Source: Denitrovibrio acetiphilus DSM 12809
GTDB lineage: Bacteria > Chrysiogenota > Deferribacteres > Deferribacterales > Geovibrionaceae
Length of the DNA stretch: 64,000 nucleotides
Assembly (NCBI RefSeq): GCF_000025725.1
Contig: NC_013943.1
Location: 434,001 to 498,000, forward strand
Direction of reading: 5' to 3'
Every line of letters starts with the position of its first letter. Position 1 is the stretch's first letter. A program made the position numbers and the translations under genes. The notes beneath the pieces are model-generated. The model was not told where the DNA came from, did no database searches, and saw only the letters and a program-made list of their open reading frames with translations. Below, one piece after another: positions 1 through 64,000 of this stretch.

Positions 1-465
1 TGGTATTATGAAATGCAGGATCTCGGGTTTAACTACAGGATAACAGATATTCAGTGCGCTCTGGGGCTTTCTCAGATGAAGAGGCTTGACGGGTTTGTTA
101 GCCGTCGCCGTGAAATAGCAAAGATGTACGAAGATATATTTTCTCAGAGAGGTATCTTCACACCCCTTTACAATTTCGACAAGAACAGTTCTTATCACCT
201 TTATGTTGTACAGGTTCCTTTTGATAATCTGCCCGTCACTAAGGCAGAATTTTTTAATGAGATGCGTGACTGCGGTGTGGGGCTTCAGCTTCATTACATC
301 CCCGTTCCTATGCTGCCTTACTATGCTGATAAAGGGTACAATATGCGAAATCTGCATGAAGCGGAGCTGTATTATGCCAGAAGCTTTTCTATCCCCATGT
401 ACCCCGCAATGGAAGATAAAGATGTCCGTTTTGTGGCGGACTGTCTGTACAAGTCAATTAAGTAA
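1..465 (+). CDS. DegT/DnrJ/EryC1-family sugar aminotransferase, PseC-like (5' truncated by window)
   Basis: The reading frame is open from the first base and ends at TAA 463-465, so only the C-terminal ~154 residues are present. The stretch beginning WYYEMQDLGFNYRITDIQCA and the following QMKRLDGFVSRRREIA helix are typical of PLP-dependent DegT/DnrJ/EryC1 aminotransferases, and closest in feel to PseC, which transaminates a UDP-4-keto-6-deoxy-AltNAc intermediate in pseudaminic acid synthesis. The lysine that binds PLP would lie upstream of the window. The nonulosonate-type genes at 26408-29016 fit a shared role in flagellar or surface sugar synthesis, but the two loci are 26 kb apart, so the link is inferred. 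The exact substrate cannot be told from this fragment. Confidence 0.8.
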   Translation, partial: WYYEMQDLGFNYRITDIQCALGLSQMKRLDGFVSRRREIAKMYEDIFSQRGIFTPLYNFDKNSSYHLYVVQVPFDNLPVTKAEFFNEMRDCGVGLQLHYIPVPMLPYYADKGYNMRNLHEAELYYARSFSIPMYPAMEDKDVRFVADCLYKSIK

Positions 466-479
466 TTTTAATAGAAAAA

Positions 480-507
480 GGGGAGACGGTTTTAAACCAT
501 TCTCCCC
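480..507. terminator. Intrinsic terminator between convergent genes
   Basis: GGGGAGA (480-486) pairs with TCTCCCC (501-507), and an inner GGTTT/AAACC pair extends the hairpin. Read on the minus strand the stem is followed by a T run (the A run at 475-479), so it best serves the cytochrome gene ending at 554. It may also stop the aminotransferase transcript arriving from the left. Confidence 0.75.
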
Positions 508-553
508 TCTCAAGTCTGAGTAAATTTTCTATTTAATTCTATCTAAGAAACGT

Positions 554-2473
554 TTACTTCATCTCTTTGAGCATCTTTTCGGCATAAGCAACATTGTGGC
601 TCATGACAACTTTTATCAGCTCAAGTTTCTTTTTCTTTTCTGCATCTTTTTCTTTGTTTATAAGATGATGAAGTTTTGCTGAAAGCTGAAGATATTCTGC
701 TTTCCCTTCTGCATATTTCTTGTCGTCAAACTTAAGCTCAAAGTCGATACCTTTGACATTCCATACACCATTGTTGAGTATGAAAGGAGCAAAATGTTCT
801 ATTTTTCTGCCTTCAACAAGTTCAACTTCGGAGTTGGTGAAGTTGTCGAATGTTATGCCGTCTTTATCAGCTTTGATTGTATAAGAGCCGTAGAAAGGTT
901 TCTTAACATCTGTCGGGCTGAAATATGTGTACCATGACGTAAAGTTCTGCTCGTGTGAGGCGTGGCAGCTATCGCAGTCCCTCGCTTCGCCTATGGAGTG
1001 AGACATTTTATCCATCTGTATCCATGCGAGCATTTTGTCACTGTCTCCGAAGCCGTCATATGTTCCGGTGATGATGTACATGTCGTTCACCTGATCAGCT
1101 TTACGTTCAATAATAAAGCTTTCCGGTTCGCCTATCTCAGTTTTGCCTTTTACGGTTGTTTTGTTTATGGTTCTGAGCTTAAGGTCTGTTGCAGGAACAT
1201 CTTCGCCTATACCCATTGTTCCCATAGGATAGGGTTTCAGAGGTATCCAGAGACCTGTTTCAGGTTGTTTGACGAGCATCGGCTGGTCACGCTTGCCGTA
1301 GAACTCTTTATGTTTTGCGAACTTGTTATTAATGCCTTCAGACTTACCTGGACCCCAGAAGGTGAACTGGTAAGCGCCTACTTCCTGAATATGACATGAT
1401 GTACAGTCTACATTCTGGTGGTCGCCGGCTTTCACGGCATCATATATCTCTGTGTGGCAGCTCTGGCATGACTGTCTTGCGTCCTCTGAGCCTATGTGCC
1501 CGTATGAGTGATCTTTGAAAGTGTGGCAGTCGCTGCAGTTTAGACCGGCTTCTTCGTGAGCATCCCTTGGAAGTTCATTTACAGGGAAAGCGAATTCCTG
1601 ACGGAAGAAACCTGCACCGCGTCTTCTGTCCATGGGGCCTGCATGGCATATTGTCCCTTTACCGCTTCCGTAGCAGGAGAGTTTATCCGGAGTTTTTGTG
1701 AAAGAGTGTCTTGCTTCTGTTTTTTTGAAGCCTTCATAGTGGCAGTCGTTGCAGCTTGCGTGGCATTTGTTGCACCCTCTGCCTCTTGCTTCCGCCATAG
1801 TACCTTTATACTCTTCCGGCTTTGTGCACTCGCCTTTTACAGTTTCATAGTTTTCTTCATCGCCGAACCAGTAACCGCAGTTTTGCGGGCCGGGGGGCGA
1901 TTTTGTCCATGATGTAAAACCTCTCTGATATTTGTTAAGTCCCATACCGGATTTGTTATAGTCTGTGACTTCCTGCTCATGGCAGTTTCCGCAGGTCTGT
2001 CTTGCTATTTCTGGATTGTAAGCCATAGTTTCAGGGTCGTGATCGTGATAGTAGAGCTGTATGATCTTTTTGATGCCAAGCTCTTTTGCTTTTTCAGGAT
2101 CAGGTTTTCTGAGAAGAACTTTTGTTCTGTTTTTCCCTTTCGGCTGAATAGGATCGTAGTTTGTGATCTCTCTGCCTACGGCCTGATATTTATGATTTTT
2201 ACCTATAGCCGCATAGAAAGGTCTTGGCATACCTTCATGAGCTTCGTTTTTATCAAGTTTGGTATTGTCACCAAGGTGACAGCTGACGCAGGATATCCCG
2301 CCCATGTTTACTTCTTCGTCCACTTTTGCAGGGTCGAGGTACATTTGGGGGTACCCGAGTTCTTTCATCATTACTTCATCACCGTGACAGCGGACGCAGG
2401 TAGAGTCGTCTTCGTATGCGAATGCTGAGAGTGAAAGCATGATAAATAATGTTAATAATACTGCTTTACGCAC
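554..2473 (-). CDS. Periplasmic multiheme c-type cytochrome (9 CXXCH plus one CX8CH)
   Basis: Exported electron-transfer protein of 639 residues. The start chosen is GTG at 2473, six bases after GGAGG; it gives a clean signal peptide (VRKAVLLTLFIMLSLSAFA) followed by mature sequence, whereas a longer frame to 2572 would add 33 residues with no signal logic. Nine CXXCH heme sites are visible (CVRCH, CVSCH, CGNCH, CNKCH, CNDCH, CSDCH, CQSCH, CTSCH, CDSCH), with CNKCH and CNDCH only two residues apart. A tenth candidate has eight residues between the cysteines (CYGSGKGTICH). The last ~120 residues are heme-free. I cannot assign a substrate; a respiratory reductase or electron conduit is likely. 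It stands alone behind a sigma-54 promoter and the kinase/activator genes, which suggests signal-dependent induction. Confidence 0.88.
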   Translation of the reverse strand: MRKAVLLTLFIMLSLSAFAYEDDSTCVRCHGDEVMMKELGYPQMYLDPAKVDEEVNMGGISCVSCHLGDNTKLDKNEAHEGMPRPFYAAIGKNHKYQAVGREITNYDPIQPKGKNRTKVLLRKPDPEKAKELGIKKIIQLYYHDHDPETMAYNPEIARQTCGNCHEQEVTDYNKSGMGLNKYQRGFTSWTKSPPGPQNCGYWFGDEENYETVKGECTKPEEYKGTMAEARGRGCNKCHASCNDCHYEGFKKTEARHSFTKTPDKLSCYGSGKGTICHAGPMDRRRGAGFFRQEFAFPVNELPRDAHEEAGLNCSDCHTFKDHSYGHIGSEDARQSCQSCHTEIYDAVKAGDHQNVDCTSCHIQEVGAYQFTFWGPGKSEGINNKFAKHKEFYGKRDQPMLVKQPETGLWIPLKPYPMGTMGIGEDVPATDLKLRTINKTTVKGKTEIGEPESFIIERKADQVNDMYIITGTYDGFGDSDKMLAWIQMDKMSHSIGEARDCDSCHASHEQNFTSWYTYFSPTDVKKPFYGSYTIKADKDGITFDNFTNSEVELVEGRKIEHFAPFILNNGVWNVKGIDFELKFDDKKYAEGKAEYLQLSAKLHHLINKEKDAEKKKKLELIKVVMSHNVAYAEKMLKEMK

Positions 2474-2505
2474 ATTACACCTCCGTAATATATGAGAGTA
2501 TATGT

Positions 2506-2519
2506 GCAATAGACGTGCC
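2506..2519 (-). promoter_or_regulatory. Sigma-54 (RpoN) -24/-12 promoter for the multiheme cytochrome
   Basis: Reading the minus strand, AGGCACGTCTATTGCA matches the consensus TGGCACG-N4-TTGCA at every defined position except the first T. The invariant GG (2518-2519) and GC (2506-2507) are exactly ten bases apart. The predicted transcription start is near 2494, giving a ~21-nt leader that contains the GGAGG before the GTG start at 2473. Confidence 0.85.
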
Positions 2520-2554
2520 TGAAGTGATGGCATGTGATGAAGGTTTTTCGTGGT

Positions 2555-2577
2555 GTTTTTTGCAAAATGCAAAAAAC
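2555..2577. promoter_or_regulatory. Palindromic candidate activator binding site upstream of the sigma-54 promoter
   Basis: Perfect inverted repeat with 10-bp arms (GTTTTTTGCA and its complement) around a 3-nt centre. It is centred about 72 bp upstream of the predicted start, close to where bacterial enhancer-binding proteins bind. The obvious candidate protein is the NtrC-family regulator encoded just upstream (2684-3973). The pairing of protein and site is an inference. Confidence 0.55.
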
Positions 2578-2647
2578 AGGGCGTATGGATTCTTTTATTG
2601 CAAAAATAGGGTCAGTGCCTTTTAGAGTTATTGCGCAGGGTGGTTAT

Positions 2648-2676
2648 CGTCATTGCTAACGAATGTGAAGCAATCT
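2648..2676. repeat. REP-like element (single copy, degenerate)
   Basis: The segment begins CGTCATTGC and ends GAAGCAATCT, with ATTGCT (2652-2657) pairing with AGCAAT (2669-2674). It resembles the elements at 13322-13356 and 42533-42602 and sits between the regulator stop codon and the cytochrome promoter. Confidence 0.5.
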
Positions 2677-2683
2677 TATCCAC

Positions 2684-3973
2684 TCAGCCGATACCGTATT
2701 CTTTTAACTTGCGGTATATGGTGGATGTGTCAACTCCGAGGGTCGCAGCGGCTTTCTGCTTGTTCCCTTCGTGTGCATCAAGGACGCTTAATATATGCTT
2801 GCGTGTGATGGTGTCAAGCGTCATGTCCTCATCGGGTACACTGCAACCGAGGTTGAGTGATGCGCAGGTCAATCTGTTTGTCTGCTCCAGAATCATAGCA
2901 CGTTCTATGATGTTTGAAAGCTCGCGGATGTTGCCTGGGAATGCATAACTGCGCAGGCACGCCAATGCGGATTCTTCCAGCCCCATAACTTTTGTATTGA
3001 TATGTCTGAATTTTTCTATGAAATGTTCAGCAAGTGGTATGATATCATCTTTCCGCTCCCTGAGCGGTGGCAGTTCTATGTTGAAAACATTCAGGCGGTA
3101 GTATAGGTCTTCACGGAAAAGTCCCTTTGCCACCATCTCCAGAGGGTTTCTGTTTGTGGCTGCAATTATGCGGATATCTGATGTCTCCTGAGTTGAAGCA
3201 CCAACAGGGTAGAAACTTTTAGTTTCCAGAAAACGTAGAAATTTAGGCTGGAGATCGATTGGCATTTCGCCTATTTCATCCAGAAAAAGTGTGCCTCCGT
3301 ATGCGGTCTGGACAATCCCCTTGCTGTCTTTATCTGCACCGGTGAATGCGCCTTTCTTATGTCCGAATAGCTCACGCTCGAAGAGGTGGGGCTGTAGGTT
3401 GCAGCAGTTGATTGCGGCAAATATTTTTTTCCGGCGGTTGCTGTTTTCGTGTATGTATCTTGCCATAACTTCTTTGCCTGTGCCTGTCTCACCTGTAAGC
3501 ATTACATTAGTATCTGATTTTGCTACACGCTGTGCCTGTGACGCAATATCTTTTATCGACTGCGATTCCATAACAAAGCTGCCCGGACGCCCTTGGAGGT
3601 CTGCCGTATTTTTTAGAGAGATGTTCTCCTCTATCATCTGGAGTTTATAGATAAGAAGTTCTGTATCTACCGGCTTCGGTATATAGTCGTAGGCTCCCTT
3701 TTTGATAGCTGTGACAGATTCGTCGATAGTGCTTTGACCTGTCATGAGAAGGACATATGTTTCGGGGGTTGCTGTTTTTATCTTTTCCAGTACATCAAAC
3801 CCTGTCATGCCCGGCATACGGATGTCACTGACTACAGCGTCTGCGGAGCTGTCCGCCAGATATTCCACAGCAGCAGCAGGGGAAGTGAATGCCGTTATGG
3901 AATAATACTTTTCAATAGCCCGTTTAAGGACTCTGTTAAGTGTTGCGTCATCTTCAATCAGAACAACTTTCAT
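2684..3973 (-). CDS. NtrC-family sigma-54-dependent response regulator
   Basis: 429 residues in the classic three-part layout. The N-terminal receiver has acidic D8/D9, phosphoacceptor D50 (SDIRMPG) and K100 (YIPKP). The central AAA+ domain has Walker A GETGTGKE (161-168), the sigma-54 contact loop GAFTGA (208-213) and Walker B TLFLDE (228-233). A Fis-type helix-turn-helix ends the protein (about 390-427). Such proteins hydrolyse ATP to open sigma-54 promoter complexes after phosphorylation. The gene overlaps the upstream kinase gene by 20 nt, so the pair is one operon. The next gene downstream has a sigma-54 promoter and a palindrome, making it the likely target. The specific signal is unknown. 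Confidence 0.95.
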   Translation of the reverse strand: MKVVLIEDDATLNRVLKRAIEKYYSITAFTSPAAAVEYLADSSADAVVSDIRMPGMTGFDVLEKIKTATPETYVLLMTGQSTIDESVTAIKKGAYDYIPKPVDTELLIYKLQMIEENISLKNTADLQGRPGSFVMESQSIKDIASQAQRVAKSDTNVMLTGETGTGKEVMARYIHENSNRRKKIFAAINCCNLQPHLFERELFGHKKGAFTGADKDSKGIVQTAYGGTLFLDEIGEMPIDLQPKFLRFLETKSFYPVGASTQETSDIRIIAATNRNPLEMVAKGLFREDLYYRLNVFNIELPPLRERKDDIIPLAEHFIEKFRHINTKVMGLEESALACLRSYAFPGNIRELSNIIERAMILEQTNRLTCASLNLGCSVPDEDMTLDTITRKHILSVLDAHEGNKQKAAATLGVDTSTIYRKLKEYGIG

Positions 3974-5792
3974 CTTCCTTCTCCAACCTGATTATAAACC
4001 TTGTTCCTCTGTTTATCTGCGAGTCAACATTTATCTGCCCGCCATGTTTCTTTATGATGCTGTATACGAGGGAGAGTCCCAGTCCCATCCCTTTTTCCGG
4101 AGATTTAGAGGTGTGGAAGGGGTCAAATATTTTATGGATGTTTTCATCATCTATGCCTGAGCCTGTATCGGATATGATAAGCATAACGTGATCTTCGTTG
4201 TTTATTAGCTCTATTGTTATCAGTCCGTCACTTTCTATGGCGTCCATGGCGTTTTGTATGAGGTTTACAAGAACCTGCTGGAGCAGAGTTGTGTAGCCTT
4301 TCAGCTTAGCGTTCTGTAAGTGAAGCTCAACAGAGATGCCGTTTTTGAAATCCATATATTTAACTGTCTCCTCTATGAGGTGTTTCATATCTACCTCTTC
4401 AAGCAGCCCGTCAGTATTTTTGGAAGGTGCCAGTTTCCGCAGGTTTTGAATTATATCAACGCAGCGTTTTGCTTCATTTTTGATGGTGCAGAGGTCTTCT
4501 GACTGTTCGGGTATTTCATCTTCCAGAAGTCCGGTCAAAACGATGATACTGTTTAGCGGAGTGTTGAGCTCGTGCGCAACCCCTCCGGCCATTACACCGA
4601 GAGCGGAGAGTCTGTTCATTAGCTCAAGCTTTGTCTGTGTGTTTCTGATATCCCGAATATATTCTTTCAGCGACGCAGCCATTGAGCGGATGCTGAGAAC
4701 TATTTCATTTATTTCACCTTTATATTCACCTTTCAGCTCATGGTCAAAGTCGCCGCCGCTATATGCCTTCACTGCGGATTTGATCTCGGCGTAGGGTTTC
4801 ATAAAATACCTGCTGAAAACCACGGCAGTGAGTATGCTGAGGAATATGGAAAAGAACAGCACAGCAAGGAAATCCCTCCGCAGAAGGTGCAGCGACCGAA
4901 AGAAGTAGTCACTGTTAAGTATTGTGCATATTTTCCATGACTGGTCTTCTGTCATGTACGGATTTAAAGTTGTGCAGAACATATATCCTTCGCTTGACTC
5001 CAGAATTGGCGCATTCTCCTGCTGGAGCCATTTAAAAGCGTCAGAACCGTAAACGTTGTCAAAGAAGTAAGACGTTCCGAACTGATTTGCAAATTCATAT
5101 TTTCTGTCATTGTGGAAGAGGAATATGCCGTTTCGTTCCGGTGATAGCCTATTTGTTTCTGCTATGAAAGAACCACCCCGTTTGTTGTCAAGCTGGCTGA
5201 CAGTTTCGCCTATCTTGCTGCCCCAGAAGTTAATGATAAGATATCCGAGCACCTCTTCACCTTCAAAGACAGGTATAAGCGCACGTATCATTGAAGGGCA
5301 GAAGGATGTTGCGTCCGGCAGGTGTCCACGTTCGAAGTCTGAAAAAACAGGTACTTTGCTGTTGTTGTCACGCACCTTCTGAAAGAAATTTCTATCGGCG
5401 ATGTTTATCGGCTCATAGTCAGGCTGGCGTGAAAGTATCTCGCATTCACGTACAAATACTTTTATATCGCCATTCTCCGCCACCAGCCGCATAGCCTGAA
5501 TGTCTTCTATCTTTTTGCAGTAGCTCATGAAGAGATCTTCTGTCTTTCTTATTGTATCGGGGTTTTTGAAATAGGTTTTAAGATCGGCATTCTCTGCTAT
5601 CGCTATCGTCAGAAATCTTGCCTTATCAAGAAAGTCTTCTATGTCGTTCCGCTTCATCCGCAGGATAAGTTCAGCCTGAGACTTTACATCGTCCTGAATC
5701 AACTTTTTTGATTGGGCGAAATAAATGCCTGTGGTCATAGACAGAATAAACACAACAAGTACGCTTATGTATATTGCGAGGCGCTTTATCAT
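3954..5792 (-). CDS. Membrane sensor histidine kinase, partner of the adjacent NtrC-type regulator
   Basis: 612 residues. An N-terminal membrane helix (about 5-27), a ~270-residue periplasmic sensor region of Cache type, a second helix (about 308-328) and a HAMP-like linker lead into the transmitter. The H box is GGVAHELNTPLN with H407, the N box is QVLVNLIQNAMDAIE, and the ATP lid motifs ISDTGSGI and MGLGLSLVYSII follow, so catalysis should be intact. HELNTP is the form found in DctB/ZraS-like kinases that partner with NtrC-type regulators. The periplasmic ligand cannot be read from sequence; a small molecule linked to anaerobic respiration would fit the cytochrome target. Confidence 0.93.
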   Translation of the reverse strand: MIKRLAIYISVLVVFILSMTTGIYFAQSKKLIQDDVKSQAELILRMKRNDIEDFLDKARFLTIAIAENADLKTYFKNPDTIRKTEDLFMSYCKKIEDIQAMRLVAENGDIKVFVRECEILSRQPDYEPINIADRNFFQKVRDNNSKVPVFSDFERGHLPDATSFCPSMIRALIPVFEGEEVLGYLIINFWGSKIGETVSQLDNKRGGSFIAETNRLSPERNGIFLFHNDRKYEFANQFGTSYFFDNVYGSDAFKWLQQENAPILESSEGYMFCTTLNPYMTEDQSWKICTILNSDYFFRSLHLLRRDFLAVLFFSIFLSILTAVVFSRYFMKPYAEIKSAVKAYSGGDFDHELKGEYKGEINEIVLSIRSMAASLKEYIRDIRNTQTKLELMNRLSALGVMAGGVAHELNTPLNSIIVLTGLLEDEIPEQSEDLCTIKNEAKRCVDIIQNLRKLAPSKNTDGLLEEVDMKHLIEETVKYMDFKNGISVELHLQNAKLKGYTTLLQQVLVNLIQNAMDAIESDGLITIELINNEDHVMLIISDTGSGIDDENIHKIFDPFHTSKSPEKGMGLGLSLVYSIIKKHGGQINVDSQINRGTRFIIRLEKEDESCSD

Positions 5793-5837
5793 AACCGTAT
5801 TTTAACTTTATGTTTCTATAAAGTAAATGACATAAAA

Positions 5838-5861
5838 AAGCCCGCCGGAGTAGACGGGCTT
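5838..5861 (-). terminator. Intrinsic terminator after ferritin
   Basis: AAGCCCG (5838-5844) pairs with CGGGCTT (5855-5861). On the minus strand the stem is followed by a T run (the A run at 5834-5839), just beyond the ferritin stop codon and before the kinase gene. Confidence 0.8.
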
Positions 5862-5875
5862 GTGATTAGTAAGTT

Positions 5876-6388
5876 TTAAGCCTGAGCATCAGCGGGCGGT
5901 GTGTATGTCCGTGTGTTCAGTTCGCTGTTGATCATGAACAGCCCCGGTCCTGTGCTGCCGGCAAGTTTAAGTTTGTCCAGTATCTCTTTGACAGTAGATT
6001 CCTCTTCGACCTGCTCGTTTATGAACCACTGGAGAAATGTATTGGTGGCGTGGTCTTTTTCGTCAATGGCGAGGCTTGCAAGTTCGTTTATCCTCGCTGT
6101 AACTTCCTGTTCGTGTGAAAGAGTTTCTTCAAACATTTCAAGTGCATCTCTGTACTCTTTCCTCGGTTTTTCTATAGACTCAAGCTCCACTACAGACCTG
6201 TCCATTATGTAGTTGAAGAATTTTGTAGCATGCATCATCTCTTCCTGATACTGAGCGTTAAACCAGTTGGCAAAACCTTTCAGTCCGATGTTATCAGCAT
6301 GAGCTGACATTGCGAGATAGACATAGGCAGAGTAAAGCTCGAAGTTAAGTTGTGCGTTCAATGCCTTAGCCATTTTGTCTGATACCAT
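5876..6388 (-). CDS. ftnA: Non-heme ferritin (bacterial FtnA type)
   Basis: Cytoplasmic iron-storage protein of 170 residues, the usual length for bacterial ferritin. It forms the four-helix bundle that oxidises Fe(II) and stores ferric mineral in a 24-mer. Diiron ligands are recognisable: E17 in NFELYSAYVYL, the EEMMHATKFF segment, and the glutamates of the second helix pair. The TFLQWFINEQVEEE segment is diagnostic of FtnA. A GGAGA ribosome site precedes the ATG. It is monocistronic, with its own sigma-70-like promoter and terminator. I see no convincing Fur box, only an AT-rich palindrome downstream of the -10. Confidence 0.95.
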   Translation of the reverse strand: MVSDKMAKALNAQLNFELYSAYVYLAMSAHADNIGLKGFANWFNAQYQEEMMHATKFFNYIMDRSVVELESIEKPRKEYRDALEMFEETLSHEQEVTARINELASLAIDEKDHATNTFLQWFINEQVEEESTVKEILDKLKLAGSTGPGLFMINSELNTRTYTPPADAQA

Positions 6389-6424
6389 ATATGTGTCTCC
6401 TTATGGAAAATAATTATTAATAGT

Positions 6425-6453
6425 AGTATAGTATGAAGTGCTGCATTCTTCAA
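6425..6453 (-). promoter_or_regulatory. Sigma-70-like promoter for ferritin
   Basis: On the minus strand TTGAAG (complement of 6448-6453) is followed after exactly 17 bases by TATACT (complement of 6425-6430), leaving a leader of about 30 nt before the ferritin ATG. Confidence 0.55.
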
Positions 6454-6469
6454 TAGTTCAAATAAATAA

Positions 6470-8047
6470 TCAGCAGTAAATCCTGAAATCCATAGCAGGA
6501 AAGATGCTGTTTTTGTTTTCTAATTTCTCCAGAAAATGCCAGTCTTTAAAGCCGTCATCTATCATGTCACGCAGACGCATAAAATTATGTATGTGTTCTT
6601 TTGTGCGCTGCATTGCATAGTCAATAGCAGTTCCTGTAGTTACGAGAAATGCCCAGTCGCTACTTTGAGCGAGAAAGAGCTCTCTCGCCATCTGGTTCAG
6701 GCAGCGAACTTTAAAGTCATCTTTTGTGCTGAGGTGGAATTTCGCCATATCGACCATCTTCTCAGACATAAAGTGCAGATGGCGGTATATCCAGTCATTC
6801 CCTTTGTTCAGCCATACGTCATAATATCCTTTATCCCCCCACGAAGAAGGGTTTACAGAGACAACCTGATTGGTCGGATATTCGTTGAGATATTCCAGAG
6901 GTGTTATGGACTTTATCGTCTCTGACTTATCCATCTCTTTGAAAACGTTATAGAGGAATTCCGGTCCTTCAAACCACCAGTGTCCGTAAAGCTCTGCATC
7001 ATATGGGGATACCACCACAGGTTTTCTGTCTATGAGTTCGGCGATTTCAGCGAGCTGTTTCTCGCGTTCAGCGACAAAATGTTTAGCGTGATCAACTGTT
7101 TTAGCTGAGGCTACCTTGTTATCGTAGAACTCTTTATATTCGCTGTCTCCTGTTATTCTGTGATATTTAAACCCTGTGAATACACGTTCGCCGTCTGGGC
7201 TTATGTATGGTTTTATATAATCATGATCAAGGTCATAACCTATGTCACGATAAAAATCTCTGTAGCTGACATCCCCCGGATACCCTTCTTTAGAGCTCCA
7301 TACCTGTTTTGATGAGTAATAGTCACGACCGAAAGCTGCGACACCGCTCTGGGTATATACGGGGGCATAAACGCCGTATTTCGGTCTCGGTTTGGCGTAA
7401 AGCACACCGTGAGTGTCCACAAAGAAATATCTTATGCCGTATTCAGCAAGTATTTCATCAAGCCCTTCGAAATAAGCACATTCCGGCAGCCATATACCTT
7501 TTGGTGCCTGCCCGAACTTTTGCTCGTGACTTTTTACAGCCATTTCCACCTGAGCACGCACAGCGTTCTCGGTATTATTCAGGAGCGGGAGGAATCCGTG
7601 AGTAAATCCGCATGTGATTACGTCAATGTATCCTTTCTCCAGAAAGTGCCTGTAACCGGAGATAAGACTTCTGTTCAGATATCCGTAATAGAAATCCTTT
7701 ATCCCCTGAAAGCGTTCTTTGTACATATGTGCAAGATGCTCAAAGCAAGTCCCTTTTGTCCTTTCGACCTCTTTGTCTGCGAGTGCAAGCATTTTGTCCA
7801 TATGTTTTTCGTATCGTTCCATCAACAGCCCGTCACTCATCATCTCAGCGAGCGGCGGAGTTACAGAAACGGCAAAACGAAAATTAATCCCCTCATCCTC
7901 CATCTTTTTCATGTACTGAAGAATGGGGATATATGTTTCCGAGATAGCTTCATAGAACCAGTGTTCTTCCAGAAAATATTCATATTCCGGATGTTTTACA
8001 AAAGGGAGGTGCGAGTGGAGCACCAGCATCCAGTAGCCGTTACTCAT
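6470..8047 (-). CDS. GH57 1,4-alpha-glucan branching enzyme (DUF1957 type)
   Basis: 525 residues, matching the GH57 branching enzymes of Thermus and Thermococcus. The protein opens with GYWMLVLHSHLPFVKHPEYE, typical of the family. The nucleophile is E189 in GIWLPEC and the acid/base is D350 in SPYDAELYGHWW; the C-terminal helical DUF1957 part is present. It should form alpha-1,6 branches in a glycogen-like glucan in the cytoplasm. It is the last gene of a seven-gene minus-strand run and shares one base (TAATG) with the DUF4912 gene, so the two are translationally coupled. No GH13 GlgB is visible nearby, so this enzyme probably fills that role. Confidence 0.9.
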   Translation of the reverse strand: MSNGYWMLVLHSHLPFVKHPEYEYFLEEHWFYEAISETYIPILQYMKKMEDEGINFRFAVSVTPPLAEMMSDGLLMERYEKHMDKMLALADKEVERTKGTCFEHLAHMYKERFQGIKDFYYGYLNRSLISGYRHFLEKGYIDVITCGFTHGFLPLLNNTENAVRAQVEMAVKSHEQKFGQAPKGIWLPECAYFEGLDEILAEYGIRYFFVDTHGVLYAKPRPKYGVYAPVYTQSGVAAFGRDYYSSKQVWSSKEGYPGDVSYRDFYRDIGYDLDHDYIKPYISPDGERVFTGFKYHRITGDSEYKEFYDNKVASAKTVDHAKHFVAEREKQLAEIAELIDRKPVVVSPYDAELYGHWWFEGPEFLYNVFKEMDKSETIKSITPLEYLNEYPTNQVVSVNPSSWGDKGYYDVWLNKGNDWIYRHLHFMSEKMVDMAKFHLSTKDDFKVRCLNQMARELFLAQSSDWAFLVTTGTAIDYAMQRTKEHIHNFMRLRDMIDDGFKDWHFLEKLENKNSIFPAMDFRIYC

Positions 8048-8805
8048 TATTTACCACCCTGTGTTTTTAAGAGGGCTGTTGATGATATCCCCTCCTGATC
8101 GTGAAGTCTTCTGAAAAGCTCAGTGTGCAGTCTCGCACTGGAAAGAAGCTCTTCCTTATGCATATCTGATGCACCAGAAAGCTCGAATATTTTTTCTATC
8201 TTTTCTCCTACAGTCATCCATGTTTCCTTATCTATAACACTACTGATTTTGTCGCTTGGCATTTTTACTTTTTTAGAGCTTGTGATGGCGTAATAATTAC
8301 CCATATTATCCAGAATGCCCAGCTCAGCCCAGAGGCTCATTTCAGGGCAATAGAGGTCGAAATACCAGTTTCCGTATTTTTTCACACGCACACTGGCAAG
8401 TTCGTCAATTTTGCTGCCGTCACTTTGATAAACTTTGAGTATAAAAACAGGTTTTGTGATGCTCAGTCTGGAGCAATATTCATCAACTGTTTTATCAGAA
8501 ACTTCCCAATATACATACTCCTTTTTCGGGTTTACCGGAAGAAGAACGACTGTGTCCAGATTATATTTGTCCGGAATAGGGAATTCAGGTTTTTTAACAG
8601 GCTCGGGTGCAGGTTTTTCAGGCATGGCACTGGTTACTGTTTCAGAAGAAGAACTTGTCTGTGGTGCTTTAACAGGTGTGACAGTGTCCTCATATTTGGA
8701 CAATGCGGCTAAGAGTTTATCTTTGGTCATCCTGCTTCTGTTTTTAATGTCATATTTTTTTGCCAGCTCATATAGCTCTGTTTTGGTCATTTTATTAAGG
8801 TTCAT
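8047..8805 (-). CDS. DUF4912 protein with N-terminal Rho-N/SAP-like helix motif
   Basis: 252 residues from the ATG at 8805, which has GGAGG five bases upstream; a longer frame lacks a ribosome site. The N-terminal ~40 residues (MTKTELYELAKKYDIKNRSR) look like the small Rho-N/SAP helical domain. A proline- and serine-rich linker follows, then a DUF4912 domain with the hallmark VLLPVNPKKEYVYWEVS and WYFDLYCPEMSLWAELG segments. DUF4912 is carbohydrate-binding-like in appearance, but no biochemical role is established to my knowledge. Its position between glycogen synthase (11-nt overlap) and the GH57 branching enzyme points to alpha-glucan metabolism. Confidence 0.8.
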   Translation of the reverse strand: MNLNKMTKTELYELAKKYDIKNRSRMTKDKLLAALSKYEDTVTPVKAPQTSSSSETVTSAMPEKPAPEPVKKPEFPIPDKYNLDTVVLLPVNPKKEYVYWEVSDKTVDEYCSRLSITKPVFILKVYQSDGSKIDELASVRVKKYGNWYFDLYCPEMSLWAELGILDNMGNYYAITSSKKVKMPSDKISSVIDKETWMTVGEKIEKIFELSGASDMHKEELLSSARLHTELFRRLHDQEGISSTALLKTQGGK

Positions 8806-10222
8806 AGCTGCCTCCGAGCAATCTCCTGTATAGTTCCATATATTTTTTTGATGCAGTTTTGCAGGAGAAATCAATCTGCATCACACGCTCAATACACTCT
8901 AATAATATAGGCTTATTCTCAAAAAATGCTACTGCTCTCATTATCTGTTTCTGGACTTCATGACGGCTGTATTCGTCGATAAAAAAGCCGTATCCGCCGT
9001 CACTTATATCTTTTACTGTATCTATGTGACCGCCTGTGCGGCTGACCACAGGCAAAGCTCCGTAGCGCATCCCTTTAATATGGCTGTTCCCGCTTGGTTC
9101 GTACTGAGACGGTCGCAGTACGAAGTCAGCAGCACCATAGGCAAGGTGAGTCATCTTTTCATTGAAACCTATAAATGTGAACATATTGTTATGTCTGTTT
9201 GCAATATCTTTAAACCCTGAACACAGGTGTGATTCCCCATACCCGAAAAAGGCAAAATTAGCTTCCAGTCCGGACAAGTCTGCGGCAGACTGAGAGATAA
9301 GCTCCAGCCCTTTACGCTCGCTGAATTTTGTATCTACTAGAAAGATTGGTCTGTCTTCACCTTTCAATCCGGTCTCATTAAGGAATGCTTTTTTGTTTAT
9401 CTGTTTCGCGTCAATGTTTTCCGAACAGAACATAGCAGCGAGATAATTATCATTCAGCGGGTTGTATTTGTCAAAGTCAATTCCGTCAAATATCCCTTCC
9501 AGTTTATGTGCCATATCAGCCATTAATAGACCCAGCCCCTGAGAATGTTCTTCAGTTTTTATCTCTTCGGCGTAGGTGGGGCTCGGAACTGTAACATAAT
9601 CTGAGTGCACCATGCCGCCTTTCATAAGGCTTATCCCTTCGTAGTATTCCAGCTCTTCTATGTTGTAAACATTCCACGGCAATCCCAGCGCCTGTATGCT
9701 GAACTTGTTAAATATCCCCTGATAAGAGATGTCGTGTACTGTGAAGACTATTTTAGATTTTATATCTTCATAGTACAGATTGCGGTAAACGGGTATAAGA
9801 CCTGTCGGCCATTCATGACAGTGTATAATGTCGGGGTTGACAGCCATTTTCCGCATGTATTCCAGTGTGGCGAGAGAGAACATACCGAACCTTATGTCGT
9901 TGTCAGAATAGTCAAAATCACCAGAGCCGTATATCTGTCTTCTGCCGTACATTTCGTCATTACGCATGAAAACATAACGCACTCCTTCCTTTATTGTTGT
10001 GTAGATATCAAAGCAGTATCTTGAACCGCCTGCTGTAACAGAAACACTCCCTTCTTCCTGGCAGCTGTTTCCGCATGTCATGACAGAGAGATACATTGGG
10101 GAAATCACAAGGACTTCAGCACCGCTTGCCGAAATACCTTTTGCAAGTCCTGCAACGGCATCACCCAGTATCCCTGTTCTGGAGAAGGGGGTTACCTCGC
10201 TTGTTATGATAGCTACTTTCAC
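8795..10222 (-). CDS. glgA: Glycogen synthase, GT5 family
   Basis: 475 residues with a starch-synthase catalytic domain and a GT1-like C-terminal half. It transfers glucose from a nucleotide sugar to the non-reducing end of an alpha-1,4-glucan. Key features are the N-terminal MKVAIITSEVTPFS start, HCHEWPTGLIPVY in the middle, and RPSQYEPSGNSHIKGMRYGA with RTGG near the C-terminus. The usual K-x-G-G-L donor loop reads RTGIL here (R15, I18), an unusual substitution. It overlaps galT by 4 nt upstream and the DUF4912 gene downstream. No glgC accompanies it; the nucleotidyltransferase fusion at 15518 may supply the donor. Confidence 0.9.
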   Translation of the reverse strand: MKVAIITSEVTPFSRTGILGDAVAGLAKGISASGAEVLVISPMYLSVMTCGNSCQEEGSVSVTAGGSRYCFDIYTTIKEGVRYVFMRNDEMYGRRQIYGSGDFDYSDNDIRFGMFSLATLEYMRKMAVNPDIIHCHEWPTGLIPVYRNLYYEDIKSKIVFTVHDISYQGIFNKFSIQALGLPWNVYNIEELEYYEGISLMKGGMVHSDYVTVPSPTYAEEIKTEEHSQGLGLLMADMAHKLEGIFDGIDFDKYNPLNDNYLAAMFCSENIDAKQINKKAFLNETGLKGEDRPIFLVDTKFSERKGLELISQSAADLSGLEANFAFFGYGESHLCSGFKDIANRHNNMFTFIGFNEKMTHLAYGAADFVLRPSQYEPSGNSHIKGMRYGALPVVSRTGGHIDTVKDISDGGYGFFIDEYSRHEVQKQIMRAVAFFENKPILLECIERVMQIDFSCKTASKKYMELYRRLLGGSYEP

Positions 10223-11238
10223 TTCCCGGTACCTCTGAGATACTGCGCTGCACTTTCCGGTGCAACAGGGTTAATATAGAATCCTGTCCCTGACTCGAAT
10301 CCGGCAACTCCGGACAGTCTCGGTGTAATTTCTATGTGCCAGTGGAAATCTTCTTTTATGCTTGCCCAGTAGCCTGGCTGTGACGGTCTTTTAACCACCG
10401 GTGGTGAAGTATGAACCACCATATTAAAAGGAGGATCCTCCAGGCAGTTGTAAAGCCTGCTGAAAACTTCTCTGGTTATGTCAGCCAGACCGGACATTTC
10501 GCCTTCATCTGTCTCTGCAAAGCAATGATTATGTCGTTTCGGAAATATATTTATTTCAAAAGGGAGAGCAGATGCATACGGGCAGAGCGCAACAAAGTCC
10601 TGATTTTCGTATATAATGCGTTTATTCTCGTTCTTTTCCTGATCCAGTATGTCGCAGAAGAGGCATCTCTCTTTTGTCTGAAAGTGTTTCAGAGCAGCAG
10701 AGAGTTTTGTCTTTACGACATTAGGTGTGACAGGCAGAGCTATTATCTGCGAATGGGGGTGCTCTATGGCAGCTCCTGCAAGCAGTCCGTAGTTTTTGAA
10801 CGGCATAATATAGCGGAACCGCGTATCCTTTTTCAGATCCAGCATACGTTCTTTGAACGTAACGAAAAGGTTGAAAAGAATCTGTTCCGTATAGCTGCCC
10901 GGGTTTATGTTGTGCTTTGGTGTTTCTATAACAACTTCGTGCGCACCCACAGCGTTGACAGCGTCATATATGCCGTGTCCTGTTCTTTTCAGGTCACCCT
11001 CAATTCGGAAAGCTGGATATCTGTTCGGCACAACACGGGTAAGCCATTCACTGTCTTTTTTTAGTGAAAATATTTCATTTCCGGCTTTTTCTTCATTTCC
11101 TCTGCAAAACGGGCACACGGATATTTCATCTTTTCTGAATTCCAGACGTTTAACGAGGAAATCATCCGGTTTTCTGCTTCGGTCTGTTGCAATTACAGAC
11201 CAGATTTGTTTTACAGGGTCGTACCTAAGTTCAGACAT
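10219..11238 (-). CDS. galT: Galactose-1-phosphate uridylyltransferase family protein
   Basis: 339 residues of the HIT superfamily. A CPFC zinc-type motif at 42-45 and the active-site HPHSQ at 160-164 (H162 would be the uridylylated histidine) are present, and the C-terminal domain ends with a HWHIEITPR segment. The family exchanges UMP between UDP-glucose and galactose-1-phosphate, though some members act as ADP- or UDP-glucose phosphorylases. Within a glycogen-type cluster, interconverting hexose phosphates and NDP-hexoses is the reasonable job. It overlaps glgA by 4 nt. Confidence 0.88.
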   Translation of the reverse strand: MSELRYDPVKQIWSVIATDRSRKPDDFLVKRLEFRKDEISVCPFCRGNEEKAGNEIFSLKKDSEWLTRVVPNRYPAFRIEGDLKRTGHGIYDAVNAVGAHEVVIETPKHNINPGSYTEQILFNLFVTFKERMLDLKKDTRFRYIMPFKNYGLLAGAAIEHPHSQIIALPVTPNVVKTKLSAALKHFQTKERCLFCDILDQEKNENKRIIYENQDFVALCPYASALPFEINIFPKRHNHCFAETDEGEMSGLADITREVFSRLYNCLEDPPFNMVVHTSPPVVKRPSQPGYWASIKEDFHWHIEITPRLSGVAGFESGTGFYINPVAPESAAQYLRGTGK

Positions 11239-11245
11239 TTTTCAC

Positions 11246-13285
11246 CTATAACAGTTCTATGCTGCCCTTTATGTTGATCCCGCCGTTCATTTCGAAAGGG
11301 ACGAGGATGCATATACCCTGATCGGTAAGGTCAGCACCGCTCTCTGACTGGGAGAGGGTTTTGGTCGTGTATGCGAACATCTCCACAGAGCTGTTAAAAT
11401 TGATTTTAACACATTTTGGAGTATTTGTGTCTTTTAATGTGAATTTTTCGGATTTTCCGAAACTGCCTTCTGAGACCGGTATTTCGTTTATTGTAGCTTC
11501 TGACATGTTGTTCAGATGAAAGTTCAGCTCCATGACGTAACATATGTCCAGCTTGTTTTTTATATCAATCTCAAAATTAAGTGAGTTTTTGACAGGTTTG
11601 AAAGCTTTTCTAATGTTTATACTGTGTTTTACGCCGTTTTTATATATACCGCCGTCACGGGTGAATGCTACGGATGTTTTTTCTGTTTTCATATCAGCAG
11701 GCTGGTTGGCAAAGTCACCCATTTCAGTGAATGTCACTTTTTCAAAGGCTTCTAAGTCAAATTCTGCTACAAAATGGTCAATAAAGCTGTTTTTGTTATG
11801 CCAGTCAAACACCAGATGTTTTCTGTATTCTTCATCAACTTTAGCTTTACCGTCATGGATATTTGCTATCGCTTCATCATTTGTTTCGATATTTTCGGAT
11901 TCCTCCGGGGCTGCAAAAAGTTTTTCGTGATATGCCTCTTTTCTGCGTGCCAGTGTGTTCAGAAAGTTAAAGAGATTATCTTTATCTTCCAGTGATGTAA
12001 GCTGCCCGCAATCCCTTGACACAAACATGTAATTCGTTGATTGGGTTCTTATATACGCTTCGTCATATCCGTCGTAGTCAAAGTCGCCGGTTTCCACCGA
12101 TGGAAACTTCATGCCTGAAACTTCCTCCAGCCGTTTTTCGGCCTCTATGATAAAACGGTATGCGTTATTTCTGAGATTAGGAAGGTATAGTCCGCCAAAT
12201 ATCCCATGCCAGAGTACATCGTTGCACTGAGCCTTATAAAGAGCGTCCAGAAGCTGCAGGTCGCCTGATTCGTTAGCTTTTTTGCTCAGTGACACAGTTC
12301 TTTTGTGTATGCGGTTGGATTCAGGGTATTTTACGAGAAAGTTTTTCCAGATCCCCCCTTTGACAAATACTTTAGTGGTGTCGTCTTCATGGGTTTTCTC
12401 TAACTCTCGTATGACGTTTTCCATCTGTAGGGTTCTTTCGGAAAAGAGTGACCATTCCCCCATTTCAAAGTATGAGACAGTGGGCAGGTAAGTTATCTGA
12501 GCTGGTTTCTGCTCTTTTACAGTGTCTTTGAAGAGGGCAAACTCAGAGTGTCCGGATTCGGTCACGGCGTCTATAAAGTCCGACAGCCAGCCTTTTTCAT
12601 AAACCCATTCGTGAGTTTCCGGCCAGAGTCCGAATTTCTCCCCATCGTCAAAGATAGTTATGGATTTCCCACCGGCTTCCTGCACACTCCTGAGATAGTC
12701 CGCAACTTCATCTGCCGGTTTGAACGGTGTAAGGTATCTCAGCTTTTCACTTATGGGGAATATCAGCATTTCGTGCCCGTCCTGCTCAGTTTTGAAGTGT
12801 GTGTGGAGCATAGACTCATAAAAACCTGCGGCTATGAAATGGTAGTCGTCAACTATCACATATTCTATCCCTACTTCTGCACAGTCAGGGATTATGGAGC
12901 TGTCCCATACCCGCTCGGTTAGCCAGAGTCCCTTTGGGCTGACCTTAAAGTTATCTTCTATGAAACCATTCAGTTTTCTGATCTGCTCCCGTCTGTCTTT
13001 CGAAGGGATAGAGGCGAGGACAGGTTCGTAGTATCCGCCGGAGAAAAATTCTGCCTGATCGCTGTCTGTCGCCTGTTTCATCATGCTGAAAAGCTTGCTG
13101 TGGTTGTTTTTTATATATTCAAGGAGCCATCCGCTGTAGTGAACGCTGAACCTGAAGTCCGGCTTGGTGAGTGCAACCTCGAAATAGGGGAGGTAGCTCT
13201 TTTCTACTGCATAGTCAACAACGTGATAAAAATTTTCTACTGGCTGATGGCAGTGTATCCCCAGATGTACAGGTAGTTTTTTCAT
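11246..13285 (-). CDS. GH57 4-alpha-glucanotransferase-like enzyme
   Basis: 679 residues. The start MKKLPVHLGIHCHQPVENFYHV and the catalytic pair E124 (GLWLTERVWD) and D214 (IFDDGEKFG) fall at the positions of the Thermococcus litoralis 4-alpha-glucanotransferase (E123/D214). A C-terminal beta-rich DUF1925/DUF1926-like domain follows. It probably remodels or debranches linear glucans in the cytoplasm, as no signal peptide is seen. It lies 7 nt upstream of galT and about 150 nt downstream of another GH57 gene of clearly different type. Alpha-amylase activity is an alternative. Confidence 0.85.
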   Translation of the reverse strand: MKKLPVHLGIHCHQPVENFYHVVDYAVEKSYLPYFEVALTKPDFRFSVHYSGWLLEYIKNNHSKLFSMMKQATDSDQAEFFSGGYYEPVLASIPSKDRREQIRKLNGFIEDNFKVSPKGLWLTERVWDSSIIPDCAEVGIEYVIVDDYHFIAAGFYESMLHTHFKTEQDGHEMLIFPISEKLRYLTPFKPADEVADYLRSVQEAGGKSITIFDDGEKFGLWPETHEWVYEKGWLSDFIDAVTESGHSEFALFKDTVKEQKPAQITYLPTVSYFEMGEWSLFSERTLQMENVIRELEKTHEDDTTKVFVKGGIWKNFLVKYPESNRIHKRTVSLSKKANESGDLQLLDALYKAQCNDVLWHGIFGGLYLPNLRNNAYRFIIEAEKRLEEVSGMKFPSVETGDFDYDGYDEAYIRTQSTNYMFVSRDCGQLTSLEDKDNLFNFLNTLARRKEAYHEKLFAAPEESENIETNDEAIANIHDGKAKVDEEYRKHLVFDWHNKNSFIDHFVAEFDLEAFEKVTFTEMGDFANQPADMKTEKTSVAFTRDGGIYKNGVKHSINIRKAFKPVKNSLNFEIDIKNKLDICYVMELNFHLNNMSEATINEIPVSEGSFGKSEKFTLKDTNTPKCVKINFNSSVEMFAYTTKTLSQSESGADLTDQGICILVPFEMNGGINIKGSIELL

Positions 13286-13321
13286 TTATTATTTCTCCAG
13301 TGTCACAACTTTAATAAGTAA

Positions 13322-13356
13322 TCTCTTGCCATTACGAACGGAGTGAAGCAGTTTTT
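13322..13356. repeat. REP-like element (degenerate)
   Basis: The 148-nt gap between two GH57 genes contains a segment CATTACGAACGGAGTGAAGC-like in sequence, related to the elements at 2648 and 42533. A second feature of the same gap is a hairpin with arms ACAGGG and CCCTGT around 13385-13415, lacking a good T run. Confidence 0.4.
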
Positions 13357-13433
13357 CCAGTTAAATCAGTATTTCTGACTTTCACAGGGTTACTTCGTAA
13401 ATTAGTGTGCCCTGTAATTATTTTTGCTCCGGT

Positions 13434-15512
13434 TTAAGCTATCCAGTCCTTTTCGAAGTCTATGCTGAAGTCTATCTGAACCGTGTTATAGAGTGGTGCG
13501 ACCTCAACCACCGTCCGTCCTTTTTTCAGGCGGAAGATGATATCGGCTTTGTCAGGCTTATCTCCAAGTTCGTTCAGAGGGATCAGAGCCTCGAATACAT
13601 CTCTCGCACAGCAGTTTTCTTCGCAGTCTTTCAATATGAAGCTGAAAGTGCGTGTAGTATCTGTGGTTATCTCCATTTCAAGCTCGTAATCCATATTTAT
13701 TACACGATTAAAAGTTCCGTCTATGCGGAGATATAGGTTCTTTTTGTCAAACCCGAAGTAGAGCAGCCCTAAAGTGTTGCCGGATGCTGTCATAGCCCCT
13801 GCATCAAATTTCAGGTCAAATTTCCCTGCACCGATCCACTCGTAAAAGCTTGTAATGCGCCCGTCAATAGTTGGGGTGAAGAGGGTGGCTGGCTTTTTCA
13901 GCATCCCTGTTCTGTGGCTTTTTTTAATTGCTCTTGTTACGTCTGTGGGTACTTTTTCCCCCATAAGCTCGTATATGTTTGCAATATGCCCTCTGAACAG
14001 TTTGTCAAAAGTGTCTGACTGAAGGCTGAAGTGGTCATCGCCGTACCACCAGAACCAGTCAGAACCTTCTGCTATGAAAAGTTCCTTTCTGATCTGCTCT
14101 GTGTTTTCCAGTGTATCCTTTTTGGTCTGAAAGCGTTTATGTGCATCTGCAAGGAGCCTCCACGCTTCATTCTTTTCGTCGTGCCCCATCCATGTAGTGA
14201 AGTTAGCATATATCCATGAGCCTGCACGTATCTTTGCCGGGCGGTGCTCGGGAGTGTCGCTTTCACAAGCTTCGCTCATGGTGAGGGTTTCTATCCAGTT
14301 ACACGCCTCCAGCCTGCTGTAGAGCAGAGTGAAAAACTTATAAGCATTTTCTGGATAAAATTCCCATGCGTTTTCGCCATCCAGTATTACTGGCACTATT
14401 GGTGAAAAATCGCATGAATCGAATATCTCTGACATCTTTTCCATGAAATCATCAACAGCCCTTTCAGCGTCCCATCCGGAATATGTGAATCCCATGAGAT
14501 CGGAAAGTTCTTTATCGCGAAAGAATATATGGATATCTCCAGATGATGAAGGGAAAATATGTTTTTTGTATAAGGTTTTGCGGTTGTCTTCATTCCGCAG
14601 GTCTGCCCCGATGGAACTTGCCAGAACATCTTCGTCGCTGGCTATCCACTTTATGCCGTTCTGTGCAAACAGCGCTGCTGCCTTTTCGCTTATGCTCCCT
14701 TCTGCGGGCCACATCCCGTTTGGCTTTTGCCCAAACTCACTTTCGTAATAGCTAATGGCACTTCTGACATGCTGTTCAGCGTCGGCAGAAAAGTCAGTAT
14801 TGATGCTCGCCATACTTATCTGGGGGAGTGCTTCTTTTGCACTTTTAGGCTCCAGAAGAATAGGCAGTATCGGGTGATAGAAAGGCGTTGCAGAAACTTC
14901 TATCTTCCCCTGATGCTGAAGCTCTCTGTAAAGGGGGACAATGTCTGATATGAAATCCGCAAGTGCTTCCAGAAGCTCTGTTTTGTCACTGTGAGAGAAA
15001 TGCCTTCCTTTCTTGATAAGGGTCTGGACAATTTCCAGTTTTTCCCGTGTGAAAACACCGCACCAGCTTATCAGATAGAGCACCTGCATGTCAGTTAACT
15101 CTTCATCGGAGTAGTTAAGTTCTGCTGTGCGGAAGATATCTGTGTCACCCTTTCTATCGTAGAGTTCTTTATATCTGCGCAGCGGTGTGACCATATTTTT
15201 ATAGTTTGCCATAAAGAGCTGCGGAACCAGAACTTCTTTCTCTTCGCGGGTAAGAATAGCGGTTTCCTTCTGTATAAGCTGTAAAAATGTGTCTGCCACA
15301 TCAGTTTTTTCATAATCCTTCAGCTGGACAAGGAGCGACGGTACAAGGTTGTATGTGCCCTTTATGTTATGGACACTGTGGTAGTAAGGCAGCTCATAAT
15401 AGTCCTTCAGCCCATGGAGATATACCCACGGCATATGATATGAGCCGTCGAGATCGTCTTTGTAATATGGCTGGTGCATATGCCATAAAAAGCAGAGCCT
15501 CAGCTTTTTCAT
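13434..15512 (-). CDS. GH57 amylase/amylopullulanase-type glycoside hydrolase
   Basis: 692 residues. The N-terminus KLRLCFLWHMHQPYYKD is the classic GH57 first motif. The nucleophile is E271 in GMWPAEGSIS and the acid/base is D378 in VPVILDGENAWEFY, the pattern of amylopullulanase and AmyA-type members. The last ~140 residues form an immunoglobulin-like or carbohydrate-binding appendage. There is no signal peptide, so it acts inside the cell on stored glucan. Its stop is 148 nt upstream of the next gene and its start is 5 nt after the nucleotidyltransferase fusion. Confidence 0.86.
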   Translation of the reverse strand: MKKLRLCFLWHMHQPYYKDDLDGSYHMPWVYLHGLKDYYELPYYHSVHNIKGTYNLVPSLLVQLKDYEKTDVADTFLQLIQKETAILTREEKEVLVPQLFMANYKNMVTPLRRYKELYDRKGDTDIFRTAELNYSDEELTDMQVLYLISWCGVFTREKLEIVQTLIKKGRHFSHSDKTELLEALADFISDIVPLYRELQHQGKIEVSATPFYHPILPILLEPKSAKEALPQISMASINTDFSADAEQHVRSAISYYESEFGQKPNGMWPAEGSISEKAAALFAQNGIKWIASDEDVLASSIGADLRNEDNRKTLYKKHIFPSSSGDIHIFFRDKELSDLMGFTYSGWDAERAVDDFMEKMSEIFDSCDFSPIVPVILDGENAWEFYPENAYKFFTLLYSRLEACNWIETLTMSEACESDTPEHRPAKIRAGSWIYANFTTWMGHDEKNEAWRLLADAHKRFQTKKDTLENTEQIRKELFIAEGSDWFWWYGDDHFSLQSDTFDKLFRGHIANIYELMGEKVPTDVTRAIKKSHRTGMLKKPATLFTPTIDGRITSFYEWIGAGKFDLKFDAGAMTASGNTLGLLYFGFDKKNLYLRIDGTFNRVINMDYELEMEITTDTTRTFSFILKDCEENCCARDVFEALIPLNELGDKPDKADIIFRLKKGRTVVEVAPLYNTVQIDFSIDFEKDWIA

Positions 15513-15517
15513 ATTTG

Positions 15518-18010
15518 CTACTCCTGCAGCCAGTTGTTGATCTTGTCCTTATACTCAGTATGTATCTGTTTGTAGTCTTTTTCAGTGGCTGCTTCCACGT
15601 ACAGGTGGATATTTGCTGTGTACTGGTCGGGAACCATATGCACCCAGCCTTTGTTTTTGAATATTATCTTTATACCATCAAGGAATGACGCCTCTTTGTC
15701 CATGGCGTCTTCGCTCATCTTGCGCATAAGAAAGCCTTTTGCCTCCAGAGGGCAGTTGATGACAGTGTGGCTGTAATGGTAATCGGGGATGGTTTTCAGC
15801 ACATCGCTCAGTTCAACGTTTTGTCTGGCGAGCATTTCGAGTATTTTTATAGAGCTGTACATGGCGTCAGCGTTAGAGCTGTTCTCCATGAAAGTATAGT
15901 TCCTTGTCATCTCTCCGGTGAAATAGAAATTACGGAGATAGTCGGCTTTTATACCTGTCAGCTTCCCCCGCACTATGTCGATATTCATTAGCTGGTCGTC
16001 CAGCACAGTCGGAGCATATGCCGGCAGATAGACCTTAACTTTTGATTTGACTGTGATGTCTATCAGCTTGAGGATTAGCATCAGAGCCATATCCTCTTTC
16101 ATGATCTCGCCTGATTCTGTGATTATGCCGAGGCGTTCACCGTGGGGATATATGACAAATCCAAGTTTTGATTCAGTTACTTTTACGATTTCGCTGACTT
16201 CGTTAAATGAATGCTCAATCTGGTGCATCGTACGTGAAAGTTTCTTCTCGTCACGATAGGCATTCAGCACAACAGCATCCACACCGATCTTGTTCAGAAG
16301 CTCCGGATAAACGGCGTCTGTAGTTCCGTTGAGAAGGTCGACAACTATTTTTGATCTACGTGCTTTTATTAGGGGTATATCGATATTTTTCAGCACACCC
16401 TCTTTGTAAAACTCCCCGACCATGAGCTGGTCGTATATTTCGCCTATGTCGTCGTGGGTTGCTCTGCGGAAATTTTCACGGAAGAATATGCGTTCAACAT
16501 TCTTTTCAAGACCTGCATCGATGGGCATCCCTGTTTCGTTGTAGAAAAGTATTTCTGTATTGGTGGGGTCAGTCTGGCACTGACGGAGATAAACGCCGGC
16601 AACTTCACCAAACATGCTGAGTTTATGTCTCATAACAGGCAAAGGTGTCATGTGGAGTTCTGTAACATTTACACCTGTGGAGAGCAAACCTCCGAGAAAG
16701 CATCTTTTGAGCATTCTGGAAGCCTTGTCATAATCTCTGGACATCAGAACACGGCATCCTGCCGGAAGCTGACTGCCGAGCGCAGCGCCGAGCTTCGCCG
16801 CCAGATCAGGGGAAAGCTCTACGTTTGTTCTGGCGGAGACTTTACCGCCTTCGAAGATGGATTTTTTCCACTTGTCACCCCATATAAGGTTTGAGCTGAC
16901 AATGGAGCCTTCTTCTATCTGCTTCTCAGGCCAGACCATAATATCCTTTTCAAAGATAACCTGCTGTCCGACATCTGTTGATTCTGCTATGATAACCCCG
17001 TGTTCGGCTTTAACGCCGCTGCCTATTTTGACATTGTTGCAAAGGACAGTGTTGACGAGATCACAGCTTTTGCCAATTATAACTTCTTTCCAGAGGATAG
17101 AGTTTTCCACTGTTGATTTTTCGCCGATGGAACACCCTCCGGAGAGTACAGAATTTTTTATTGTTACATCTTTTTCTATTACACAGCCGTCACCCAGAAC
17201 AACAAGACCTTCTATTTTAGCGGTTTTGTGTATCTTTACATCTTTCCCTTTGTAAACTGTTCCTTCAGAAAGTTTTTCCTGAATTCCTTCAAGGGGGAGT
17301 GTGACGTCTTCATTAAGTATGTCGAGTAGTGCTGCCCTGTATGAGTCAGGATTACCGACGTCTCTCCAGTAGCCTTTTGCATTATAGCCGAAGAGGTCTA
17401 TGCCGCTCGCCATAAGCTTAGGAAATAGGTCTTTTGAAAAGTCAAAATTGCTGTCTTCGGGGATATATTCGAGTATTTCCGGCTCAAAGACATAAATTCC
17501 TGTATTTATAGTATCGCTGAAGACTTCTCCCCAGCCTGGTTTCTCGAGGAACCTGATAATTTTGCTTTCTTTATCTGTGATAACCACGCCAAACTGGAGC
17601 GGGTCGGGTACAGATGTCAGAGTTATCGTTGCCTTAGAATTTTTAACATCGTGAAATCCGAGTATCTCCTGAAAAGAGAAGTCGGATATAAGGTCTCCTG
17701 AAACTATTATGAAGCGTTCATCAAGGTATTTCTGGGCTTTTTTTACTGCTCCTGCTGTCCCATAGTCGTCATCCGGCAGTACATAGTGTATTTTGATCCC
17801 TTTGCTGCTGCCGTCGCCGAAGTAGTTTTTGATGACTTCCGGCTTGAAGTAAAGCAGAATAACTATCTCCACTATTCCTGCTTCTTTCAGAGCGTCAATT
17901 ATATACTCCATCATAGGTTTGTTCATAACCGGTATCATGGGCTTGGGCATGCTGGATGTGAGCGGCTGGATCCTTGTTCCGAAGCCGCCAGCCATAACGA
18001 CTGCTTTCAT
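15518..18010 (-). CDS. NDP-sugar pyrophosphorylase / hexapeptide / degenerate phosphomutase fusion
   Basis: 830 residues. Residues 1-235 are a nucleotidyltransferase with AGGFGTRIQPLTSSMPKPM and VSGD, so sugar-1-phosphate activation should be intact. Residues 250-375 are left-handed beta-helix hexapeptide repeats. Residues 385-830 have the phosphomannomutase/phosphoglucomutase fold but lack all catalytic signatures: the phosphoserine loop (T-x-SHNP) reads QCQTDPTNT near 478-485, the metal loop (DxDxDR) reads YPHGER near 621-626, and the C-terminal phosphate loop reads HMVPDQYTAN. It is annotated in databases as mannose-1-phosphate guanylyltransferase/phosphomannomutase. Here it heads the glucan cluster and could make the NDP-glucose used by GlgA; that is an inference. 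Confidence 0.85.
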   Translation of the reverse strand: MKAVVMAGGFGTRIQPLTSSMPKPMIPVMNKPMMEYIIDALKEAGIVEIVILLYFKPEVIKNYFGDGSSKGIKIHYVLPDDDYGTAGAVKKAQKYLDERFIIVSGDLISDFSFQEILGFHDVKNSKATITLTSVPDPLQFGVVITDKESKIIRFLEKPGWGEVFSDTINTGIYVFEPEILEYIPEDSNFDFSKDLFPKLMASGIDLFGYNAKGYWRDVGNPDSYRAALLDILNEDVTLPLEGIQEKLSEGTVYKGKDVKIHKTAKIEGLVVLGDGCVIEKDVTIKNSVLSGGCSIGEKSTVENSILWKEVIIGKSCDLVNTVLCNNVKIGSGVKAEHGVIIAESTDVGQQVIFEKDIMVWPEKQIEEGSIVSSNLIWGDKWKKSIFEGGKVSARTNVELSPDLAAKLGAALGSQLPAGCRVLMSRDYDKASRMLKRCFLGGLLSTGVNVTELHMTPLPVMRHKLSMFGEVAGVYLRQCQTDPTNTEILFYNETGMPIDAGLEKNVERIFFRENFRRATHDDIGEIYDQLMVGEFYKEGVLKNIDIPLIKARRSKIVVDLLNGTTDAVYPELLNKIGVDAVVLNAYRDEKKLSRTMHQIEHSFNEVSEIVKVTESKLGFVIYPHGERLGIITESGEIMKEDMALMLILKLIDITVKSKVKVYLPAYAPTVLDDQLMNIDIVRGKLTGIKADYLRNFYFTGEMTRNYTFMENSSNADAMYSSIKILEMLARQNVELSDVLKTIPDYHYSHTVINCPLEAKGFLMRKMSEDAMDKEASFLDGIKIIFKNKGWVHMVPDQYTANIHLYVEAATEKDYKQIHTEYKDKINNWLQE

Positions 18011-18063
18011 AAACTATTACTCCCTATCAATTAAATGTCATATTTTTATTAAATGGTTTTTTA

Positions 18064-18110
18064 GACAAAAATACATCTGCACAGGTTACCCCGTCAGATG
18101 CATTTTTGTC
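18064..18110. terminator. Long hairpin, probable bidirectional terminator
   Basis: Two 16-nt arms (18064-18079 and 18095-18110) are complementary except for one G-T pair and flank a 15-nt loop. The arms end in A5/T5 tracts. It lies downstream of the receiver-protein gene and upstream of the glucan operon. Confidence 0.6.
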
Positions 18111-18162
18111 GTCTTAATTTTAATACAGTTCATAGCCTGTTCATAGTTATGAGCTGATATTT

Positions 18163-18522
18163 TCAATTTTTGGCGAGAACTTTATTTATCTCTTCTGTAA
18201 GAGTTTCTATATCCTGAGTTTTTACCCAGTAGCCGTCTGCCAGCCATGTTGAAAAATCATCCTGATATGCACTGTATGCAGTGGCAAGGACAACCTTTGC
18301 CTTTTTATCCTTTCCTGAGATGCTTTGCAGGATATCGATACCGCTTTCGCCTTTAAGTTTGATATCAAGCAGCACAAGGTCAATCTTGTTCTTTTCGAGC
18401 TGCTCAAAGCACTCTTTTGAGTTTGAAGCTTCGTGGATATTGAATCCCTGATCTTCAAGCTCTGAACGATAAAGGAGCCTTATGTCCGGTTCGTCGTCTA
18501 CGACCAGTATGTTAACAGCCAT
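18163..18522 (-). CDS. Stand-alone receiver-domain response regulator
   Basis: 119 residues, a single CheY-like receiver with no output domain. Acidic pocket D9/D10, phosphoacceptor D53 (LVLLDIKLKG), a threonine/alanine at the ATAYS switch and K102 are present, although K102 is followed by T instead of the usual cis-proline (VKTQD). It would act by protein-protein contact. No kinase gene is adjacent, so the partner is unknown. A GGAGG ribosome site precedes the ATG. It lies about 70 nt from rpe and may be cotranscribed with it. Confidence 0.9.
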   Translation of the reverse strand: MAVNILVVDDEPDIRLLYRSELEDQGFNIHEASNSKECFEQLEKNKIDLVLLDIKLKGESGIDILQSISGKDKKAKVVLATAYSAYQDDFSTWLADGYWVKTQDIETLTEEINKVLAKN

Positions 18523-18589
18523 TTTATTATTACCTCCGCCTGATATATAGAATATACCATATGCCGTGAACGTTGTAATGCAAGTCGAT

Positions 18590-19231
18590 CTAAATTTTAA
18601 GAGAATTTATAGCTTTTTTATAATCGTCACATCCGAAAACATAGCTGCCGGCAACTACACATGAGCATCCGGCATTTTTCAAATCGTTGATATTCTGATT
18701 ATTTACGCCGCCATCAACCTGTATGATCAGCTCCGGATTGAGTTCTTCTGTCATTTTCTTCAGGCGTGATATTTTATCGTATATTGTCGGGATGAATTTC
18801 TGACCGCCAAACCCGGGGTTGACTGACATAATGAGTACCATGTCGACGTAGGGGAGAATCTCCCGTACTGTTTCGAGGGATGTTGCCGGGTTCAGTGAGA
18901 CTCCTGCTTTCTTGCCGTATTCTTTTATTAAAGATACTGTTCTGTGCAGGTGAGTGCATGCCTCTTCGTGAACAGTGATAAAATCGCATCCGGCATCTGC
19001 GAAGTCTTTTATGTATCTGTCTGGTGCCTCTATCATAAGGTGAGCATCGAACGTTTTCTCTGTGCATTTGCGGAGAGACTTGATCACCGGAGCTCCGAAT
19101 GTAATGTTGGGTACAAACATACCGTCCATAATGTCGAGATGTATCCAGTCTGCCCCCCCTTCGTCTATTGCCTTTATTTCGCTGGCTAATATAGAAAAAT
19201 CTGCGCTTAAAACTGATGGTGCTACTATCAT
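18590..19231 (-). CDS. rpe: Ribulose-phosphate 3-epimerase
   Basis: 213 residues, full length. It interconverts ribulose-5-phosphate and xylulose-5-phosphate in the pentose phosphate pathway. The family pattern is complete: IVAPSVLSADF at the start, WIHLDIMDGMFVPNITFG with catalytic D and metal histidine, FDAHLMIEAP, SVNPGFGGQKFIP and QVDGGVN with the second catalytic D. The ATG has GAGGA seven bases upstream. Confidence 0.96.
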   Translation of the reverse strand: MIVAPSVLSADFSILASEIKAIDEGGADWIHLDIMDGMFVPNITFGAPVIKSLRKCTEKTFDAHLMIEAPDRYIKDFADAGCDFITVHEEACTHLHRTVSLIKEYGKKAGVSLNPATSLETVREILPYVDMVLIMSVNPGFGGQKFIPTIYDKISRLKKMTEELNPELIIQVDGGVNNQNINDLKNAGCSCVVAGSYVFGCDDYKKAINSLKI

Positions 19232-19406
19232 TATAAATCCTCTGAAAAAATTTAGTTATTTCATTGCTAATAACGCCGTATCAGCTTACATTATGTCTAG
19301 TGCAGAATACGGCTTAATTACCGCTGGATGATTTTTTTGCGGTTTGTTTACAACGGTCGCGTCTTTCATGTTGTAAAGATACGACTTGTCTGTGATTATA
19401 CTTTAA

Positions 19407-20399
19407 ATGATTAAAAAAGACCAGAAACATCTTATGAATAAATTTTTACTGACCCTTGTGCTGATTTGTTTCTCTGTGACCGGTTTTGCTGCAAAGCTGA
19501 CACCGGAGCTGGAAAGCTTTGCCCATCGTGTGGCAGTTAATGGACGTATCAGCGAAAAGGCTGTTCTCGGCTGGCTGAAGCGTGTTAAGCGTACGGACGA
19601 GTGTATCGATCTTATGGACAGACAGGCGGAGTCTAAAGAGTGGAAGGACTATAAGCCTCATTTTATTTATGACAGAAAGATAAACAGAGGCGTGTATTTC
19701 AAAGGGCGTTATCCTAAAACTCTCGCAAAGGCTAAACGCATATACGGTGTTGACCCTAACATTGTGGTTGCCATTCTCGGTGTAGAGACAGATTACGGCA
19801 GTTATGCTCTGAGGCACAGGGCTATGGATGCTCTTTACACTCTTGCTTTCTTCTATCCCAGACGCGCAGACTATTTTAAGAGAGAGCTGGAAGCACTGAT
19901 GATCTATTCATATAGGAATAAACTCGACCCGTTTAATCTCAAAAGCTCATATGCCGGTGCAGTTGGTATGCCTCAGTTTATGCCTACTAATATCATGAAA
20001 TACGGCGTAGAGTTTTCTGGTGACGGACGCATTAATATATTCAAATCAGGGGCAGATTCCATAGGCAGTATTGCTAATTATCTGCATGGGCACGGCTGGA
20101 AAGAAGGCGAGCCTCTTGCAGTGAAGGTATATACAAAAGGCACAAAGTGGCAGAAATATCTTAATCAGGGGATAACACCGAAATACACTGTGGCTGAGAT
20201 GCAGCGTAGCGGACTTACCCCTTCCATGAACGTAAATCCGAAGCTGAAAGGTTCTCTTGTGGAAGTTCTTGGCGACGACGGACCGGAATTTTGGATTGTG
20301 TTCAATAATTTTTATGTGGTGACAAGATATAACCCAAGCGTTAAATATGCCCTGGCTGTGACCATACTCGGAAAGCATATTGAGATAAAAACCAGATAA
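19407..20399 (+). CDS. mltB: Lytic murein transglycosylase, MltB-like
   Basis: 330 residues with an N-terminal signal sequence (FLLTLVLICFSVTGFAA). MltB-type enzymes cleave peptidoglycan glycan strands to 1,6-anhydro products in the periplasm. Catalytic glutamate sits in VAILGVETDYGSY, and the SYAGAVGMPQFMP and NYLHGHGWKEG motifs are diagnostic. No lipobox cysteine is seen, so it is probably soluble. ATG 19407 and ATG 19434 are both possible starts; neither has a strong ribosome site, and the second gives a tidier signal peptide. It is transcribed away from rpe. Confidence 0.9.
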   Translation: MIKKDQKHLMNKFLLTLVLICFSVTGFAAKLTPELESFAHRVAVNGRISEKAVLGWLKRVKRTDECIDLMDRQAESKEWKDYKPHFIYDRKINRGVYFKGRYPKTLAKAKRIYGVDPNIVVAILGVETDYGSYALRHRAMDALYTLAFFYPRRADYFKRELEALMIYSYRNKLDPFNLKSSYAGAVGMPQFMPTNIMKYGVEFSGDGRINIFKSGADSIGSIANYLHGHGWKEGEPLAVKVYTKGTKWQKYLNQGITPKYTVAEMQRSGLTPSMNVNPKLKGSLVEVLGDDGPEFWIVFNNFYVVTRYNPSVKYALAVTILGKHIEIKTR

Positions 20400-20453
20400 T
20401 CTGGTTCTGCAATCGTATCATTTTCTTTGTGATATTATTAGAGACGGGGTGAC

Positions 20454-22070
20454 TTGTTGCGCATTAAAAGCCTGTTTACTGTAAAGACCACAAGCGATTT
20501 GCTTATTTCTGAATTCAATGCAAACAATAATGATTTTTCGTGGAATCCAAAAGGAGAACACCTCAAGGATATCCTGCATCCTGACTACAAAAAAGAAGTT
20601 TGTCGAATGCTGACAGCATTAGGGAATGGTGAGAGTATCTCTTTTCATGTCATAGCCGGCAGAGTTAAGGGGAGATATCTATTCCTGCTTGGCAGAGCAA
20701 TAAGGAAAGACGGGGCTTTTAATATTTATTTCCGTAAACACGGCGACCTCAGTTCAGACTGTTTCAGCGGAAATGATACTGTCATTAAAGAAGCTGCGGA
20801 CAGACTGTTGGGGATTTTTTACAGATCGGATAAATTCGGCAATTTCATATACTTCACAGAAAACAGCATAGACCTTTTGGGGTATACTCCGGAGGAGCTT
20901 GTTGGCGGAAGCCTCCGCAGCCAGTTTTTTTTGAGTGAAGATAAATATGACAGACTCAAAAATAAAGTTATCGAACAAGGCTGCCTGAAAGGTGCAGAGA
21001 TTTCTCTGAAACATAAGAATGGTCAGATAATATGGCTCAAAGTTGATAACATCGCATTTTATGATGAGAACGGCGTATACACCGGAACTGCCGGATACGT
21101 TCAAGATATTACACAATATAGAAATACTGAAGAGGAACTGCGACATACCAGACATCTTCTTGAGCTGAAACAGAAAGAGCTTGACTCAGTTAATATCAGT
21201 ATGAAGTACAGGGTTCAGTCTCAGGTTAAAAAAGGTCGGAAAGAGGAAGAGGCTATTCTCTATCACTCCCGTCTGGCAGAGATGGGGGAGATGGTCTCCA
21301 GTATCGCTCACCAATGGCGTCAGCCGCTCAGTGCATTAACGTTCATTATCGAAGACATCCGTGATGCTTATCATTTTGGCGAGTTAGACATAAAGTATCT
21401 GGACGATGCGATAGATGAGAGCATGTCCTATGTACGTTTTATGTCTGAGACGATGGATGATTTCAGAAATTTTTTCAGACCGGAACCGGATAAAGAGCAT
21501 TTTAATATGATTGAAAAACTTATTGATGTGGTAAAGATGCAGTACGGTAGGTTTGAAGTCGCCGCTGTGAATGTAAATATAGTCTGCAACATGGGGGAAG
21601 GTGAACCGGAAAATCTTCTTAATATTGAATACGGACGTGGTATCAGCTTTTTTACTAATCCTGTCGAGACAGCAACGGATATTGTTGTCTACGGATACCC
21701 GAATCTTTTTAAGCAGGTCATGATCAACGTTTTAAATAATGCTATAGATGCTGTAACAGAAGCCCGCGAGAAGGGGCTTGTCGGTGTTCTGGAGCCGGGG
21801 CTTATCAGCATTGAGGTGTGGACAAAAGCCACGAAAGCATTTGTACAGATAAACGACAACGGGGTAGGGCTGGATAGTGCTGTGATTGACAAAATATTCG
21901 AAGCTGAATATACAACGAAACCAAAAAACAAAGGTACAGGAATAGGTCTGCACATGGCGAAATCTATAGTGGAGAAAAGTCTTGGCGGTAGAATTAGGGC
22001 GAATAAGAGAGACAGAGGGGCAAGTTTTACCATCGAAGTACCTGTGGTTTCTGTCTCTATCGGAACCTGA
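20454..22070 (+). CDS. Cytoplasmic PAS-domain sensor histidine kinase
   Basis: 538 residues starting at TTG 20454 (or TTG 20457) behind GGGGTG. There is no membrane segment. A weak N-terminal domain is followed by a PAS/PAC unit (about 120-225, ending GYVQDITQYRNTEEEL), a coiled coil, and a phosphoacceptor helix of the HQWRQPLSAL type with H286. The N box VMINVLNNAIDAV and the ATP lid NDNGVGL and GTGIGLHMAKSIVE are intact. Kinases with HxWRQPL are common in Campylobacterota and Deferribacterota. No response regulator is adjacent; the receiver at 18163 is 2 kb away on the opposite strand and could be a partner. Confidence 0.92.
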   Translation: MLRIKSLFTVKTTSDLLISEFNANNNDFSWNPKGEHLKDILHPDYKKEVCRMLTALGNGESISFHVIAGRVKGRYLFLLGRAIRKDGAFNIYFRKHGDLSSDCFSGNDTVIKEAADRLLGIFYRSDKFGNFIYFTENSIDLLGYTPEELVGGSLRSQFFLSEDKYDRLKNKVIEQGCLKGAEISLKHKNGQIIWLKVDNIAFYDENGVYTGTAGYVQDITQYRNTEEELRHTRHLLELKQKELDSVNISMKYRVQSQVKKGRKEEEAILYHSRLAEMGEMVSSIAHQWRQPLSALTFIIEDIRDAYHFGELDIKYLDDAIDESMSYVRFMSETMDDFRNFFRPEPDKEHFNMIEKLIDVVKMQYGRFEVAAVNVNIVCNMGEGEPENLLNIEYGRGISFFTNPVETATDIVVYGYPNLFKQVMINVLNNAIDAVTEAREKGLVGVLEPGLISIEVWTKATKAFVQINDNGVGLDSAVIDKIFEAEYTTKPKNKGTGIGLHMAKSIVEKSLGGRIRANKRDRGASFTIEVPVVSVSIGT

Positions 22071-22147
22071 AAGCCTTTCAAACCCGTTAATATCCTTGCA
22101 AAATTGACGATTATCTGTAATATTTTATCACTTCAATAAATATATAA

Positions 22148-23652
<1,505 letters not shown>

Positions 23653-23845
23653 CCTAAGGTTAATTTGTTGTCACTAAGGCAAAAAACTGTGATGGTCTTA
23701 TGTATTGTTGTCAAAGGATTAATTCACATTTTTAGAATACAATAGATTTCGTTAGACATAGCCTGACAACATAATTCGTTCTGAAACTATTAGTATTTAA
23801 TAATTTATTCACTTCCATTTTAAATCAAATAAAGTTATATTGTAA

Positions 23846-24194
23846 ACTGTAAAAACCATAATGGCTGCCGGATCTTCAATTTGTGATGATCTGATTTTAG
23901 AAGCTGCCCATCATGTGTGGGAGTTGGCAGCAACGAAAGGTTTTGTTGTTCTGAGAGGAGGTCTTGCCGGAGTTATGGAGCACACTTTACACGGTGCGAA
24001 GAATGCAGGTGGCTAACTATCGGGACGTTATCGCCCTGTGATAAATCCACTGCAAACAAATACTGTGATATTGTGATGCCAGCCGTATACGGGCAGGGTT
24101 GCGATACCCCTGTATCCACTGGCGGAGGGTTCAGGTTCAGCTTCTGAAATATTCATCACTTTGAAGCTTAATCGCTGGATTCTCAGCTTTTGTC
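23846..24194 (+). pseudogene. Decayed LOG/TIGR00725-type (cytokinin riboside phosphoribohydrolase-like) gene
   Basis: The 620-nt gap between pcm and rpoS holds a broken gene. From ATG 23861 one frame encodes AAGSSICDDLILEAAHHV, then GFVVLRGGLAGVMEHTLHGA and stops at TAA 24014. Homology-like sequence resumes in the next frame (LTIGTLSPCDKSTANKYCDI, from ~24011), consistent with loss of one base, then again in a third frame (GSGSASEIFITLKLNRW, to ~24194). The order and motifs (GGxxGVM, DKxxAN, SEI..ALKL) are those of the TIGR00725/LOG Rossmann family. A key catalytic-type GGLGGVM arginine/glycine region is altered and a middle segment is missing. Nothing else is visible at 23653-23840. Confidence 0.72.
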
Positions 24195-24271
24195 CTTCTT
24201 TTGAGCACGGCACAAGGGTTTGTAGAAAAAGATGTATTTTTCATTAAATTCACAGAAGTGTTGGAGAGATT

Positions 24272-25240
24272 ATGAGTGAATCTGAAATAGTTGACAAAGA
24301 AGAACTTTTGGAAGAGGAACCGACGGATCTCAGCGAAGTTGAAGAGATCGAGACCAAACTTGATACCTGTGAAACTGAACCAGAGCCGAAATATGAGTAT
24401 TCGTCTGAAGACCTCGAAGTGTTTAAGATTTATCTTAACGAGATATCGAAGTATCCGGTTCTCACGAGGGAACAGGAGGGGGAGCTCTCGCAAGGGATAG
24501 AGAAGGGTTGTAATGACTCAAAGGAGACAATGATTAAATGTAATCTGCGTCTCGTTGTTTCCATTGCGAAGAAGTATATCAACCGTGGGATGAACCTTGT
24601 TGACCTCGTGGAAGAGGGGAATATCGGGCTATTGAAAGCAGTGGAGAAATTTGACTACACAAAAGGTTTTAAATTCAGCACCTATGCAACATGGTGGATA
24701 AGGCAGGCGATAGAGCGTGCCATCATCAACCAGTGCAGGATGGTGCGCATTCCCGTGCATATGTCAGAGAACATCAGTAAAGTGATGAAAACACAGAATG
24801 AACTCCAGCAGAAACTCGGGCGCGAACCCACTATCCACGAACTTTCAACAGCATGTAAGATGCCCCTTTCAACCCTTAAAAAAGTATTTGACGCAATCAA
24901 ACAGGACACTTCGCTTGATATGCCTGTTGGTGGAGATGAGAGCAGCACTCTTCATGAGTTTATCGCTGACGACGAGAAGTATCTTGATCCTTATCTGAAG
25001 ATCGAGAATACCAGCAAGAAGGAGATCATCTTTAAATGGCTCACCTTCCTGTCTGATAACGAAAAGACTATTATCATAAGACGCTATGGTTTAACAGGTA
25101 ATGACCCCGAGACTCTTGAGTCTATCGGTAACGACCTTGGGATAACAAGAGAGCGTGTCCGTCAGATTGAGAAACGCGTGCTGAGCAAGATGAGAAATCT
25201 GCTGGCAACTAAAAAAATATCTCTGGAGGAGCTTCTTTGA
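24272..25240 (+). CDS. rpoS: Sigma-70 family group 2 RNA polymerase sigma factor, RpoS-like
   Basis: 322 residues. An acidic N-terminus (1-45) is followed by region 1.2 ([23 protein letters not shown]), region 2 with [30 protein letters not shown] and [14 protein letters not shown], region 3 ([14 protein letters not shown]) and region 4 ([19 protein letters not shown]). It lacks the long region 1.1 and insert of the housekeeping RpoD. The pcm neighbour supports assignment as RpoS, the general stress sigma factor, as in Geobacter and Proteobacteria; the exact class is inferred. The stop overlaps the TTG start of the next gene. Confidence 0.85.
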
Positions 25241-26421
25241 ACCTGGTACCGAAAGAGGAACTGCAAAGCCGTCTTACTGCTTTCAGAAAGAAAATGGATG
25301 AGCATAATAATGGGTGGAATGTTGCCTTTATTATCGATAAGGTCAATCTCTTTTACCTGACAGGCACTCAGCAGAATGGGATACTGGTTATCCCCAGAAG
25401 CTCCGATGCTGTCTTTTTTGTACGCAGAAGCTACCAAAGGGCAGAGCTTGAGTCGAATTTTGAAAAGATTGTTAAAATCAACTCGTTCAGGGACATTCCG
25501 CCTGTTACCGGTAGTTTAGGGAAGACAGTTTATATCGAAAAAGAATTTGTTCCTATTGCCCATTTTGAACGTATTAATAAGTATTTTGGATTTGAGGAGA
25601 TCAGGTCATGTGATTTTGCGCTTTCTGCCGCACGGGCAGTAAAGACTAAGTATGAACTTGATATTATGCGGCATGCCGGCATCCTCCACAGGAAGACGCT
25701 TGAGGAGTATGTCCCCACGGTTATCAGAGAAGGGATAAACGAAAAGGAACTCGCAGCAGATATTATGCATTACATGCTGGATAACGGACATCACGGTGTA
25801 ACCAGAATAGCTATGTTTAACACAGAGCTTTTTCTGGGGCAGGTTTGTTTCGGTGAAAATTCAATGTATTACAACACTTTTGACGGTCCCGGCGGTATAA
25901 AAGGCATCTCTCCTGCTGTTCCTCTTTTCGGCAACGAGAACAGGAAACTTGCCTGTGATGAGCTGGTGTTTGTAGACATCGGATTCGGTATTGAAGGCTA
26001 TCATACGGACAAAACACAGGTCTATGCCTTCGGTACATTGCCTGACGAGGTCTATGAGTATCAACTGAGATGTGTGGATATTCTTGATGCCACTGTCAGC
26101 AGGCTGAAACCAGGTGCAATACCATCAAAGATATATGAAGATGTGCTTTCTGAGTATGATGAAGAATTTCTTGAGTATTTCATGGGAGTAGGGGACGAGC
26201 GTGTTAAATTTCTGGGGCATGGTGTCGGACTTGTAATAGACGAATATCCTGTTATCGCTAAGGGGTTTGACCTGCCACTTGAGGAGCATATGGTGCTTGC
26301 TGTTGAGCCCAAACGGGGCATCCCTGGTGTGGGGCTGGTTGGGCTTGAAAATACATATATTGTCACGGATAAAGGCGGTGTGAGTCTTACCGGTGACAAC
26401 AGGGATATCATTCAGATCTGA
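25237..26421 (+). CDS. M24-family metallopeptidase (Xaa-Pro aminopeptidase-like)
   Basis: 394 residues starting at TTG 25237, which has GGAGGAG eight bases upstream inside the end of rpoS. The N-terminal creatinase-like domain (1-130) is followed by the pita-bread catalytic domain. Metal ligands are recognisable: two aspartates in [19 protein letters not shown], the histidine in [14 protein letters not shown], and glutamates in [20 protein letters not shown]. It probably removes N-terminal residues before proline. It is convergent with the spsF-like gene and the two overlap by 14 nt. Confidence 0.9.
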
Positions 26422-27253
26422 GTTTTTGCCTGATAATATCAGAAGCGGTGTAAAGTTCCTGTAGATCAAGGACTTTTACGGCCTGCTTTAACTCGTCCTG
26501 TATGTTCTCAAACTTGACCTTATTCTGCACATTTGCATTTATTTCATAGAGCCACGGTTTTGACCTGAAAAGCTCTACAATGGACTCATTGCCGAAATAA
26601 TTGTCTTTTTCGTAAAGCATGTCATAAACAGCGCACAAAAGCGTATAGTCCTCTTTATTATCAAGGGTTATTCTGATATCTTCCCCCCCTGTTAATGCTT
26701 CAGGTATATATGAACCTATTTTAAACTTTTCAGGTCGCCCTGTGATGTATGGGCTGACGTGTTCCATTTCATATTTCAGATCGGCGTTTCTGTCTGCCTC
26801 TTTTAATGCGGTAAATCTAATCACTTCTGCGTCCAGACCGTGGGCATAGACTCTTGGTCTGTTGTTTGAAATGTAATCAAATGTGCCGTCATTTTTATAA
26901 AATTCCACCATTGTGTCAATAATATCTGGGTCTATACATGGGCAGTCACTGGTTACACGAACCACAATATCTGCTCCAAAGGCTTCCGCGGTTTTTGTGT
27001 ACCTGTTCAGAACATTATCCTGACTTCCTCTGTAGAAATCCATTCCTGTGTTTGTACAGAGATCTGCGATCTGATCGTCAATTTCTTCATCGGTGGTGGC
27101 AACAACGACATAGTCCAGCTGTCTGCATTTTTTAAGCCTTCTTATAACCTGTTCCAGAACGGTGATTCCGCTTCCAAGGGGCAGGTCTCTGAGTATTTTG
27201 CCGGGCAGTCTGGTTGACGCTGTGCGCCCCTGAACGATTGCTGCAGTTTTCAT
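26408..27253 (-). CDS. SpsF-type cytidylyltransferase/glycosyltransferase-family protein
   Basis: 281 residues of the GT-A nucleotidyltransferase fold (MKTAAIVQGRTASTRLPGKI, VVATTDEEIDD, VVRVTSDCPCIDPDIID). SpsF-type proteins resemble CMP-Kdo and CMP-nonulosonate synthetases and are found in spore-coat and flagellar sugar clusters. Directly downstream of a NeuB-type synthase and a PIG-L deacetylase, it is the natural candidate to activate the resulting nonulosonic acid with CMP. A second function as a glycosyltransferase cannot be excluded. AGGG lies seven bases before the ATG. Confidence 0.78.
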   Translation of the reverse strand: MKTAAIVQGRTASTRLPGKILRDLPLGSGITVLEQVIRRLKKCRQLDYVVVATTDEEIDDQIADLCTNTGMDFYRGSQDNVLNRYTKTAEAFGADIVVRVTSDCPCIDPDIIDTMVEFYKNDGTFDYISNNRPRVYAHGLDAEVIRFTALKEADRNADLKYEMEHVSPYITGRPEKFKIGSYIPEALTGGEDIRITLDNKEDYTLLCAVYDMLYEKDNYFGNESIVELFRSKPWLYEINANVQNKVKFENIQDELKQAVKVLDLQELYTASDIIRQKLRSE

Positions 27254-27263
27254 TTTAAGCCCT

Positions 27264-27962
27264 TTAGTAAATTTCGCGCATCAGCATAAAAGCCTCTGCA
27301 TATTCTTTGCCGCACTGTCTGCCTCGCATCTGCGCAAGTATTTTTATGGATTCCATAGACCTTGGGTAAGGGTCAGGCTGGATTTCAGATTTGTAAAAGG
27401 CGAAAGCGTCAAGCTTGGTTTGCATTGAATCAGCAATATCGACAAAAACATTTGGTCTGAAAGCGTTTTCATGGAAAGTCGGATTTGCGAATTCTGTACT
27501 TGACTGAACTTCGTAGGCATAAAGCCTTATGCAGTTTTCATCAGGCAGTGGTCTGAAAGCTGTCAGAGTTGCCTTGTTAGTGATAAAATGGTCGTTATTG
27601 AGATCCCCGCCGTGCTGGGTGAAGACCGTGTCCGGCTTAAAATCCCTCTTAACCTGCTCGAGTATTTTTATTATATCCAGCAGTGCCACAGTGTCAAATC
27701 TGTTGTCCGACAGACCTCCGAAGATAACTTCATTTATGCCGGCAGTATGTCCTGCCTGTTTTGCCTGAGTTTTCAGGTCTGACAAAGTCTTATCTATTTC
27801 AGCCTCAGGTACGGTACCGGATCTTGACTGGGCGCCTTCACCCAGTATGATTACTTTTACATCTGTTCCGTTTTTGGCAAGTAATTTTGCTGTACCGCCG
27901 CACCCGAGTATCTCGTCGTCTGGGTGGGCAGCGACTATCAACGTTTTTTTGCTGTTAAACAT
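27264..27962 (-). CDS. PIG-L/LmbE family N-acetyl deacetylase
   Basis: 232 residues. The zinc motif is AAHPDDEILGCGG near the start, with the second site in FTQHGGDLNNDHF. Family members remove N-acetyl groups from N-acetylglucosamine-type sugars. The gene starts inside the last 8 nt of the NeuB-type synthase gene and ends 10 nt before the SpsF-type gene, so all three form one operon. It most likely deacetylates a precursor or product of the nonulosonate pathway so that a different acyl group can be added; the GNAT genes nearby (36608) fit such a scheme, but this is inference. Confidence 0.85.
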   Translation of the reverse strand: MFNSKKTLIVAAHPDDEILGCGGTAKLLAKNGTDVKVIILGEGAQSRSGTVPEAEIDKTLSDLKTQAKQAGHTAGINEVIFGGLSDNRFDTVALLDIIKILEQVKRDFKPDTVFTQHGGDLNNDHFITNKATLTAFRPLPDENCIRLYAYEVQSSTEFANPTFHENAFRPNVFVDIADSMQTKLDAFAFYKSEIQPDPYPRSMESIKILAQMRGRQCGKEYAEAFMLMREIY

Positions 27963-29016
27963 TGTCGAAGTCCTCCGGGCTGAGGCGTGTGGTTTTGGGG
28001 ATATCTTTATTGAGTTTCTTACCTAATATTCTGTCCCTTTCATAGGGTTTCATGCCGTAGCCAGGGCGTTTATATGTTATATCTGACAGTGTCAGGACTG
28101 TTCCTTTTTTAAGGTCATGTGCGCTTACAATGCTTCTGCGGTATTCATCGCGCCCCTTTGCCTCAATATCAGCGTAATGGAGACCCTCTTTCCCCATGAT
28201 TGTTTCAGCCTTCCGTATCATTTGTACCATTTTTGCAAATTCTGCAGGGTCAGTGGAAAACCTGTGGTCAGGTCCCGGGAGGTTCTTATCCAGAGTAAAG
28301 TGTTTTTCAACCATACATGCTCCAGCAGCAGCCGCCAGCATAGGAGCTTCCCACCCTTCGGTATGATCAGAAAAGCCCACCGGATAACCATAAGTGTCCC
28401 TGAGAGCCTTTATCCTGTTCAGGTTGCACTGGTCGAATGGGGTGGGGTATGAGCTGACACAGTGCAGTATCACAAGCTCTTCGCACCCTGCATTTTTAAA
28501 TATACTGACTGCGTTATCTATTTCGTCATATGATGCCATGCCTGTTGAAAGGATAACCGGAAGTCTTTTGGATGCCATATGATTTAGCAGGTCGATATTT
28601 ATAAGGTTTTCGCTTGCGGTTTTTAAAACGCTTACGCCTATTTCTTCAACAAGATCAACAGCGTTGATGTCCGCCACGGATGTCATGAAGTCTGCGCCTT
28701 TGCTTTCTGCGTATTTTTTCAGGATTATGTGCCATTCGTATGGAAGCTCCAGCCTTTTGAACATTTCATATTGGGACTCGGTTACAGTTGTGCCGTCAGA
28801 CTGGGTGTATGTGTACATGAGGTCTCTGTCTGCTACTACTTCATCTGAACTGAATGTCTGAAATTTCACAGCATCAGCTCCGGCTGATATGGCAGCATCG
28901 ATTGTTTTTTTAGCAAGAACCATATCGCCGTTAAAATTAACACCTATTTCCGCAATTACATAACACGGGGAGCCAACTTTCCTGCCGTTTATGTATACGT
29001 CATTAATCTTCTGCAT
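27955..29016 (-). CDS. NeuB-family nonulosonic acid synthase (sialic/legionaminic/pseudaminic type)
   Basis: 353 residues from ATG 29016, which has GGAG six bases upstream; an ATG four codons earlier lacks one. The NeuB TIM barrel is clear (YVIAEIGVNFNGD, DAVKFQTFSSDEV, LSTGMASYDEID, PVGFSDHTEGWEAPMLAAAAG, VEKHFTLDKNLPGPDH), followed by a C-terminal SAF antifreeze-like domain (RSIVSAHDLKKGTVL). It condenses phosphoenolpyruvate with a six-carbon N-acetyl sugar to make a nine-carbon acid. Whether the product is sialic, legionaminic or pseudaminic acid cannot be decided. Its downstream flagellin and Maf neighbours point to flagellin glycosylation. Confidence 0.88.
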   Translation of the reverse strand: MQKINDVYINGRKVGSPCYVIAEIGVNFNGDMVLAKKTIDAAISAGADAVKFQTFSSDEVVADRDLMYTYTQSDGTTVTESQYEMFKRLELPYEWHIILKKYAESKGADFMTSVADINAVDLVEEIGVSVLKTASENLINIDLLNHMASKRLPVILSTGMASYDEIDNAVSIFKNAGCEELVILHCVSSYPTPFDQCNLNRIKALRDTYGYPVGFSDHTEGWEAPMLAAAAGACMVEKHFTLDKNLPGPDHRFSTDPAEFAKMVQMIRKAETIMGKEGLHYADIEAKGRDEYRRSIVSAHDLKKGTVLTLSDITYKRPGYGMKPYERDRILGKKLNKDIPKTTRLSPEDFDNV

Positions 29017-29105
29017 GGGGTTCTCCATTTGAAAGAAAATATCAAGTTTGCATCTCTATTGATGATATCTCAAAAAGTTTATATTTAACAGTGCAAAACA
29101 ATCAA

Positions 29106-29139
29106 AAAAAGCCCCCGGTGTGAGTGCCGGGAGCTTTTT
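29106..29139 (-). terminator. Intrinsic terminator after flagellin
   Basis: A strong hairpin made from AAAAGC/GCTTTT outer and CCCGG/CCGGG inner pairs. On the minus strand it is followed by a T run (A run at 29104-29110). It lies about 50 nt past the flagellin stop. Confidence 0.85.
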
Positions 29140-29192
29140 GATATTTGCAAAGCAGTCACTTAAGCTGCTTTTAGTTTGGTTTTGTTCTCTTC

Positions 29193-31574
29193 TTAACCAA
29201 GAAGTGAAAGAACCTGCTGTGGAAGGCTGTTAGCTTGTGAAAGCATAGATGTTCCAGCCTGATTCAGAATCTGGTTTCTTGTGAACTCTGTCATTTCTGA
29301 AGCAAAGTCAAGATCGCGGATTCTGGATTCAGATGCAGTCAGGTTTTCTCTTTGAGTGTCCAGACCTGTGATTGTATACTCAAGTCTGTTAATCTGAGCA
29401 CCTATTGTAGCTCTGATACTAGAGATGGATTCCAGTGCGGAGTCGATCTTAGTAATAGAGGCCTGAGCAAGATCCTGGTCAACCATCACTATGTCGTCAA
29501 GACCGAGTGAGCTTGTGTTAACTTGCGGGATAGCTGTAGAGATTGTCTGACCAGCATTAGCACCGATCTGCATTTCCATAGCGTTGTCAACAACGTGGAG
29601 TTTAACGTCTGTTGATGAACCGGCTGCGAAAGTCATCTCTTTTTTAGCGTCATCCCAGCTAATGTCAAGACCTGTACTGCCGTCGATTTCAACGTTAACG
29701 CCTTTGATCACGTCTCTGAGGACGTAGTCGTTAACTTCATCAGAACCTATTGACTCACCAGTGTGTGCGTCAGTAACGTCAACAGTTACAGCACTGTTTG
29801 TGCCTTCCTGTATAGCCTTGAGGTTAAGACCGTCTATAAGTGACTGGTCGCCGATGAATGAAAGCTGGCTGTCAGAGCCGAGTTTTGCTGTCTGGATAAC
29901 AAATGTACCCTGAACAGCTTCATTTGTGTAGTCTGACTCTGTTGAAACATAATTAACAAGGTTGTTGTTAACATCTGATGTGGTGCTGCTTGTTGAAGAG
30001 TCAGCGCCCATTCCGAGAGTGTCAACGAGAGCGTTAGTCAGTTTTGTCTCGAAGTCAGATATTGTGTCGTCACCTTCAAGATAGATAGTAGCAGATGTAC
30101 CGTTACCATATACTGTGAGTGACTGAGTCTGATTGTTGTCGAAGATACTTCCACCGTCCTCTGTAGCGAACTGAGAAAGATCGCTGAGTTTGGTAGATGA
30201 TGTAGCGGCCTCACCGGCACCACGCACAGCGATATCTATCCTGGTATCGCCTGTTGTAGAACCGTTGGATATTGCAACACCTGTGTTCTCTTTAAAGCTG
30301 AGAGTAAGGCTGCCGACATTCAGATTACCAGTGTTTTCATCAAGTGAAGCGTGGTAAACATTAGTATCTTTATAGTCAATTACTGTATCGCCGTTGTCTG
30401 CTTCAGTGAGTGCGTCAAAGGCGATTGTTGGGCCGGCTTGTCCGTCAGGACCACCGCTAAGCCTGATTGTACCACCACCGGATTCTGTTGCGCTGGAGCT
30501 TACGTCTGGTGTAACTGCGATAAGCATTTTGTCACCGGACTGAACGCTTCCGCTTGCTCCGAGAGAAATAGAAGCACTTACGCTTACTGTTGTTCCACCG
30601 AAGTCAAGATCGTTTGCTATAGCTATTGAGCCTGCACCTGCTGCTGTGAGTGTTACAGCTGTCCAGTCAGAAGCTTCACCTGTTTTAGCGTTGATATAGC
30701 GGTATTTGATGTCTACATCTTCGTCAGTATCGCCTTCAACTGCTTCATCAAACATTACTTCAAGGTAACCTGCTGTGAAGCTTGATGTTCCTACAGAAGC
30801 TGCTGTAACAGCGAAAGAGCTGCCGGACTGAGCATATGTTGAAAGAACATCTGCTGTGGCTGCTGCTGTGGAGCCTGAAGAACCGACTGCAAGTGTGTAT
30901 ACACCAGAGCCTGTTGTTGATGTAAGGCTTTTCGCATCTGAAACAGATGCAAGGTTAGATGTGTTTGTAGTGTAAACTGTTGTGATTTCTGCTGCGATTG
31001 AGTCTTCGCTCAGGGACATAACGTTTGTTTTGTACACATAGTTTTCGCCAGGATCAACAGTAATATTAAGGTTATAGTTACCTTCGGCAACTTCGCCTGT
31101 GATGATTGTATTGATCTTGTCTGACTGATCTGTAGATGTGAGAGCAGTAGAGTCACCGTTAAGAAGTTTCTTTGTGTTGAACTCAGTTGAAGAAGCAACA
31201 CGGTTGATCTCTTCTTTAAGCTGATCAACTTCTTTCTGGATTTCTTGACGGTCGTTTGTTGTGTACACGCCGTTACCAGCTTGTACAGCAAGTTCTCTCA
31301 TTCTTTGTGTCATGTCCTGAATGGTAGAAAGACCACCTTCAGCAGTTTGCAGCAGTGAAATACCGTCCTGGGCGTTCATGGAAGCTCTTTGAAGACCGGA
31401 AATCTGACCACGCAGTTTCTCTGATATTGCAAGACCTGATGCGTCGTCAGCTGCACTGTTGATTCGGAGACCGCTTGAAAGTCTTTCAAGGTTTTTGGAC
31501 ATATCTGAGCCTGTTTGGCTAAGGTATCGCTGCGAAGTAAGCGCAGCAACGTTTGTGTAAATTGTCATTCCCAT
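29193..31574 (-). CDS. Flagellin, unusually long (793 residues)
   Basis: The main filament protein. The conserved D0/D1 N-terminus (IYTNVAALTSQRYLSQTG, LERLSSGLRINSAADDASGL) and C-terminus (ESRIRDLDFASEMTEF, MLSQANSLPQQVLSLLG) are intact. Between about 170 and 690 lies a large serine/threonine- and acid-rich, cysteine-free surface domain, making the protein about twice the length of many bacterial flagellins. Such exposed Ser/Thr are the usual O-glycosylation sites, and Maf- and nonulosonate-type genes flank the locus. GGAGG lies seven bases before the ATG. The 186-nt leader between the flaG terminator and the ATG has no obvious sigma-28 or sigma-54 element. Confidence 0.96.
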   Translation of the reverse strand: MGMTIYTNVAALTSQRYLSQTGSDMSKNLERLSSGLRINSAADDASGLAISEKLRGQISGLQRASMNAQDGISLLQTAEGGLSTIQDMTQRMRELAVQAGNGVYTTNDRQEIQKEVDQLKEEINRVASSTEFNTKKLLNGDSTALTSTDQSDKINTIITGEVAEGNYNLNITVDPGENYVYKTNVMSLSEDSIAAEITTVYTTNTSNLASVSDAKSLTSTTGSGVYTLAVGSSGSTAAATADVLSTYAQSGSSFAVTAASVGTSSFTAGYLEVMFDEAVEGDTDEDVDIKYRYINAKTGEASDWTAVTLTAAGAGSIAIANDLDFGGTTVSVSASISLGASGSVQSGDKMLIAVTPDVSSSATESGGGTIRLSGGPDGQAGPTIAFDALTEADNGDTVIDYKDTNVYHASLDENTGNLNVGSLTLSFKENTGVAISNGSTTGDTRIDIAVRGAGEAATSSTKLSDLSQFATEDGGSIFDNNQTQSLTVYGNGTSATIYLEGDDTISDFETKLTNALVDTLGMGADSSTSSTTSDVNNNLVNYVSTESDYTNEAVQGTFVIQTAKLGSDSQLSFIGDQSLIDGLNLKAIQEGTNSAVTVDVTDAHTGESIGSDEVNDYVLRDVIKGVNVEIDGSTGLDISWDDAKKEMTFAAGSSTDVKLHVVDNAMEMQIGANAGQTISTAIPQVNTSSLGLDDIVMVDQDLAQASITKIDSALESISSIRATIGAQINRLEYTITGLDTQRENLTASESRIRDLDFASEMTEFTRNQILNQAGTSMLSQANSLPQQVLSLLG

Positions 31575-31605
31575 TTTAATACCTCCGTGTAATTCCTCTA
31601 GTTTT

Positions 31606-31617
31606 GGCGTCCTTGCC
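31606..31617 (-). promoter_or_regulatory. Possible CsrA-binding hairpin in flagellin leader
   Basis: On the minus strand GGC-AAGGAC-GCC presents a GGA in a six-base loop, and another GGA occurs in the nearby AGAGGAAT before the GGAGG ribosome site. CsrA represses flagellin translation through such paired sites in Bacillus. The stem is only 3 bp, so this is speculative. Confidence 0.25.
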
Positions 31618-31761
31618 TTAGAGTATTCTTGTTATTTTTTAAAATTTTAATGGCTTGTTTGTTGTACAGAACGTCATGTTCTGTCTATTGTCATGGCTCC
31701 ATTTATGTTGTGCTAATAAAATATCTTTGTTCCATGCACCTCCTGATGCTGAAACCAAAAA

Positions 31762-31796
31762 AGGCCGATGCTCCTGTGACAGGAAAACATCGGCCT
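31762..31796 (-). terminator. Intrinsic terminator after flaG
   Basis: AGGCCGATG (31762-31770) pairs perfectly with CATCGGCCT (31788-31796), with a further TCCTG/CAGGA pair inside. On the minus strand a T run (A run at 31756-31762) follows. It isolates the flagellin transcript from flaG. The rest of the 320-nt gap 31575-31894 shows no gene. Confidence 0.85.
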
Positions 31797-31894
31797 GATT
31801 ATTTCAGTACCTTTCATATTCTGTTGTTAGAGATAAAATCGGTTCTTTATAAGAATACTTAATAAAAAACCTTCACCTCACTTAAAGTTTTTTG

Positions 31895-32257
31895 CTATGA
31901 CGTACTGTCATACAGCAACCCTACCATCTCTTTGATGTTACGGGAAAGCCTTACAGCCTCTTCGTTAGGTATTTGCCTGATTACCTTTTTGTCGTCACTG
32001 TCGATAATCTTCACAACCACTTCGTTAATATCTTCTTCGATAGTGAATTCGCGCCTAACATTGAGCGATTGGAGAGCACTGTTGAGCTCTTTTACTGAAG
32101 CTTCCAGCTGTTCTGGCTTAACCTCTTCCTTTTCGGGTTGTTTTGCCGCATCTCTACTGCCTTCATTAACAGATTGAGTCCTGAGAGTCTCGTTACCTTG
32201 AGACGCACCGGAGTTATTACTGTTTATAACGGAAGTGACGCTGGTTGTTTCGTACAT
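31895..32257 (-). CDS. flaG: FlaG family flagellar protein
   Basis: 120 residues. A low-complexity polar N-terminus (1-45) precedes the conserved FlaG core (LQSLNVRREFTIEEDINEVVVKIIDSDDKKVIRQIPNEEAVRLS). FlaG proteins affect filament length or filament properties; their precise role is unsettled. It sits just upstream of flagellin on the same strand, with a sigma-28-like promoter about 100 nt before its ATG and its own terminator. Confidence 0.9.
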   Translation of the reverse strand: MYETTSVTSVINSNNSGASQGNETLRTQSVNEGSRDAAKQPEKEEVKPEQLEASVKELNSALQSLNVRREFTIEEDINEVVVKIIDSDDKKVIRQIPNEEAVRLSRNIKEMVGLLYDSTS

Positions 32258-32365
32258 GATACACCGCCCCTTGTTCTAAAAGCATAAAGTGTTTCTTGGT
32301 TATAAACACAAGCCATCTTCAAAGATACAGCTCATCAGTAACAAGCTACATCTCTGGTAATCATG

Positions 32366-32392
32366 TTATCGTCATTATCGAATTAAACTTAA
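32366..32392 (-). promoter_or_regulatory. Sigma-28 (FliA) promoter for flaG
   Basis: On the minus strand TTAAGTTT, eleven bases, then GACGATAA matches the flagellar sigma-28 consensus TAAAGTTT-N11-GCCGATAA with one mismatch in each half and exact spacing. The predicted start is near 32358. Confidence 0.75.
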
Positions 32393-32418
32393 GGTAATTT
32401 TTAAAAATTACATATGGA

Positions 32419-32447
32419 TTGACTAAATATCGAATACCAAATATTAT
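32419..32447 (+). promoter_or_regulatory. Sigma-70 promoter for the Maf-like gene
   Basis: TTGACT (32419-32424), exactly 17 bases, then TATTAT (32442-32447), each one mismatch from consensus, about 35 bp before the Maf-like start codon. Confidence 0.7.
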
Positions 32448-32480
32448 TTTAAGGTAGGTACTGAAAAAACGGAGTTGCTG

Positions 32481-34382
32481 ATGTCTGTTGAAAAGAAGAA
32501 TTTTGATGCTCTTAAACTCAAATATCCCCAGCTGTTCGATAAGCTTTCTGCTATGAAACCAAGCGGAAGATATCAGGTGATTAATGCCGGAAACGGTAAA
32601 CACCTTAACCTTATCGACCATCAGCGAAAGGTTTTCTACTATGATAAATTCAGTCCGTACAGTCCTGTTGAAAAGGATATTATTGGCAGGCAGATAAAGA
32701 TACCTAATCTTGCGATTTTTCTGGGCTGCGGGCTATTTTACACAGCAAAGGCTTATCTGGATAATTATATAAACAAAACAGCCTCCGGCGAGAGCAGACT
32801 ATATATAATAGAAAAGGATATCGATTCATTCAGAACGGTGATCCAGTTTGTAGACATTTCTGCGCTTATCCTCCATGATGGGATCATCTTTTATGTAGAC
32901 ACAGACCCCCATTCGATAATGATAGACCTCAGTGCCAGATTCAAGCAGGGGGGGATAAAGGCATTTATTAAGGCGATGAACTTTATCGAAGACCTGAATT
33001 CTTTTACCGCTTATAAAGATTATTATATCAACTGCATAAGAGCTGTTAAGGAAGCGGCGAAAGATACTCTTATCTTTTTCGGAAATTCACCTCTGGATTC
33101 CCTTATCGGTATCGAAAACACCTTCCTTAATATTATGGAAATAATAGACAATCCCGGGGTTAAGGATTTAAAAGGGGTATTCAAAGGTAAGCCCGGAATA
33201 GTAGTCTCAACAGGACCTTCTCTTGAAAAGAACATACATCTTTTAAAAGGGCTGGAAAATAAAGCTGTGATATGTTCTCCCGATGCATCACTTCAGGTCA
33301 TGCGCAATCACGGCTTTAAACCCCATATGGTTACTTCGCTGGAGCGGGGGCCAGCCACAGCAAAACTCTTTGACTATATTACTCCTGAAGATACGGACGA
33401 TGTCTATTTTGCTGCGACACCCGTAATTCATCAGAATACCTACTCAAAATGGCATGGTAAAAAGATTATCGTTTACAGGAGTTTTGCAACGTTTGAATGG
33501 CTGGAGATAGAAAAAGGGACTCTGGACATAGGACCGTCAGCCGGTAATATGGCTTTTGAACTGCTGGATTACCTCGGGTGCAACCCTATCATACTGATCG
33601 GGCAGGATCTGGCTTTTGGTAAGGACGGAAACACACACGCAACAGGCAGCCGCTTCGGTAACAAAGAAGACAGACCCCACTTTAAAGATACATTGATGGT
33701 CGAGGGGAATTATCAGCCTCAGATACAGACTATGCGAATCTGGGAAAATTTCAGACGATATTTCGTGGCTGATATTTCGAAAACTTCAGCGACAGTTATA
33801 AATGCCACGGAGGGCGGTGCAAAAATACAGGGAACTCAGATCATGACCTTTCAGGAGGCTATCGATAAGTACATTGATGATGATGTGAATGCTCTTGATA
33901 TCATATCCGGTTCTCTGAATCAGCCGGATGAAAAAGAAAAACGTGAATATCTGGAAAAGACTCTGGAGAAAGTTAATACTGCTACAGATTTTACAAAAGA
34001 TGTTCAGCAGAAATTTTATTCCGCTGTCCTTATGTGTAATGAGTATTTCGATGTTATCTGGAAGAATTTTCAGGAAACAGGAGATTACGACGGCAAGAGG
34101 ACAAAAGAGATTCTCGACAGCACTTCAGACATTATGGCAGTGTGCAACTCTCAGGACTTTTACCATATCCTCATGCATTATGTTCAGTCTTATTATATTA
34201 AATCTGTTATGGATATATATGGTGTGAAGGCGAATGCAAAAGACGGACGTTCTGAACAGTATGAGGTGTTGCAGGTTGCTGCTGAATTTTTCGAAACGAT
34301 GCACGGGCTCATGTCGAAAATCCTTCCCATGTTCGAGCAACTGCAGAGGGTTCTCAAGGGCAGGCTTGAAAGCGGAGACTAG
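32481..34382 (+). CDS. Motility-associated glycosyltransferase, Maf family (DUF115)
   Basis: 633 residues from ATG 32481, six bases after GGAG (an upstream in-frame TTG at 32475 is less likely). The central DUF115 domain is clear: GKPGIVVSTGPSLEKNIHLL, VICSPDASLQVMRNHGFKPH, VTSLERG and GPSAGNMAFELLDYLGCNPI followed by LIGQDLAF. Maf proteins transfer nonulosonic acids onto serine or threonine of flagellin in the cytoplasm before export. Flanking flagellin, FlaG, NeuB-type and PIG-L genes make this role very likely. The stop is 3 nt from the convergent WbqC gene. Confidence 0.88.
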   Translation: MSVEKKNFDALKLKYPQLFDKLSAMKPSGRYQVINAGNGKHLNLIDHQRKVFYYDKFSPYSPVEKDIIGRQIKIPNLAIFLGCGLFYTAKAYLDNYINKTASGESRLYIIEKDIDSFRTVIQFVDISALILHDGIIFYVDTDPHSIMIDLSARFKQGGIKAFIKAMNFIEDLNSFTAYKDYYINCIRAVKEAAKDTLIFFGNSPLDSLIGIENTFLNIMEIIDNPGVKDLKGVFKGKPGIVVSTGPSLEKNIHLLKGLENKAVICSPDASLQVMRNHGFKPHMVTSLERGPATAKLFDYITPEDTDDVYFAATPVIHQNTYSKWHGKKIIVYRSFATFEWLEIEKGTLDIGPSAGNMAFELLDYLGCNPIILIGQDLAFGKDGNTHATGSRFGNKEDRPHFKDTLMVEGNYQPQIQTMRIWENFRRYFVADISKTSATVINATEGGAKIQGTQIMTFQEAIDKYIDDDVNALDIISGSLNQPDEKEKREYLEKTLEKVNTATDFTKDVQQKFYSAVLMCNEYFDVIWKNFQETGDYDGKRTKEILDSTSDIMAVCNSQDFYHILMHYVQSYYIKSVMDIYGVKANAKDGRSEQYEVLQVAAEFFETMHGLMSKILPMFEQLQRVLKGRLESGD

Positions 34383-34385
34383 CGG

Positions 34386-35126
34386 TTATAGAAGCTCACT
34401 TCTAAGCTGTGATTGTGTTATGTTTCCGCTCAGTAATATATCCATGCTGTCCGGTCCGTGGTTAAAGAGAAGGTCGGCAATCGTCATATAGGGCTCGAAG
34501 CCTTTGAATCTCTGCTGGTACTGTGGGTGAATATATTGCTGGAAATAGATTTTTTTTCTGTTCTCTGTGAATAATTCTTCCCTTACATAGTCCCGTCCGA
34601 GAGCACCGAATACTACAGCGTCACCGTTTAGTTTCATACAGTGGTCTAACACAAGCTCGTCTTTGACACCTTTAAACGGAACTTCACTCATCCTTATGAT
34701 TTCACGCTTAATCCCCAGCGCACCAGCAAAAAAGTTGAACTGTGCCCAGCATAGGTCAACAAGTTTTTCCCATTTTGTTTCTGTGTACATTTTTTCAAGA
34801 TTGCCGGCATAATCTTCAAAGTATTTTGATTTGCAGTAGTTTACTTCAATTGATTTCCAGTGCTTAGCCTGCCAGTAGTCTTTTGATTCAGGGTTCTGAT
34901 CTTTGATGATTATGTCGTTCAGCATCTTGGACCGGCTATTTTTCTGGTCAACAGGTACACTAAGCCATATCCAGCCGTCCGGTATGCGTATCTTGTTGCG
35001 GTTGTTGAAGTCGTTGTGAAGGTACTGCACCGTATCCATATAGACGAACGTATCGCACAGATAGAGCTTGTGAAAAAGCCCCAGCCACGGTAGATAAACC
35101 GCCTGATGTCCTGATATTATTTTCAT
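34386..35126 (-). CDS. WbqC-like family protein
   Basis: 246 residues with the WbqC signature MKIISGHQAVYLPWLGLFHKL, then DTVQYLHNDFNNRNKIR and WIWLSVPV. WbqC-like proteins occur in O-antigen and surface-sugar clusters; their chemistry is not well defined, although some are suggested to act in amino-sugar or acyl-sugar modification. It overlaps the amidohydrolase gene by 4 nt and is the last gene of the five-gene operon that begins at 38567. Confidence 0.85.
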   Translation of the reverse strand: MKIISGHQAVYLPWLGLFHKLYLCDTFVYMDTVQYLHNDFNNRNKIRIPDGWIWLSVPVDQKNSRSKMLNDIIIKDQNPESKDYWQAKHWKSIEVNYCKSKYFEDYAGNLEKMYTETKWEKLVDLCWAQFNFFAGALGIKREIIRMSEVPFKGVKDELVLDHCMKLNGDAVVFGALGRDYVREELFTENRKKIYFQQYIHPQYQQRFKGFEPYMTIADLLFNHGPDSMDILLSGNITQSQLRSELL

Positions 35127-35965
35127 ACAGACGCTCCGAAACCGAAAAGTCTTTCCGCTGTTTTGTACAGTATGTTCTCTTTGGCTGCGTCACTCATACC
35201 TGAATTCTGAATGTACCGGATCTGTGTGGATTGATCGTGGCAGTGATTAAACGGAAAATCTGTTCCGAATACTATGTTGCTGTTACATATCTCCGCAGCA
35301 AACTCTACGAATCTCATCGTTGATGATACTGAAGTTATATAAGTTACATTCTTTAGCATTTCTTTGATATGGGGGATTTCGGCATATAAACATACGAGTC
35401 CGCCCATATGCTGTGCAATTATTTTCAGATCAGGATTTGCAGCAGTAAAGCTGAAGAACCTTGATGGGGTATCGCCTGTCGCTGTCTGGGTCATGTGGTG
35501 TGTGTGAACCATCATAAACATATCTCTCGCTGTTACGGCATCCACAACAGGCTGAAGTTCAGCGTCGTTGATGTGCACCCCCTGCCATGTGGGGAGCAGT
35601 TCGATTCCTATGAAAGTGGATTCGTCAAGCTGTTCGATCTCTTTTGCAGCCTGCTTGATGTCTGAAAGGTTCGGAATGTAAAGCCCTTTGAACCTTCTGT
35701 CCGCCTTCACCAGCTCTTTTATGTAGTCGTTGTTCTCACGCTGGATGCCTGGATCAAGCCAGCTTAAACCCATGAGCAGTCCGTTTGCTATATTGTTTTT
35801 TCTCATGGAGCTGTCTAGAGCTTTGAACGACATCATGTCTCTGACTGCGTCAAAATCCTTATGCATATGAACAGCCTGCACTACAGGTTCTTCGCTGTAT
35901 TTTGCAAAAGATGCCTTACATGCTTCGGGGTGCAGGATGTGTATTTCGCTGTCTATTATCTTCAT
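35123..35965 (-). CDS. Amidohydrolase-2-like metal-dependent TIM-barrel protein
   Basis: 280 residues. The start MKIIDSEIHILHPEA carries the first metal motif (H8 in place of HxH, with a conserved D/E), MVHTHHMTQT the middle one, KIIAQHMGGLV the next histidine, and IVFGTDFPFNH the terminal aspartate typical of the amidohydrolase-2 family. It should hydrolyse or decarboxylate a small substrate in the cytoplasm. In this operon a glycan or amino-acid-derived building block is likely. The first HxH motif is incomplete (EIH), so metal binding may differ. The gene is one nucleotide from the methyltransferase stop. Confidence 0.75.
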   Translation of the reverse strand: MKIIDSEIHILHPEACKASFAKYSEEPVVQAVHMHKDFDAVRDMMSFKALDSSMRKNNIANGLLMGLSWLDPGIQRENNDYIKELVKADRRFKGLYIPNLSDIKQAAKEIEQLDESTFIGIELLPTWQGVHINDAELQPVVDAVTARDMFMMVHTHHMTQTATGDTPSRFFSFTAANPDLKIIAQHMGGLVCLYAEIPHIKEMLKNVTYITSVSSTMRFVEFAAEICNSNIVFGTDFPFNHCHDQSTQIRYIQNSGMSDAAKENILYKTAERLFGFGASV

Positions 35966-35966
35966 A

Positions 35967-36611
35967 TTAAATTTCCATGATAATATACATTGTGTGGGAC
36001 ATGTCTGTTTCAGTTTTTTCTCCGGTTTCGGGGTTGAATCCGCCGTAAGAAACCAGTTTTAATCCAGCTTCATTTCCAGCTTTAAAAATGTCTTCTATGT
36101 CAAACCAGCTGTGAGTGGTCTCCGGAGTTAGTCCTTTGCTGAACATCTCCCAGTTTATATTTTTCGTATCAACAAAGAGCTTTCCGCCACTGTTTAGGCA
36201 GTCCGCAGCTTTTTTAAAGAAGTCAGAGAGTTTCATATTGGTTTTCTGTAAAACACCGATGCATGTTATAAAATCATATTTTTCGCAGGTGAGGGCGAGA
36301 AAGTCACTTCTTATTAGCCTGACGTCTGGATTCGCTATCTTATCCGATGCATATTTAAGAAGCTCATCGGAGACATCTATCCCTGTGGCATTTACATGAG
36401 GGAACCTCTGAAGGAGCATTTTGATAAACCCTCCTGTGCCGCACCCCACATCCAGCACTTTTATACCGGATGATATGTTGAGCTCACTCAGGACAAAGCG
36501 GAAGCGGTTTTCCATCTTCTCCTGAGAACCCCATTTCACCTTTTCGTATTCTTTATCGCATCTGCTGGAGCAGTTATATTCGTTTATAATATCGTTAAGT
36601 TCATAGTTCAT
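35967..36611 (-). CDS. Class I SAM-dependent methyltransferase
   Basis: 214 residues from ATG 36611, chosen because it overlaps the GNAT stop as ATGA; a longer frame starts 15 nt earlier. The SAM-binding motif VLDVGCGTGGFIKML is canonical, followed by GIDVSDELLKYA and DFITCIGVLQ. It resembles small-molecule O- or N-methyltransferases. The acceptor is unknown; sugar or peptide methylation during glycan assembly is the likely use given the operon. Confidence 0.88.
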   Translation of the reverse strand: MNYELNDIINEYNCSSRCDKEYEKVKWGSQEKMENRFRFVLSELNISSGIKVLDVGCGTGGFIKMLLQRFPHVNATGIDVSDELLKYASDKIANPDVRLIRSDFLALTCEKYDFITCIGVLQKTNMKLSDFFKKAADCLNSGGKLFVDTKNINWEMFSKGLTPETTHSWFDIEDIFKAGNEAGLKLVSYGGFNPETGEKTETDMSHTMYIIMEI

Positions 36612-37441
36612 TGTATCTCTGTCCATCTGTGGAGTGTCATCAGGCTTGAAACAGCCGGCAGTTCGGCTTTGGCATATATCCTGTTGGCAGCGGTGTTTGT
36701 CACTTGAGTGCCTATCTCTACCATGTCGCAGTTTTTATGCATGTTCACCAGAAAGTCATTCAGAAGCATAGACCCCAGCCCATGACCTGCAAAGTCAGCC
36801 GATACGCCTATGAGCCAGAGGTAGCCGAGCTTCTGACCATTTTCGAGCTGTTCCGACATCCCTATGGTGAACCCAGCAGGAGTTCCGTCTATGTGTATTA
36901 CCCTGATATCCGCCTTCCCCATGAAATGTGCGAAGAGTGTTCTATAAAAATTATCTGCTGTTGCTCTGGAGATATTTGGGTCTTTATATATACGTGAGTA
37001 TGTGAACATCCCGGCAGCCATCTTTTCAACTGTGCCTGCGTCTTTCTGTTGCAGGCTGCTGATGCTTATCTCACCAGGAATAAGGGCTTTCTCCGGTGCT
37101 TTTTTACTGAGGTAGATATTCAGAACATCAGTGGTATAAAAACCAAGCTTCTGGGCTGTCTGCAATATAATGTGCGAATTCAGGTCACATCGGAAATCAA
37201 TGAACTGGACACCCGAGTCTTCCATTTGCATTACAACTTTGCCCAGCGATTCCGGCAGTCCGGCACCGTTGTCGCTACAGGAGCACATAGTTATTCTGGC
37301 TGATTTGATCCCCAGAATGTCAGTATCCCACTCAAGGTCTATTCCTGACGTTTCACTATTGTCATTCTTATATAAGTAGGGAGCTTTAGGCGCAGTTTTA
37401 TGTTGCAGGTTCAGATAATTTATCTGATAGTCACTGTGCAT
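36608..37441 (-). CDS. GNAT-family N-acetyltransferase (tandem-like, 277 residues)
   Basis: The C-terminal half carries a GNAT core (GVSADFAGHGLGSMLLNDFL acetyl-CoA loop and NTAANRIYAKAEL). The N-terminal half looks like a divergent second GNAT fold, as in WecD-type proteins. A transfer of an acyl group to an amino sugar is plausible, parallel to PseH in pseudaminic acid synthesis. It overlaps the radical SAM gene by 11 nt and the methyltransferase by 4 nt. The acyl donor and acceptor are not evident from sequence. Confidence 0.82.
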   Translation of the reverse strand: MHSDYQINYLNLQHKTAPKAPYLYKNDNSETSGIDLEWDTDILGIKSARITMCSCSDNGAGLPESLGKVVMQMEDSGVQFIDFRCDLNSHIILQTAQKLGFYTTDVLNIYLSKKAPEKALIPGEISISSLQQKDAGTVEKMAAGMFTYSRIYKDPNISRATADNFYRTLFAHFMGKADIRVIHIDGTPAGFTIGMSEQLENGQKLGYLWLIGVSADFAGHGLGSMLLNDFLVNMHKNCDMVEIGTQVTNTAANRIYAKAELPAVSSLMTLHRWTEIQ

Positions 37442-38567
37442 CTTTAAGTAATCCGTTCACTCTGTTCAGCTCGGAGCATACCTTTTCGTATTTTTCTGTG
37501 GCATCTTCTTTCCCTGCGCTGTACATGTTTTTTGCGTATACCTCGAACTGTCTTACGATATAGTCCGGTATGTTCTTCTTCTGGTTACGCAGGTCATAGT
37601 CAGGGAAATATCTCCCGTTGCAGTCGCTGCACAGAACCCCCTGGTCGTCTATCCATTTGAAGTCATTGTCGAGGTGGCACTGGCGGAATTTCTGGTATTT
37701 TTCTCCGTTCCAGATGTCGAAAAGGCTCTCTGTATTTGCATCCCCGACAACATGGGCTTCATTATAGTCGAGGGGGCAGGGGGAGACTGTCCCGTCCCAG
37801 TTCACTGTGATGTTTTCCCATGGGGTTTTGCATATCGGTTGGTTGCCTTTGTATTGTTCGTGCAGAGCCTGCATGTCTACCTCGTGCGAAACGGAAGATG
37901 AACCTGCTAGATTAAGTATACTGCTGTTGAAAGTCGTGTCCACAGGGAGAGACATAAAGTATTCGTTATATTCATCTTTATGTTCTTCTGTTTTCGAAAA
38001 CAGAACCATTGAAGCGCATATGAATGTGTTTCTGCCTGTTTCGTAGTTTCTCTTTATAAAGTAGAGAATATTTCTGAAAGTAGGTAGAAATTTATTGCCG
38101 ACACGGACACTTTCAAGAATCTCCTTGTCTATGGAATCAAAGGAGAAAACAACTCTGTCCAGCTTTAATTCCAGAAGTTTTTCGGTAATATCCTCAGTGA
38201 GTTTTGTGGCGTTAGTCAGCAGATTGACCCTTATCCCAGCTTCTTTCCCGTATCTGACCATGTCGAGTACCTGCGGGTGCAGAAGGGGTTCGCCGTGTAC
38301 GTTAAGAGATATTCGGGCAACTTTCCCTTTGATTTCATCAATAATTTTGCAGTAAAGCCCGAAATCCATAAAGCCCCGTTTCTTGGTGGTGATATTCATA
38401 TCACGCCCTGACTGACTGCAATGTATGCATTTCAGATTACAGGAGTTTGTAGGTTCTATGTGTACGTGTTCGGGAAAAATGCTGATTTTATTGGATGGAT
38501 TAAGGGCAAACTCATAAAAGTCGAGATATCTTACGAGCTGTTTTTTAAGAAGTTCCTGATAATTCAT
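37431..38567 (-). CDS. Radical SAM protein with SPASM domain
   Basis: 378 residues. The radical SAM cluster motif is CNLKCIHC (CxxxCxxC) in VHIEPTNSCNLKCIHCSQSG. The C-terminal SPASM-type cysteines lie in ICKTPWENITVNWDGTVSPC and GVLCSDCNGRYFPDYD. Such enzymes use SAM-derived radicals to modify peptides, sugars or small molecules. It is first in an operon of five tightly overlapping genes next to the flagellin locus. The family is broad and the reaction here is unknown. GGAGA lies upstream of the ATG. Confidence 0.88.
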   Translation of the reverse strand: MNYQELLKKQLVRYLDFYEFALNPSNKISIFPEHVHIEPTNSCNLKCIHCSQSGRDMNITTKKRGFMDFGLYCKIIDEIKGKVARISLNVHGEPLLHPQVLDMVRYGKEAGIRVNLLTNATKLTEDITEKLLELKLDRVVFSFDSIDKEILESVRVGNKFLPTFRNILYFIKRNYETGRNTFICASMVLFSKTEEHKDEYNEYFMSLPVDTTFNSSILNLAGSSSVSHEVDMQALHEQYKGNQPICKTPWENITVNWDGTVSPCPLDYNEAHVVGDANTESLFDIWNGEKYQKFRQCHLDNDFKWIDDQGVLCSDCNGRYFPDYDLRNQKKNIPDYIVRQFEVYAKNMYSAGKEDATEKYEKVCSELNRVNGLLKDAQ

Positions 38568-38638
38568 TTCATGTCTCCTGTTGTTTCAGCCGACAGTATG
38601 CAGAGTTTATTTATGCATGGTTGTGTGTCCAAACAGTT

Positions 38639-38660
38639 CCGGCGGGCAAGAACCCGCCGG
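38639..38660. terminator. Strong hairpin between argJ and the radical SAM operon
   Basis: CCGGCGGG (38639-38646) and CCCGCCGG (38653-38660) form a perfect 8-bp stem with a six-base loop. Neither side has a good T run. It may terminate argJ or stabilise an end. Confidence 0.45.
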
Positions 38661-38774
38661 TGATATATCCTTAAGAATATAATGTTCAGGTTCCGGCATT
38701 TGGATACATATAAAGTCCGCTTTTTGGCAGTTTATATTAGTATCGTAAACCGGACGTATTTCATTACCCGTTTT

Positions 38775-39974
38775 TTATGTTCTGTAGTCGGCGTTGATGC
38801 TCACGTATTCCTTGCTGAAATCACATGTATAGACAGTTTTGCCGAAAGTCCCCATGTTCAGGTCGATAGTTATCTCTATTTCGTCGTTTTTCATGATCTT
38901 TGCCGCTTTCTCTTCCAGCTTTTCATCTATGATGATGCCGTCTTTAACATATGCTAGATCGTCAAAGCAGATATCTATCTTCTCCTCAACAGCAGCCACG
39001 CCGCTTGCGCCCACAGTGGCGATGAGTCTTCCCCAGTTGGGATCCTCACCATAGAACATAGTCTTAACCAGAGGGGAGTTCGCTATAGCGAAAGCACATT
39101 TTTTCGCATCTGCTTCTGACTGAGCATTTTTAACTTTAATTGTGACAAATTTCGTTGCTCCTTCGCCGTCTTTAACAATCATCTTTGCCAGCTCAAGAGC
39201 GACATGATTAACAGCTTCCTGAAACTGATCGATGTCGGGGATAATTCCACTCATTCCGTTTGCCATCAGGAAAACAGTGTCGTTTGTGCTCATGTCGTTG
39301 TCGATTGTGATGCTGTTAAAAGATTCACCCACGGCGTTGTTCAGAACATTCTGAAGGTTATCTGCACCGATAAGTGCGTCCGTTGTGATATAGCAGAGCA
39401 TTGTTGCCATGTGCGGTGCTATCATGCCTGCACCCTTTGTTGTCCCAGCCACAACATAAGCACCGTTTGGTGTTTCCACCAGTACGCCGATCTCTTTCGG
39501 GACGGTGTCGGTGGTCATTATCGCAGCAGCAAAATCGTGTGAGTTTGCATCGTCCAGTTCGTCCACAAGCTCTTTAACGCTTGAAGTTACCTTTTCAACG
39601 GGCATTTTAACACCGATGGTTCCGGTACTGCCCATAAGGACAGAGCCTTCGCCTGTGCCCAGCTCATCTTCGAACGCTTTCACTATTGTGTCTACAGCTT
39701 CCAGCCCCTGCTTGCCTGTACTGGCGTTCGCATTTCCGCTGTTTACAACTATTGCGCTGAACTCTCTGTTTGTTTCCAGAGCTTTTATGGCGTGTTTAAG
39801 GGGAGCCGCTTTTATCGTGTTTTTGGTGAAGACAGCCGCCAGAGTGAAAGGAACTTCTGAGTAAAGGAGTGTCAGGTCTTTTTTCCCTTTTTTGTTACCT
39901 TTGATGTCGGCAGCGACAGAGCTTGCTAGGTATCCGAGGGGAGTGCATACCCCTGCGCCTTTTATATTCTGCAT
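38775..39974 (-). CDS. argJ: Glutamate N-acetyltransferase / amino-acid acetyltransferase
   Basis: 399 residues from ATG 39974, six bases after GGAG. It transfers acetyl from N-acetylornithine to glutamate, recycling acetyl groups in arginine synthesis. The autocleavage segment AGMIAPHMATMLCYITTDA with the nucleophilic threonine is present, preceded by GTTKG; VVNSGNANAST and FYGEDPNWGRLIATVG are conserved too. Whether it also uses acetyl-CoA (bifunctional) is not readable. It lies just downstream of argC on the same strand. Confidence 0.96.
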   Translation of the reverse strand: MQNIKGAGVCTPLGYLASSVAADIKGNKKGKKDLTLLYSEVPFTLAAVFTKNTIKAAPLKHAIKALETNREFSAIVVNSGNANASTGKQGLEAVDTIVKAFEDELGTGEGSVLMGSTGTIGVKMPVEKVTSSVKELVDELDDANSHDFAAAIMTTDTVPKEIGVLVETPNGAYVVAGTTKGAGMIAPHMATMLCYITTDALIGADNLQNVLNNAVGESFNSITIDNDMSTNDTVFLMANGMSGIIPDIDQFQEAVNHVALELAKMIVKDGEGATKFVTIKVKNAQSEADAKKCAFAIANSPLVKTMFYGEDPNWGRLIATVGASGVAAVEEKIDICFDDLAYVKDGIIIDEKLEEKAAKIMKNDEIEITIDLNMGTFGKTVYTCDFSKEYVSINADYRT

Positions 39975-40082
39975 TTTATTCTCCATTAATATATATGATT
40001 ATAGCATTACCGTAAGGGTAAGGTCAGCCGTAAAAAATGTTATTTCTGTAAAATTTACGTGAGACTGCCCGCAGACTTTTGA

Positions 40083-41087
40083 CTACAGGATGCCGAGTGT
40101 GTCGTCGAAGCCGCACATGAGGTTCATATTCTGAACTGCCATGCCGCTCGAACCTTTAATAAGGTTATCTATGCATGATACTATGATCAGCCTTTCACCT
40201 TTGACAAACAGACCTATGTCAATGAAGTTAGTGTCTGTAACGTCAGCGGTGGACGGGATATGCCCGTTGTCGTAGATGCGCACACATCGTCGTTCTCTGT
40301 AGAAGTCTTTCAGACAGGCTGAAATCTCTGCCAGACCGGCGGTTGTTTTTGTATAGATAGTTGATTCAATCCCCTTTGATGCAGGTATCAGATGAGGGGT
40401 GAAGAGTACGTTGGTTTCCTTACCTGTTTCTTTAAGCACTTCGTTTATCTCTGGGTTGTGCCTGTGGGAAAAGATGGCATAAGGTCTGAAATCTTCGTTG
40501 CACTCACAGAATGAATAGGCGATATCTGCCTTTCTCCCTGCACCGGTAACACCTGATTTGGAATCTGCAATGATCCCCTCAGGAGATATCAGCCCTGCTT
40601 TCAGCAAGGGGTAAAGAGGCGTTATCACAGATGTCGGGTAACATCCGGGATTTGCAACGAGTTCTGCCTTTTTTATATCAACCTCAAAAATTTCCGGCAG
40701 ACCGTAAACAGCCTTCCGGAGAAGGTCAGGGTATGTATGGTCAACTTTGTATGTCGCTTCGTAAAGCTTCTTGTCTTTCAGCCTGAAGTCAGCACTAAAG
40801 TCAACAACCTTCAGCCCTTTTTCGTAAAAGAACGCAGCTGCATCCTGTGCCGCCGCGTGGGGGAGGCAGAGAAACACTGCGTCAGAAATTTCGGCTACGG
40901 CGTCATAGTCCCGCCCTGTGATAACAACATCGCAGATGCTTCGGAGCCTTGGGTAGACATCGCTGAACATCTTGTCTGCATATGTTTCACTTACGAGTGC
41001 GGCTATTTCGAATTCGGGGTGGTTTGCCAGTATTTTTACAAGCTCATACCCTGTATATCCGGTTGCACCGATAACAGAAACTTTCAT
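40083..41087 (-). CDS. argC: N-acetyl-gamma-glutamyl-phosphate reductase
   Basis: 334 residues. It reduces N-acetylglutamyl phosphate with NADPH. The nucleotide loop VIGATGYTGYELV and the catalytic cysteine motif VANPGCYPTSVI are intact. It precedes argJ by about 110 nt, a gap that holds no gene. Confidence 0.97.
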   Translation of the reverse strand: MKVSVIGATGYTGYELVKILANHPEFEIAALVSETYADKMFSDVYPRLRSICDVVITGRDYDAVAEISDAVFLCLPHAAAQDAAAFFYEKGLKVVDFSADFRLKDKKLYEATYKVDHTYPDLLRKAVYGLPEIFEVDIKKAELVANPGCYPTSVITPLYPLLKAGLISPEGIIADSKSGVTGAGRKADIAYSFCECNEDFRPYAIFSHRHNPEINEVLKETGKETNVLFTPHLIPASKGIESTIYTKTTAGLAEISACLKDFYRERRCVRIYDNGHIPSTADVTDTNFIDIGLFVKGERLIIVSCIDNLIKGSSGMAVQNMNLMCGFDDTLGIL

Positions 41088-41241
41088 ATAATATTTCCCC
41101 GTTTGTTGATAGTTGAAAAGATATAATAATTGGTTCAGGATTGCAATACAGATATGAACATAAGCCGAAAGTTAAACATATATCTTGAGCAACGCCGATA
41201 ACTTTAGTAAGATTCATAAAACTTGTTTGAGAGGTTTATTT

Positions 41242-42510
41242 ATGACAATTTTTGAAGAGTCAAAGAAATACATACCAGGCGGGGTTAACAGTCCGGTCAG
41301 AGCTTTTGGTTCTGTTGGCGGCGATCCTGTTATTGTTAAAAGTGCAAAAGGTTCTAAAGTTTATGACGAAAACGGTAAAGAATATATAGATTATGTCTGT
41401 TCATGGGGTCCCATGATAACAGGACATGCAGACCCTGATATCATCAAAGCTGTGAAAGATGCGGCTGATCTCGGTACAAGCTTCGGCGCACCGACAAAAG
41501 CGGAGCTTGATATCGCTAAAAAGATATGCAGTATGGTTCCTTCTGTGGAGATGGTGCGTCTCGTGAGTTCCGGTACAGAGGCTCTGATGAGCGCAATCAG
41601 ACTCGCAAGAGCCTATACTGAAAGAGACAAGATCATTAAATTTGAAGGGTGCTATCACGGTCACTCCGACAGCCTGCTTGTTAAGGCGGGGAGCGGTGCT
41701 CTCACATTTAATCAGCCTTCAAGCCCCGGTGTACCTGCCGATTTTACAAAGCATACACTCGTTGCTCAGTACAACGATATTGAATCCATAAAAAAACTTC
41801 TCGCCGAGAACAAAGGCGAGGTTGCATGTATACTTATCGAGCCTGTCGCTGCAAATATGGGCGTTGTGCTACCTGCTGCGGGATTTCTCGAAGACCTGCG
41901 CAGGGTTTGCGACGACGAAGGAGTTGTACTCCTTTTTGATGAAGTCATCACAGGATTCAGACTGGCAGCCGGTGGTGCTCAGGAGTATTTCAACATTAAA
42001 CCTGACATTACAACAATGGGTAAGATTATCGGCGGCGGACTCCCTGTGGGAGCTTTCGGCGGTAAGAGCGAAATCATGAAAATGCTCTCTCCCGATGGAG
42101 CAGTTTATCAGGCTGGGACACTTTCAGGTAATCCACTTGCGACTGCTGCGGGGCTTACTATGCTGAATAAACTCTCTCAGCCGGATTTTTATAAGAATCT
42201 CCGTCAAAAAGCAGATACTCTGTTTGACGGTATGGCAGATAACTGTAAGAAACTTGGTCTTGATTACGCTTATAACAGGATCGAGTCCCTCTCATGTCTG
42301 TTTTTCAAAGACGGTACGGTCACAAGTTTTGCAGACGCTATGAAAACAGACACTAAGCTCTACGCCAAATATTTCCACGCTATGCTTGACAGAGGCATAA
42401 CAATAGCACCCGCACAATTCGAAGCGATGTTTGTGAGTGCTGCTCATACAGATGAAGATATTGAGAAGACTGTTAAAGCCCATTACGAAAGCTTGAAAGA
42501 GATAGTTTAG
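41242..42510 (+). CDS. hemL: Glutamate-1-semialdehyde 2,1-aminomutase
   Basis: 422 residues from ATG 41242, seven bases after GAGAGG; a longer frame adds 19 residues that do not match the family. It makes 5-aminolevulinate for heme synthesis, relevant to the many c-type cytochromes here. The PLP lysine lies in TTMGKIIGGGLPVGAFGG, and IPGGVNSPVRAFGSVGGDPV plus CYHGHSD are diagnostic. Confidence 0.96.
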   Translation: MTIFEESKKYIPGGVNSPVRAFGSVGGDPVIVKSAKGSKVYDENGKEYIDYVCSWGPMITGHADPDIIKAVKDAADLGTSFGAPTKAELDIAKKICSMVPSVEMVRLVSSGTEALMSAIRLARAYTERDKIIKFEGCYHGHSDSLLVKAGSGALTFNQPSSPGVPADFTKHTLVAQYNDIESIKKLLAENKGEVACILIEPVAANMGVVLPAAGFLEDLRRVCDDEGVVLLFDEVITGFRLAAGGAQEYFNIKPDITTMGKIIGGGLPVGAFGGKSEIMKMLSPDGAVYQAGTLSGNPLATAAGLTMLNKLSQPDFYKNLRQKADTLFDGMADNCKKLGLDYAYNRIESLSCLFFKDGTVTSFADAMKTDTKLYAKYFHAMLDRGITIAPAQFEAMFVSAAHTDEDIEKTVKAHYESLKEIV

Positions 42511-42532
42511 ATATTCTACGAATGAACCTTTC

Positions 42533-42602
42533 AGATTACTTCGCTGCCCTCGTAATGGCGTTTACTCTCGTCTTTGCGAGGAACATAGTGACGAAGCAAT
42601 CT
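42533..42602. repeat. Paired REP-like element (two inverted copies)
   Basis: AGATTACTTCG (42533-42543) and CGAAGCAATCT (42592-42602) pair with one mismatch, and the interior halves (CCCTCGTAATGGCG and GTCTTTGCGAGGAA) are imperfect reverse complements of each other. So the unit is two facing copies of one element. It lies after hemL. The remainder of the gap to 42735 holds small hairpins (AAGGC/GCCTT near 42657-42677; AGCATG/CATGCT near 42687-42714), possibly a structured leader for the next operon. Confidence 0.6.
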
Positions 42603-42735
42603 TTTACAGCGTCAGATGTTTAATCGATATATTGTTTAGATATAAATAAATTAATAAGGCGACCTGCGGGAGCCTTAATACGGGGCAGCATGGCATATTG
42701 CTAAAATACATGCTCTGTCTCAAGGTGTAGACTAT

Positions 42736-43059
42736 TTGAAACTGGTATTCATAGTGCTCAATACAGTTGAGCTTCTGGAAGAAATTATTGAGTATATGGT
42801 GGAGCAGGGTGTCCGGGGGGGGACAGTGCTTGACTCTGTTGGTATGGGGCGTATACTCGCCTATGACATTCCTATATTTGCCGGGTTTCGCGAGCTCATG
42901 GTCGGAGCGCGTGCCAATAACCGCACTATGATGACTACAATTCCTGATGATATATTCGAAGAATTTATGGAAGGGTTGGATAAGATAGTGCATTTTGATG
43001 AGCCGGGTACAGGAGTTGCTTTTGCCGTCGATATATACAAAACCTATGGTGTTAAATGA
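42736..43059 (+). CDS. P-II-like signalling protein coupled to ATP synthase Fo genes
   Basis: 107 residues from TTG 42736, eight bases after AAGGTG; no ATG exists in frame upstream. The sequence follows the P-II fold: a first beta strand MKLVFIVLN, GVRGGTVLDSVGMGRIL, a short T-loop region (PIFAGFRELM), then DEPGTGVAFAVDIYKTYGV at the end. It lacks a long T loop and a uridylylation tyrosine in the classic position. The stop overlaps the atpZ start (ATGA), so expression is coupled to the Fo operon. A sensor of adenylate or another metabolite acting on energy metabolism is conceivable. Confidence 0.72.
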   Translation: MKLVFIVLNTVELLEEIIEYMVEQGVRGGTVLDSVGMGRILAYDIPIFAGFRELMVGARANNRTMMTTIPDDIFEEFMEGLDKIVHFDEPGTGVAFAVDIYKTYGVK

Positions 43060-43295
43060 AAAAATCTGATACGGATAAATTTGTTAAAAAAATGGCTAAC
43101 GCCAGTTCTGTCGGAACATCTCTTGCATTCAGCATTCTTATCGGTGCAGGGATGGGGTGGTGGCTGGACAAAACATTCGGAACAAAGCCCTGGTTATTCC
43201 TGTTATTTATGGTGTGCGGCATTATCGCCGGATTCAAAAATATGATATATTTTGTCAAGAAAACGAACCTGTATGATGATGAAGACTCCAAATAA
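43056..43295 (+). CDS. atpZ: AtpZ/AtpI-like small membrane protein
   Basis: 79 residues with two membrane segments (SLAFSILIGAGMGWWLDKTF and LFLLFMVCGIIAGFKNMIYF), the AtpZ pattern with a conserved WLD between them. AtpZ and AtpI assist Mg2+ or Ca2+ transport and c-ring assembly. It lies between the P-II-like and AtpI-like genes and overlaps both. Confidence 0.85.
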   Translation: MKKSDTDKFVKKMANASSVGTSLAFSILIGAGMGWWLDKTFGTKPWLFLLFMVCGIIAGFKNMIYFVKKTNLYDDEDSK

Positions 43296-43647
43296 AATAT
43301 TAATTCTGTCATTGATTTTTTTCGTAATTTTGTATACAGTATGCAGGTTCAGATTTGAACCTGCGTTGACTAATGGTGTGCTTGTTGGCTATCTGTTAGG
43401 TGCTGTTAACTTCTTTTCTCTTGCCCGCAAGATAGTTGGGCTTGTGGAGGGGAGAGCCGGTGTTGCGCTTATATTCAATGGACAGATTCGTCTGCTGGGA
43501 ACAGGTTTTGTTATCTGGTTTGCCATGACGAAGCTTAACTTAAACATAATAGGTATGCTGGTGGGGCTCTCAATTATACCCGTGTGTATGCCATTTTTTG
43601 TTATATATAATAACGTGAAGGGGAAGGACGATGGAACACCCACTTAA
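43273..43647 (+). CDS. atpI: ATP synthase AtpI-family protein
   Basis: About 124 residues with four hydrophobic segments. The start is uncertain: ATGs at 43273, 43276 and 43279 lie within the end of atpZ, and an upstream TTG at 43252 is less likely. The protein resembles the ATP synthase I subunit family, which aids c-ring assembly. It overlaps atpB by 17 nt. Confidence 0.78.
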   Translation: MMMKTPNKILILSLIFFVILYTVCRFRFEPALTNGVLVGYLLGAVNFFSLARKIVGLVEGRAGVALIFNGQIRLLGTGFVIWFAMTKLNLNIIGMLVGLSIIPVCMPFFVIYNNVKGKDDGTPT

Positions 43648-44302
43648 TGTGTCCATGCTGTTCGGTATGGCTTTTTCTCATAAGTTCTGGCACGTTACCA
43701 TGACATTTCTCGTGGTTTTAATCGTGATTTTCCTTGGCTCTCTTGCAATGAAGAAGAAAGCTGAGGTTCCGGGGCGCACACAAAATACTTTAGAGCTTTT
43801 AGTGAAAAGTATTTATAACATGTGTGATGATGTTATGGGCGTAGAAGGGAGACCTTATATCCCGCTTATCTTCGGCATAGGTCTGTATGTTGCTTTTTCA
43901 AACTTTTTAGGACTTATTCCGGGGTTTCTTGCTCCGACATCCAATCTGAACTCCACACTGGCTCCTGCTCTTGTGGTTTTCTTTGTTTACCAGTATATCG
44001 GCTTTAGAAAACATGGAGCCGGATATATCAAACACTTTCTCGGACCTGTAGGCTGGCTTGCGCCGCTGATGATTATCATTGAGATCATCGGTCACTTTGC
44101 CCGCCCGCTGTCACTGTCCATGAGGCTTTTCGGAAACATTTTCGGTGAGGATCTTGTAATTATCATCCTCTTTATGCTGGTTCCTTTTCTGGTGCCGCTG
44201 CCGATGTTTTTCCTTGGTCTTTTCACAGGCGCTCTGCAGGCGTATGTGTTTATGATGCTGTCGATGATTTATATAAGTGGTGCACTTGAAGAAGCACACT
44301 AA
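43631..44302 (+). CDS. atpB: ATP synthase F0 subunit a
   Basis: 223 residues with five or six membrane helices. The essential arginine lies in the SLSMRLFGNIFGEDLV helix, and the last helices include the LGLFTGALQAYVFMMLSMIYI segment. It forms the ion half-channels facing the c-ring. GAAGGACG lies upstream within atpI. Confidence 0.95.
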   Translation: MEHPLNVSMLFGMAFSHKFWHVTMTFLVVLIVIFLGSLAMKKKAEVPGRTQNTLELLVKSIYNMCDDVMGVEGRPYIPLIFGIGLYVAFSNFLGLIPGFLAPTSNLNSTLAPALVVFFVYQYIGFRKHGAGYIKHFLGPVGWLAPLMIIIEIIGHFARPLSLSMRLFGNIFGEDLVIIILFMLVPFLVPLPMFFLGLFTGALQAYVFMMLSMIYISGALEEAH

Positions 44303-44332
44303 AGTTTCATATACTAATAGGAGGACATTATA

Positions 44333-44653
44333 ATGTCTAAAGTTGCAAGAATTCTTTTTTCTGTAGCTGCTGTAATGGCAGTTGCTACAAGCTCTGCATT
44401 CGCTGCTGAAGGCGGCGCTGCTGCCGGAGCTCTCTGGGCTAAGTACATCGGTGCCGGTCTCGCTATCGGTGTTGCTGCGCTTGGTACAGGTATTGGTCAG
44501 GGTAACGCTATCAAAGGTGCTGTTGAAGGTATCTCCCGTAACCCTAGCGCTTCCGGTAAAATTTCTACAACAATGATTATCGGTCTTGCACTGATCGAGT
44601 CACTTGCTATTTACGCACTTGTTGTAGCTCTTATACTTCTTTTCGTTGTTTAA
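44333..44653 (+). CDS. atpE: ATP synthase F0 subunit c
   Basis: 106 residues. A signal-like N-terminal extension ending [13 protein letters not shown] precedes the two-helix hairpin. The polar loop is [13 protein letters not shown] and the ion-binding glutamate lies in [11 protein letters not shown]. The first helix carries GTGIGQGNA, so Q, E, S and Y of the sodium-type binding pattern are all present. GGAGG precedes the ATG. The F1 genes and subunit b are not in the window, so the ATP synthase genes are split. Confidence 0.95.
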
Positions 44654-44671
44654 TATTAACGACAAATAATC

Positions 44672-44698
44672 AAAGGCGGGTTCTCGGAATCCGCCTTT
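44672..44698 (+). terminator. Intrinsic terminator after atpE
   Basis: AAAGGCGG pairs with CCGCCTTT, followed by a T run to 44702. The 11-heme cytochrome gene begins just beyond, so it may have its own promoter or depend on read-through. Confidence 0.85.
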
Positions 44699-44726
44699 TT
44701 TCCATTATGTTACTGTGGGGGCAGGT

Positions 44727-46238
44727 ATGTGGCAAAAAATTAAAGAATTCAGTGCTAAAGATCCTCTCATCTTTACTGTTATAATTGCTGTTATAATAGT
44801 TGGTGCAGGTTTTGCGACTGTGCAGACTATGCATTTGACATCTTCTGCAAAGTTTTGCAAAACATGTCACCCTAAAGAAGATGTTGGCGTCAGAGGCGAG
44901 TATTACACCTGGAAAAGAGGAGTACACAGTGAAGCTAACGTGAGCTGTCTTGAGTGCCACGGTGCACCCGGGATAAAAGGATACCTTCACGCTCATGTAA
45001 TCGTTGGTATGAAAAGTCTGTACCACGAAATTTTTACTCCTGAAGAAGACGTTGTAAAACACCTTACAGAATATGCTTCAACTGTTGAGGGTGCAGAGTA
45101 TGCAACCTCTATGGAAGCGTGCAGTTTCTGTCACTCTGACGCTGCAAACGAAGATATGCGCAGAAACAGAGTTATTAAAGTTCTTGGTGAATTCAGAGGT
45201 ATGGACGAAGTCTATATGCCTGAATACAGAGAAGAATACGGGCGTAACGATGTTTTTACAGAAGGCGTTAGTGCAGGTGTTGAACCTAATCACGCCCTAC
45301 ATATGGAAGCTGGTTTGTCCTGTATGAACTGCCACCTTGGGCTTGGTCACGCAGGGGACAGATTCCACAGACCTAAGATGGAAACCTGCTTTAAGTGTCA
45401 CGATGATGTTCGTGAAACTGCAGCAGTTCCCTCAAATGACGATTGTGCTACATGCCACGTCAGTCAAAAAGGAATTCAAGAGGGTACTTATACAAAAGGC
45501 GTAGAAGGGGACAGATGGTACATGGCAGACCTCGACTGCTCCGACTGTCACGAGAGCGCTTTTGTAAGACCTAATACAGATACATGTGTTGCATGTCACG
45601 ATGAATCCTACGCAGAGATCATGGTTGACATACAAAAATCATTTAAAGAACAGCTCCCTGCTGCTCAGCAGCTTCGTGATGAAATGATGGTTGCCCGCAA
45701 AGGTGTTAGTGAAGGGCAGCGTGACATCGCAAACGAACTGATCTATGTTGTTAGAGTAATAGAGAGGGATGGTTCTGCCGGTGTACACAACCCTGAATAC
45801 TTAGACGCTATGTTCGAAAGAGTTCAAGAGCTTAAAGTTGCTTTTGATAACTATGTTGAACCTGTCGAAGCAGAAGAGGCTCATACACCTATGGTTGCTG
45901 CACACACAGAAGAAGCTGAGGAAGAGGCTCCTGCTGAGGAAGCTGCTGGTCCGGTAAACAGCGAAGAGCTTATGTCTATTATAGAAGGTCTGGAGGTTCT
46001 TGATCTTGCGGAAAGATACGTTCCGGATCCTACAAAGCCTGCTGTTCAGTTTGAACACAAAGATCACGCGGAAAAGCTTGCATGTGCAACATGTCATGAA
46101 GATCCTGAAGCGGGTTTACTGAAGTTTGAGCCGGGCGAAGTGAAAGGCACTAAAAATGCTTTCCATGAAGAGCTTTGTATCAAATGTCACAAAGAGATGA
46201 AGGTTAAAAAATCTTGCAGCACTTGCCACAAGAAATAA
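44727..46238 (+). CDS. Membrane-anchored multiheme c-type cytochrome (NapC/NirT-like N-terminus, 11 CXXCH)
   Basis: 503 residues from ATG 44727, five bases after GGGGGC; a GTG at 44715 is less likely. One N-terminal membrane helix (about 15-37) anchors it. Eleven CXXCH motifs are seen: CKTCH, CLECH, CSFCH, CMNCH, CFKCH, CATCH, CSDCH, CVACH, then after a gap CATCH, CIKCH and CSTCH. The gap of about 155 residues is heme-free and holds a helical region with GVHNPEYLDAMFERV, and an acidic alanine-rich linker. NapC-type proteins pass quinol electrons to periplasmic partners. The substrate is unknown; it could be a partner of the cytochrome at 554. Confidence 0.88.
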   Translation: MWQKIKEFSAKDPLIFTVIIAVIIVGAGFATVQTMHLTSSAKFCKTCHPKEDVGVRGEYYTWKRGVHSEANVSCLECHGAPGIKGYLHAHVIVGMKSLYHEIFTPEEDVVKHLTEYASTVEGAEYATSMEACSFCHSDAANEDMRRNRVIKVLGEFRGMDEVYMPEYREEYGRNDVFTEGVSAGVEPNHALHMEAGLSCMNCHLGLGHAGDRFHRPKMETCFKCHDDVRETAAVPSNDDCATCHVSQKGIQEGTYTKGVEGDRWYMADLDCSDCHESAFVRPNTDTCVACHDESYAEIMVDIQKSFKEQLPAAQQLRDEMMVARKGVSEGQRDIANELIYVVRVIERDGSAGVHNPEYLDAMFERVQELKVAFDNYVEPVEAEEAHTPMVAAHTEEAEEEAPAEEAAGPVNSEELMSIIEGLEVLDLAERYVPDPTKPAVQFEHKDHAEKLACATCHEDPEAGLLKFEPGEVKGTKNAFHEELCIKCHKEMKVKKSCSTCHKK

Positions 46239-46265
46239 TCTAAGTCTTAAAAGTTATATGGAAAT

Positions 46266-46297
46266 GGCGGTGCTTTTTGGTGCCGCCTTTTTTTTTG
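46266..46297 (+). terminator. Intrinsic terminator after the 11-heme cytochrome
   Basis: GGCGG pairs with CCGCC across a TTTTT-containing loop, followed by nine T bases. The remaining gap to 46450 holds nothing I can support. Confidence 0.8.
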
Positions 46298-46450
46298 CGT
46301 AATTATAGTATGGATAATTGTTTTGGTCAGATATAAGCTTGATTGCTGCTCATAGCCTATCTAATGCAAGGCAGGGTTAGTGCATAAAATGCAGGAAGTT
46401 TTGTTTATGCTTAAAGCGTGGTTTGCCTGGTTTGTGAAGGGTAAAAAAAA

Positions 46451-46475
46451 GGTGCAGCCCCTTAGAGACCGCACC
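46451..46475 (-). terminator. Intrinsic terminator after rplY
   Basis: GGTGC (46451-46455) pairs with GCACC (46471-46475), with inner pairs. On the minus strand an eight-base T run follows (A run 46443-46450). Confidence 0.8.
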
Positions 46476-46499
46476 CATGTTTTAATAGTTTTCTTTTTA

Positions 46500-47123
46500 T
46501 TAATCTTCAGCTTTTTCTGTGATGATTTCAGGCTCTTTCATTTCACCGGAAGAATCTTCATCGCTTTCGATAAGTCTTGGTTCACTCACATATGCGATAG
46601 TTCCTTCTGTGGGTTCAAGAAGAGTGTGCTCCTCGCTGAACTTGATGTCAGAGATATGAATTGAGTCGCCGATGTTGAGACCGGAAATGTCCACAGTGAT
46701 TTTTTCAGGGATATTTCTCGGGAGTGTACGTATTTTAACACTTGTATGACCAGTGTTAAGTATTCCGCCCATTTTAAGTCCGGCAGGCTCACCAACGAAG
46801 TCAAAATGAACATCAATATCGATCTCCTGACCTTTTACAAGCGCCTGAAGGTCTGCGTGGATGACTTTGTCTGATGTGTGGTTGTACTGAAGTGTTTTGA
46901 GGAAACAGTCGAAAGGTTCTTTGATCCCTTTAACTTTAAGTTCTATCCTGAAGTTTCCGAAAGGTCTTTTCTGAATGTCTTTTGCATTAAGGAAAACAGA
47001 AACACTGTCTTCTCCTCTTATGCTTATGATTGCGGGGACAAAACCTTGCCTACGCATATCGTTGAGTTCGCCATCAGTCATTTGTTTTCTTTTGGTGGCG
47101 TCCCATTTGATGGTCTGTATCAT
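46500..47123 (-). CDS. rplY: 50S ribosomal protein L25 (long Ctc form)
   Basis: 207 residues. The N-terminal 5S-rRNA-binding L25 domain is followed by a C-terminal TL5/CTC beta domain and an acidic tail (ESDEDSSGEMKEPEI). The segment RRQGFVPAII and FVGEPAGLKMGGILN fit the family. It binds 5S rRNA in the large ribosomal subunit. It is monocistronic with its own terminator. Confidence 0.93.
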   Translation of the reverse strand: MIQTIKWDATKRKQMTDGELNDMRRQGFVPAIISIRGEDSVSVFLNAKDIQKRPFGNFRIELKVKGIKEPFDCFLKTLQYNHTSDKVIHADLQALVKGQEIDIDVHFDFVGEPAGLKMGGILNTGHTSVKIRTLPRNIPEKITVDISGLNIGDSIHISDIKFSEEHTLLEPTEGTIAYVSEPRLIESDEDSSGEMKEPEIITEKAED

Positions 47124-47247
47124 ATAAAACTCCTTAGTATGATTTTATCGCGAATTCCTACTGTAGCACTTTTTATGGATTATAGCAATGTGTCAGATGA
47201 TAATACTGCTTGAAAACATGATGTATTGAAGGTATGTTTACGGAAAT

Positions 47248-47883
47248 ATGATCAGAGGTGAAGATTTGATAGCAAAAGAAGGATTTCCCTTTGTTTTAGG
47301 CGCACTGGCGGTGTTTATAATTCTTATAATATTTCCTGTCAGGTTTCTGATGTTTATCGCGCTCCTGTTTGGAGTTTTCTGTTTATGGTTCTTTCGTGAT
47401 CCGGAAAGACGTATTCCACCGTTCAAAGATATAATGATATCCCCTGCGGACGGAAGGGTCGTCGAGGTTATGGAAACAGAGTACGAAAGTCGGGAAGTAA
47501 CTAAAATCAGTATATTTATGAACGTTTTTAATGTTCATGTAAACAGAATGCCGATAGGCGGTAAACTGAAGTCTGTAACACATAAGCCAGGGAAGTTTCT
47601 TGCTGCTGACAAGCCCGAAGCATCATATGAAAACGAGCAGAATGTCATCGACATAGAGACAAGCTACGGGGTAGTAACAGTCAAACAGGTTGCAGGTCTG
47701 ATTGCCAGACGAACAGTATGTAACGCAAAACCCGGAGACGAGCTTCCCATCGGGGAACGTTTCGGACTTATAAAATTTTCATCAAGAGTTGAAATATTTG
47801 CACCAAAAGGATTTGACATTTCAATTAAAAATGGTGATATTGTGAAAGCTGGAGAAACAGTAATAGGAAAATACATAGGTTAA
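47248..47883 (+). CDS. psd: Phosphatidylserine decarboxylase proenzyme (short form)
   Basis: 211 residues, the length of short-form enzymes. It makes phosphatidylethanolamine from phosphatidylserine. An N-terminal membrane segment (FVLGALAVFIILIIFPVRFLMF) is followed by PADGRVVEV, FMNVFNVHVNRMP and VKQVAGLIARR. The self-cleavage site, normally GS, reads FGLIKFSSRVEIF (S-S). ATG 47248 is used; an alternative TTG at about 47266 has an AGAGGTG site. It lies 6 nt before pssA. Confidence 0.92.
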   Translation: MIRGEDLIAKEGFPFVLGALAVFIILIIFPVRFLMFIALLFGVFCLWFFRDPERRIPPFKDIMISPADGRVVEVMETEYESREVTKISIFMNVFNVHVNRMPIGGKLKSVTHKPGKFLAADKPEASYENEQNVIDIETSYGVVTVKQVAGLIARRTVCNAKPGDELPIGERFGLIKFSSRVEIFAPKGFDISIKNGDIVKAGETVIGKYIG

Positions 47884-47889
47884 CAAGCA

Positions 47890-48645
47890 TTGAAATCAGA
47901 AGCAGCACAGAACAAAAATTACGTTTTGCCGAATCTTGTCACCATTCTGGGACTTTTTTGCGGGTTCTACTCCATAATAGCGACCTTGAACGGTAACTAT
48001 GTTATGGCTGCCAGTGCCACGCTTGTTGCTTTTATTTTTGACGGTATGGATGGTAAAGTCGCCAGAATGCTGAATGCTACAAGTGACTTTGGTATACAAC
48101 TCGACTCGCTTTCAGATCTTGTTTCATTTGGTGTCGCTCCAGCCATCCTTGTTTATAAGTGGGCACTTGCCCCATACGGAAGATTAGGCTGGATGGCTGC
48201 ATTTTTGTTTGTTGCCTGTGGTGCTTTGCGTCTTGCGCGCTTTAATGTTCAGACTAAGAAAATTGACCCGAGATTCTTTGTCGGTCTGCCGATACCTGCT
48301 GCTGCGGGCGTAATTGTTACAAGTGTTCTTTTTGCAAAAGAGTTTTTCGGCGACCCGAACTCTATGACTGTTCCTGTCTGGTTCACATTTACAATCTACA
48401 TTCTCGCCTTTTTGATGGTGAGCAATATAAAATACTATAGCGGCAAGACATTTATCCAGCAGAAATCTTACAATGCTCTTGTTGTATTTGTTCTTTTTAT
48501 ATTCGTACTCGGTCTCTATCCAGAACTATTTCTATTCCTACTATCTACTGGCTATGCACTAAGCGGACTTCTATACCTTGCGTATGTACGTCTTAAGCAG
48601 CCCAAAAGGGATAAAGAGGTGGAAACCGGCGAAAATAAATTATAA
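47890..48645 (+). CDS. pssA: CDP-diacylglycerol-serine O-phosphatidyltransferase
   Basis: 251 residues from TTG 47890. The CDP-alcohol phosphotransferase motif is FDGMDGKVARMLNATSDFG then QLDSLSDLVSFG, with all the required aspartates. Several membrane helices follow. It makes phosphatidylserine, which the upstream Psd decarboxylates, so the two genes form the standard PE pathway pair. The start lacks a strong ribosome site. Confidence 0.93.
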   Translation: MKSEAAQNKNYVLPNLVTILGLFCGFYSIIATLNGNYVMAASATLVAFIFDGMDGKVARMLNATSDFGIQLDSLSDLVSFGVAPAILVYKWALAPYGRLGWMAAFLFVACGALRLARFNVQTKKIDPRFFVGLPIPAAAGVIVTSVLFAKEFFGDPNSMTVPVWFTFTIYILAFLMVSNIKYYSGKTFIQQKSYNALVVFVLFIFVLGLYPELFLFLLSTGYALSGLLYLAYVRLKQPKRDKEVETGENKL

Positions 48646-48681
48646 AGTCTTCGTAAGAAGACGAAAATAATTTTAAAAGCT

Positions 48682-48714
48682 AAGGCCTCAGCCCCTTTAC
48701 GGGTTGGGGCCTTT
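48682..48714 (+). terminator. Intrinsic terminator after pssA
   Basis: AAGGCC pairs with GGCCTT, with an inner CCC/GGG pair, followed by a run of seven T bases. It lies upstream of the leader ORF, so it is not a classical leu attenuator. Confidence 0.85.
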
Positions 48715-48718
48715 TTTT

Positions 48719-48731
48719 GTGTTTTAAACAC
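48719..48731. promoter_or_regulatory. Palindrome, possible operator upstream of leuA
   Basis: GTGTTT-T-AAACAC is a perfect 6-bp inverted repeat with a one-base centre, just after the pssA terminator and before the leuA leader. No binding protein is known. Confidence 0.3.
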
Positions 48732-48787
48732 GGGGTTAGCAAATGTTTAAGTTTAGAGAAAAAATAATTTATATGCAGGAGGTTATA

Positions 48788-48817
48788 ATGCTACTAGGTG
48801 AACTAAGAAATATTTAA
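48788..48817 (+). CDS. Nine-residue leader peptide MLLGELRNI upstream of leuA
   Basis: The ORF has a perfect Shine-Dalgarno, GGAGG five bases before its ATG, and reads MLLGELRNI. Three of nine codons are leucine, all CTA, a codon used rarely in the neighbouring genes by eye. It ends 68 nt before the leuA ATG. It could sense charged tRNA-Leu and regulate leuA by ribosome stalling. No terminator hairpin lies between it and leuA, so translational control would be more likely than attenuation. An in-frame ATG at 48773 could extend it. Confidence 0.55.
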   Translation: MLLGELRNI

Positions 48818-48885
48818 GAACAGGAAAAAGTAGAGGAAAAAAAAGTTAAGAATTGTTACTATTAAAATTGACGGAGGAAACTAGA

Positions 48886-50445
48886 ATGTCCAAAAGAAGA
48901 GTAATTATTTTCGACACTACTTTAAGAGATGGTGAGCAGGCTCCCGGTTTTTCTATGAATACTGATGAAAAAATACAATTAGCTCTGCAGCTTGAGAGAC
49001 TTGGCGTAGACGTTATGGAGGCGGGGTTTCCTATCTCGTCCCCCGGAGATTTCGAAGCTGTTACCAGAGTTGCCAAAGTTATAAAAAATTCTGGTGTAGC
49101 TGGGCTTTGCCGTGCAAATGAAAAAGATATATCTGTAGGCTGGGATGCCTTGCAGCACGCTGTTCGCCCAAGAATTCATACTTTCATTGCGACCAGTGAC
49201 ATCCACCTTCAGCATAAGCTGAAAAAAACAAGGGAAGAAGCGCTGGAGATAGCTGTCAAAGCTGTAAAATTCGCCCGAAACCTTTGCGATGATGTAGAGT
49301 TTAGTGCTGAGGATGCTATGAGAAGTGACGTGGACTATCTTTGTCAGGTAGTGGAGGCTGTTATTGCGGCGGGCGCAAACACTGTGAATCTTCCTGATAC
49401 TGTAGGCTATAAGATGCCTTTTGAAATTGACAAAGTCATATCTGAAGTGATTAACAGAGTTCCGAACGTTGATAAAGCCAGAATCAGTGTGCATTGTCAC
49501 AATGACCTTGGTCTTTCCGTTGCTAACTCACTGATGGCTGTTAATGCGGGCGCTTCTCAGATCGAATGTACCATCAACGGTATCGGCGAGCGGGCTGGTA
49601 ACTGTTCCCTGGAAGAGGTCGTTATGGGGCTTACTGTCCGCAAAGACGTTTTCGATGATATCGAAATAGGTGTAAAAACTAACGAAATATACAGAGCAAG
49701 TAAAATGCTCACAACTATTACAGGTGTTGGGGTTCAGCCAAATAAAGCTATAGTGGGTAAAAATGCATTTGCCCATGAAGCCGGTATCCACCAGGATGGT
49801 ATGCTCAAGAACAGAACAACTTACGAGATTATGACCCCTGAAAGTGTAGGTTACCCTTCAACAAGCCTTGTGCTCGGCAAGCACTCAGGGAGACATGCCT
49901 TTGTTCAGCGTATTAAAGATCTCGGATATGAGATAGAAAACGATGCTATGCAGTCTGCATTTGATGAGTTTAAAATATTAGCCGATAAGAAGAAAGAGGT
50001 TTTCGATGAAGATATCGAATCGATCATCTTTAATCAGGCAAAGGATGAGCAGTTTGCATACGTTATGGAGAGTGTTAATATTCTTAGTGGTGATACCGCT
50101 ATTCCTACTGCAACGATCAAACTTGCTGATAAAGACGGCAACGAGTTCGTTGATGCATCTACAGGCGATGGTCCTGTTGATGCTGTTATGAAAGCAATCG
50201 AACGTATTGCAGGTGTGGGAGGAAAGCTGAAGAGCTATCAGATAAAAGCTCTCACCGCCGGTAAAGATGCTCAGGGAGAAGTTGTCCTTTCTGCTGAGTT
50301 TGAAGAGTGCGGGTATGATGTCAGAGGCAGAGGGTCAGACACTGATGTGGTGGTCGCCAGTGCTAAAGCGTACCTTGATGCTCTTAACAAATATGTACTC
50401 CGCAATGAATCCAGAGATGTGATAAAAACAGAGAAGGGGATTTGA
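48886..50445 (+). CDS. leuA: 2-isopropylmalate synthase
   Basis: 519 residues from ATG 48886 with GGAGGAA upstream. It condenses acetyl-CoA with 2-ketoisovalerate, the first step of leucine synthesis. DTTLRDGEQAPGFSM, NLPDTVGYKMP, HCHNDLGLSVANSL and GIHQDGMLKN are diagnostic, and a C-terminal regulatory LeuA allosteric domain (about 385-510) is present, so leucine feedback is expected. The frame upstream, TTG TTA CTA TTA AAA TTG, is also rich in leucine codons. No other leu gene is in the window. Confidence 0.95.
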   Translation: MSKRRVIIFDTTLRDGEQAPGFSMNTDEKIQLALQLERLGVDVMEAGFPISSPGDFEAVTRVAKVIKNSGVAGLCRANEKDISVGWDALQHAVRPRIHTFIATSDIHLQHKLKKTREEALEIAVKAVKFARNLCDDVEFSAEDAMRSDVDYLCQVVEAVIAAGANTVNLPDTVGYKMPFEIDKVISEVINRVPNVDKARISVHCHNDLGLSVANSLMAVNAGASQIECTINGIGERAGNCSLEEVVMGLTVRKDVFDDIEIGVKTNEIYRASKMLTTITGVGVQPNKAIVGKNAFAHEAGIHQDGMLKNRTTYEIMTPESVGYPSTSLVLGKHSGRHAFVQRIKDLGYEIENDAMQSAFDEFKILADKKKEVFDEDIESIIFNQAKDEQFAYVMESVNILSGDTAIPTATIKLADKDGNEFVDASTGDGPVDAVMKAIERIAGVGGKLKSYQIKALTAGKDAQGEVVLSAEFEECGYDVRGRGSDTDVVVASAKAYLDALNKYVLRNESRDVIKTEKGI

Positions 50446-50510
50446 TGTTGTTTACACAAGATTGTTTAAAGAGTAGTATACTTCTTTGATAAACTTTTTT
50501 TGGAGATACG

Positions 50511-52232
50511 ATGCGACTTATTGTTAAGATTACTTTGTTCGTAGCTGTTACCGTGCTGGTGGGAATGGGGGTACTGTTTACAGTTAATTTCTTCCAGATG
50601 AAAAACAAGCTCTTCGATGCCGAAATAGCAAGGGCGAGAAGCTTTGTTCTGGCTGCGGAAGGTGTCAGGGAGTATATGGCTCTGGCTATGGAGAACGACA
50701 TTTACGATACCGATAAGGTCAAGCACGACCTTGATAAATTTCTGCTGACAGTTCCTATTGTTGGTGCCATGAAGGTTATGGAACTGAAATCAGAAGAGGT
50801 TGGGCTTAACTTTAAAGTACCGAAACGTTCACCGAGAAACCCTAAAAACGAACCTGACGCTGTTGATCTTAAAGCTTTGGATTATCTTGACTCCATCGAC
50901 AAAGGCGGAGAGGATGCTCCGGAATATGTCATCCATGACAAAGAGAACGGTCAGCTGAGATACTATAGGTCGGTACGGCTTGCTAAGTTGTGCGAGGACT
51001 GCCACGGGGATCCTGTAACTTCCCAAAAACTTTGGGGGAATTCCAAGGGGCTTGATATTACAGGTGTTAAAATGGAAAACTGGCGCGCAGGTGAACTGCA
51101 CGGTGCTTTTGAGGTTTTCCTCCCTACTTCAAATGTTTATTCAGCAGTCTACAAAAATTTAGGTGTTTCACTTCTGGTGTTTCTGCCGGTTACGATAGTG
51201 ATACTTATAGTATTGGTGATAATTAACAATAAGTTTATATTTAAAAGGCTTGTCTATATGGGCAATATTTTGCAGGAGGTTGCATCAGGTAACTTCAGTG
51301 TGCAGGTGCAGGATACTTCAAGTGATGAGGTCGGTGACCTTGCCAGATCTCTGAATAAGATGATTAATGATGTTAATGATGCAATGAGCGTTGTTGTGGA
51401 TTCTATTGCGTCATTGGCTTCTACATCTGCTGAACTTTCAGAAAATGCAGAATCCATTGCAAAGGGTGCGAAAGAGCAGTCTGAGCAGGTTTCAAGTACT
51501 GCAAGTGCAGTGGAAGAAGTAAACTCAACTGTTGTGGAAGTTGCTCATAATGCAGCCAATGTTTCAAACAGCGCTGAAGAGGCGAGCAAGTCTGTCGGAC
51601 GGGGACACATCCTTGTGGAACAGACAAGAAATATGATGGAAAAAATAGCTGAGACAGTTTCGGAATCTGCTGTTACAGTCAGAAAGCTTGGCGAGTCCAG
51701 CGAACAGATAGGTCAGATAATTCAGGTTATCGACGACATAGCAGACCAGACAAACCTGCTTGCACTCAACGCCGCAATTGAGGCGGCAAGAGCAGGTGAG
51801 CACGGGAGAGGATTTGCTGTGGTTGCTGATGAGGTGAGGAAACTGGCTGAAAAAACAGTGAATGCCACAAAAGAGATCGCAGAGATGATCCAGAGCATTC
51901 AGGCAGACACAGGCGGAGCCGTTATGGGAATGCACGAAGGTGTTCAGCAGGTTAAAGAAGGACAGTCTAAGGCCGAAGAGGCAAAAGAGGCTCTCGATGT
52001 TATCAAGAGCAATGTAAATGCTGTCTCAACTGAGGTGGGTATGATTGCCAGAGCAACAGAAGAGCAGGCTACTGCCACAGAGATGATGGCTCAGAGTATT
52101 GAGAACATCTCTCTCGTTACAGATGACAATTCACTTGCTTCTTCTGAAACAGCTAGGGCTGTTGAGCAGCTGAGCCATCTTGCTTCAGAACTTGATGGAC
52201 TGGTTTCTAGATTTAAACTGAAACGTCGTTAG
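50511..52232 (+). CDS. Methyl-accepting chemotaxis protein with heme-binding Tll0287-like sensor domain
   Basis: 573 residues. A membrane helix (about 5-27), a periplasmic DUF3365/Tll0287-like domain with one c-type heme motif CEDCH (161-165), a second helix (about 216-238), HAMP, then the cytoplasmic signalling tip ([40 protein letters not shown]). A covalent heme makes it a likely redox or gas sensor. SD GGAGA lies eight bases before the ATG. It is transcribed alone and ends at a terminator. No chemotaxis kinase gene is in the window. Confidence 0.92.
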
Positions 52233-52244
52233 AAGAAATGAAGT

Positions 52245-52270
52245 AAAGGCGGGGGGAAGCTCCCGCCTTT
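52245..52270 (+). terminator. Intrinsic terminator after the chemoreceptor
   Basis: AAAGGCGGG pairs with CCCGCCTTT, followed by eight T bases. Confidence 0.88.
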
Positions 52271-52372
52271 TTTTTATATTTGATTATTCGCCCATTTTTC
52301 CGTATAATCACCACCGATTTGAACATAGATCAAAATATAATCATATATTAATAGATTTTTTGGAGGACGATG

Positions 52373-53122
52373 ATGGCTGGACATAGCAAATGGGCCAACA
52401 TTAAGCACCGTAAAGCGGCGCAGGATGCGAAAAAAGGCAAAGCTTTCACAAAAGTAGCAAAAGAGCTGACAGTAGCAGCGAAGATTGGCGGAGCAGATCC
52501 GGAGATGAACCCGAGACTCAGGGTTGCACTGGATAAAGCAAAGTCCGCAAACCTGCCTAAAGATAACGTGGAAAGAGCTATCAAAAAGGGTACAGGTGAA
52601 GGGAATGACGCTGTTTACGAGGATATGGTATATGAAGGATACGGTCCGGGCGGCGTTGCTATACTTGTAAAAGCTTTGACAGAGAATAAGAACAGAACCG
52701 TTGCAGAAGTCCGCAGCACCATGAGCAAGAAAGGCGGCAGTATGGGTGAGCCGGGCTGTGTTGCATGGATATTTGAAAATAAAGGTCTTATAGAAATAAA
52801 TAAAGACAGCGTAGATGAAGAGACGTTGATGGAGCTGGCACTTGAGGCCGGAGCCGATGATGTTGTTGACGAAGGTGATGTATTTCAGGTTGTGACAGAA
52901 CCATCTGAATACTTTACTGTTAAAAATGCTATCGAGGAGAAAGGGCTTGCGATGAGCTTTTCTGAGGTTTCGATGAAACCGAAGAATACTATTCCGCTTT
53001 CCGGTTCTGATCTTAAGAAACTGTTCACAATTACGGAAGCTCTCGAAGACCTTGATGATGTGCAGGAAGTATTTTCCAACTTTGAGGCTGACGAAGCCGC
53101 AATGGCAGAGCTGGATGATTAA
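52373..53122 (+). CDS. yebC: YebC/PmpR family regulatory protein
   Basis: 249 residues from the second ATG (52373), six bases after GGAGG, matching the usual MAGHSKWANIKHRKAAQDAKK. YebC proteins bind DNA or act on ribosomes at proline stretches. The neighbour ruvC is the classic partner. The next gene starts one base after its stop. Confidence 0.95.
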   Translation: MAGHSKWANIKHRKAAQDAKKGKAFTKVAKELTVAAKIGGADPEMNPRLRVALDKAKSANLPKDNVERAIKKGTGEGNDAVYEDMVYEGYGPGGVAILVKALTENKNRTVAEVRSTMSKKGGSMGEPGCVAWIFENKGLIEINKDSVDEETLMELALEAGADDVVDEGDVFQVVTEPSEYFTVKNAIEEKGLAMSFSEVSMKPKNTIPLSGSDLKKLFTITEALEDLDDVQEVFSNFEADEAAMAELDD

Positions 53123-53614
53123 TTGCCTGCTATAGTCATGGGGGTTGACCCGGGGCTGAACTGTACTGGTATTGGTATCGTACAGGTGTGGCCGGGGAAA
53201 GTGGAGTATGTCGCTCACGAAGTTGTACGCACAGACTCTAAAGATCCTCTCCCCGTCAGACTTGGTGTGATATGCGGTGGCATACGGAGTGCCCTTGCGG
53301 AGTATAAGCCGTCTTGCTCAGCAGTCGAGGACGTTTTCTACTCTGTGAATGTTAAGAGTGCGATGCTTCTCGGGCAGACAAGGGGGGCTATTATTGCAAC
53401 TCTGCTTGCCGGAGATATAGAAGTGCGGGAGTTTACCGCATTGCAGATAAAAAAGGCTGTCGTCGGCTATGGCAAGGCTGACAAACAGCAGGTAAAAAAA
53501 ATGGTCGAGGTGCTTTTAGGACGGAAGATGGGCAATGTCCCGCTGGATGTTACTGATGCGCTTGCATGCGGAATATGCCTCGGCTTTAACCTGACAGGAA
53601 GGCTTGCCTTCTAG
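53123..53614 (+). CDS. ruvC: Crossover junction endodeoxyribonuclease RuvC
   Basis: 163 residues from TTG 53123, directly after the yebC stop. It cleaves Holliday junctions. Catalytic acids are visible in IVMGVDPGLNCTGIGI, SAVEDVFYSVNVKSAM and the C-terminal LDVTDALACGICL. It overlaps the longer frame of ruvA. Confidence 0.95.
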   Translation: MPAIVMGVDPGLNCTGIGIVQVWPGKVEYVAHEVVRTDSKDPLPVRLGVICGGIRSALAEYKPSCSAVEDVFYSVNVKSAMLLGQTRGAIIATLLAGDIEVREFTALQIKKAVVGYGKADKQQVKKMVEVLLGRKMGNVPLDVTDALACGICLGFNLTGRLAF

Positions 53615-53624
53615 GGAGCGGAAT

Positions 53625-54203
53625 GTGATTTATAGCGTAAGAGGTATACTCATAGAGAAAAATCCCGCTAATGCTGTCATTGACACAGGGGCAGTTGCGT
53701 TTGAAATGAGTATTTCCGCATCAACTTATCAGCAGCTCCCTGAGACCGGACAGAAGGCTCATGTTTATACTCATTTTGTAATGCGTGAGGATGGAGTTTA
53801 TCTGTACGGATTTTCTAAAATGGAGGAGAAGAAGCTCTTTCTTCTGCTTATTACTATATCGAAAGTCGGACCGAAGCTGGCACTTGCCATACTTTCCGGT
53901 ATGGATGTCAACAAATTCATGAATGCCGTTATGAACAGTGAGATAGGTCTTATCTCCACCATTCCGGGGATCGGGAAAAAAACAGCGGAACGCATAGTGG
54001 TTGAGCTTCGCGATAAATTCGGCAGCATGAGTGTCTCTACAGGTGACGAGCCTGTTGCAGGCGGTGCGGAGGATGTTGTGAGTGCCCTGCTTAATCTCGG
54101 TTATTCACGTGCAGACTGTCAGAAAGCTGTGAACAAAATTTATAAAACCGACTCCGGCTTTGAAGAACTTTTCAAAGGTGCACTTAAAGAGCTCAGTTCG
54201 TAG
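53625..54203 (+). CDS. ruvA: Holliday junction DNA helicase subunit RuvA
   Basis: 192 residues from GTG 53625, seven bases after GGAG, giving the standard MIYSVRGILIEK start. It binds the four-way junction for RuvB. Helix-hairpin-helix motifs ISKVGPKLALAILSG and ISTIPGIGKKTAERIVVEL are present, and the C-terminal domain III (EDVVSALLNLGYSRADCQKA) that contacts RuvB. ruvB is not in the window. Confidence 0.95.
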   Translation: MIYSVRGILIEKNPANAVIDTGAVAFEMSISASTYQQLPETGQKAHVYTHFVMREDGVYLYGFSKMEEKKLFLLLITISKVGPKLALAILSGMDVNKFMNAVMNSEIGLISTIPGIGKKTAERIVVELRDKFGSMSVSTGDEPVAGGAEDVVSALLNLGYSRADCQKAVNKIYKTDSGFEELFKGALKELSS

Positions 54204-54287
54204 ACTCTTTAATATTTTCAATCTAAACTTTACGTCATGGTCTTTGATTTTTCAGTGAAAGTGTATTAAAATCCTCAAAGAGGACAT

Positions 54288-54980
54288 ATGCTTCAGCATG
54301 TGTTTCAAACGAGTGGAAAGGATTTTAAATTGCTTGAAATAATCAATCTGAACAAAAGCTTCAAAAAGGGAGACTACACCCTTAATGTTTTAAATAATTT
54401 CTGTTTGAAAGTTGACGATGGGGAACGTGTTGCCATCGTAGGACCGTCCGGTGCGGGCAAGTCAACCCTTTTGCAGATAATAGGCGGGCTTGATAAACCT
54501 GACAGCGGCAGTGTGGTTTTCAACGGTGACAGCGTTTTCGACAAGAAAGGGCGTCAGCTCGACAGATACCGCAATAGTGCTGTAGGGTTTGTGTTCCAGT
54601 TTCACTATCTGCTGGAAGACTTTACAGCCCTTGAGAACGTTATGATACCTGCCCTGATTGCTGGAGAAAACAGAGGTGATGCTAAAAAAAGAGCAGAAGA
54701 CCTCCTCGCCCGTGTTGGGCTTTCTGACAGGTCAGATCATTTCCCGACGGAACTTTCCGGAGGCGAACAACAGCGTACCTCCATAGCCAGAGCTCTGATG
54801 AATAATCCCAAGATGATACTTGCTGATGAACCGACAGGCAGTCTCGACAGGAAAAACAGCGAAGAGGTTTTCAGTATGTTTGACCTGATGAAGCAGGACG
54901 GTATCACTGTTCTGATTGTAACCCATGACGAGAGCATAGCAGATGCGTGCGACCGTAAGATAGAAATGGAGAAGTCATGA
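54288..54980 (+). CDS. lolD: ABC transporter ATP-binding protein, LolD-like
   Basis: 230 residues. Walker A GPSGAGKSTLL, signature LSGGEQQRTSIARAL, Walker B MILADEPTGSLD and the H-loop VTHD are intact. The Q-loop and FHYLLEDFTALENVMIP segment are typical of LolD/MacB-type lipoprotein-releasing ATPases. ATG 54288 has GAGGAC nearby, but TTG 54330 (AAAGGA seven bases upstream) gives the usual LLEIINLNKSF start. No LolC/E permease gene is adjacent in the window. It overlaps mtnP by 4 nt. Confidence 0.85.
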   Translation: MLQHVFQTSGKDFKLLEIINLNKSFKKGDYTLNVLNNFCLKVDDGERVAIVGPSGAGKSTLLQIIGGLDKPDSGSVVFNGDSVFDKKGRQLDRYRNSAVGFVFQFHYLLEDFTALENVMIPALIAGENRGDAKKRAEDLLARVGLSDRSDHFPTELSGGEQQRTSIARALMNNPKMILADEPTGSLDRKNSEEVFSMFDLMKQDGITVLIVTHDESIADACDRKIEMEKS

Positions 54981-55768
54981 AAAAGCTTGGAATTATTGGT
55001 GGAAGCGGACTTTATGATATCGAAGGGTTTGAGTATGTCGAAGAGATCATTATGCAGACGGAGTACGGTGATCCCTCCGACACCTATCGTGTTTTCAGCT
55101 ATAAGGATATGCGGTTCTACTTTCTGAACAGACATGGTCGAAGTCACTCGGTGCCTCCGCATAAGGTCAACTACAGAGCGAATATAGATGGTTTCAGCAG
55201 GCTTGGGATAGAGAATATTGTTTCGATAACTGCCACAGGGGGCATTAACAGCTCTTATAAGCCTGGGGATATCATTATCCCTGATGATGGTATTGATATG
55301 ACATCCGGCAGAATACAAACATTTTATGAGTCAAAGCAGATTCATCATATAGATTTCACAGAACCGTTTTGCCCGAGACTGCGCGGCATTCTTGAGAATT
55401 CTGCCGAGTCAGCAGATGTTGACGCTGCCGTAAACGGGACATACGTATGCACAAACGGACCGAGGATGGAGACAAAAGGGGAGATAAAAGCTTTTGACCG
55501 CTGGGGAGCAGACCTGGTGGGGATGACTCTTTTCCCTGAGTGCTCACTTGCCAGAGAACGTGAGCTGTGCTACGCAAATCTTAGCGTTATAACAAACTAT
55601 GCCGCAGGAACTTCAAGTACAAAACTTACTGCGGATGAAGTTGTTGAGGAGATGGGGAAAGCCACTGAGAAACTTAAAGGCATTGTCTCCATGCTTCCTG
55701 TATATTTTAAAAACGAGCGGGAATGTTCATGTCCGGACGCTCTTGCAGGGACAAAAATAAGTAAATGA
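54977..55768 (+). CDS. mtnP: S-methyl-5'-thioadenosine phosphorylase
   Basis: 263 residues. It phosphorolyses methylthioadenosine in methionine salvage and polyamine recycling. LGIIGGSGLYDIEGFEYVEE, FLNRHGRSHSVPPHKVNYRA and NGPRMETKGEIKAF followed by GADLVGMTLFPE are characteristic. It overlaps both neighbours by four bases (ATGA), so lolD, mtnP and murB are coupled. Confidence 0.93.
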   Translation: MKKLGIIGGSGLYDIEGFEYVEEIIMQTEYGDPSDTYRVFSYKDMRFYFLNRHGRSHSVPPHKVNYRANIDGFSRLGIENIVSITATGGINSSYKPGDIIIPDDGIDMTSGRIQTFYESKQIHHIDFTEPFCPRLRGILENSAESADVDAAVNGTYVCTNGPRMETKGEIKAFDRWGADLVGMTLFPECSLARERELCYANLSVITNYAAGTSSTKLTADEVVEEMGKATEKLKGIVSMLPVYFKNERECSCPDALAGTKISK

Positions 55769-56619
55769 TTGAAAAAAAAGTACCTTTAAAGGATTATTGC
55801 AGTTATAAAACAGGCGGTAAAGCTGAATTTTTTACCTGCCCGACAGATACATTCGACCTCAAGGTTGTGTTAAAATTCGCATCAGACAACAGCATTCCTG
55901 TGACTCTCATAGGAACAGGATATAATATTCTGGTAAGTGACAAAGGCGTTAAGGGGTTGGTTGTCAGTACAGGATGCATGAATAATGACATACAGATTGA
56001 AGGTGAGCTGGTATTTGCAGGGGCGGGCGTTTCACTTAATGATCTCATTCTGAAATGCATTGACAACGGTCTTGCAGGTCTCGAGAATATGTCAGGAATC
56101 CCCGGCTCTGTGGGGGGCGCTGTGATTATGAATGCCGGCGCATTTGGAACCGAGATAAAAGATGTTGCAGTTCAGATAGAAATGTGCGGTTTTGACGGTG
56201 TTGTCAGCAGTATTCATGCTGAAGATGCAGGTTTTGGATACCGCAAAGCTGAAAACCTGAAAGGTATTGTCACCGGACTTGGGCTGAAGCTGGAACACGG
56301 CAACAAAGATGAGCTTCTTGCGAAACGTGCGGAAATACTTAAGAAGAGAAGTGAGAAACAGCCCCTTGAGTTTCCTTCCTGCGGTTCAGTTTTTAAAAGA
56401 CCGGAAGGCGGCTATGCAGGAACACTTATCGAACAGTGCGGGCTGAAAGGTTACAAAATAGGCGGAGCACAGGTCTCTGAGAAACATGCTAATTTTATAG
56501 TAAACACAGGGAAGGCAAAGTCCGCAGATATATATGCACTTATAAATCATGTGCAGGAAACTGTATTTAAAGAAACCGGCATCAAGCTGGAAAGAGAGGT
56601 TCGTTTCGTTGGTTTCTGA
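55765..56619 (+). CDS. murB: UDP-N-acetylmuramate dehydrogenase
   Basis: 284 residues. It reduces UDP-GlcNAc-enolpyruvate in peptidoglycan synthesis using FAD. GTGYNILVSDKGVKGLVV, AGLENMSGIPGSVGGAVIMN and PSCGSVFKRPEGGYAGTLIE with the catalytic serine are visible, plus the C-terminal glutamate. No D-ala ligase or other mur gene is adjacent in the window. Confidence 0.96.
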   Translation: MIEKKVPLKDYCSYKTGGKAEFFTCPTDTFDLKVVLKFASDNSIPVTLIGTGYNILVSDKGVKGLVVSTGCMNNDIQIEGELVFAGAGVSLNDLILKCIDNGLAGLENMSGIPGSVGGAVIMNAGAFGTEIKDVAVQIEMCGFDGVVSSIHAEDAGFGYRKAENLKGIVTGLGLKLEHGNKDELLAKRAEILKKRSEKQPLEFPSCGSVFKRPEGGYAGTLIEQCGLKGYKIGGAQVSEKHANFIVNTGKAKSADIYALINHVQETVFKETGIKLEREVRFVGF

Positions 56620-56668
56620 GAAAATGCAAATCACCGAAATTAGTGATGCTGAAAAGAGGGAACTGATC

Positions 56669-58006
56669 ATGAAGGTGTATCCCAGACTCAAAAAGAGAAC
56701 AAAGCTTCTGCGTCTCTTGCGTGTTGGCAATGCGCTGTTTATCGCTTTATTTATAACTGCGTGTGCTACAACACAGCTGGAGCAATCTGCCGTGGTTGAA
56801 AAGAAACCGTCGCAGATCGGTATGCAGATAAGAAAAGGGCTTGTGAAATCAGATGTTCCGGAAGATTTTGAAAAAGAAATGCCCTCATCAGATATAACCC
56901 TTGCCTCGATTATAAGTTTTACTAAAAAGCCCACAGTAAAAGATATCGCTGATGATGTGACAGATCTTGACTATGAAAACGGGCTTCTCGTTCTGCTGAA
57001 AGGGCGCACCATTGAAACTAACAGAATTGACTGCCCGTCCATACTGCTCCCTGATGATAAATACCGCTCGATACAGCTTGAGAACGGACTTGCTGTAGTT
57101 GCAGGTTCTACCAAAGCGGTTCTGGCGGACATAGCTCAGTGCGGAACTTTGTATGAAACAAATTCTGCCGGTAAAGGTTTTTCACTTTCAAAAGATTATT
57201 TCCTTGAGATTACAGGTAATACATTTTCTATATACGATTCAAGAAGAACAAGGGAACTGCATAAAGGTGATTTTCTCGGAAGCGTATATATTGGAATGCT
57301 TTCCGGCGACAAAGCTATGTTTGTGAACGATAATGGCAAGATAGCTCTCATGAGTGCGAGGACAGGAAAGTATATCGCGATATACGGCGGTTCAGTACAG
57401 GTGAGACAGGCTTATTTCGAGAATGACAGCATCTATGTCTATGACGAAGAGAATGACCTGAGAAGACTTACTGCGGACTATAAGGCGGGCAGGCTTATTG
57501 ATGACGGAAACACACAGGCCATTGACGGCTGTTTCTTTTTCAAAAGGAGCGGTAAGCTCTACTGTGACGGCTATATCTACGGGCTTGATATAGCGTATGA
57601 TCTGCCTGTGGATGCTGACAAAGGGCTCATTCGTGACGGGCTGATATTCGTAGTGAAAGACGGTGTTGTCTCTTTTGTGGATACTACTCTTGCATATAAG
57701 AAATCAGTTAAACTGGCTCCCGCAGGCAACAGACTTTGCCTGAAAGACGGACTGGCATATTTCACAGATTTTAACGGTAGTTTTAAATATATCAGCGCAT
57801 CCGGTGACGAAGAGACTGCTGATGAAATGCCTGATGAGTGTGACCATTCATTTGACTTCGAACAGGGAGCGCTTAGAACTCCTGACGGTAAAGAGATTTA
57901 CAGATTTGCCGACATCGTAAACAGCTCAGAAAAGGCTTATATGTTGAAAAGAGTCATTGACGATGAAGTTTATTACTATTTCGAAAAGAAGCCTTTATCT
58001 GATTGA
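56669..58006 (+). CDS. Lipoprotein of unknown function with repeated beta strands
   Basis: 445 residues from ATG 56669 (GAGGG eight bases upstream). Longer frames overlap murB by 70 nt without a ribosome site. A basic N-terminus precedes a hydrophobic run ending in a lipobox, FIALFITACATTQ, so the mature protein starts at the cysteine and is membrane-anchored. The rest is beta-rich with repeated DG/NG turns (for example LENGLAVVAGSTKAVL, DNGKIALMSARTG, RDGLIFVVKDGVVS), suggesting a beta-propeller. I do not recognise a family. The gene is convergent with gspN and their ends overlap by 12 nt, so a link to secretion is possible. Confidence 0.7.
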   Translation: MKVYPRLKKRTKLLRLLRVGNALFIALFITACATTQLEQSAVVEKKPSQIGMQIRKGLVKSDVPEDFEKEMPSSDITLASIISFTKKPTVKDIADDVTDLDYENGLLVLLKGRTIETNRIDCPSILLPDDKYRSIQLENGLAVVAGSTKAVLADIAQCGTLYETNSAGKGFSLSKDYFLEITGNTFSIYDSRRTRELHKGDFLGSVYIGMLSGDKAMFVNDNGKIALMSARTGKYIAIYGGSVQVRQAYFENDSIYVYDEENDLRRLTADYKAGRLIDDGNTQAIDGCFFFKRSGKLYCDGYIYGLDIAYDLPVDADKGLIRDGLIFVVKDGVVSFVDTTLAYKKSVKLAPAGNRLCLKDGLAYFTDFNGSFKYISASGDEETADEMPDECDHSFDFEQGALRTPDGKEIYRFADIVNSSEKAYMLKRVIDDEVYYYFEKKPLSD

Positions 58007-58705
58007 TGGTGTTATGTTGTCTGCTCTGCCCTGAAGAACAAGCTTTTTAGTTTGTCCCATCAGGTCAAACGTCCCGGTGATGCTGACAACTGACTTTTCC
58101 GGAGTTCTGTTGTTAACCCTTATTTCGCCTTTCAGGTCAAGTTTCATACTGTCTTCGGAAGCAAGCTTCGTTAAGGTTATTTTATTTTTTTCCTTTTGAG
58201 CTGCTGCTGTTATTTTTTCAAAAGCCATAGGTCCCATAGGAGTATCTATTGATGCTTTATCAGCAGATGCTTCCATGCTCATTGTGCCGTCTTTAAGAGA
58301 GGCGTCCATATCAAGCAGAACATCCCCGTTAAAGCTGACTTTATCTGTTAAGTTGTTTATCAGACCAGAGCTCACTGTGCCTTTGGCTGTGACCCTTCCT
58401 GATGAGAGTTTACCTTTTAAGTTGACTGCGCCCGCTGTTTTGTAGCCCACGCTGCCTGTGATCAGCCTGAAAGGGCTGTAGGAAATTTTCACATCACCCA
58501 CAGGTATTTCGTTAACGGCAACATCTGAGAAGGTAGTGGAGAGCGGACCGCTCTTCTGTTCGGAATAACGGATGTCAATTTTAGCTTGTCTTTCCGCATT
58601 TTTCAAAGCTCCCGCAACTATTTTGCTGTAGGGGAGAGTTAGCCAGAGCGTTATTAGGAATACCAGTACAAATGTTATTGCTGAATAGATTATCTTATTT
58701 TTCAT
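57995..58705 (-). CDS. gspN: Type II secretion system protein GspN-like
   Basis: 236 residues. An N-terminal membrane helix (about 5-27) precedes a beta-rich AsmA/GspN-type periplasmic domain with repeated glycine-serine turns. Its place at the end of the gspG-M run and its one-base overlap with gspM support the call. GspN is dispensable in many systems and its role is poorly known. Confidence 0.75.
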   Translation of the reverse strand: MKNKIIYSAITFVLVFLITLWLTLPYSKIVAGALKNAERQAKIDIRYSEQKSGPLSTTFSDVAVNEIPVGDVKISYSPFRLITGSVGYKTAGAVNLKGKLSSGRVTAKGTVSSGLINNLTDKVSFNGDVLLDMDASLKDGTMSMEASADKASIDTPMGPMAFEKITAAAQKEKNKITLTKLASEDSMKLDLKGEIRVNNRTPEKSVVSITGTFDLMGQTKKLVLQGRADNITPSIR

Positions 58706-59214
58706 TAGTTTGTTTTCACTATATCCATCATTAAATTAAGAAGTCTGTTGTTGTCATATCTTTTGCTTATTTTTATATTGCTGGAGGTAAGGTTTCCGTA
58801 CCTCTCAACCGACCGGAGAAATGATATGAGTTCGTTGTATTTAAGGCTTTCAAGCCTGATAGACGCAGCCTCCACAGCCCCCGGGACTGTTTTTGGTCTG
58901 ATCCCGCCGACCCTGTCAGCAAGACCTGCTTTGTCTGCGCTGGTTTGCAGGAAAGATAGTAGTCCGGTATTCATAACGGCACTTCCGCCGCCTGATTTCC
59001 GTGCATGGGTGGAAAGTATGATTGCCTTTTCTATCTTTTGTTCTGTTGCTCTGATGTTTGATTCTGTATTAGAAATTGCAGAGTTGAAACCGAGATGTGT
59101 CCAGTAAAACAGGAGCAGTATTCCGCCTGCTATTGCCGCATATGTCATAACTTTTTGTCTGTTAAACTGTATGTTTATGTTCTGTAGATCAAACTGTTTA
59201 AATTGAAAATTCAT
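58705..59214 (-). CDS. gspM: Type II secretion system protein GspM-like
   Basis: 169 residues with one N-terminal membrane helix (about 24-44) and a ferredoxin-like periplasmic region. GspM links GspL to the inner-membrane platform. Identity rests on size, topology and position between gspL (ATGA overlap) and gspN, because sequence conservation in this family is low. Confidence 0.7.
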   Translation of the reverse strand: MNFQFKQFDLQNINIQFNRQKVMTYAAIAGGILLLFYWTHLGFNSAISNTESNIRATEQKIEKAIILSTHARKSGGGSAVMNTGLLSFLQTSADKAGLADRVGGIRPKTVPGAVEAASIRLESLKYNELISFLRSVERYGNLTSSNIKISKRYDNNRLLNLMMDIVKTN

Positions 59215-60200
59215 ATGTCAAACCTCACAGAGAAAGAGACACCGTCCTCTTTTTTTACTGTATCGACGATCTGCACATCCTTACCTGTAACCTTCGCAAG
59301 TTCTTTCTGGAACTGCTCAAGAAAGGCATAGTCTGTGGAGCTCCCCTGAAAAGTTACCGTTTTGCCTTTGATGTCAATTGAGTCTGTCACAATGTTTTCG
59401 TTGTGCCCCTTGCTTATCTTTTCCAATATAAATAAGGTGTTGTATTTGCTGGAGTTTTCGTCACCGCCAGCCATAGACAGAAGTTTTCCGTATGGGTCAC
59501 GGCTGTCTGCTACACCCGCTTTCTTATATACGGTCTGAAGCATATTTTCTGCTTTTTTCAAATTATTTTTGTAACCATGCAGACGCATGTAGTCCCCAAC
59601 GGTGAAGATGAGGAAGCAGGCTATCAGAATTGCAGCAGGGATGCGGTATTCTTCATAGGCTCCTGATCTGTTTTTGACAAACGGAAGATTCAGTTTTGAC
59701 TCTATAGATGGGGTAGGGTCAGGCTGAAGTGGAGCTTGCGTGCCTTCGGTATTCATTATAATACTGTCTTCGATATTTATGCTGATTCCGCCTGCGACAT
59801 AGCTGAAGTTATCATTATGCCTGTAAACACCTGCCATCGGTGATGTTATGTAGGCGGCCTTGCTGAAAACTTTTTCAAACTGCTGAAATGTCTCTTCAAA
59901 CGCAGCACTGAAAATACCTATGAGTATTTTGTCCCCTTTGCTCATGTAGCAGAATTTGCTGCAAAGCTGTTGCGGGAATGTACCCAGAAGATAATTGGAT
60001 ATGAACATATCCAGCTTTCGTTTTGGGGCGTCTGGGAACTCCATTGTTGTGTAAAAGAGTTCTGAATCTGATATTACAAGAATATAGCCAGGCTTAAGAT
60101 CTGCAAGCTGCTGCTCGCTGAGCGAATTCCTTCCTATTGGTGTAATAGCGTAAAACTGATTTTCTTCGAAATAAATAAATTGTTTAGTAGTATTGTCCAT
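59211..60200 (-). CDS. gspL: Type II secretion system protein GspL-like
   Basis: 329 residues. A cytoplasmic N-terminal part (1-~185) is followed by a single membrane helix (about 188-208) and a short periplasmic domain, the GspL layout. GspL recruits the GspE ATPase. AGGAATCA precedes the ATG. The gene is 17 nt within the end of gspK. Call is by topology and position. Confidence 0.72.
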   Translation of the reverse strand: MDNTTKQFIYFEENQFYAITPIGRNSLSEQQLADLKPGYILVISDSELFYTTMEFPDAPKRKLDMFISNYLLGTFPQQLCSKFCYMSKGDKILIGIFSAAFEETFQQFEKVFSKAAYITSPMAGVYRHNDNFSYVAGGISINIEDSIIMNTEGTQAPLQPDPTPSIESKLNLPFVKNRSGAYEEYRIPAAILIACFLIFTVGDYMRLHGYKNNLKKAENMLQTVYKKAGVADSRDPYGKLLSMAGGDENSSKYNTLFILEKISKGHNENIVTDSIDIKGKTVTFQGSSTDYAFLEQFQKELAKVTGKDVQIVDTVKKEDGVSFSVRFDI

Positions 60201-61104
60201 TGATTCCTGCCAGAAAGTTCACTGTTGCTGCCGATGTACCGTCTTTCTTCACTATAGCATGAAAATATCTTGGTACATCGTTTAAGGTTACTTCAGTCCT
60301 GACATAAAATAAAGCTGTTTTTACTGTTATAAACGGTAAGATTGCTAAATATACATCTTGTGGTATGCTTGCGGCTTCCTGAATATTTGAGGGGTCTTTA
60401 AAATCATTAACTTCAGCGTAATTAACAATCTCTTTTGCATAGGACTCGAGTTCAGGGAGAAAAGTTTTTATGGTAATCTCATTTGCAAAGTTAATGTTGA
60501 TTGCTTTTTCAGGCTGATAAACTGTTAAGTGGTTTCTGACTTTATTGAATTCGTCGTTATCATTCATCAGGAGTCTGAGTTCAAGCAGCGTACTCAGCGG
60601 GCCGTTTTTTGTTTTGAATTTGGCATCTTTAACTTCATACTCAACCCCTTCTTCACCATCGTAGGAGGTTTCACTGTCGGAGTCTATGTAATCTTTGATT
60701 TTGCCGCATTCCAGTGAATCTGTCTCAAGTTCGGATGCGAGGTTATTGCATGCGTCCAGATATCTTGCCGCCGTAGCCGGGTCAGTGTCTATCATATTAT
60801 TAATAGAGAATTTCGCATTCATAGGTATTATATCAACAGAAATATACCCGTAAGGGACTTCCACAACAGGGATAATTGCCCAGTCATCTCTTCTGGAGTC
60901 ATAAGTGTTATCGTCTTCTTGAAAGGCTTCAATGACGGCTGTCAGTGCTGTCGTCGCATAGAGGCTTGCCTGATTTTCATAAAAGTCTTTAGATGTCTCC
61001 TCAACGCTCTTTGTGCTGCGTTCGTGTATTAGGAGAACTGTTGATGCCGCAAATGCTATAAATATGAGTACAAAAATAAGAACAGAACCTTTATTATTCA
61101 TCAT
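60184..61104 (-). CDS. gspK: Type II secretion minor pseudopilin GspK-like
   Basis: 306 residues from ATG 61104, which overlaps the gspJ stop as ATGA behind GGAGGGG. The N-terminus NNKGSVLIFVLIFIAFAAST is a prepilin-like segment without the E5 of other pseudopilins, typical of GspK. The large domain includes acidic calcium-binding-type stretches (YIDSDSETSYDGEEG). GspK caps the pseudopilus tip. Confidence 0.85.
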   Translation of the reverse strand: MMNNKGSVLIFVLIFIAFAASTVLLIHERSTKSVEETSKDFYENQASLYATTALTAVIEAFQEDDNTYDSRRDDWAIIPVVEVPYGYISVDIIPMNAKFSINNMIDTDPATAARYLDACNNLASELETDSLECGKIKDYIDSDSETSYDGEEGVEYEVKDAKFKTKNGPLSTLLELRLLMNDNDEFNKVRNHLTVYQPEKAININFANEITIKTFLPELESYAKEIVNYAEVNDFKDPSNIQEAASIPQDVYLAILPFITVKTALFYVRTEVTLNDVPRYFHAIVKKDGTSAATVNFLAGINGQYY

Positions 61105-61670
61105 TGCCACCCCTCCCCAAGGTAATCTGCTGTAAGGCTGGGGTTTGAGCAGCCTGCTATGAATATAACCTCATGACCGTTAACCTCGAATGATATTTTT
61201 AATATTTTATCCGAGGGATTAATGTAATCTGTAAACTCGTCGCCGTTGTGAGATTGTATTTCAAAGTTGTCTACGTTTGGCATAAGGTAGAGTTTCCACT
61301 CGTAATCATGTGCTTCGGATGTCTCTTCCCGTATCAGATAATCGTCATCGTCAACATAGTACCTGACTGTGACAGGAAAGGCTTTTTCCATTTTGATGCT
61401 ATTGTTTGTGACAAGCTGCAGTATATCGTTATCCTCGCCTTTGGTGACGCTGAGGCTGTTCCGGTACATTTGCAGAATGTCCGGCTTAATAACCCGTCTG
61501 GCAGACAGGAGAAGGTTATTTCTGTAATAGCTTGCTTCCGTTGCTTCTTTTGTGTTCAGAAGCGAATCAAAAGTTGTATAAACTCCTGTGACAACCATTA
61601 CGGACAGAACAAGTGCAATGAGCATCTCCAGAATTGTAAAGCCATTTTTACTGCTGTTCGTAATAGACAT
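61101..61670 (-). CDS. gspJ: Type II secretion minor pseudopilin GspJ-like
   Basis: 189 residues with prepilin cleavage site KNG|FTILEMLIALVLSVMV and E5. It sits between gspI (23-nt overlap) and gspK. GspJ is part of the tip complex with GspI and GspK. The C-terminal domain is beta-rich. Confidence 0.82.
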   Translation of the reverse strand: MSITNSSKNGFTILEMLIALVLSVMVVTGVYTTFDSLLNTKEATEASYYRNNLLLSARRVIKPDILQMYRNSLSVTKGEDNDILQLVTNNSIKMEKAFPVTVRYYVDDDDYLIREETSEAHDYEWKLYLMPNVDNFEIQSHNGDEFTDYINPSDKILKISFEVNGHEVIFIAGCSNPSLTADYLGEGWQ

Positions 61671-61983
61671 ATGTTGATGTCACCCCTTCATATTCTGCCC
61701 GGAGAGTTATTTCGTCCACCCCCGTAAACATTGTAGGTTCGGAGTCGGATGAGTAAAGAACCTCTATCCCCATGGCATTTTTACCAGTATCTTTGAAAAC
61801 TTTGCTTGGGTAGTTCAGTGTTTCAAGAACCCTCTGATAGCCGGCCTCTACAACCATTGTTCTTTTCACTGAGTAGTCAGACATGTCCACAGACATTGCG
61901 GAAAGCCTGTAAACACCCAGCATGCTTATAGAAAGCACTGTCATAGCGATAAGAACCTCAAGGAGGGTAAATCCTTTTTTCAT
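61648..61983 (-). CDS. gspI: Type II secretion minor pseudopilin GspI-like
   Basis: 111 residues. The prepilin motif MKKG|FTLLEVLIAMTVLSI with E5 is clear, followed by a short beta domain. It overlaps gspH by 4 nt and gspJ by 23 nt. Confidence 0.83.
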   Translation of the reverse strand: MKKGFTLLEVLIAMTVLSISMLGVYRLSAMSVDMSDYSVKRTMVVEAGYQRVLETLNYPSKVFKDTGKNAMGIEVLYSSDSEPTMFTGVDEITLRAEYEGVTSTYVYYEQQ

Positions 61984-62396
61984 TTCATCACCACCTGAAG
62001 CAGAGCGGGGTAAGACTCAAGTTCGCTTTTGTTCCGGAATTCGATGCGAAACTGGTCGAAAAGTCCGTCAGTGTAGAAATAAATACGGAATTCTGCTCCG
62101 GTTGCTGTCTCTTCATTTATGTGTACAGTTCTGACGTCCCCAGCTGGAATGCTGACTCTGGTTCCATCAAAAAGCTGTATGGTGTCAGAGCCTTTATAGC
62201 CTGTAATGAACACTTGTGTGTTAAGTTCAGTGGCGGCTTTAAGATGTGAGTCGATTATTTCCTGAAAGAAGGTTTCAGTACTGTCAGATAGGATCGTGTT
62301 CTGAGCCAGTTTCGGGGCAACGGTCATTAGACCGATGCCCGCGATAACCATAACTATAAGTATCTCTACAAGGGTAAACCCCTGTTTGCGTTTCAT
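61980..62396 (-). CDS. gspH: Type II secretion minor pseudopilin GspH-like
   Basis: 138 residues, with prepilin site KRKQG|FTLVEILIVMVIAG and E5, then a soluble domain. It shares one base with gspG upstream. Confidence 0.83.
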   Translation of the reverse strand: MKRKQGFTLVEILIVMVIAGIGLMTVAPKLAQNTILSDSTETFFQEIIDSHLKAATELNTQVFITGYKGSDTIQLFDGTRVSIPAGDVRTVHINEETATGAEFRIYFYTDGLFDQFRIEFRNKSELESYPALLQVVMK

Positions 62397-62821
62397 TATT
62401 TATAACTGTAGATGTCTGATGCGAAATCTTCGCCGCCCTCTTTGCCGTCAGAACCGTAAGAGATTATTTCGTAATCTCTGTCGTCATCTCCGGGGCTTCT
62501 GTAGACATAATCATTATCCCACGGGTCTTTGATGCTCGATTCTTCCATGTAGCCGCCCTTTTTATAATTTTTCGGAATGGGCTCGACTTCCGGTTTTTTG
62601 GTAAGAGCTTCAAGTCCCTGATCTGTGGTTGGGTAGCTGCCGTTTTCCAGTTTGTATATCTTCAGGGCAGACTCAATCGCTCTCATGTCGAGTTTAGCTT
62701 TTGTCACCCTGGCTTCGTCTGGCTTATCAAGAAATTTAGGTACGAGAAGTGTGCCGAGTATCCCGAGGATAACTATAACGACAAGCACTTCAATGATGGT
62801 GAATCCTTTTCTGTTTCCCAC
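62396..62821 (-). CDS. gspG: Type II secretion major pseudopilin GspG
   Basis: 141 residues from GTG 62821, seven bases after GGAG. The prepilin motif [19 protein letters not shown] is followed by [34 protein letters not shown] and a C-terminal [13 protein letters not shown], the standard GspG fold with calcium-binding loop. It is the first gene of the minus-strand operon G-H-I-J-K-L-M-N. The sequence between 62821 and 62898 is the divergent promoter region, in which I see no clear promoter. Confidence 0.95.
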
Positions 62822-62897
62822 TTTTCATCTCCGCTGTTTTTATTAATAATTCAGATTATATTTGACAAAGACACTTTCGACAATAGATAGTTTAGTT

Positions 62898-63305
62898 ATG
62901 GATAAAAAACGTACATCTGACTTCAATATTATGCTTGTTTTCATACTCGGCGGCTTAGTGTGGTTTGCTGTACGCCTTTCCTATGGGGCGTTTAGGCTTC
63001 CTGAAGCGAAGGAAATACTTATATTTCTGCTGCTTGCCCCTGTGGCAGAAGAGCTGTTTTTCAGAGGAGTTGTCCAGGACATTCTGAGGCGTAAAACTAC
63101 CTCTGTAATGATAGGAATCAGTTTGGCAAATATTATTACGTCACTGTGTTTTACGCTTTTTCACATCCCTTTTTGGGGATATATGCATTCTGCACTGGTG
63201 TTCATACCATCTATTATATTCGGTTTTCTATATGATAGAACAGGGAAATTAGCGTATTCTGTAATTTTGCACTCAATTTATAATCTCAACATTTTTATAG
63301 TTTGA
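62898..63305 (+). CDS. Small CPBP-family intramembrane metalloprotease
   Basis: 135 residues from ATG 62898; an upstream in-frame TTG at 62862 is less likely. Four membrane segments carry the ABI/CPBP motifs: PVAEELFFRG (EExxxR), TLFHIPFW (FxxxH) and HSIYNLN (HxxxN). Such Rce1-like enzymes cleave within membranes. This one is very short and lies between the two arms of the type II secretion locus, so it may process a secreted protein or a C-terminal sorting tag. The substrate is not known. Confidence 0.85.
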   Translation: MDKKRTSDFNIMLVFILGGLVWFAVRLSYGAFRLPEAKEILIFLLLAPVAEELFFRGVVQDILRRKTTSVMIGISLANIITSLCFTLFHIPFWGYMHSALVFIPSIIFGFLYDRTGKLAYSVILHSIYNLNIFIV

Positions 63306-63335
63306 AATTCTTATTAATCATGGTAATCATATAGC

Positions 63336-64000
63336 ATGAAATTGATTAATTATAAACATATCCTATACAGTGCTGCTGTTGCATTCAGCCTTGCGTGGGC
63401 TGTAAGCGGCTGGGTGTCGATGTACATGTCAGGTTCATACAACGTGTCTATCGATGTCAGCTCCTCTAAAGATACACAAAAAGCAGTTCTGCCGGATACA
63501 GATCTTATTATCGAGAAAAACATATTTGATGCCGAGATATCCGAAGTAGTTATTTCCGATACTGAAACACAAACTGTCGAGGGTGTTTATACACCTGCGG
63601 CGGCGGGATTTAAAGCGGCTCTGCTCGGTGTGCTCACCGGAGACGAAGACGCAATAGCTGTTATCACCTTCAACGATAAAAATTACATACTGCGGCAGGG
63701 GATTGCGCAGGACGGGCTGGAACTGGTGGAGACAGGCTATTTCCATGTGGTGGTCAGGTTTCGGGGGAAAGATTACAGGCTGATACTGACGGCTGACGAA
63801 AATGGTGTGCCGAATAAGGCAGGGAAGATATCCGCCGGAGCGACGCCCGCAGCGTCCGCAGACCAGACAAACTTCAAAATCAGCAGAAAAGAAGTTGTAG
63901 AAAAATTATCCGACGTTAATTCTGTTATCAAGTCTGTGCTGATAATACCTTATGAGAGAAATGGTAATTTTGAAGGGTACCGTGTGCGGAGAATGGCTGG
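63336..64000 (+). CDS. gspC: Type II secretion protein GspC-like (3' truncated by window)
   Basis: The frame opens at ATG 63336 and runs to the window edge without a stop, 221 codons. A membrane helix (about 8-28, YSAAVAFSLAWAVSGW) leads to a periplasmic domain with LIIEKNIFD and AALLGVLTGDEDAIAVITF, the homology-region pattern of GspC, which connects the inner-membrane platform to the secretin GspD. The C-terminal PDZ-like start (SVIKSVLIIPYERNGNFEGY) is cut by the edge. gspD is probably next. The ribosome site is weak. Confidence 0.8.
   Translation, partial: MKLINYKHILYSAAVAFSLAWAVSGWVSMYMSGSYNVSIDVSSSKDTQKAVLPDTDLIIEKNIFDAEISEVVISDTETQTVEGVYTPAAAGFKAALLGVLTGDEDAIAVITFNDKNYILRQGIAQDGLELVETGYFHVVVRFRGKDYRLILTADENGVPNKAGKISAGATPAASADQTNFKISRKEVVEKLSDVNSVIKSVLIIPYERNGNFEGYRVRRMA

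Follow-up and report, generated by a model that had tools for sequence, protein, structure and literature searches.

A putative nonulosonate tailoring operon beside the flagellin genes of Denitrovibrio acetiphilus

Genes at the flagellin locus

Five intact open reading frames (5/5), all on the minus strand, occupy positions 34386-38567 of the analysed window, a stretch of 64,000 nucleotides from Denitrovibrio acetiphilus DSM 12809. In order of transcription they encode a radical SAM protein (rSAM), a GNAT acyltransferase, a methyltransferase (MT), an amidohydrolase and a WbqC protein, each assigned to its family by a score above the Pfam cut-off (Table 1). Their junctions are an 11-nt overlap, a 4-nt ATGA overlap, a 1-nt gap and a 4-nt overlap. 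The MT start was placed at 36611 because the homologous start in locus L022 suggests it, and the ATGA overlap between GNAT and MT holds with this start (the alternative ATG at 36626 gives 19 nt). The Pfam and ORF calls bear out the original prediction of five abutting or overlapping genes next to Maf, FlaG, flagellin and a NeuB operon. Promoter and terminator scans of the region returned matches at chance level, and base composition gave no sign of recent import (43.6% versus 43.5% for the window).

Table 1. Genes of the operon and its surroundings, by position in the window
Feature	Position	Strand	Basis and remarks
PseC aminotransferase, 3′ end	1..465	+	rest of PseC, PseB and PseG-like gene upstream of window (contig 431288-434465)
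CMP-sugar cytidylyltransferase (CTP_transf_3)	26408..27253	-	Pfam PF02348
PIG-L family N-deacetylase	27264..27962	-	Pfam PF02585
NeuB/PseI-type nonulosonate synthase	27955..29028	-	Pfam, NCBIfam; tree
Flagellin (FliC)	29193..31574	-	ORF and flagellin sequence; orthologs adjoin Maf in relatives
FlaG	31895..32257	-	Pfam PF03646
Maf-type flagellin glycosyltransferase (MptE-like/DUF115)	32475..34382	+	PF01973, 147 bits; convergent with WbqC, 3-nt gap
WbqC (PF08889)	34386..35126	-	246 aa; 233 bits versus cut-off 21.3
Amidohydro_2, ACMSD/LigW-like metal-dependent enzyme	35123..35965	-	280 aa; Amidohydro_2 81.5 bits; PDB profile search
Class I SAM-dependent methyltransferase	35967..36611 (first ATG at 36626)	-	Methyltransf_25 62.9 bits
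GNAT	36608..37441	-	277 aa; Acetyltransf_1 31.9 bits
rSAM/SPASM	37431..38567	-	378 aa; Pfam Radical_SAM 61.6 bits, SPASM 60.7 bits

The Maf protein carries an MptE-like domain, with FlaG and flagellin adjacent, and its NCBIfam PseD-like domain scores 220 bits, under the cut-off of 670. The gene is kept in 11 of 12 genomes of the family. In two congeners neither cassette is present at the Maf locus, and another genus of the family holds a six-gene formyl-type nonulosonic acid (NulO) cluster at the same position. In D. acetiphilus the NeuB gene lies on the opposite side of flagellin from the five-gene operon, in a trio with the PIG-L and CMP-transferase genes (26408-29028), and PseG-PseB-PseC lie approximately 27-30 kb upstream of this trio.

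Two enzymes of the pseudaminic pathway scored above their NCBIfam cut-offs: PseB, the inverting 4,6-dehydratase (TIGR03589, 550 bits versus 407.75), and PseC (TIGR03588, 449 bits versus 423.5). The PseG-like UDP-sugar hydrolase scored below its own (TIGR03590, 77 bits versus 153.55). The window NeuB falls under the thresholds for both PseI (310 versus 340.25) and NeuB_NnaB (366 versus 399.65), and its predicted assignment is to a subgroup of NulO synthases other than PseI. A second NeuB is encoded elsewhere in the genome, at contig positions 640317-641282. For the cytidylyltransferase, NCBIfam gave no PseF match and KdsB-like models under cut-off. The same search gave no match to a PseH model; the WecD-like GNAT could be a candidate for the missing PseH N-acylation step.

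Recurrence and co-inheritance of the gene set

The whole genome collection was scanned with WbqC (a nine-sequence alignment was too diverse to serve as the query), and neighbours were counted within 10 kb of the 80 closest WbqC loci. NulO genes were present at 76 of these, with NeuB in 66 and PIG-L in 67. The amidohydrolase and MT genes occurred together at exactly seven loci and never singly (Fisher p = 3e-10, a value that treats loci as independent, which by descent they are not fully). Since the pair recurs in the same 7/80 independently fetched loci, chance association is excluded. These seven loci span five phyla beyond that of D. acetiphilus, and at least six bacterial phyla carry the set. 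All seven contain NeuB and/or PIG-L, three contain an rSAM of the window type, and likewise three a GNAT of the window type. In L033 (Omnitrophota) the genes form one run, PseB-PseC-PIGL-GNAT-[PseG-MT]-AHyd-WbqC-NeuB-CMPt-rSAM, and in L026 the order is AHyd-NeuB-WbqC-rSAM-GNAT-MT.

An amidohydrolase search of 51, 395 and 384 genomes from three phyla yielded no more than four strong orthologs, each of them next to WbqC; the remaining matches (about 145 bits or lower) were other amidohydrolases and were set aside. Scans of viral contigs with single amidohydrolase, WbqC and rSAM queries returned nothing useful; two short amidohydrolase matches were seen in L011/L012. Replacement of a DegT and acyltransferase pair upstream of WbqC by the amidohydrolase and MT was considered and was not significant (p 0.15).

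These neighbourhoods agree with the proposal that the genes synthesise a glycan with an unusually substituted sugar, and leave unsupported the alternative proposal that flagellin protein itself is modified, the gene neighbours elsewhere being sugar enzymes. The original prediction was to fall if most occurrences of the set lay apart from genes for flagella or glycans. The glycan context recurred, but the flagellar context did not: neither flagellin nor Maf was found within 10 kb at any of the other seven loci.

Phylogenies were congruent with joint inheritance. WbqCs of the amidohydrolase/MT loci and the window formed one clade (100/97; 0/500 shuffles as low), and trees of the amidohydrolase, MT and WbqC (8 rows each) agreed on a split of the window, L022 and L023 from the rest. 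The window NeuB grouped with NeuBs of the same loci with one change (93/75, 96% of bootstrap trees), the SH-aLRT support of this clade being moderate (75). Similarity of PIG-L and of the CMP-transferase did not track the cassette. By sequence, the five genes and the window NeuB make up a co-inherited cassette. Moreover, in three loci from three phyla the MT subfamily is fused to PseG as a single uninterrupted ORF (L033 7340-9172, L023 6027-7691, L047 7424-9157), which ties the MT to the NulO route.

The NeuB trio and the five genes are separate operons, and the genome encodes a second WbqC that is grouped with formyltransferase and DegT genes close to a GDP-mannose dehydratase-like gene. Both observations would fit two neighbouring but independent pathways, in which the NeuB trio serves a standard NulO route while the five genes, unrelated to it, make another amino sugar substituent, carried for instance by a dTDP- or GDP-sugar. 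We regard this as improbable given the NeuB clade, the PseG-MT fusions and the single clusters that hold both sets elsewhere. Instead, the NeuB clade, the fusions and the position of PseG-PseB-PseC argue that the trio, the five genes and PseG-PseB-PseC form one functional unit, in which case some 11 genes, together with Maf, make up a putative NulO pathway of modified pseudaminic type. The five genes as the self-contained system originally envisaged are not supported.

Predicted enzymes of the operon

The rSAM carries its CxxxCxxC motif at C43/C47/C50 and four further invariant cysteines, C246, C264, C313 and C316 (alignment A5). Its C-terminal domain is of the twitch/SPASM type, the four-Cys auxiliary cluster aligns to that of BtrN, and BtrN is the nearest solved relative in PDB sequence searches. 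BtrN, the twitch radical SAM dehydrogenase of butirosin synthesis, is a two-electron alcohol dehydrogenase acting on an aminocyclitol (PMC9012708). The two enzymes share the single four-Cys cluster pattern; they differ in pathway and have low sequence identity, and a dehydrogenase role for the rSAM is putative. Peptide maturation pathways often combine acyl- and methyltransferases with a SPASM radical SAM enzyme, and NCBIfam gave weak matches to several peptide maturases. RiPP-like modification, with flagellin or a short precursor peptide as the substrate of rSAM, GNAT and MT, is nevertheless very improbable: no maturase cut-off was reached, the auxiliary cluster matches BtrN in its four Cys and falls short of the full SPASM set, and the neighbours in other loci are sugar enzymes. 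Nor was a precursor gene found, the operon leader holding only ORFs of 22 and 30 codons on the operon strand and the overlapping genes leaving no internal space.

The GNAT has a two-domain WecD-like architecture (AlphaFold pLDDT 87; best Foldseek match WecD 2fs5, E 4.5e-14). It shares this fold with WecD, a dTDP-fucosamine N-acetyltransferase, at 17% identity; it would itself act on a UDP-amino sugar or on a free amino-hexose.

A PDB profile search placed the amidohydrolase in the same subgroup as ACMSD, 5-carboxyvanillate and gamma-resorcylate decarboxylases and oxalomesaconate hydratase, which are among its nearest solved relatives. The metal ligands E7, H9, two later His and D236 are present here. 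Unlike the ACMSD-like enzymes, the NulO-group amidohydrolases conserve these ligands incompletely: the E7/H9 position is H/Y in L028 and L033, and the ligands are largely lost in L023. The Amidohydro_2 family of the predicted 'hydrolase' thus stands, while hydrolysis itself is uncertain, as the solved relatives include decarboxylases and a hydratase.

The window WbqC belongs to the amidohydrolase/MT-linked subtype (G6, M30, L36, H162). It has no solved relative, and its predicted model (pLDDT 97.4) gave no Foldseek match in the PDB under E 0.001; weak matches to class I tRNA synthetases and to cytidylyltransferases (prob <=0.35) were not relied on. No biochemical function was found for the family (PF08889).

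Proposed pathway and its flagellin target

Taken together, we consider it probable that the operon contributes the tailoring half to a pathway for a pseudaminic-type CMP-nonulosonate, the product of which Maf most likely places on flagellin. PseB and PseC would make a UDP-4-amino-6-deoxy precursor, and the genome encodes a predicted PseG-like UDP-sugar hydrolase, NeuB and CMP-transferase. The WecD-like GNAT would perform a PseH-type N-acylation, and the PseG-linked MT would methylate the amino-hexose, or a substituent on it, at about the stage of UDP release. PIG-L would remove an N-acetyl group and WbqC may install a replacement amide substituent; the amidohydrolase could trim this substituent or its precursor by decarboxylation or hydrolysis, and the BtrN-like rSAM may oxidise or otherwise remodel a sugar carbon. 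Given that NeuB groups with the cassette, tailoring probably comes before NeuB joins the hexose to PEP; CMP activation would follow, and then transfer by Maf. The cassette most likely makes a sialic-acid-like sugar of an unusual kind.

The Maf/FlaG/flagellin gene context points to flagellin as the target, with FliC the likely acceptor. NulOs are common in surface polysaccharides, and with flagellin and Maf missing from the other seven loci the sugar might instead decorate LPS, capsule or another surface glycan, the nearby Maf and flagellin being incidental. This appears unlikely, as the D. acetiphilus gene sets flank the Maf-FlaG-flagellin block on both sides and another genus of the family carries a complete NulO cluster at the same Maf. 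The predicted flagellin target is hence supported here, where Maf and flagellin adjoin, but not by the other loci; in D. acetiphilus the modified sugar is probably attached to the flagellum.

As had been anticipated, no description of a pathway with this gene set was found in open-access papers. The CMP-pseudaminic acid pathway (PseB-C-H-G-I-F plus Maf; Campylobacter, Helicobacter, Aeromonas, Clostridium) shares PseB, PseC, a PseG-like protein, a NeuB-type synthase, a CMP-transferase and Maf. D. acetiphilus differs in having a WecD-like GNAT in place of a recognisable PseH, in adding PIG-L, MT, amidohydrolase, WbqC and radical SAM, and in splitting its genes over three genome places. The Leg5AmNMe7Ac (PtmG/PtmH) and C. 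botulinum Leg5GluNMe7Ac routes yield flagellin NulOs with altered, methylated N-substituents and include a methyltransferase among the NulO genes, as here, a likeness by description (PMC13317340). However, no PtmG-type amidotransferase was identified in D. acetiphilus, and amidohydrolase, WbqC and radical SAM are not reported for those routes (PMC13317340).

We tentatively propose, at somewhat under even confidence, an undescribed NulO class in which radical SAM, MT, ACMSD-like amidohydrolase and WbqC would remodel the hexose precursor before NeuB; WbqC would represent a novel class of enzymes acting on amino-sugar substituents, and the cassette would have spread horizontally and been swapped into the D. 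acetiphilus flagellin glycosylation locus. Flagellar assembly and surface recognition are controlled by nonulosonic acids, a group whose diversity has been charted mainly by chemistry and less through genes. From its sequence, the cassette is predicted to make a new NulO, and it would add radical SAM and amidohydrolase enzymes to the repertoire of NulO synthesis. The widespread WbqC family gains a pathway context from the NulO genes at its closest loci, and the PseG-methyltransferase fusions offer a way to test in vitro in which order the steps occur.

The operon and its partner genes

The D. acetiphilus genome (G000) is a single contig of 3,222,077 bp, of which the window occupies positions 434001-498000. 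The original prediction of five abutting genes was confirmed, with all five open reading frames intact and the junctions as claimed. Pfam assigns their products to Radical_SAM with SPASM (rSAM), GNAT, class I methyltransferase (MT), Amidohydro_2 (AHyd) and WbqC; a precursor-peptide ORF was sought in the operon leader, with no convincing candidate. A second operon, on the opposite side of flagellin, encodes NeuB, PIG-L and a cytidylyltransferase (CMPt) by Pfam. PseB and PseC score above their curated NCBIfam cut-offs and the PseG-like protein below. Because PseB, PseC, the PseG-like protein, GNAT, NeuB and CMPt are present, the steps of a CMP-pseudaminic-type pathway would be covered; rSAM, MT, AHyd, WbqC and PIG-L are additions to it.

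Coordinates of features in the window, elsewhere in G000 (including loci L102 and L103) and at other WbqC loci
Feature	Coordinates	Remarks
Five-gene operon	window 34386-38567, - strand	beside Maf, FlaG and flagellin
PseG-like gene, PseB, PseC	G000:C1:431288-434465	PseC extends into the window
Hairpin	window 38639-38660	between argJ and the rSAM gene; perfect 8 bp, CCGGCGGG-TTCTTG-CCCGCCGG; no T tract
Glycoside hydrolase 57-, glycogen synthase- and sugar-nucleotide enzyme-like genes	window 6470-18010	glycogen/alpha-glucan metabolism, by eye only
Formyltransferase-NeuB pair	G000:C1:639600-641320 (L102 8623-10318)	transposase-rich region
Second G000 WbqC	G000:C1:2961381-2963852 (L103 8381-10852)	between formyltransferase and DegT aminotransferase; GDP-mannose 4,6-dehydratase-like gene nearby
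B12-binding-type radical SAM proteins	L028:14369-15769; L033:16007-17416	near two AHyd/MT loci; apparently homologous
AHyd lacking most metal ligands	L023:7688-8539	Pelagibacteraceae; gene still kept between PseG-MT and WbqC

Recurrence and common descent

The WbqC alignment was scanned against 84,980 genomes and the best 80 loci (L022-L101) were retained. NeuB lay within 10 kb of WbqC at 66 of these and PIG-L at 67; on rhizobial plasmids, WbqC homologs clustered with rSAM, NeuB, CMPt, PseG and PIG-L. At least one of NeuB, PIG-L and CMPt lay within 10 kb at 76/80 loci. Neither flagellin nor Maf was found within 10 kb at any of the seven other AHyd/MT loci. AHyd and MT occurred at these identical seven loci (L022, L023, L024, L026, L028, L033, L047; Fisher p 3e-10), of which three have a window-type GNAT and three a window-type rSAM. 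Their hosts are Thermodesulfobacteriota, Pseudomonadota, Omnitrophota, Myxococcota and Bdellovibrionota (six phyla counting the window); several are metagenome bins, L022 and L047 are isolates and L023, with isolate code AG-907-J15, probably comes from a single-cell genome. One run in L033 reads PseB-PseC-PIGL-GNAT-[PseG-MT]-AHyd-WbqC-NeuB-CMPt-rSAM, and L026 reads AHyd-NeuB-WbqC-rSAM-GNAT-MT.

A commoner second nonulosonate (NulO) tailoring module has a DegT aminotransferase directly upstream of WbqC and a hexapeptide acyltransferase or formyltransferase nearby (31/80 loci). Some contigs with NulO-type WbqC loci are binned as Patescibacteria groups, as Nitrosopumilus or as Richelia, a cyanobacterium (L025, L027, L029, L030, L032, L055, L062, L063, L073).

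The window and six AHyd/MT loci formed a single WbqC clade (support 100/97 in the 63-row tree; 0/500 shuffles as low), marked by residues G6, M30, L36 and H162; L026 WbqC was absent from that alignment and present in the 8-row tree. The AHyd, MT and WbqC 8-row trees share the split of window, L022 and L023 versus the rest, with moderate support for MT. The window NeuB is encoded in a separate operon from AHyd and MT, yet groups with the NeuBs of AHyd/MT loci in 96% of bootstrap trees (one change; support 93/75), thus tying the two D. acetiphilus operons together. These sequences suggest, without proving, that the NeuB substrate is a hexose modified beforehand.

Proposed pathway

Sequence comparison establishes which genes are present, that the cassette is co-inherited and that fusions occur; it also identifies PseB, PseC and Maf at the family level. 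L033, L023 and L047 each carry one ORF with a PseG-like N-terminal part (TIGR03590, 150 bits in L033 and 104 in L047) and a C-terminal MT; PseG, MT and AHyd are contiguous in L028. The fusion suggests that MT works at the PseG step or close to it. GNAT (model pLDDT 87), best matched by WecD in Foldseek (E 4.5e-14), would perform the PseH step, with methylation around that of PseG. PIG-L would deacetylate the sugar before WbqC re-substitutes it. For WbqC (model pLDDT 97.4), no relative was found in PDB sequences, no fold match with E <0.001 and no description of function in open-access papers. AHyd, of the ACMSD/LigW group with variable metal ligands, may trim the new substituent or its precursor. 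rSAM would oxidise a sugar carbon; its nearest solved chain is BtrN, with a matching four-Cys auxiliary site, and BtrN oxidises an aminocyclitol alcohol (PMC9012708). All these tailoring steps would precede NeuB, followed by CMP activation and transfer by Maf to flagellin, a target that rests on context in D. acetiphilus.

The Maf flank in relatives

Two congeners (G018, G019) keep flagellin, Maf and the flanking genes and lack both cassettes; in another genus of the family (G020, G022), PseB-NeuB-formyltransferase-PseG-CMPt-PseC adjoins the same Maf. The second NeuB of D. acetiphilus sorts with the type usual in the family, and with its formyltransferase is closest to that Maf-adjoining cluster; this formyltransferase-NeuB pair, at 640 kb, shares 45% and 52% identity with the family type and is perhaps a displaced ancestral set. 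The D. acetiphilus set is most likely a NulO pathway with a tailoring cassette without description in open-access papers. Given the congeners without cassettes and the different cluster in the other genus, the Maf flank is a variable NulO site in the family, and the set that D. acetiphilus carries there differs.
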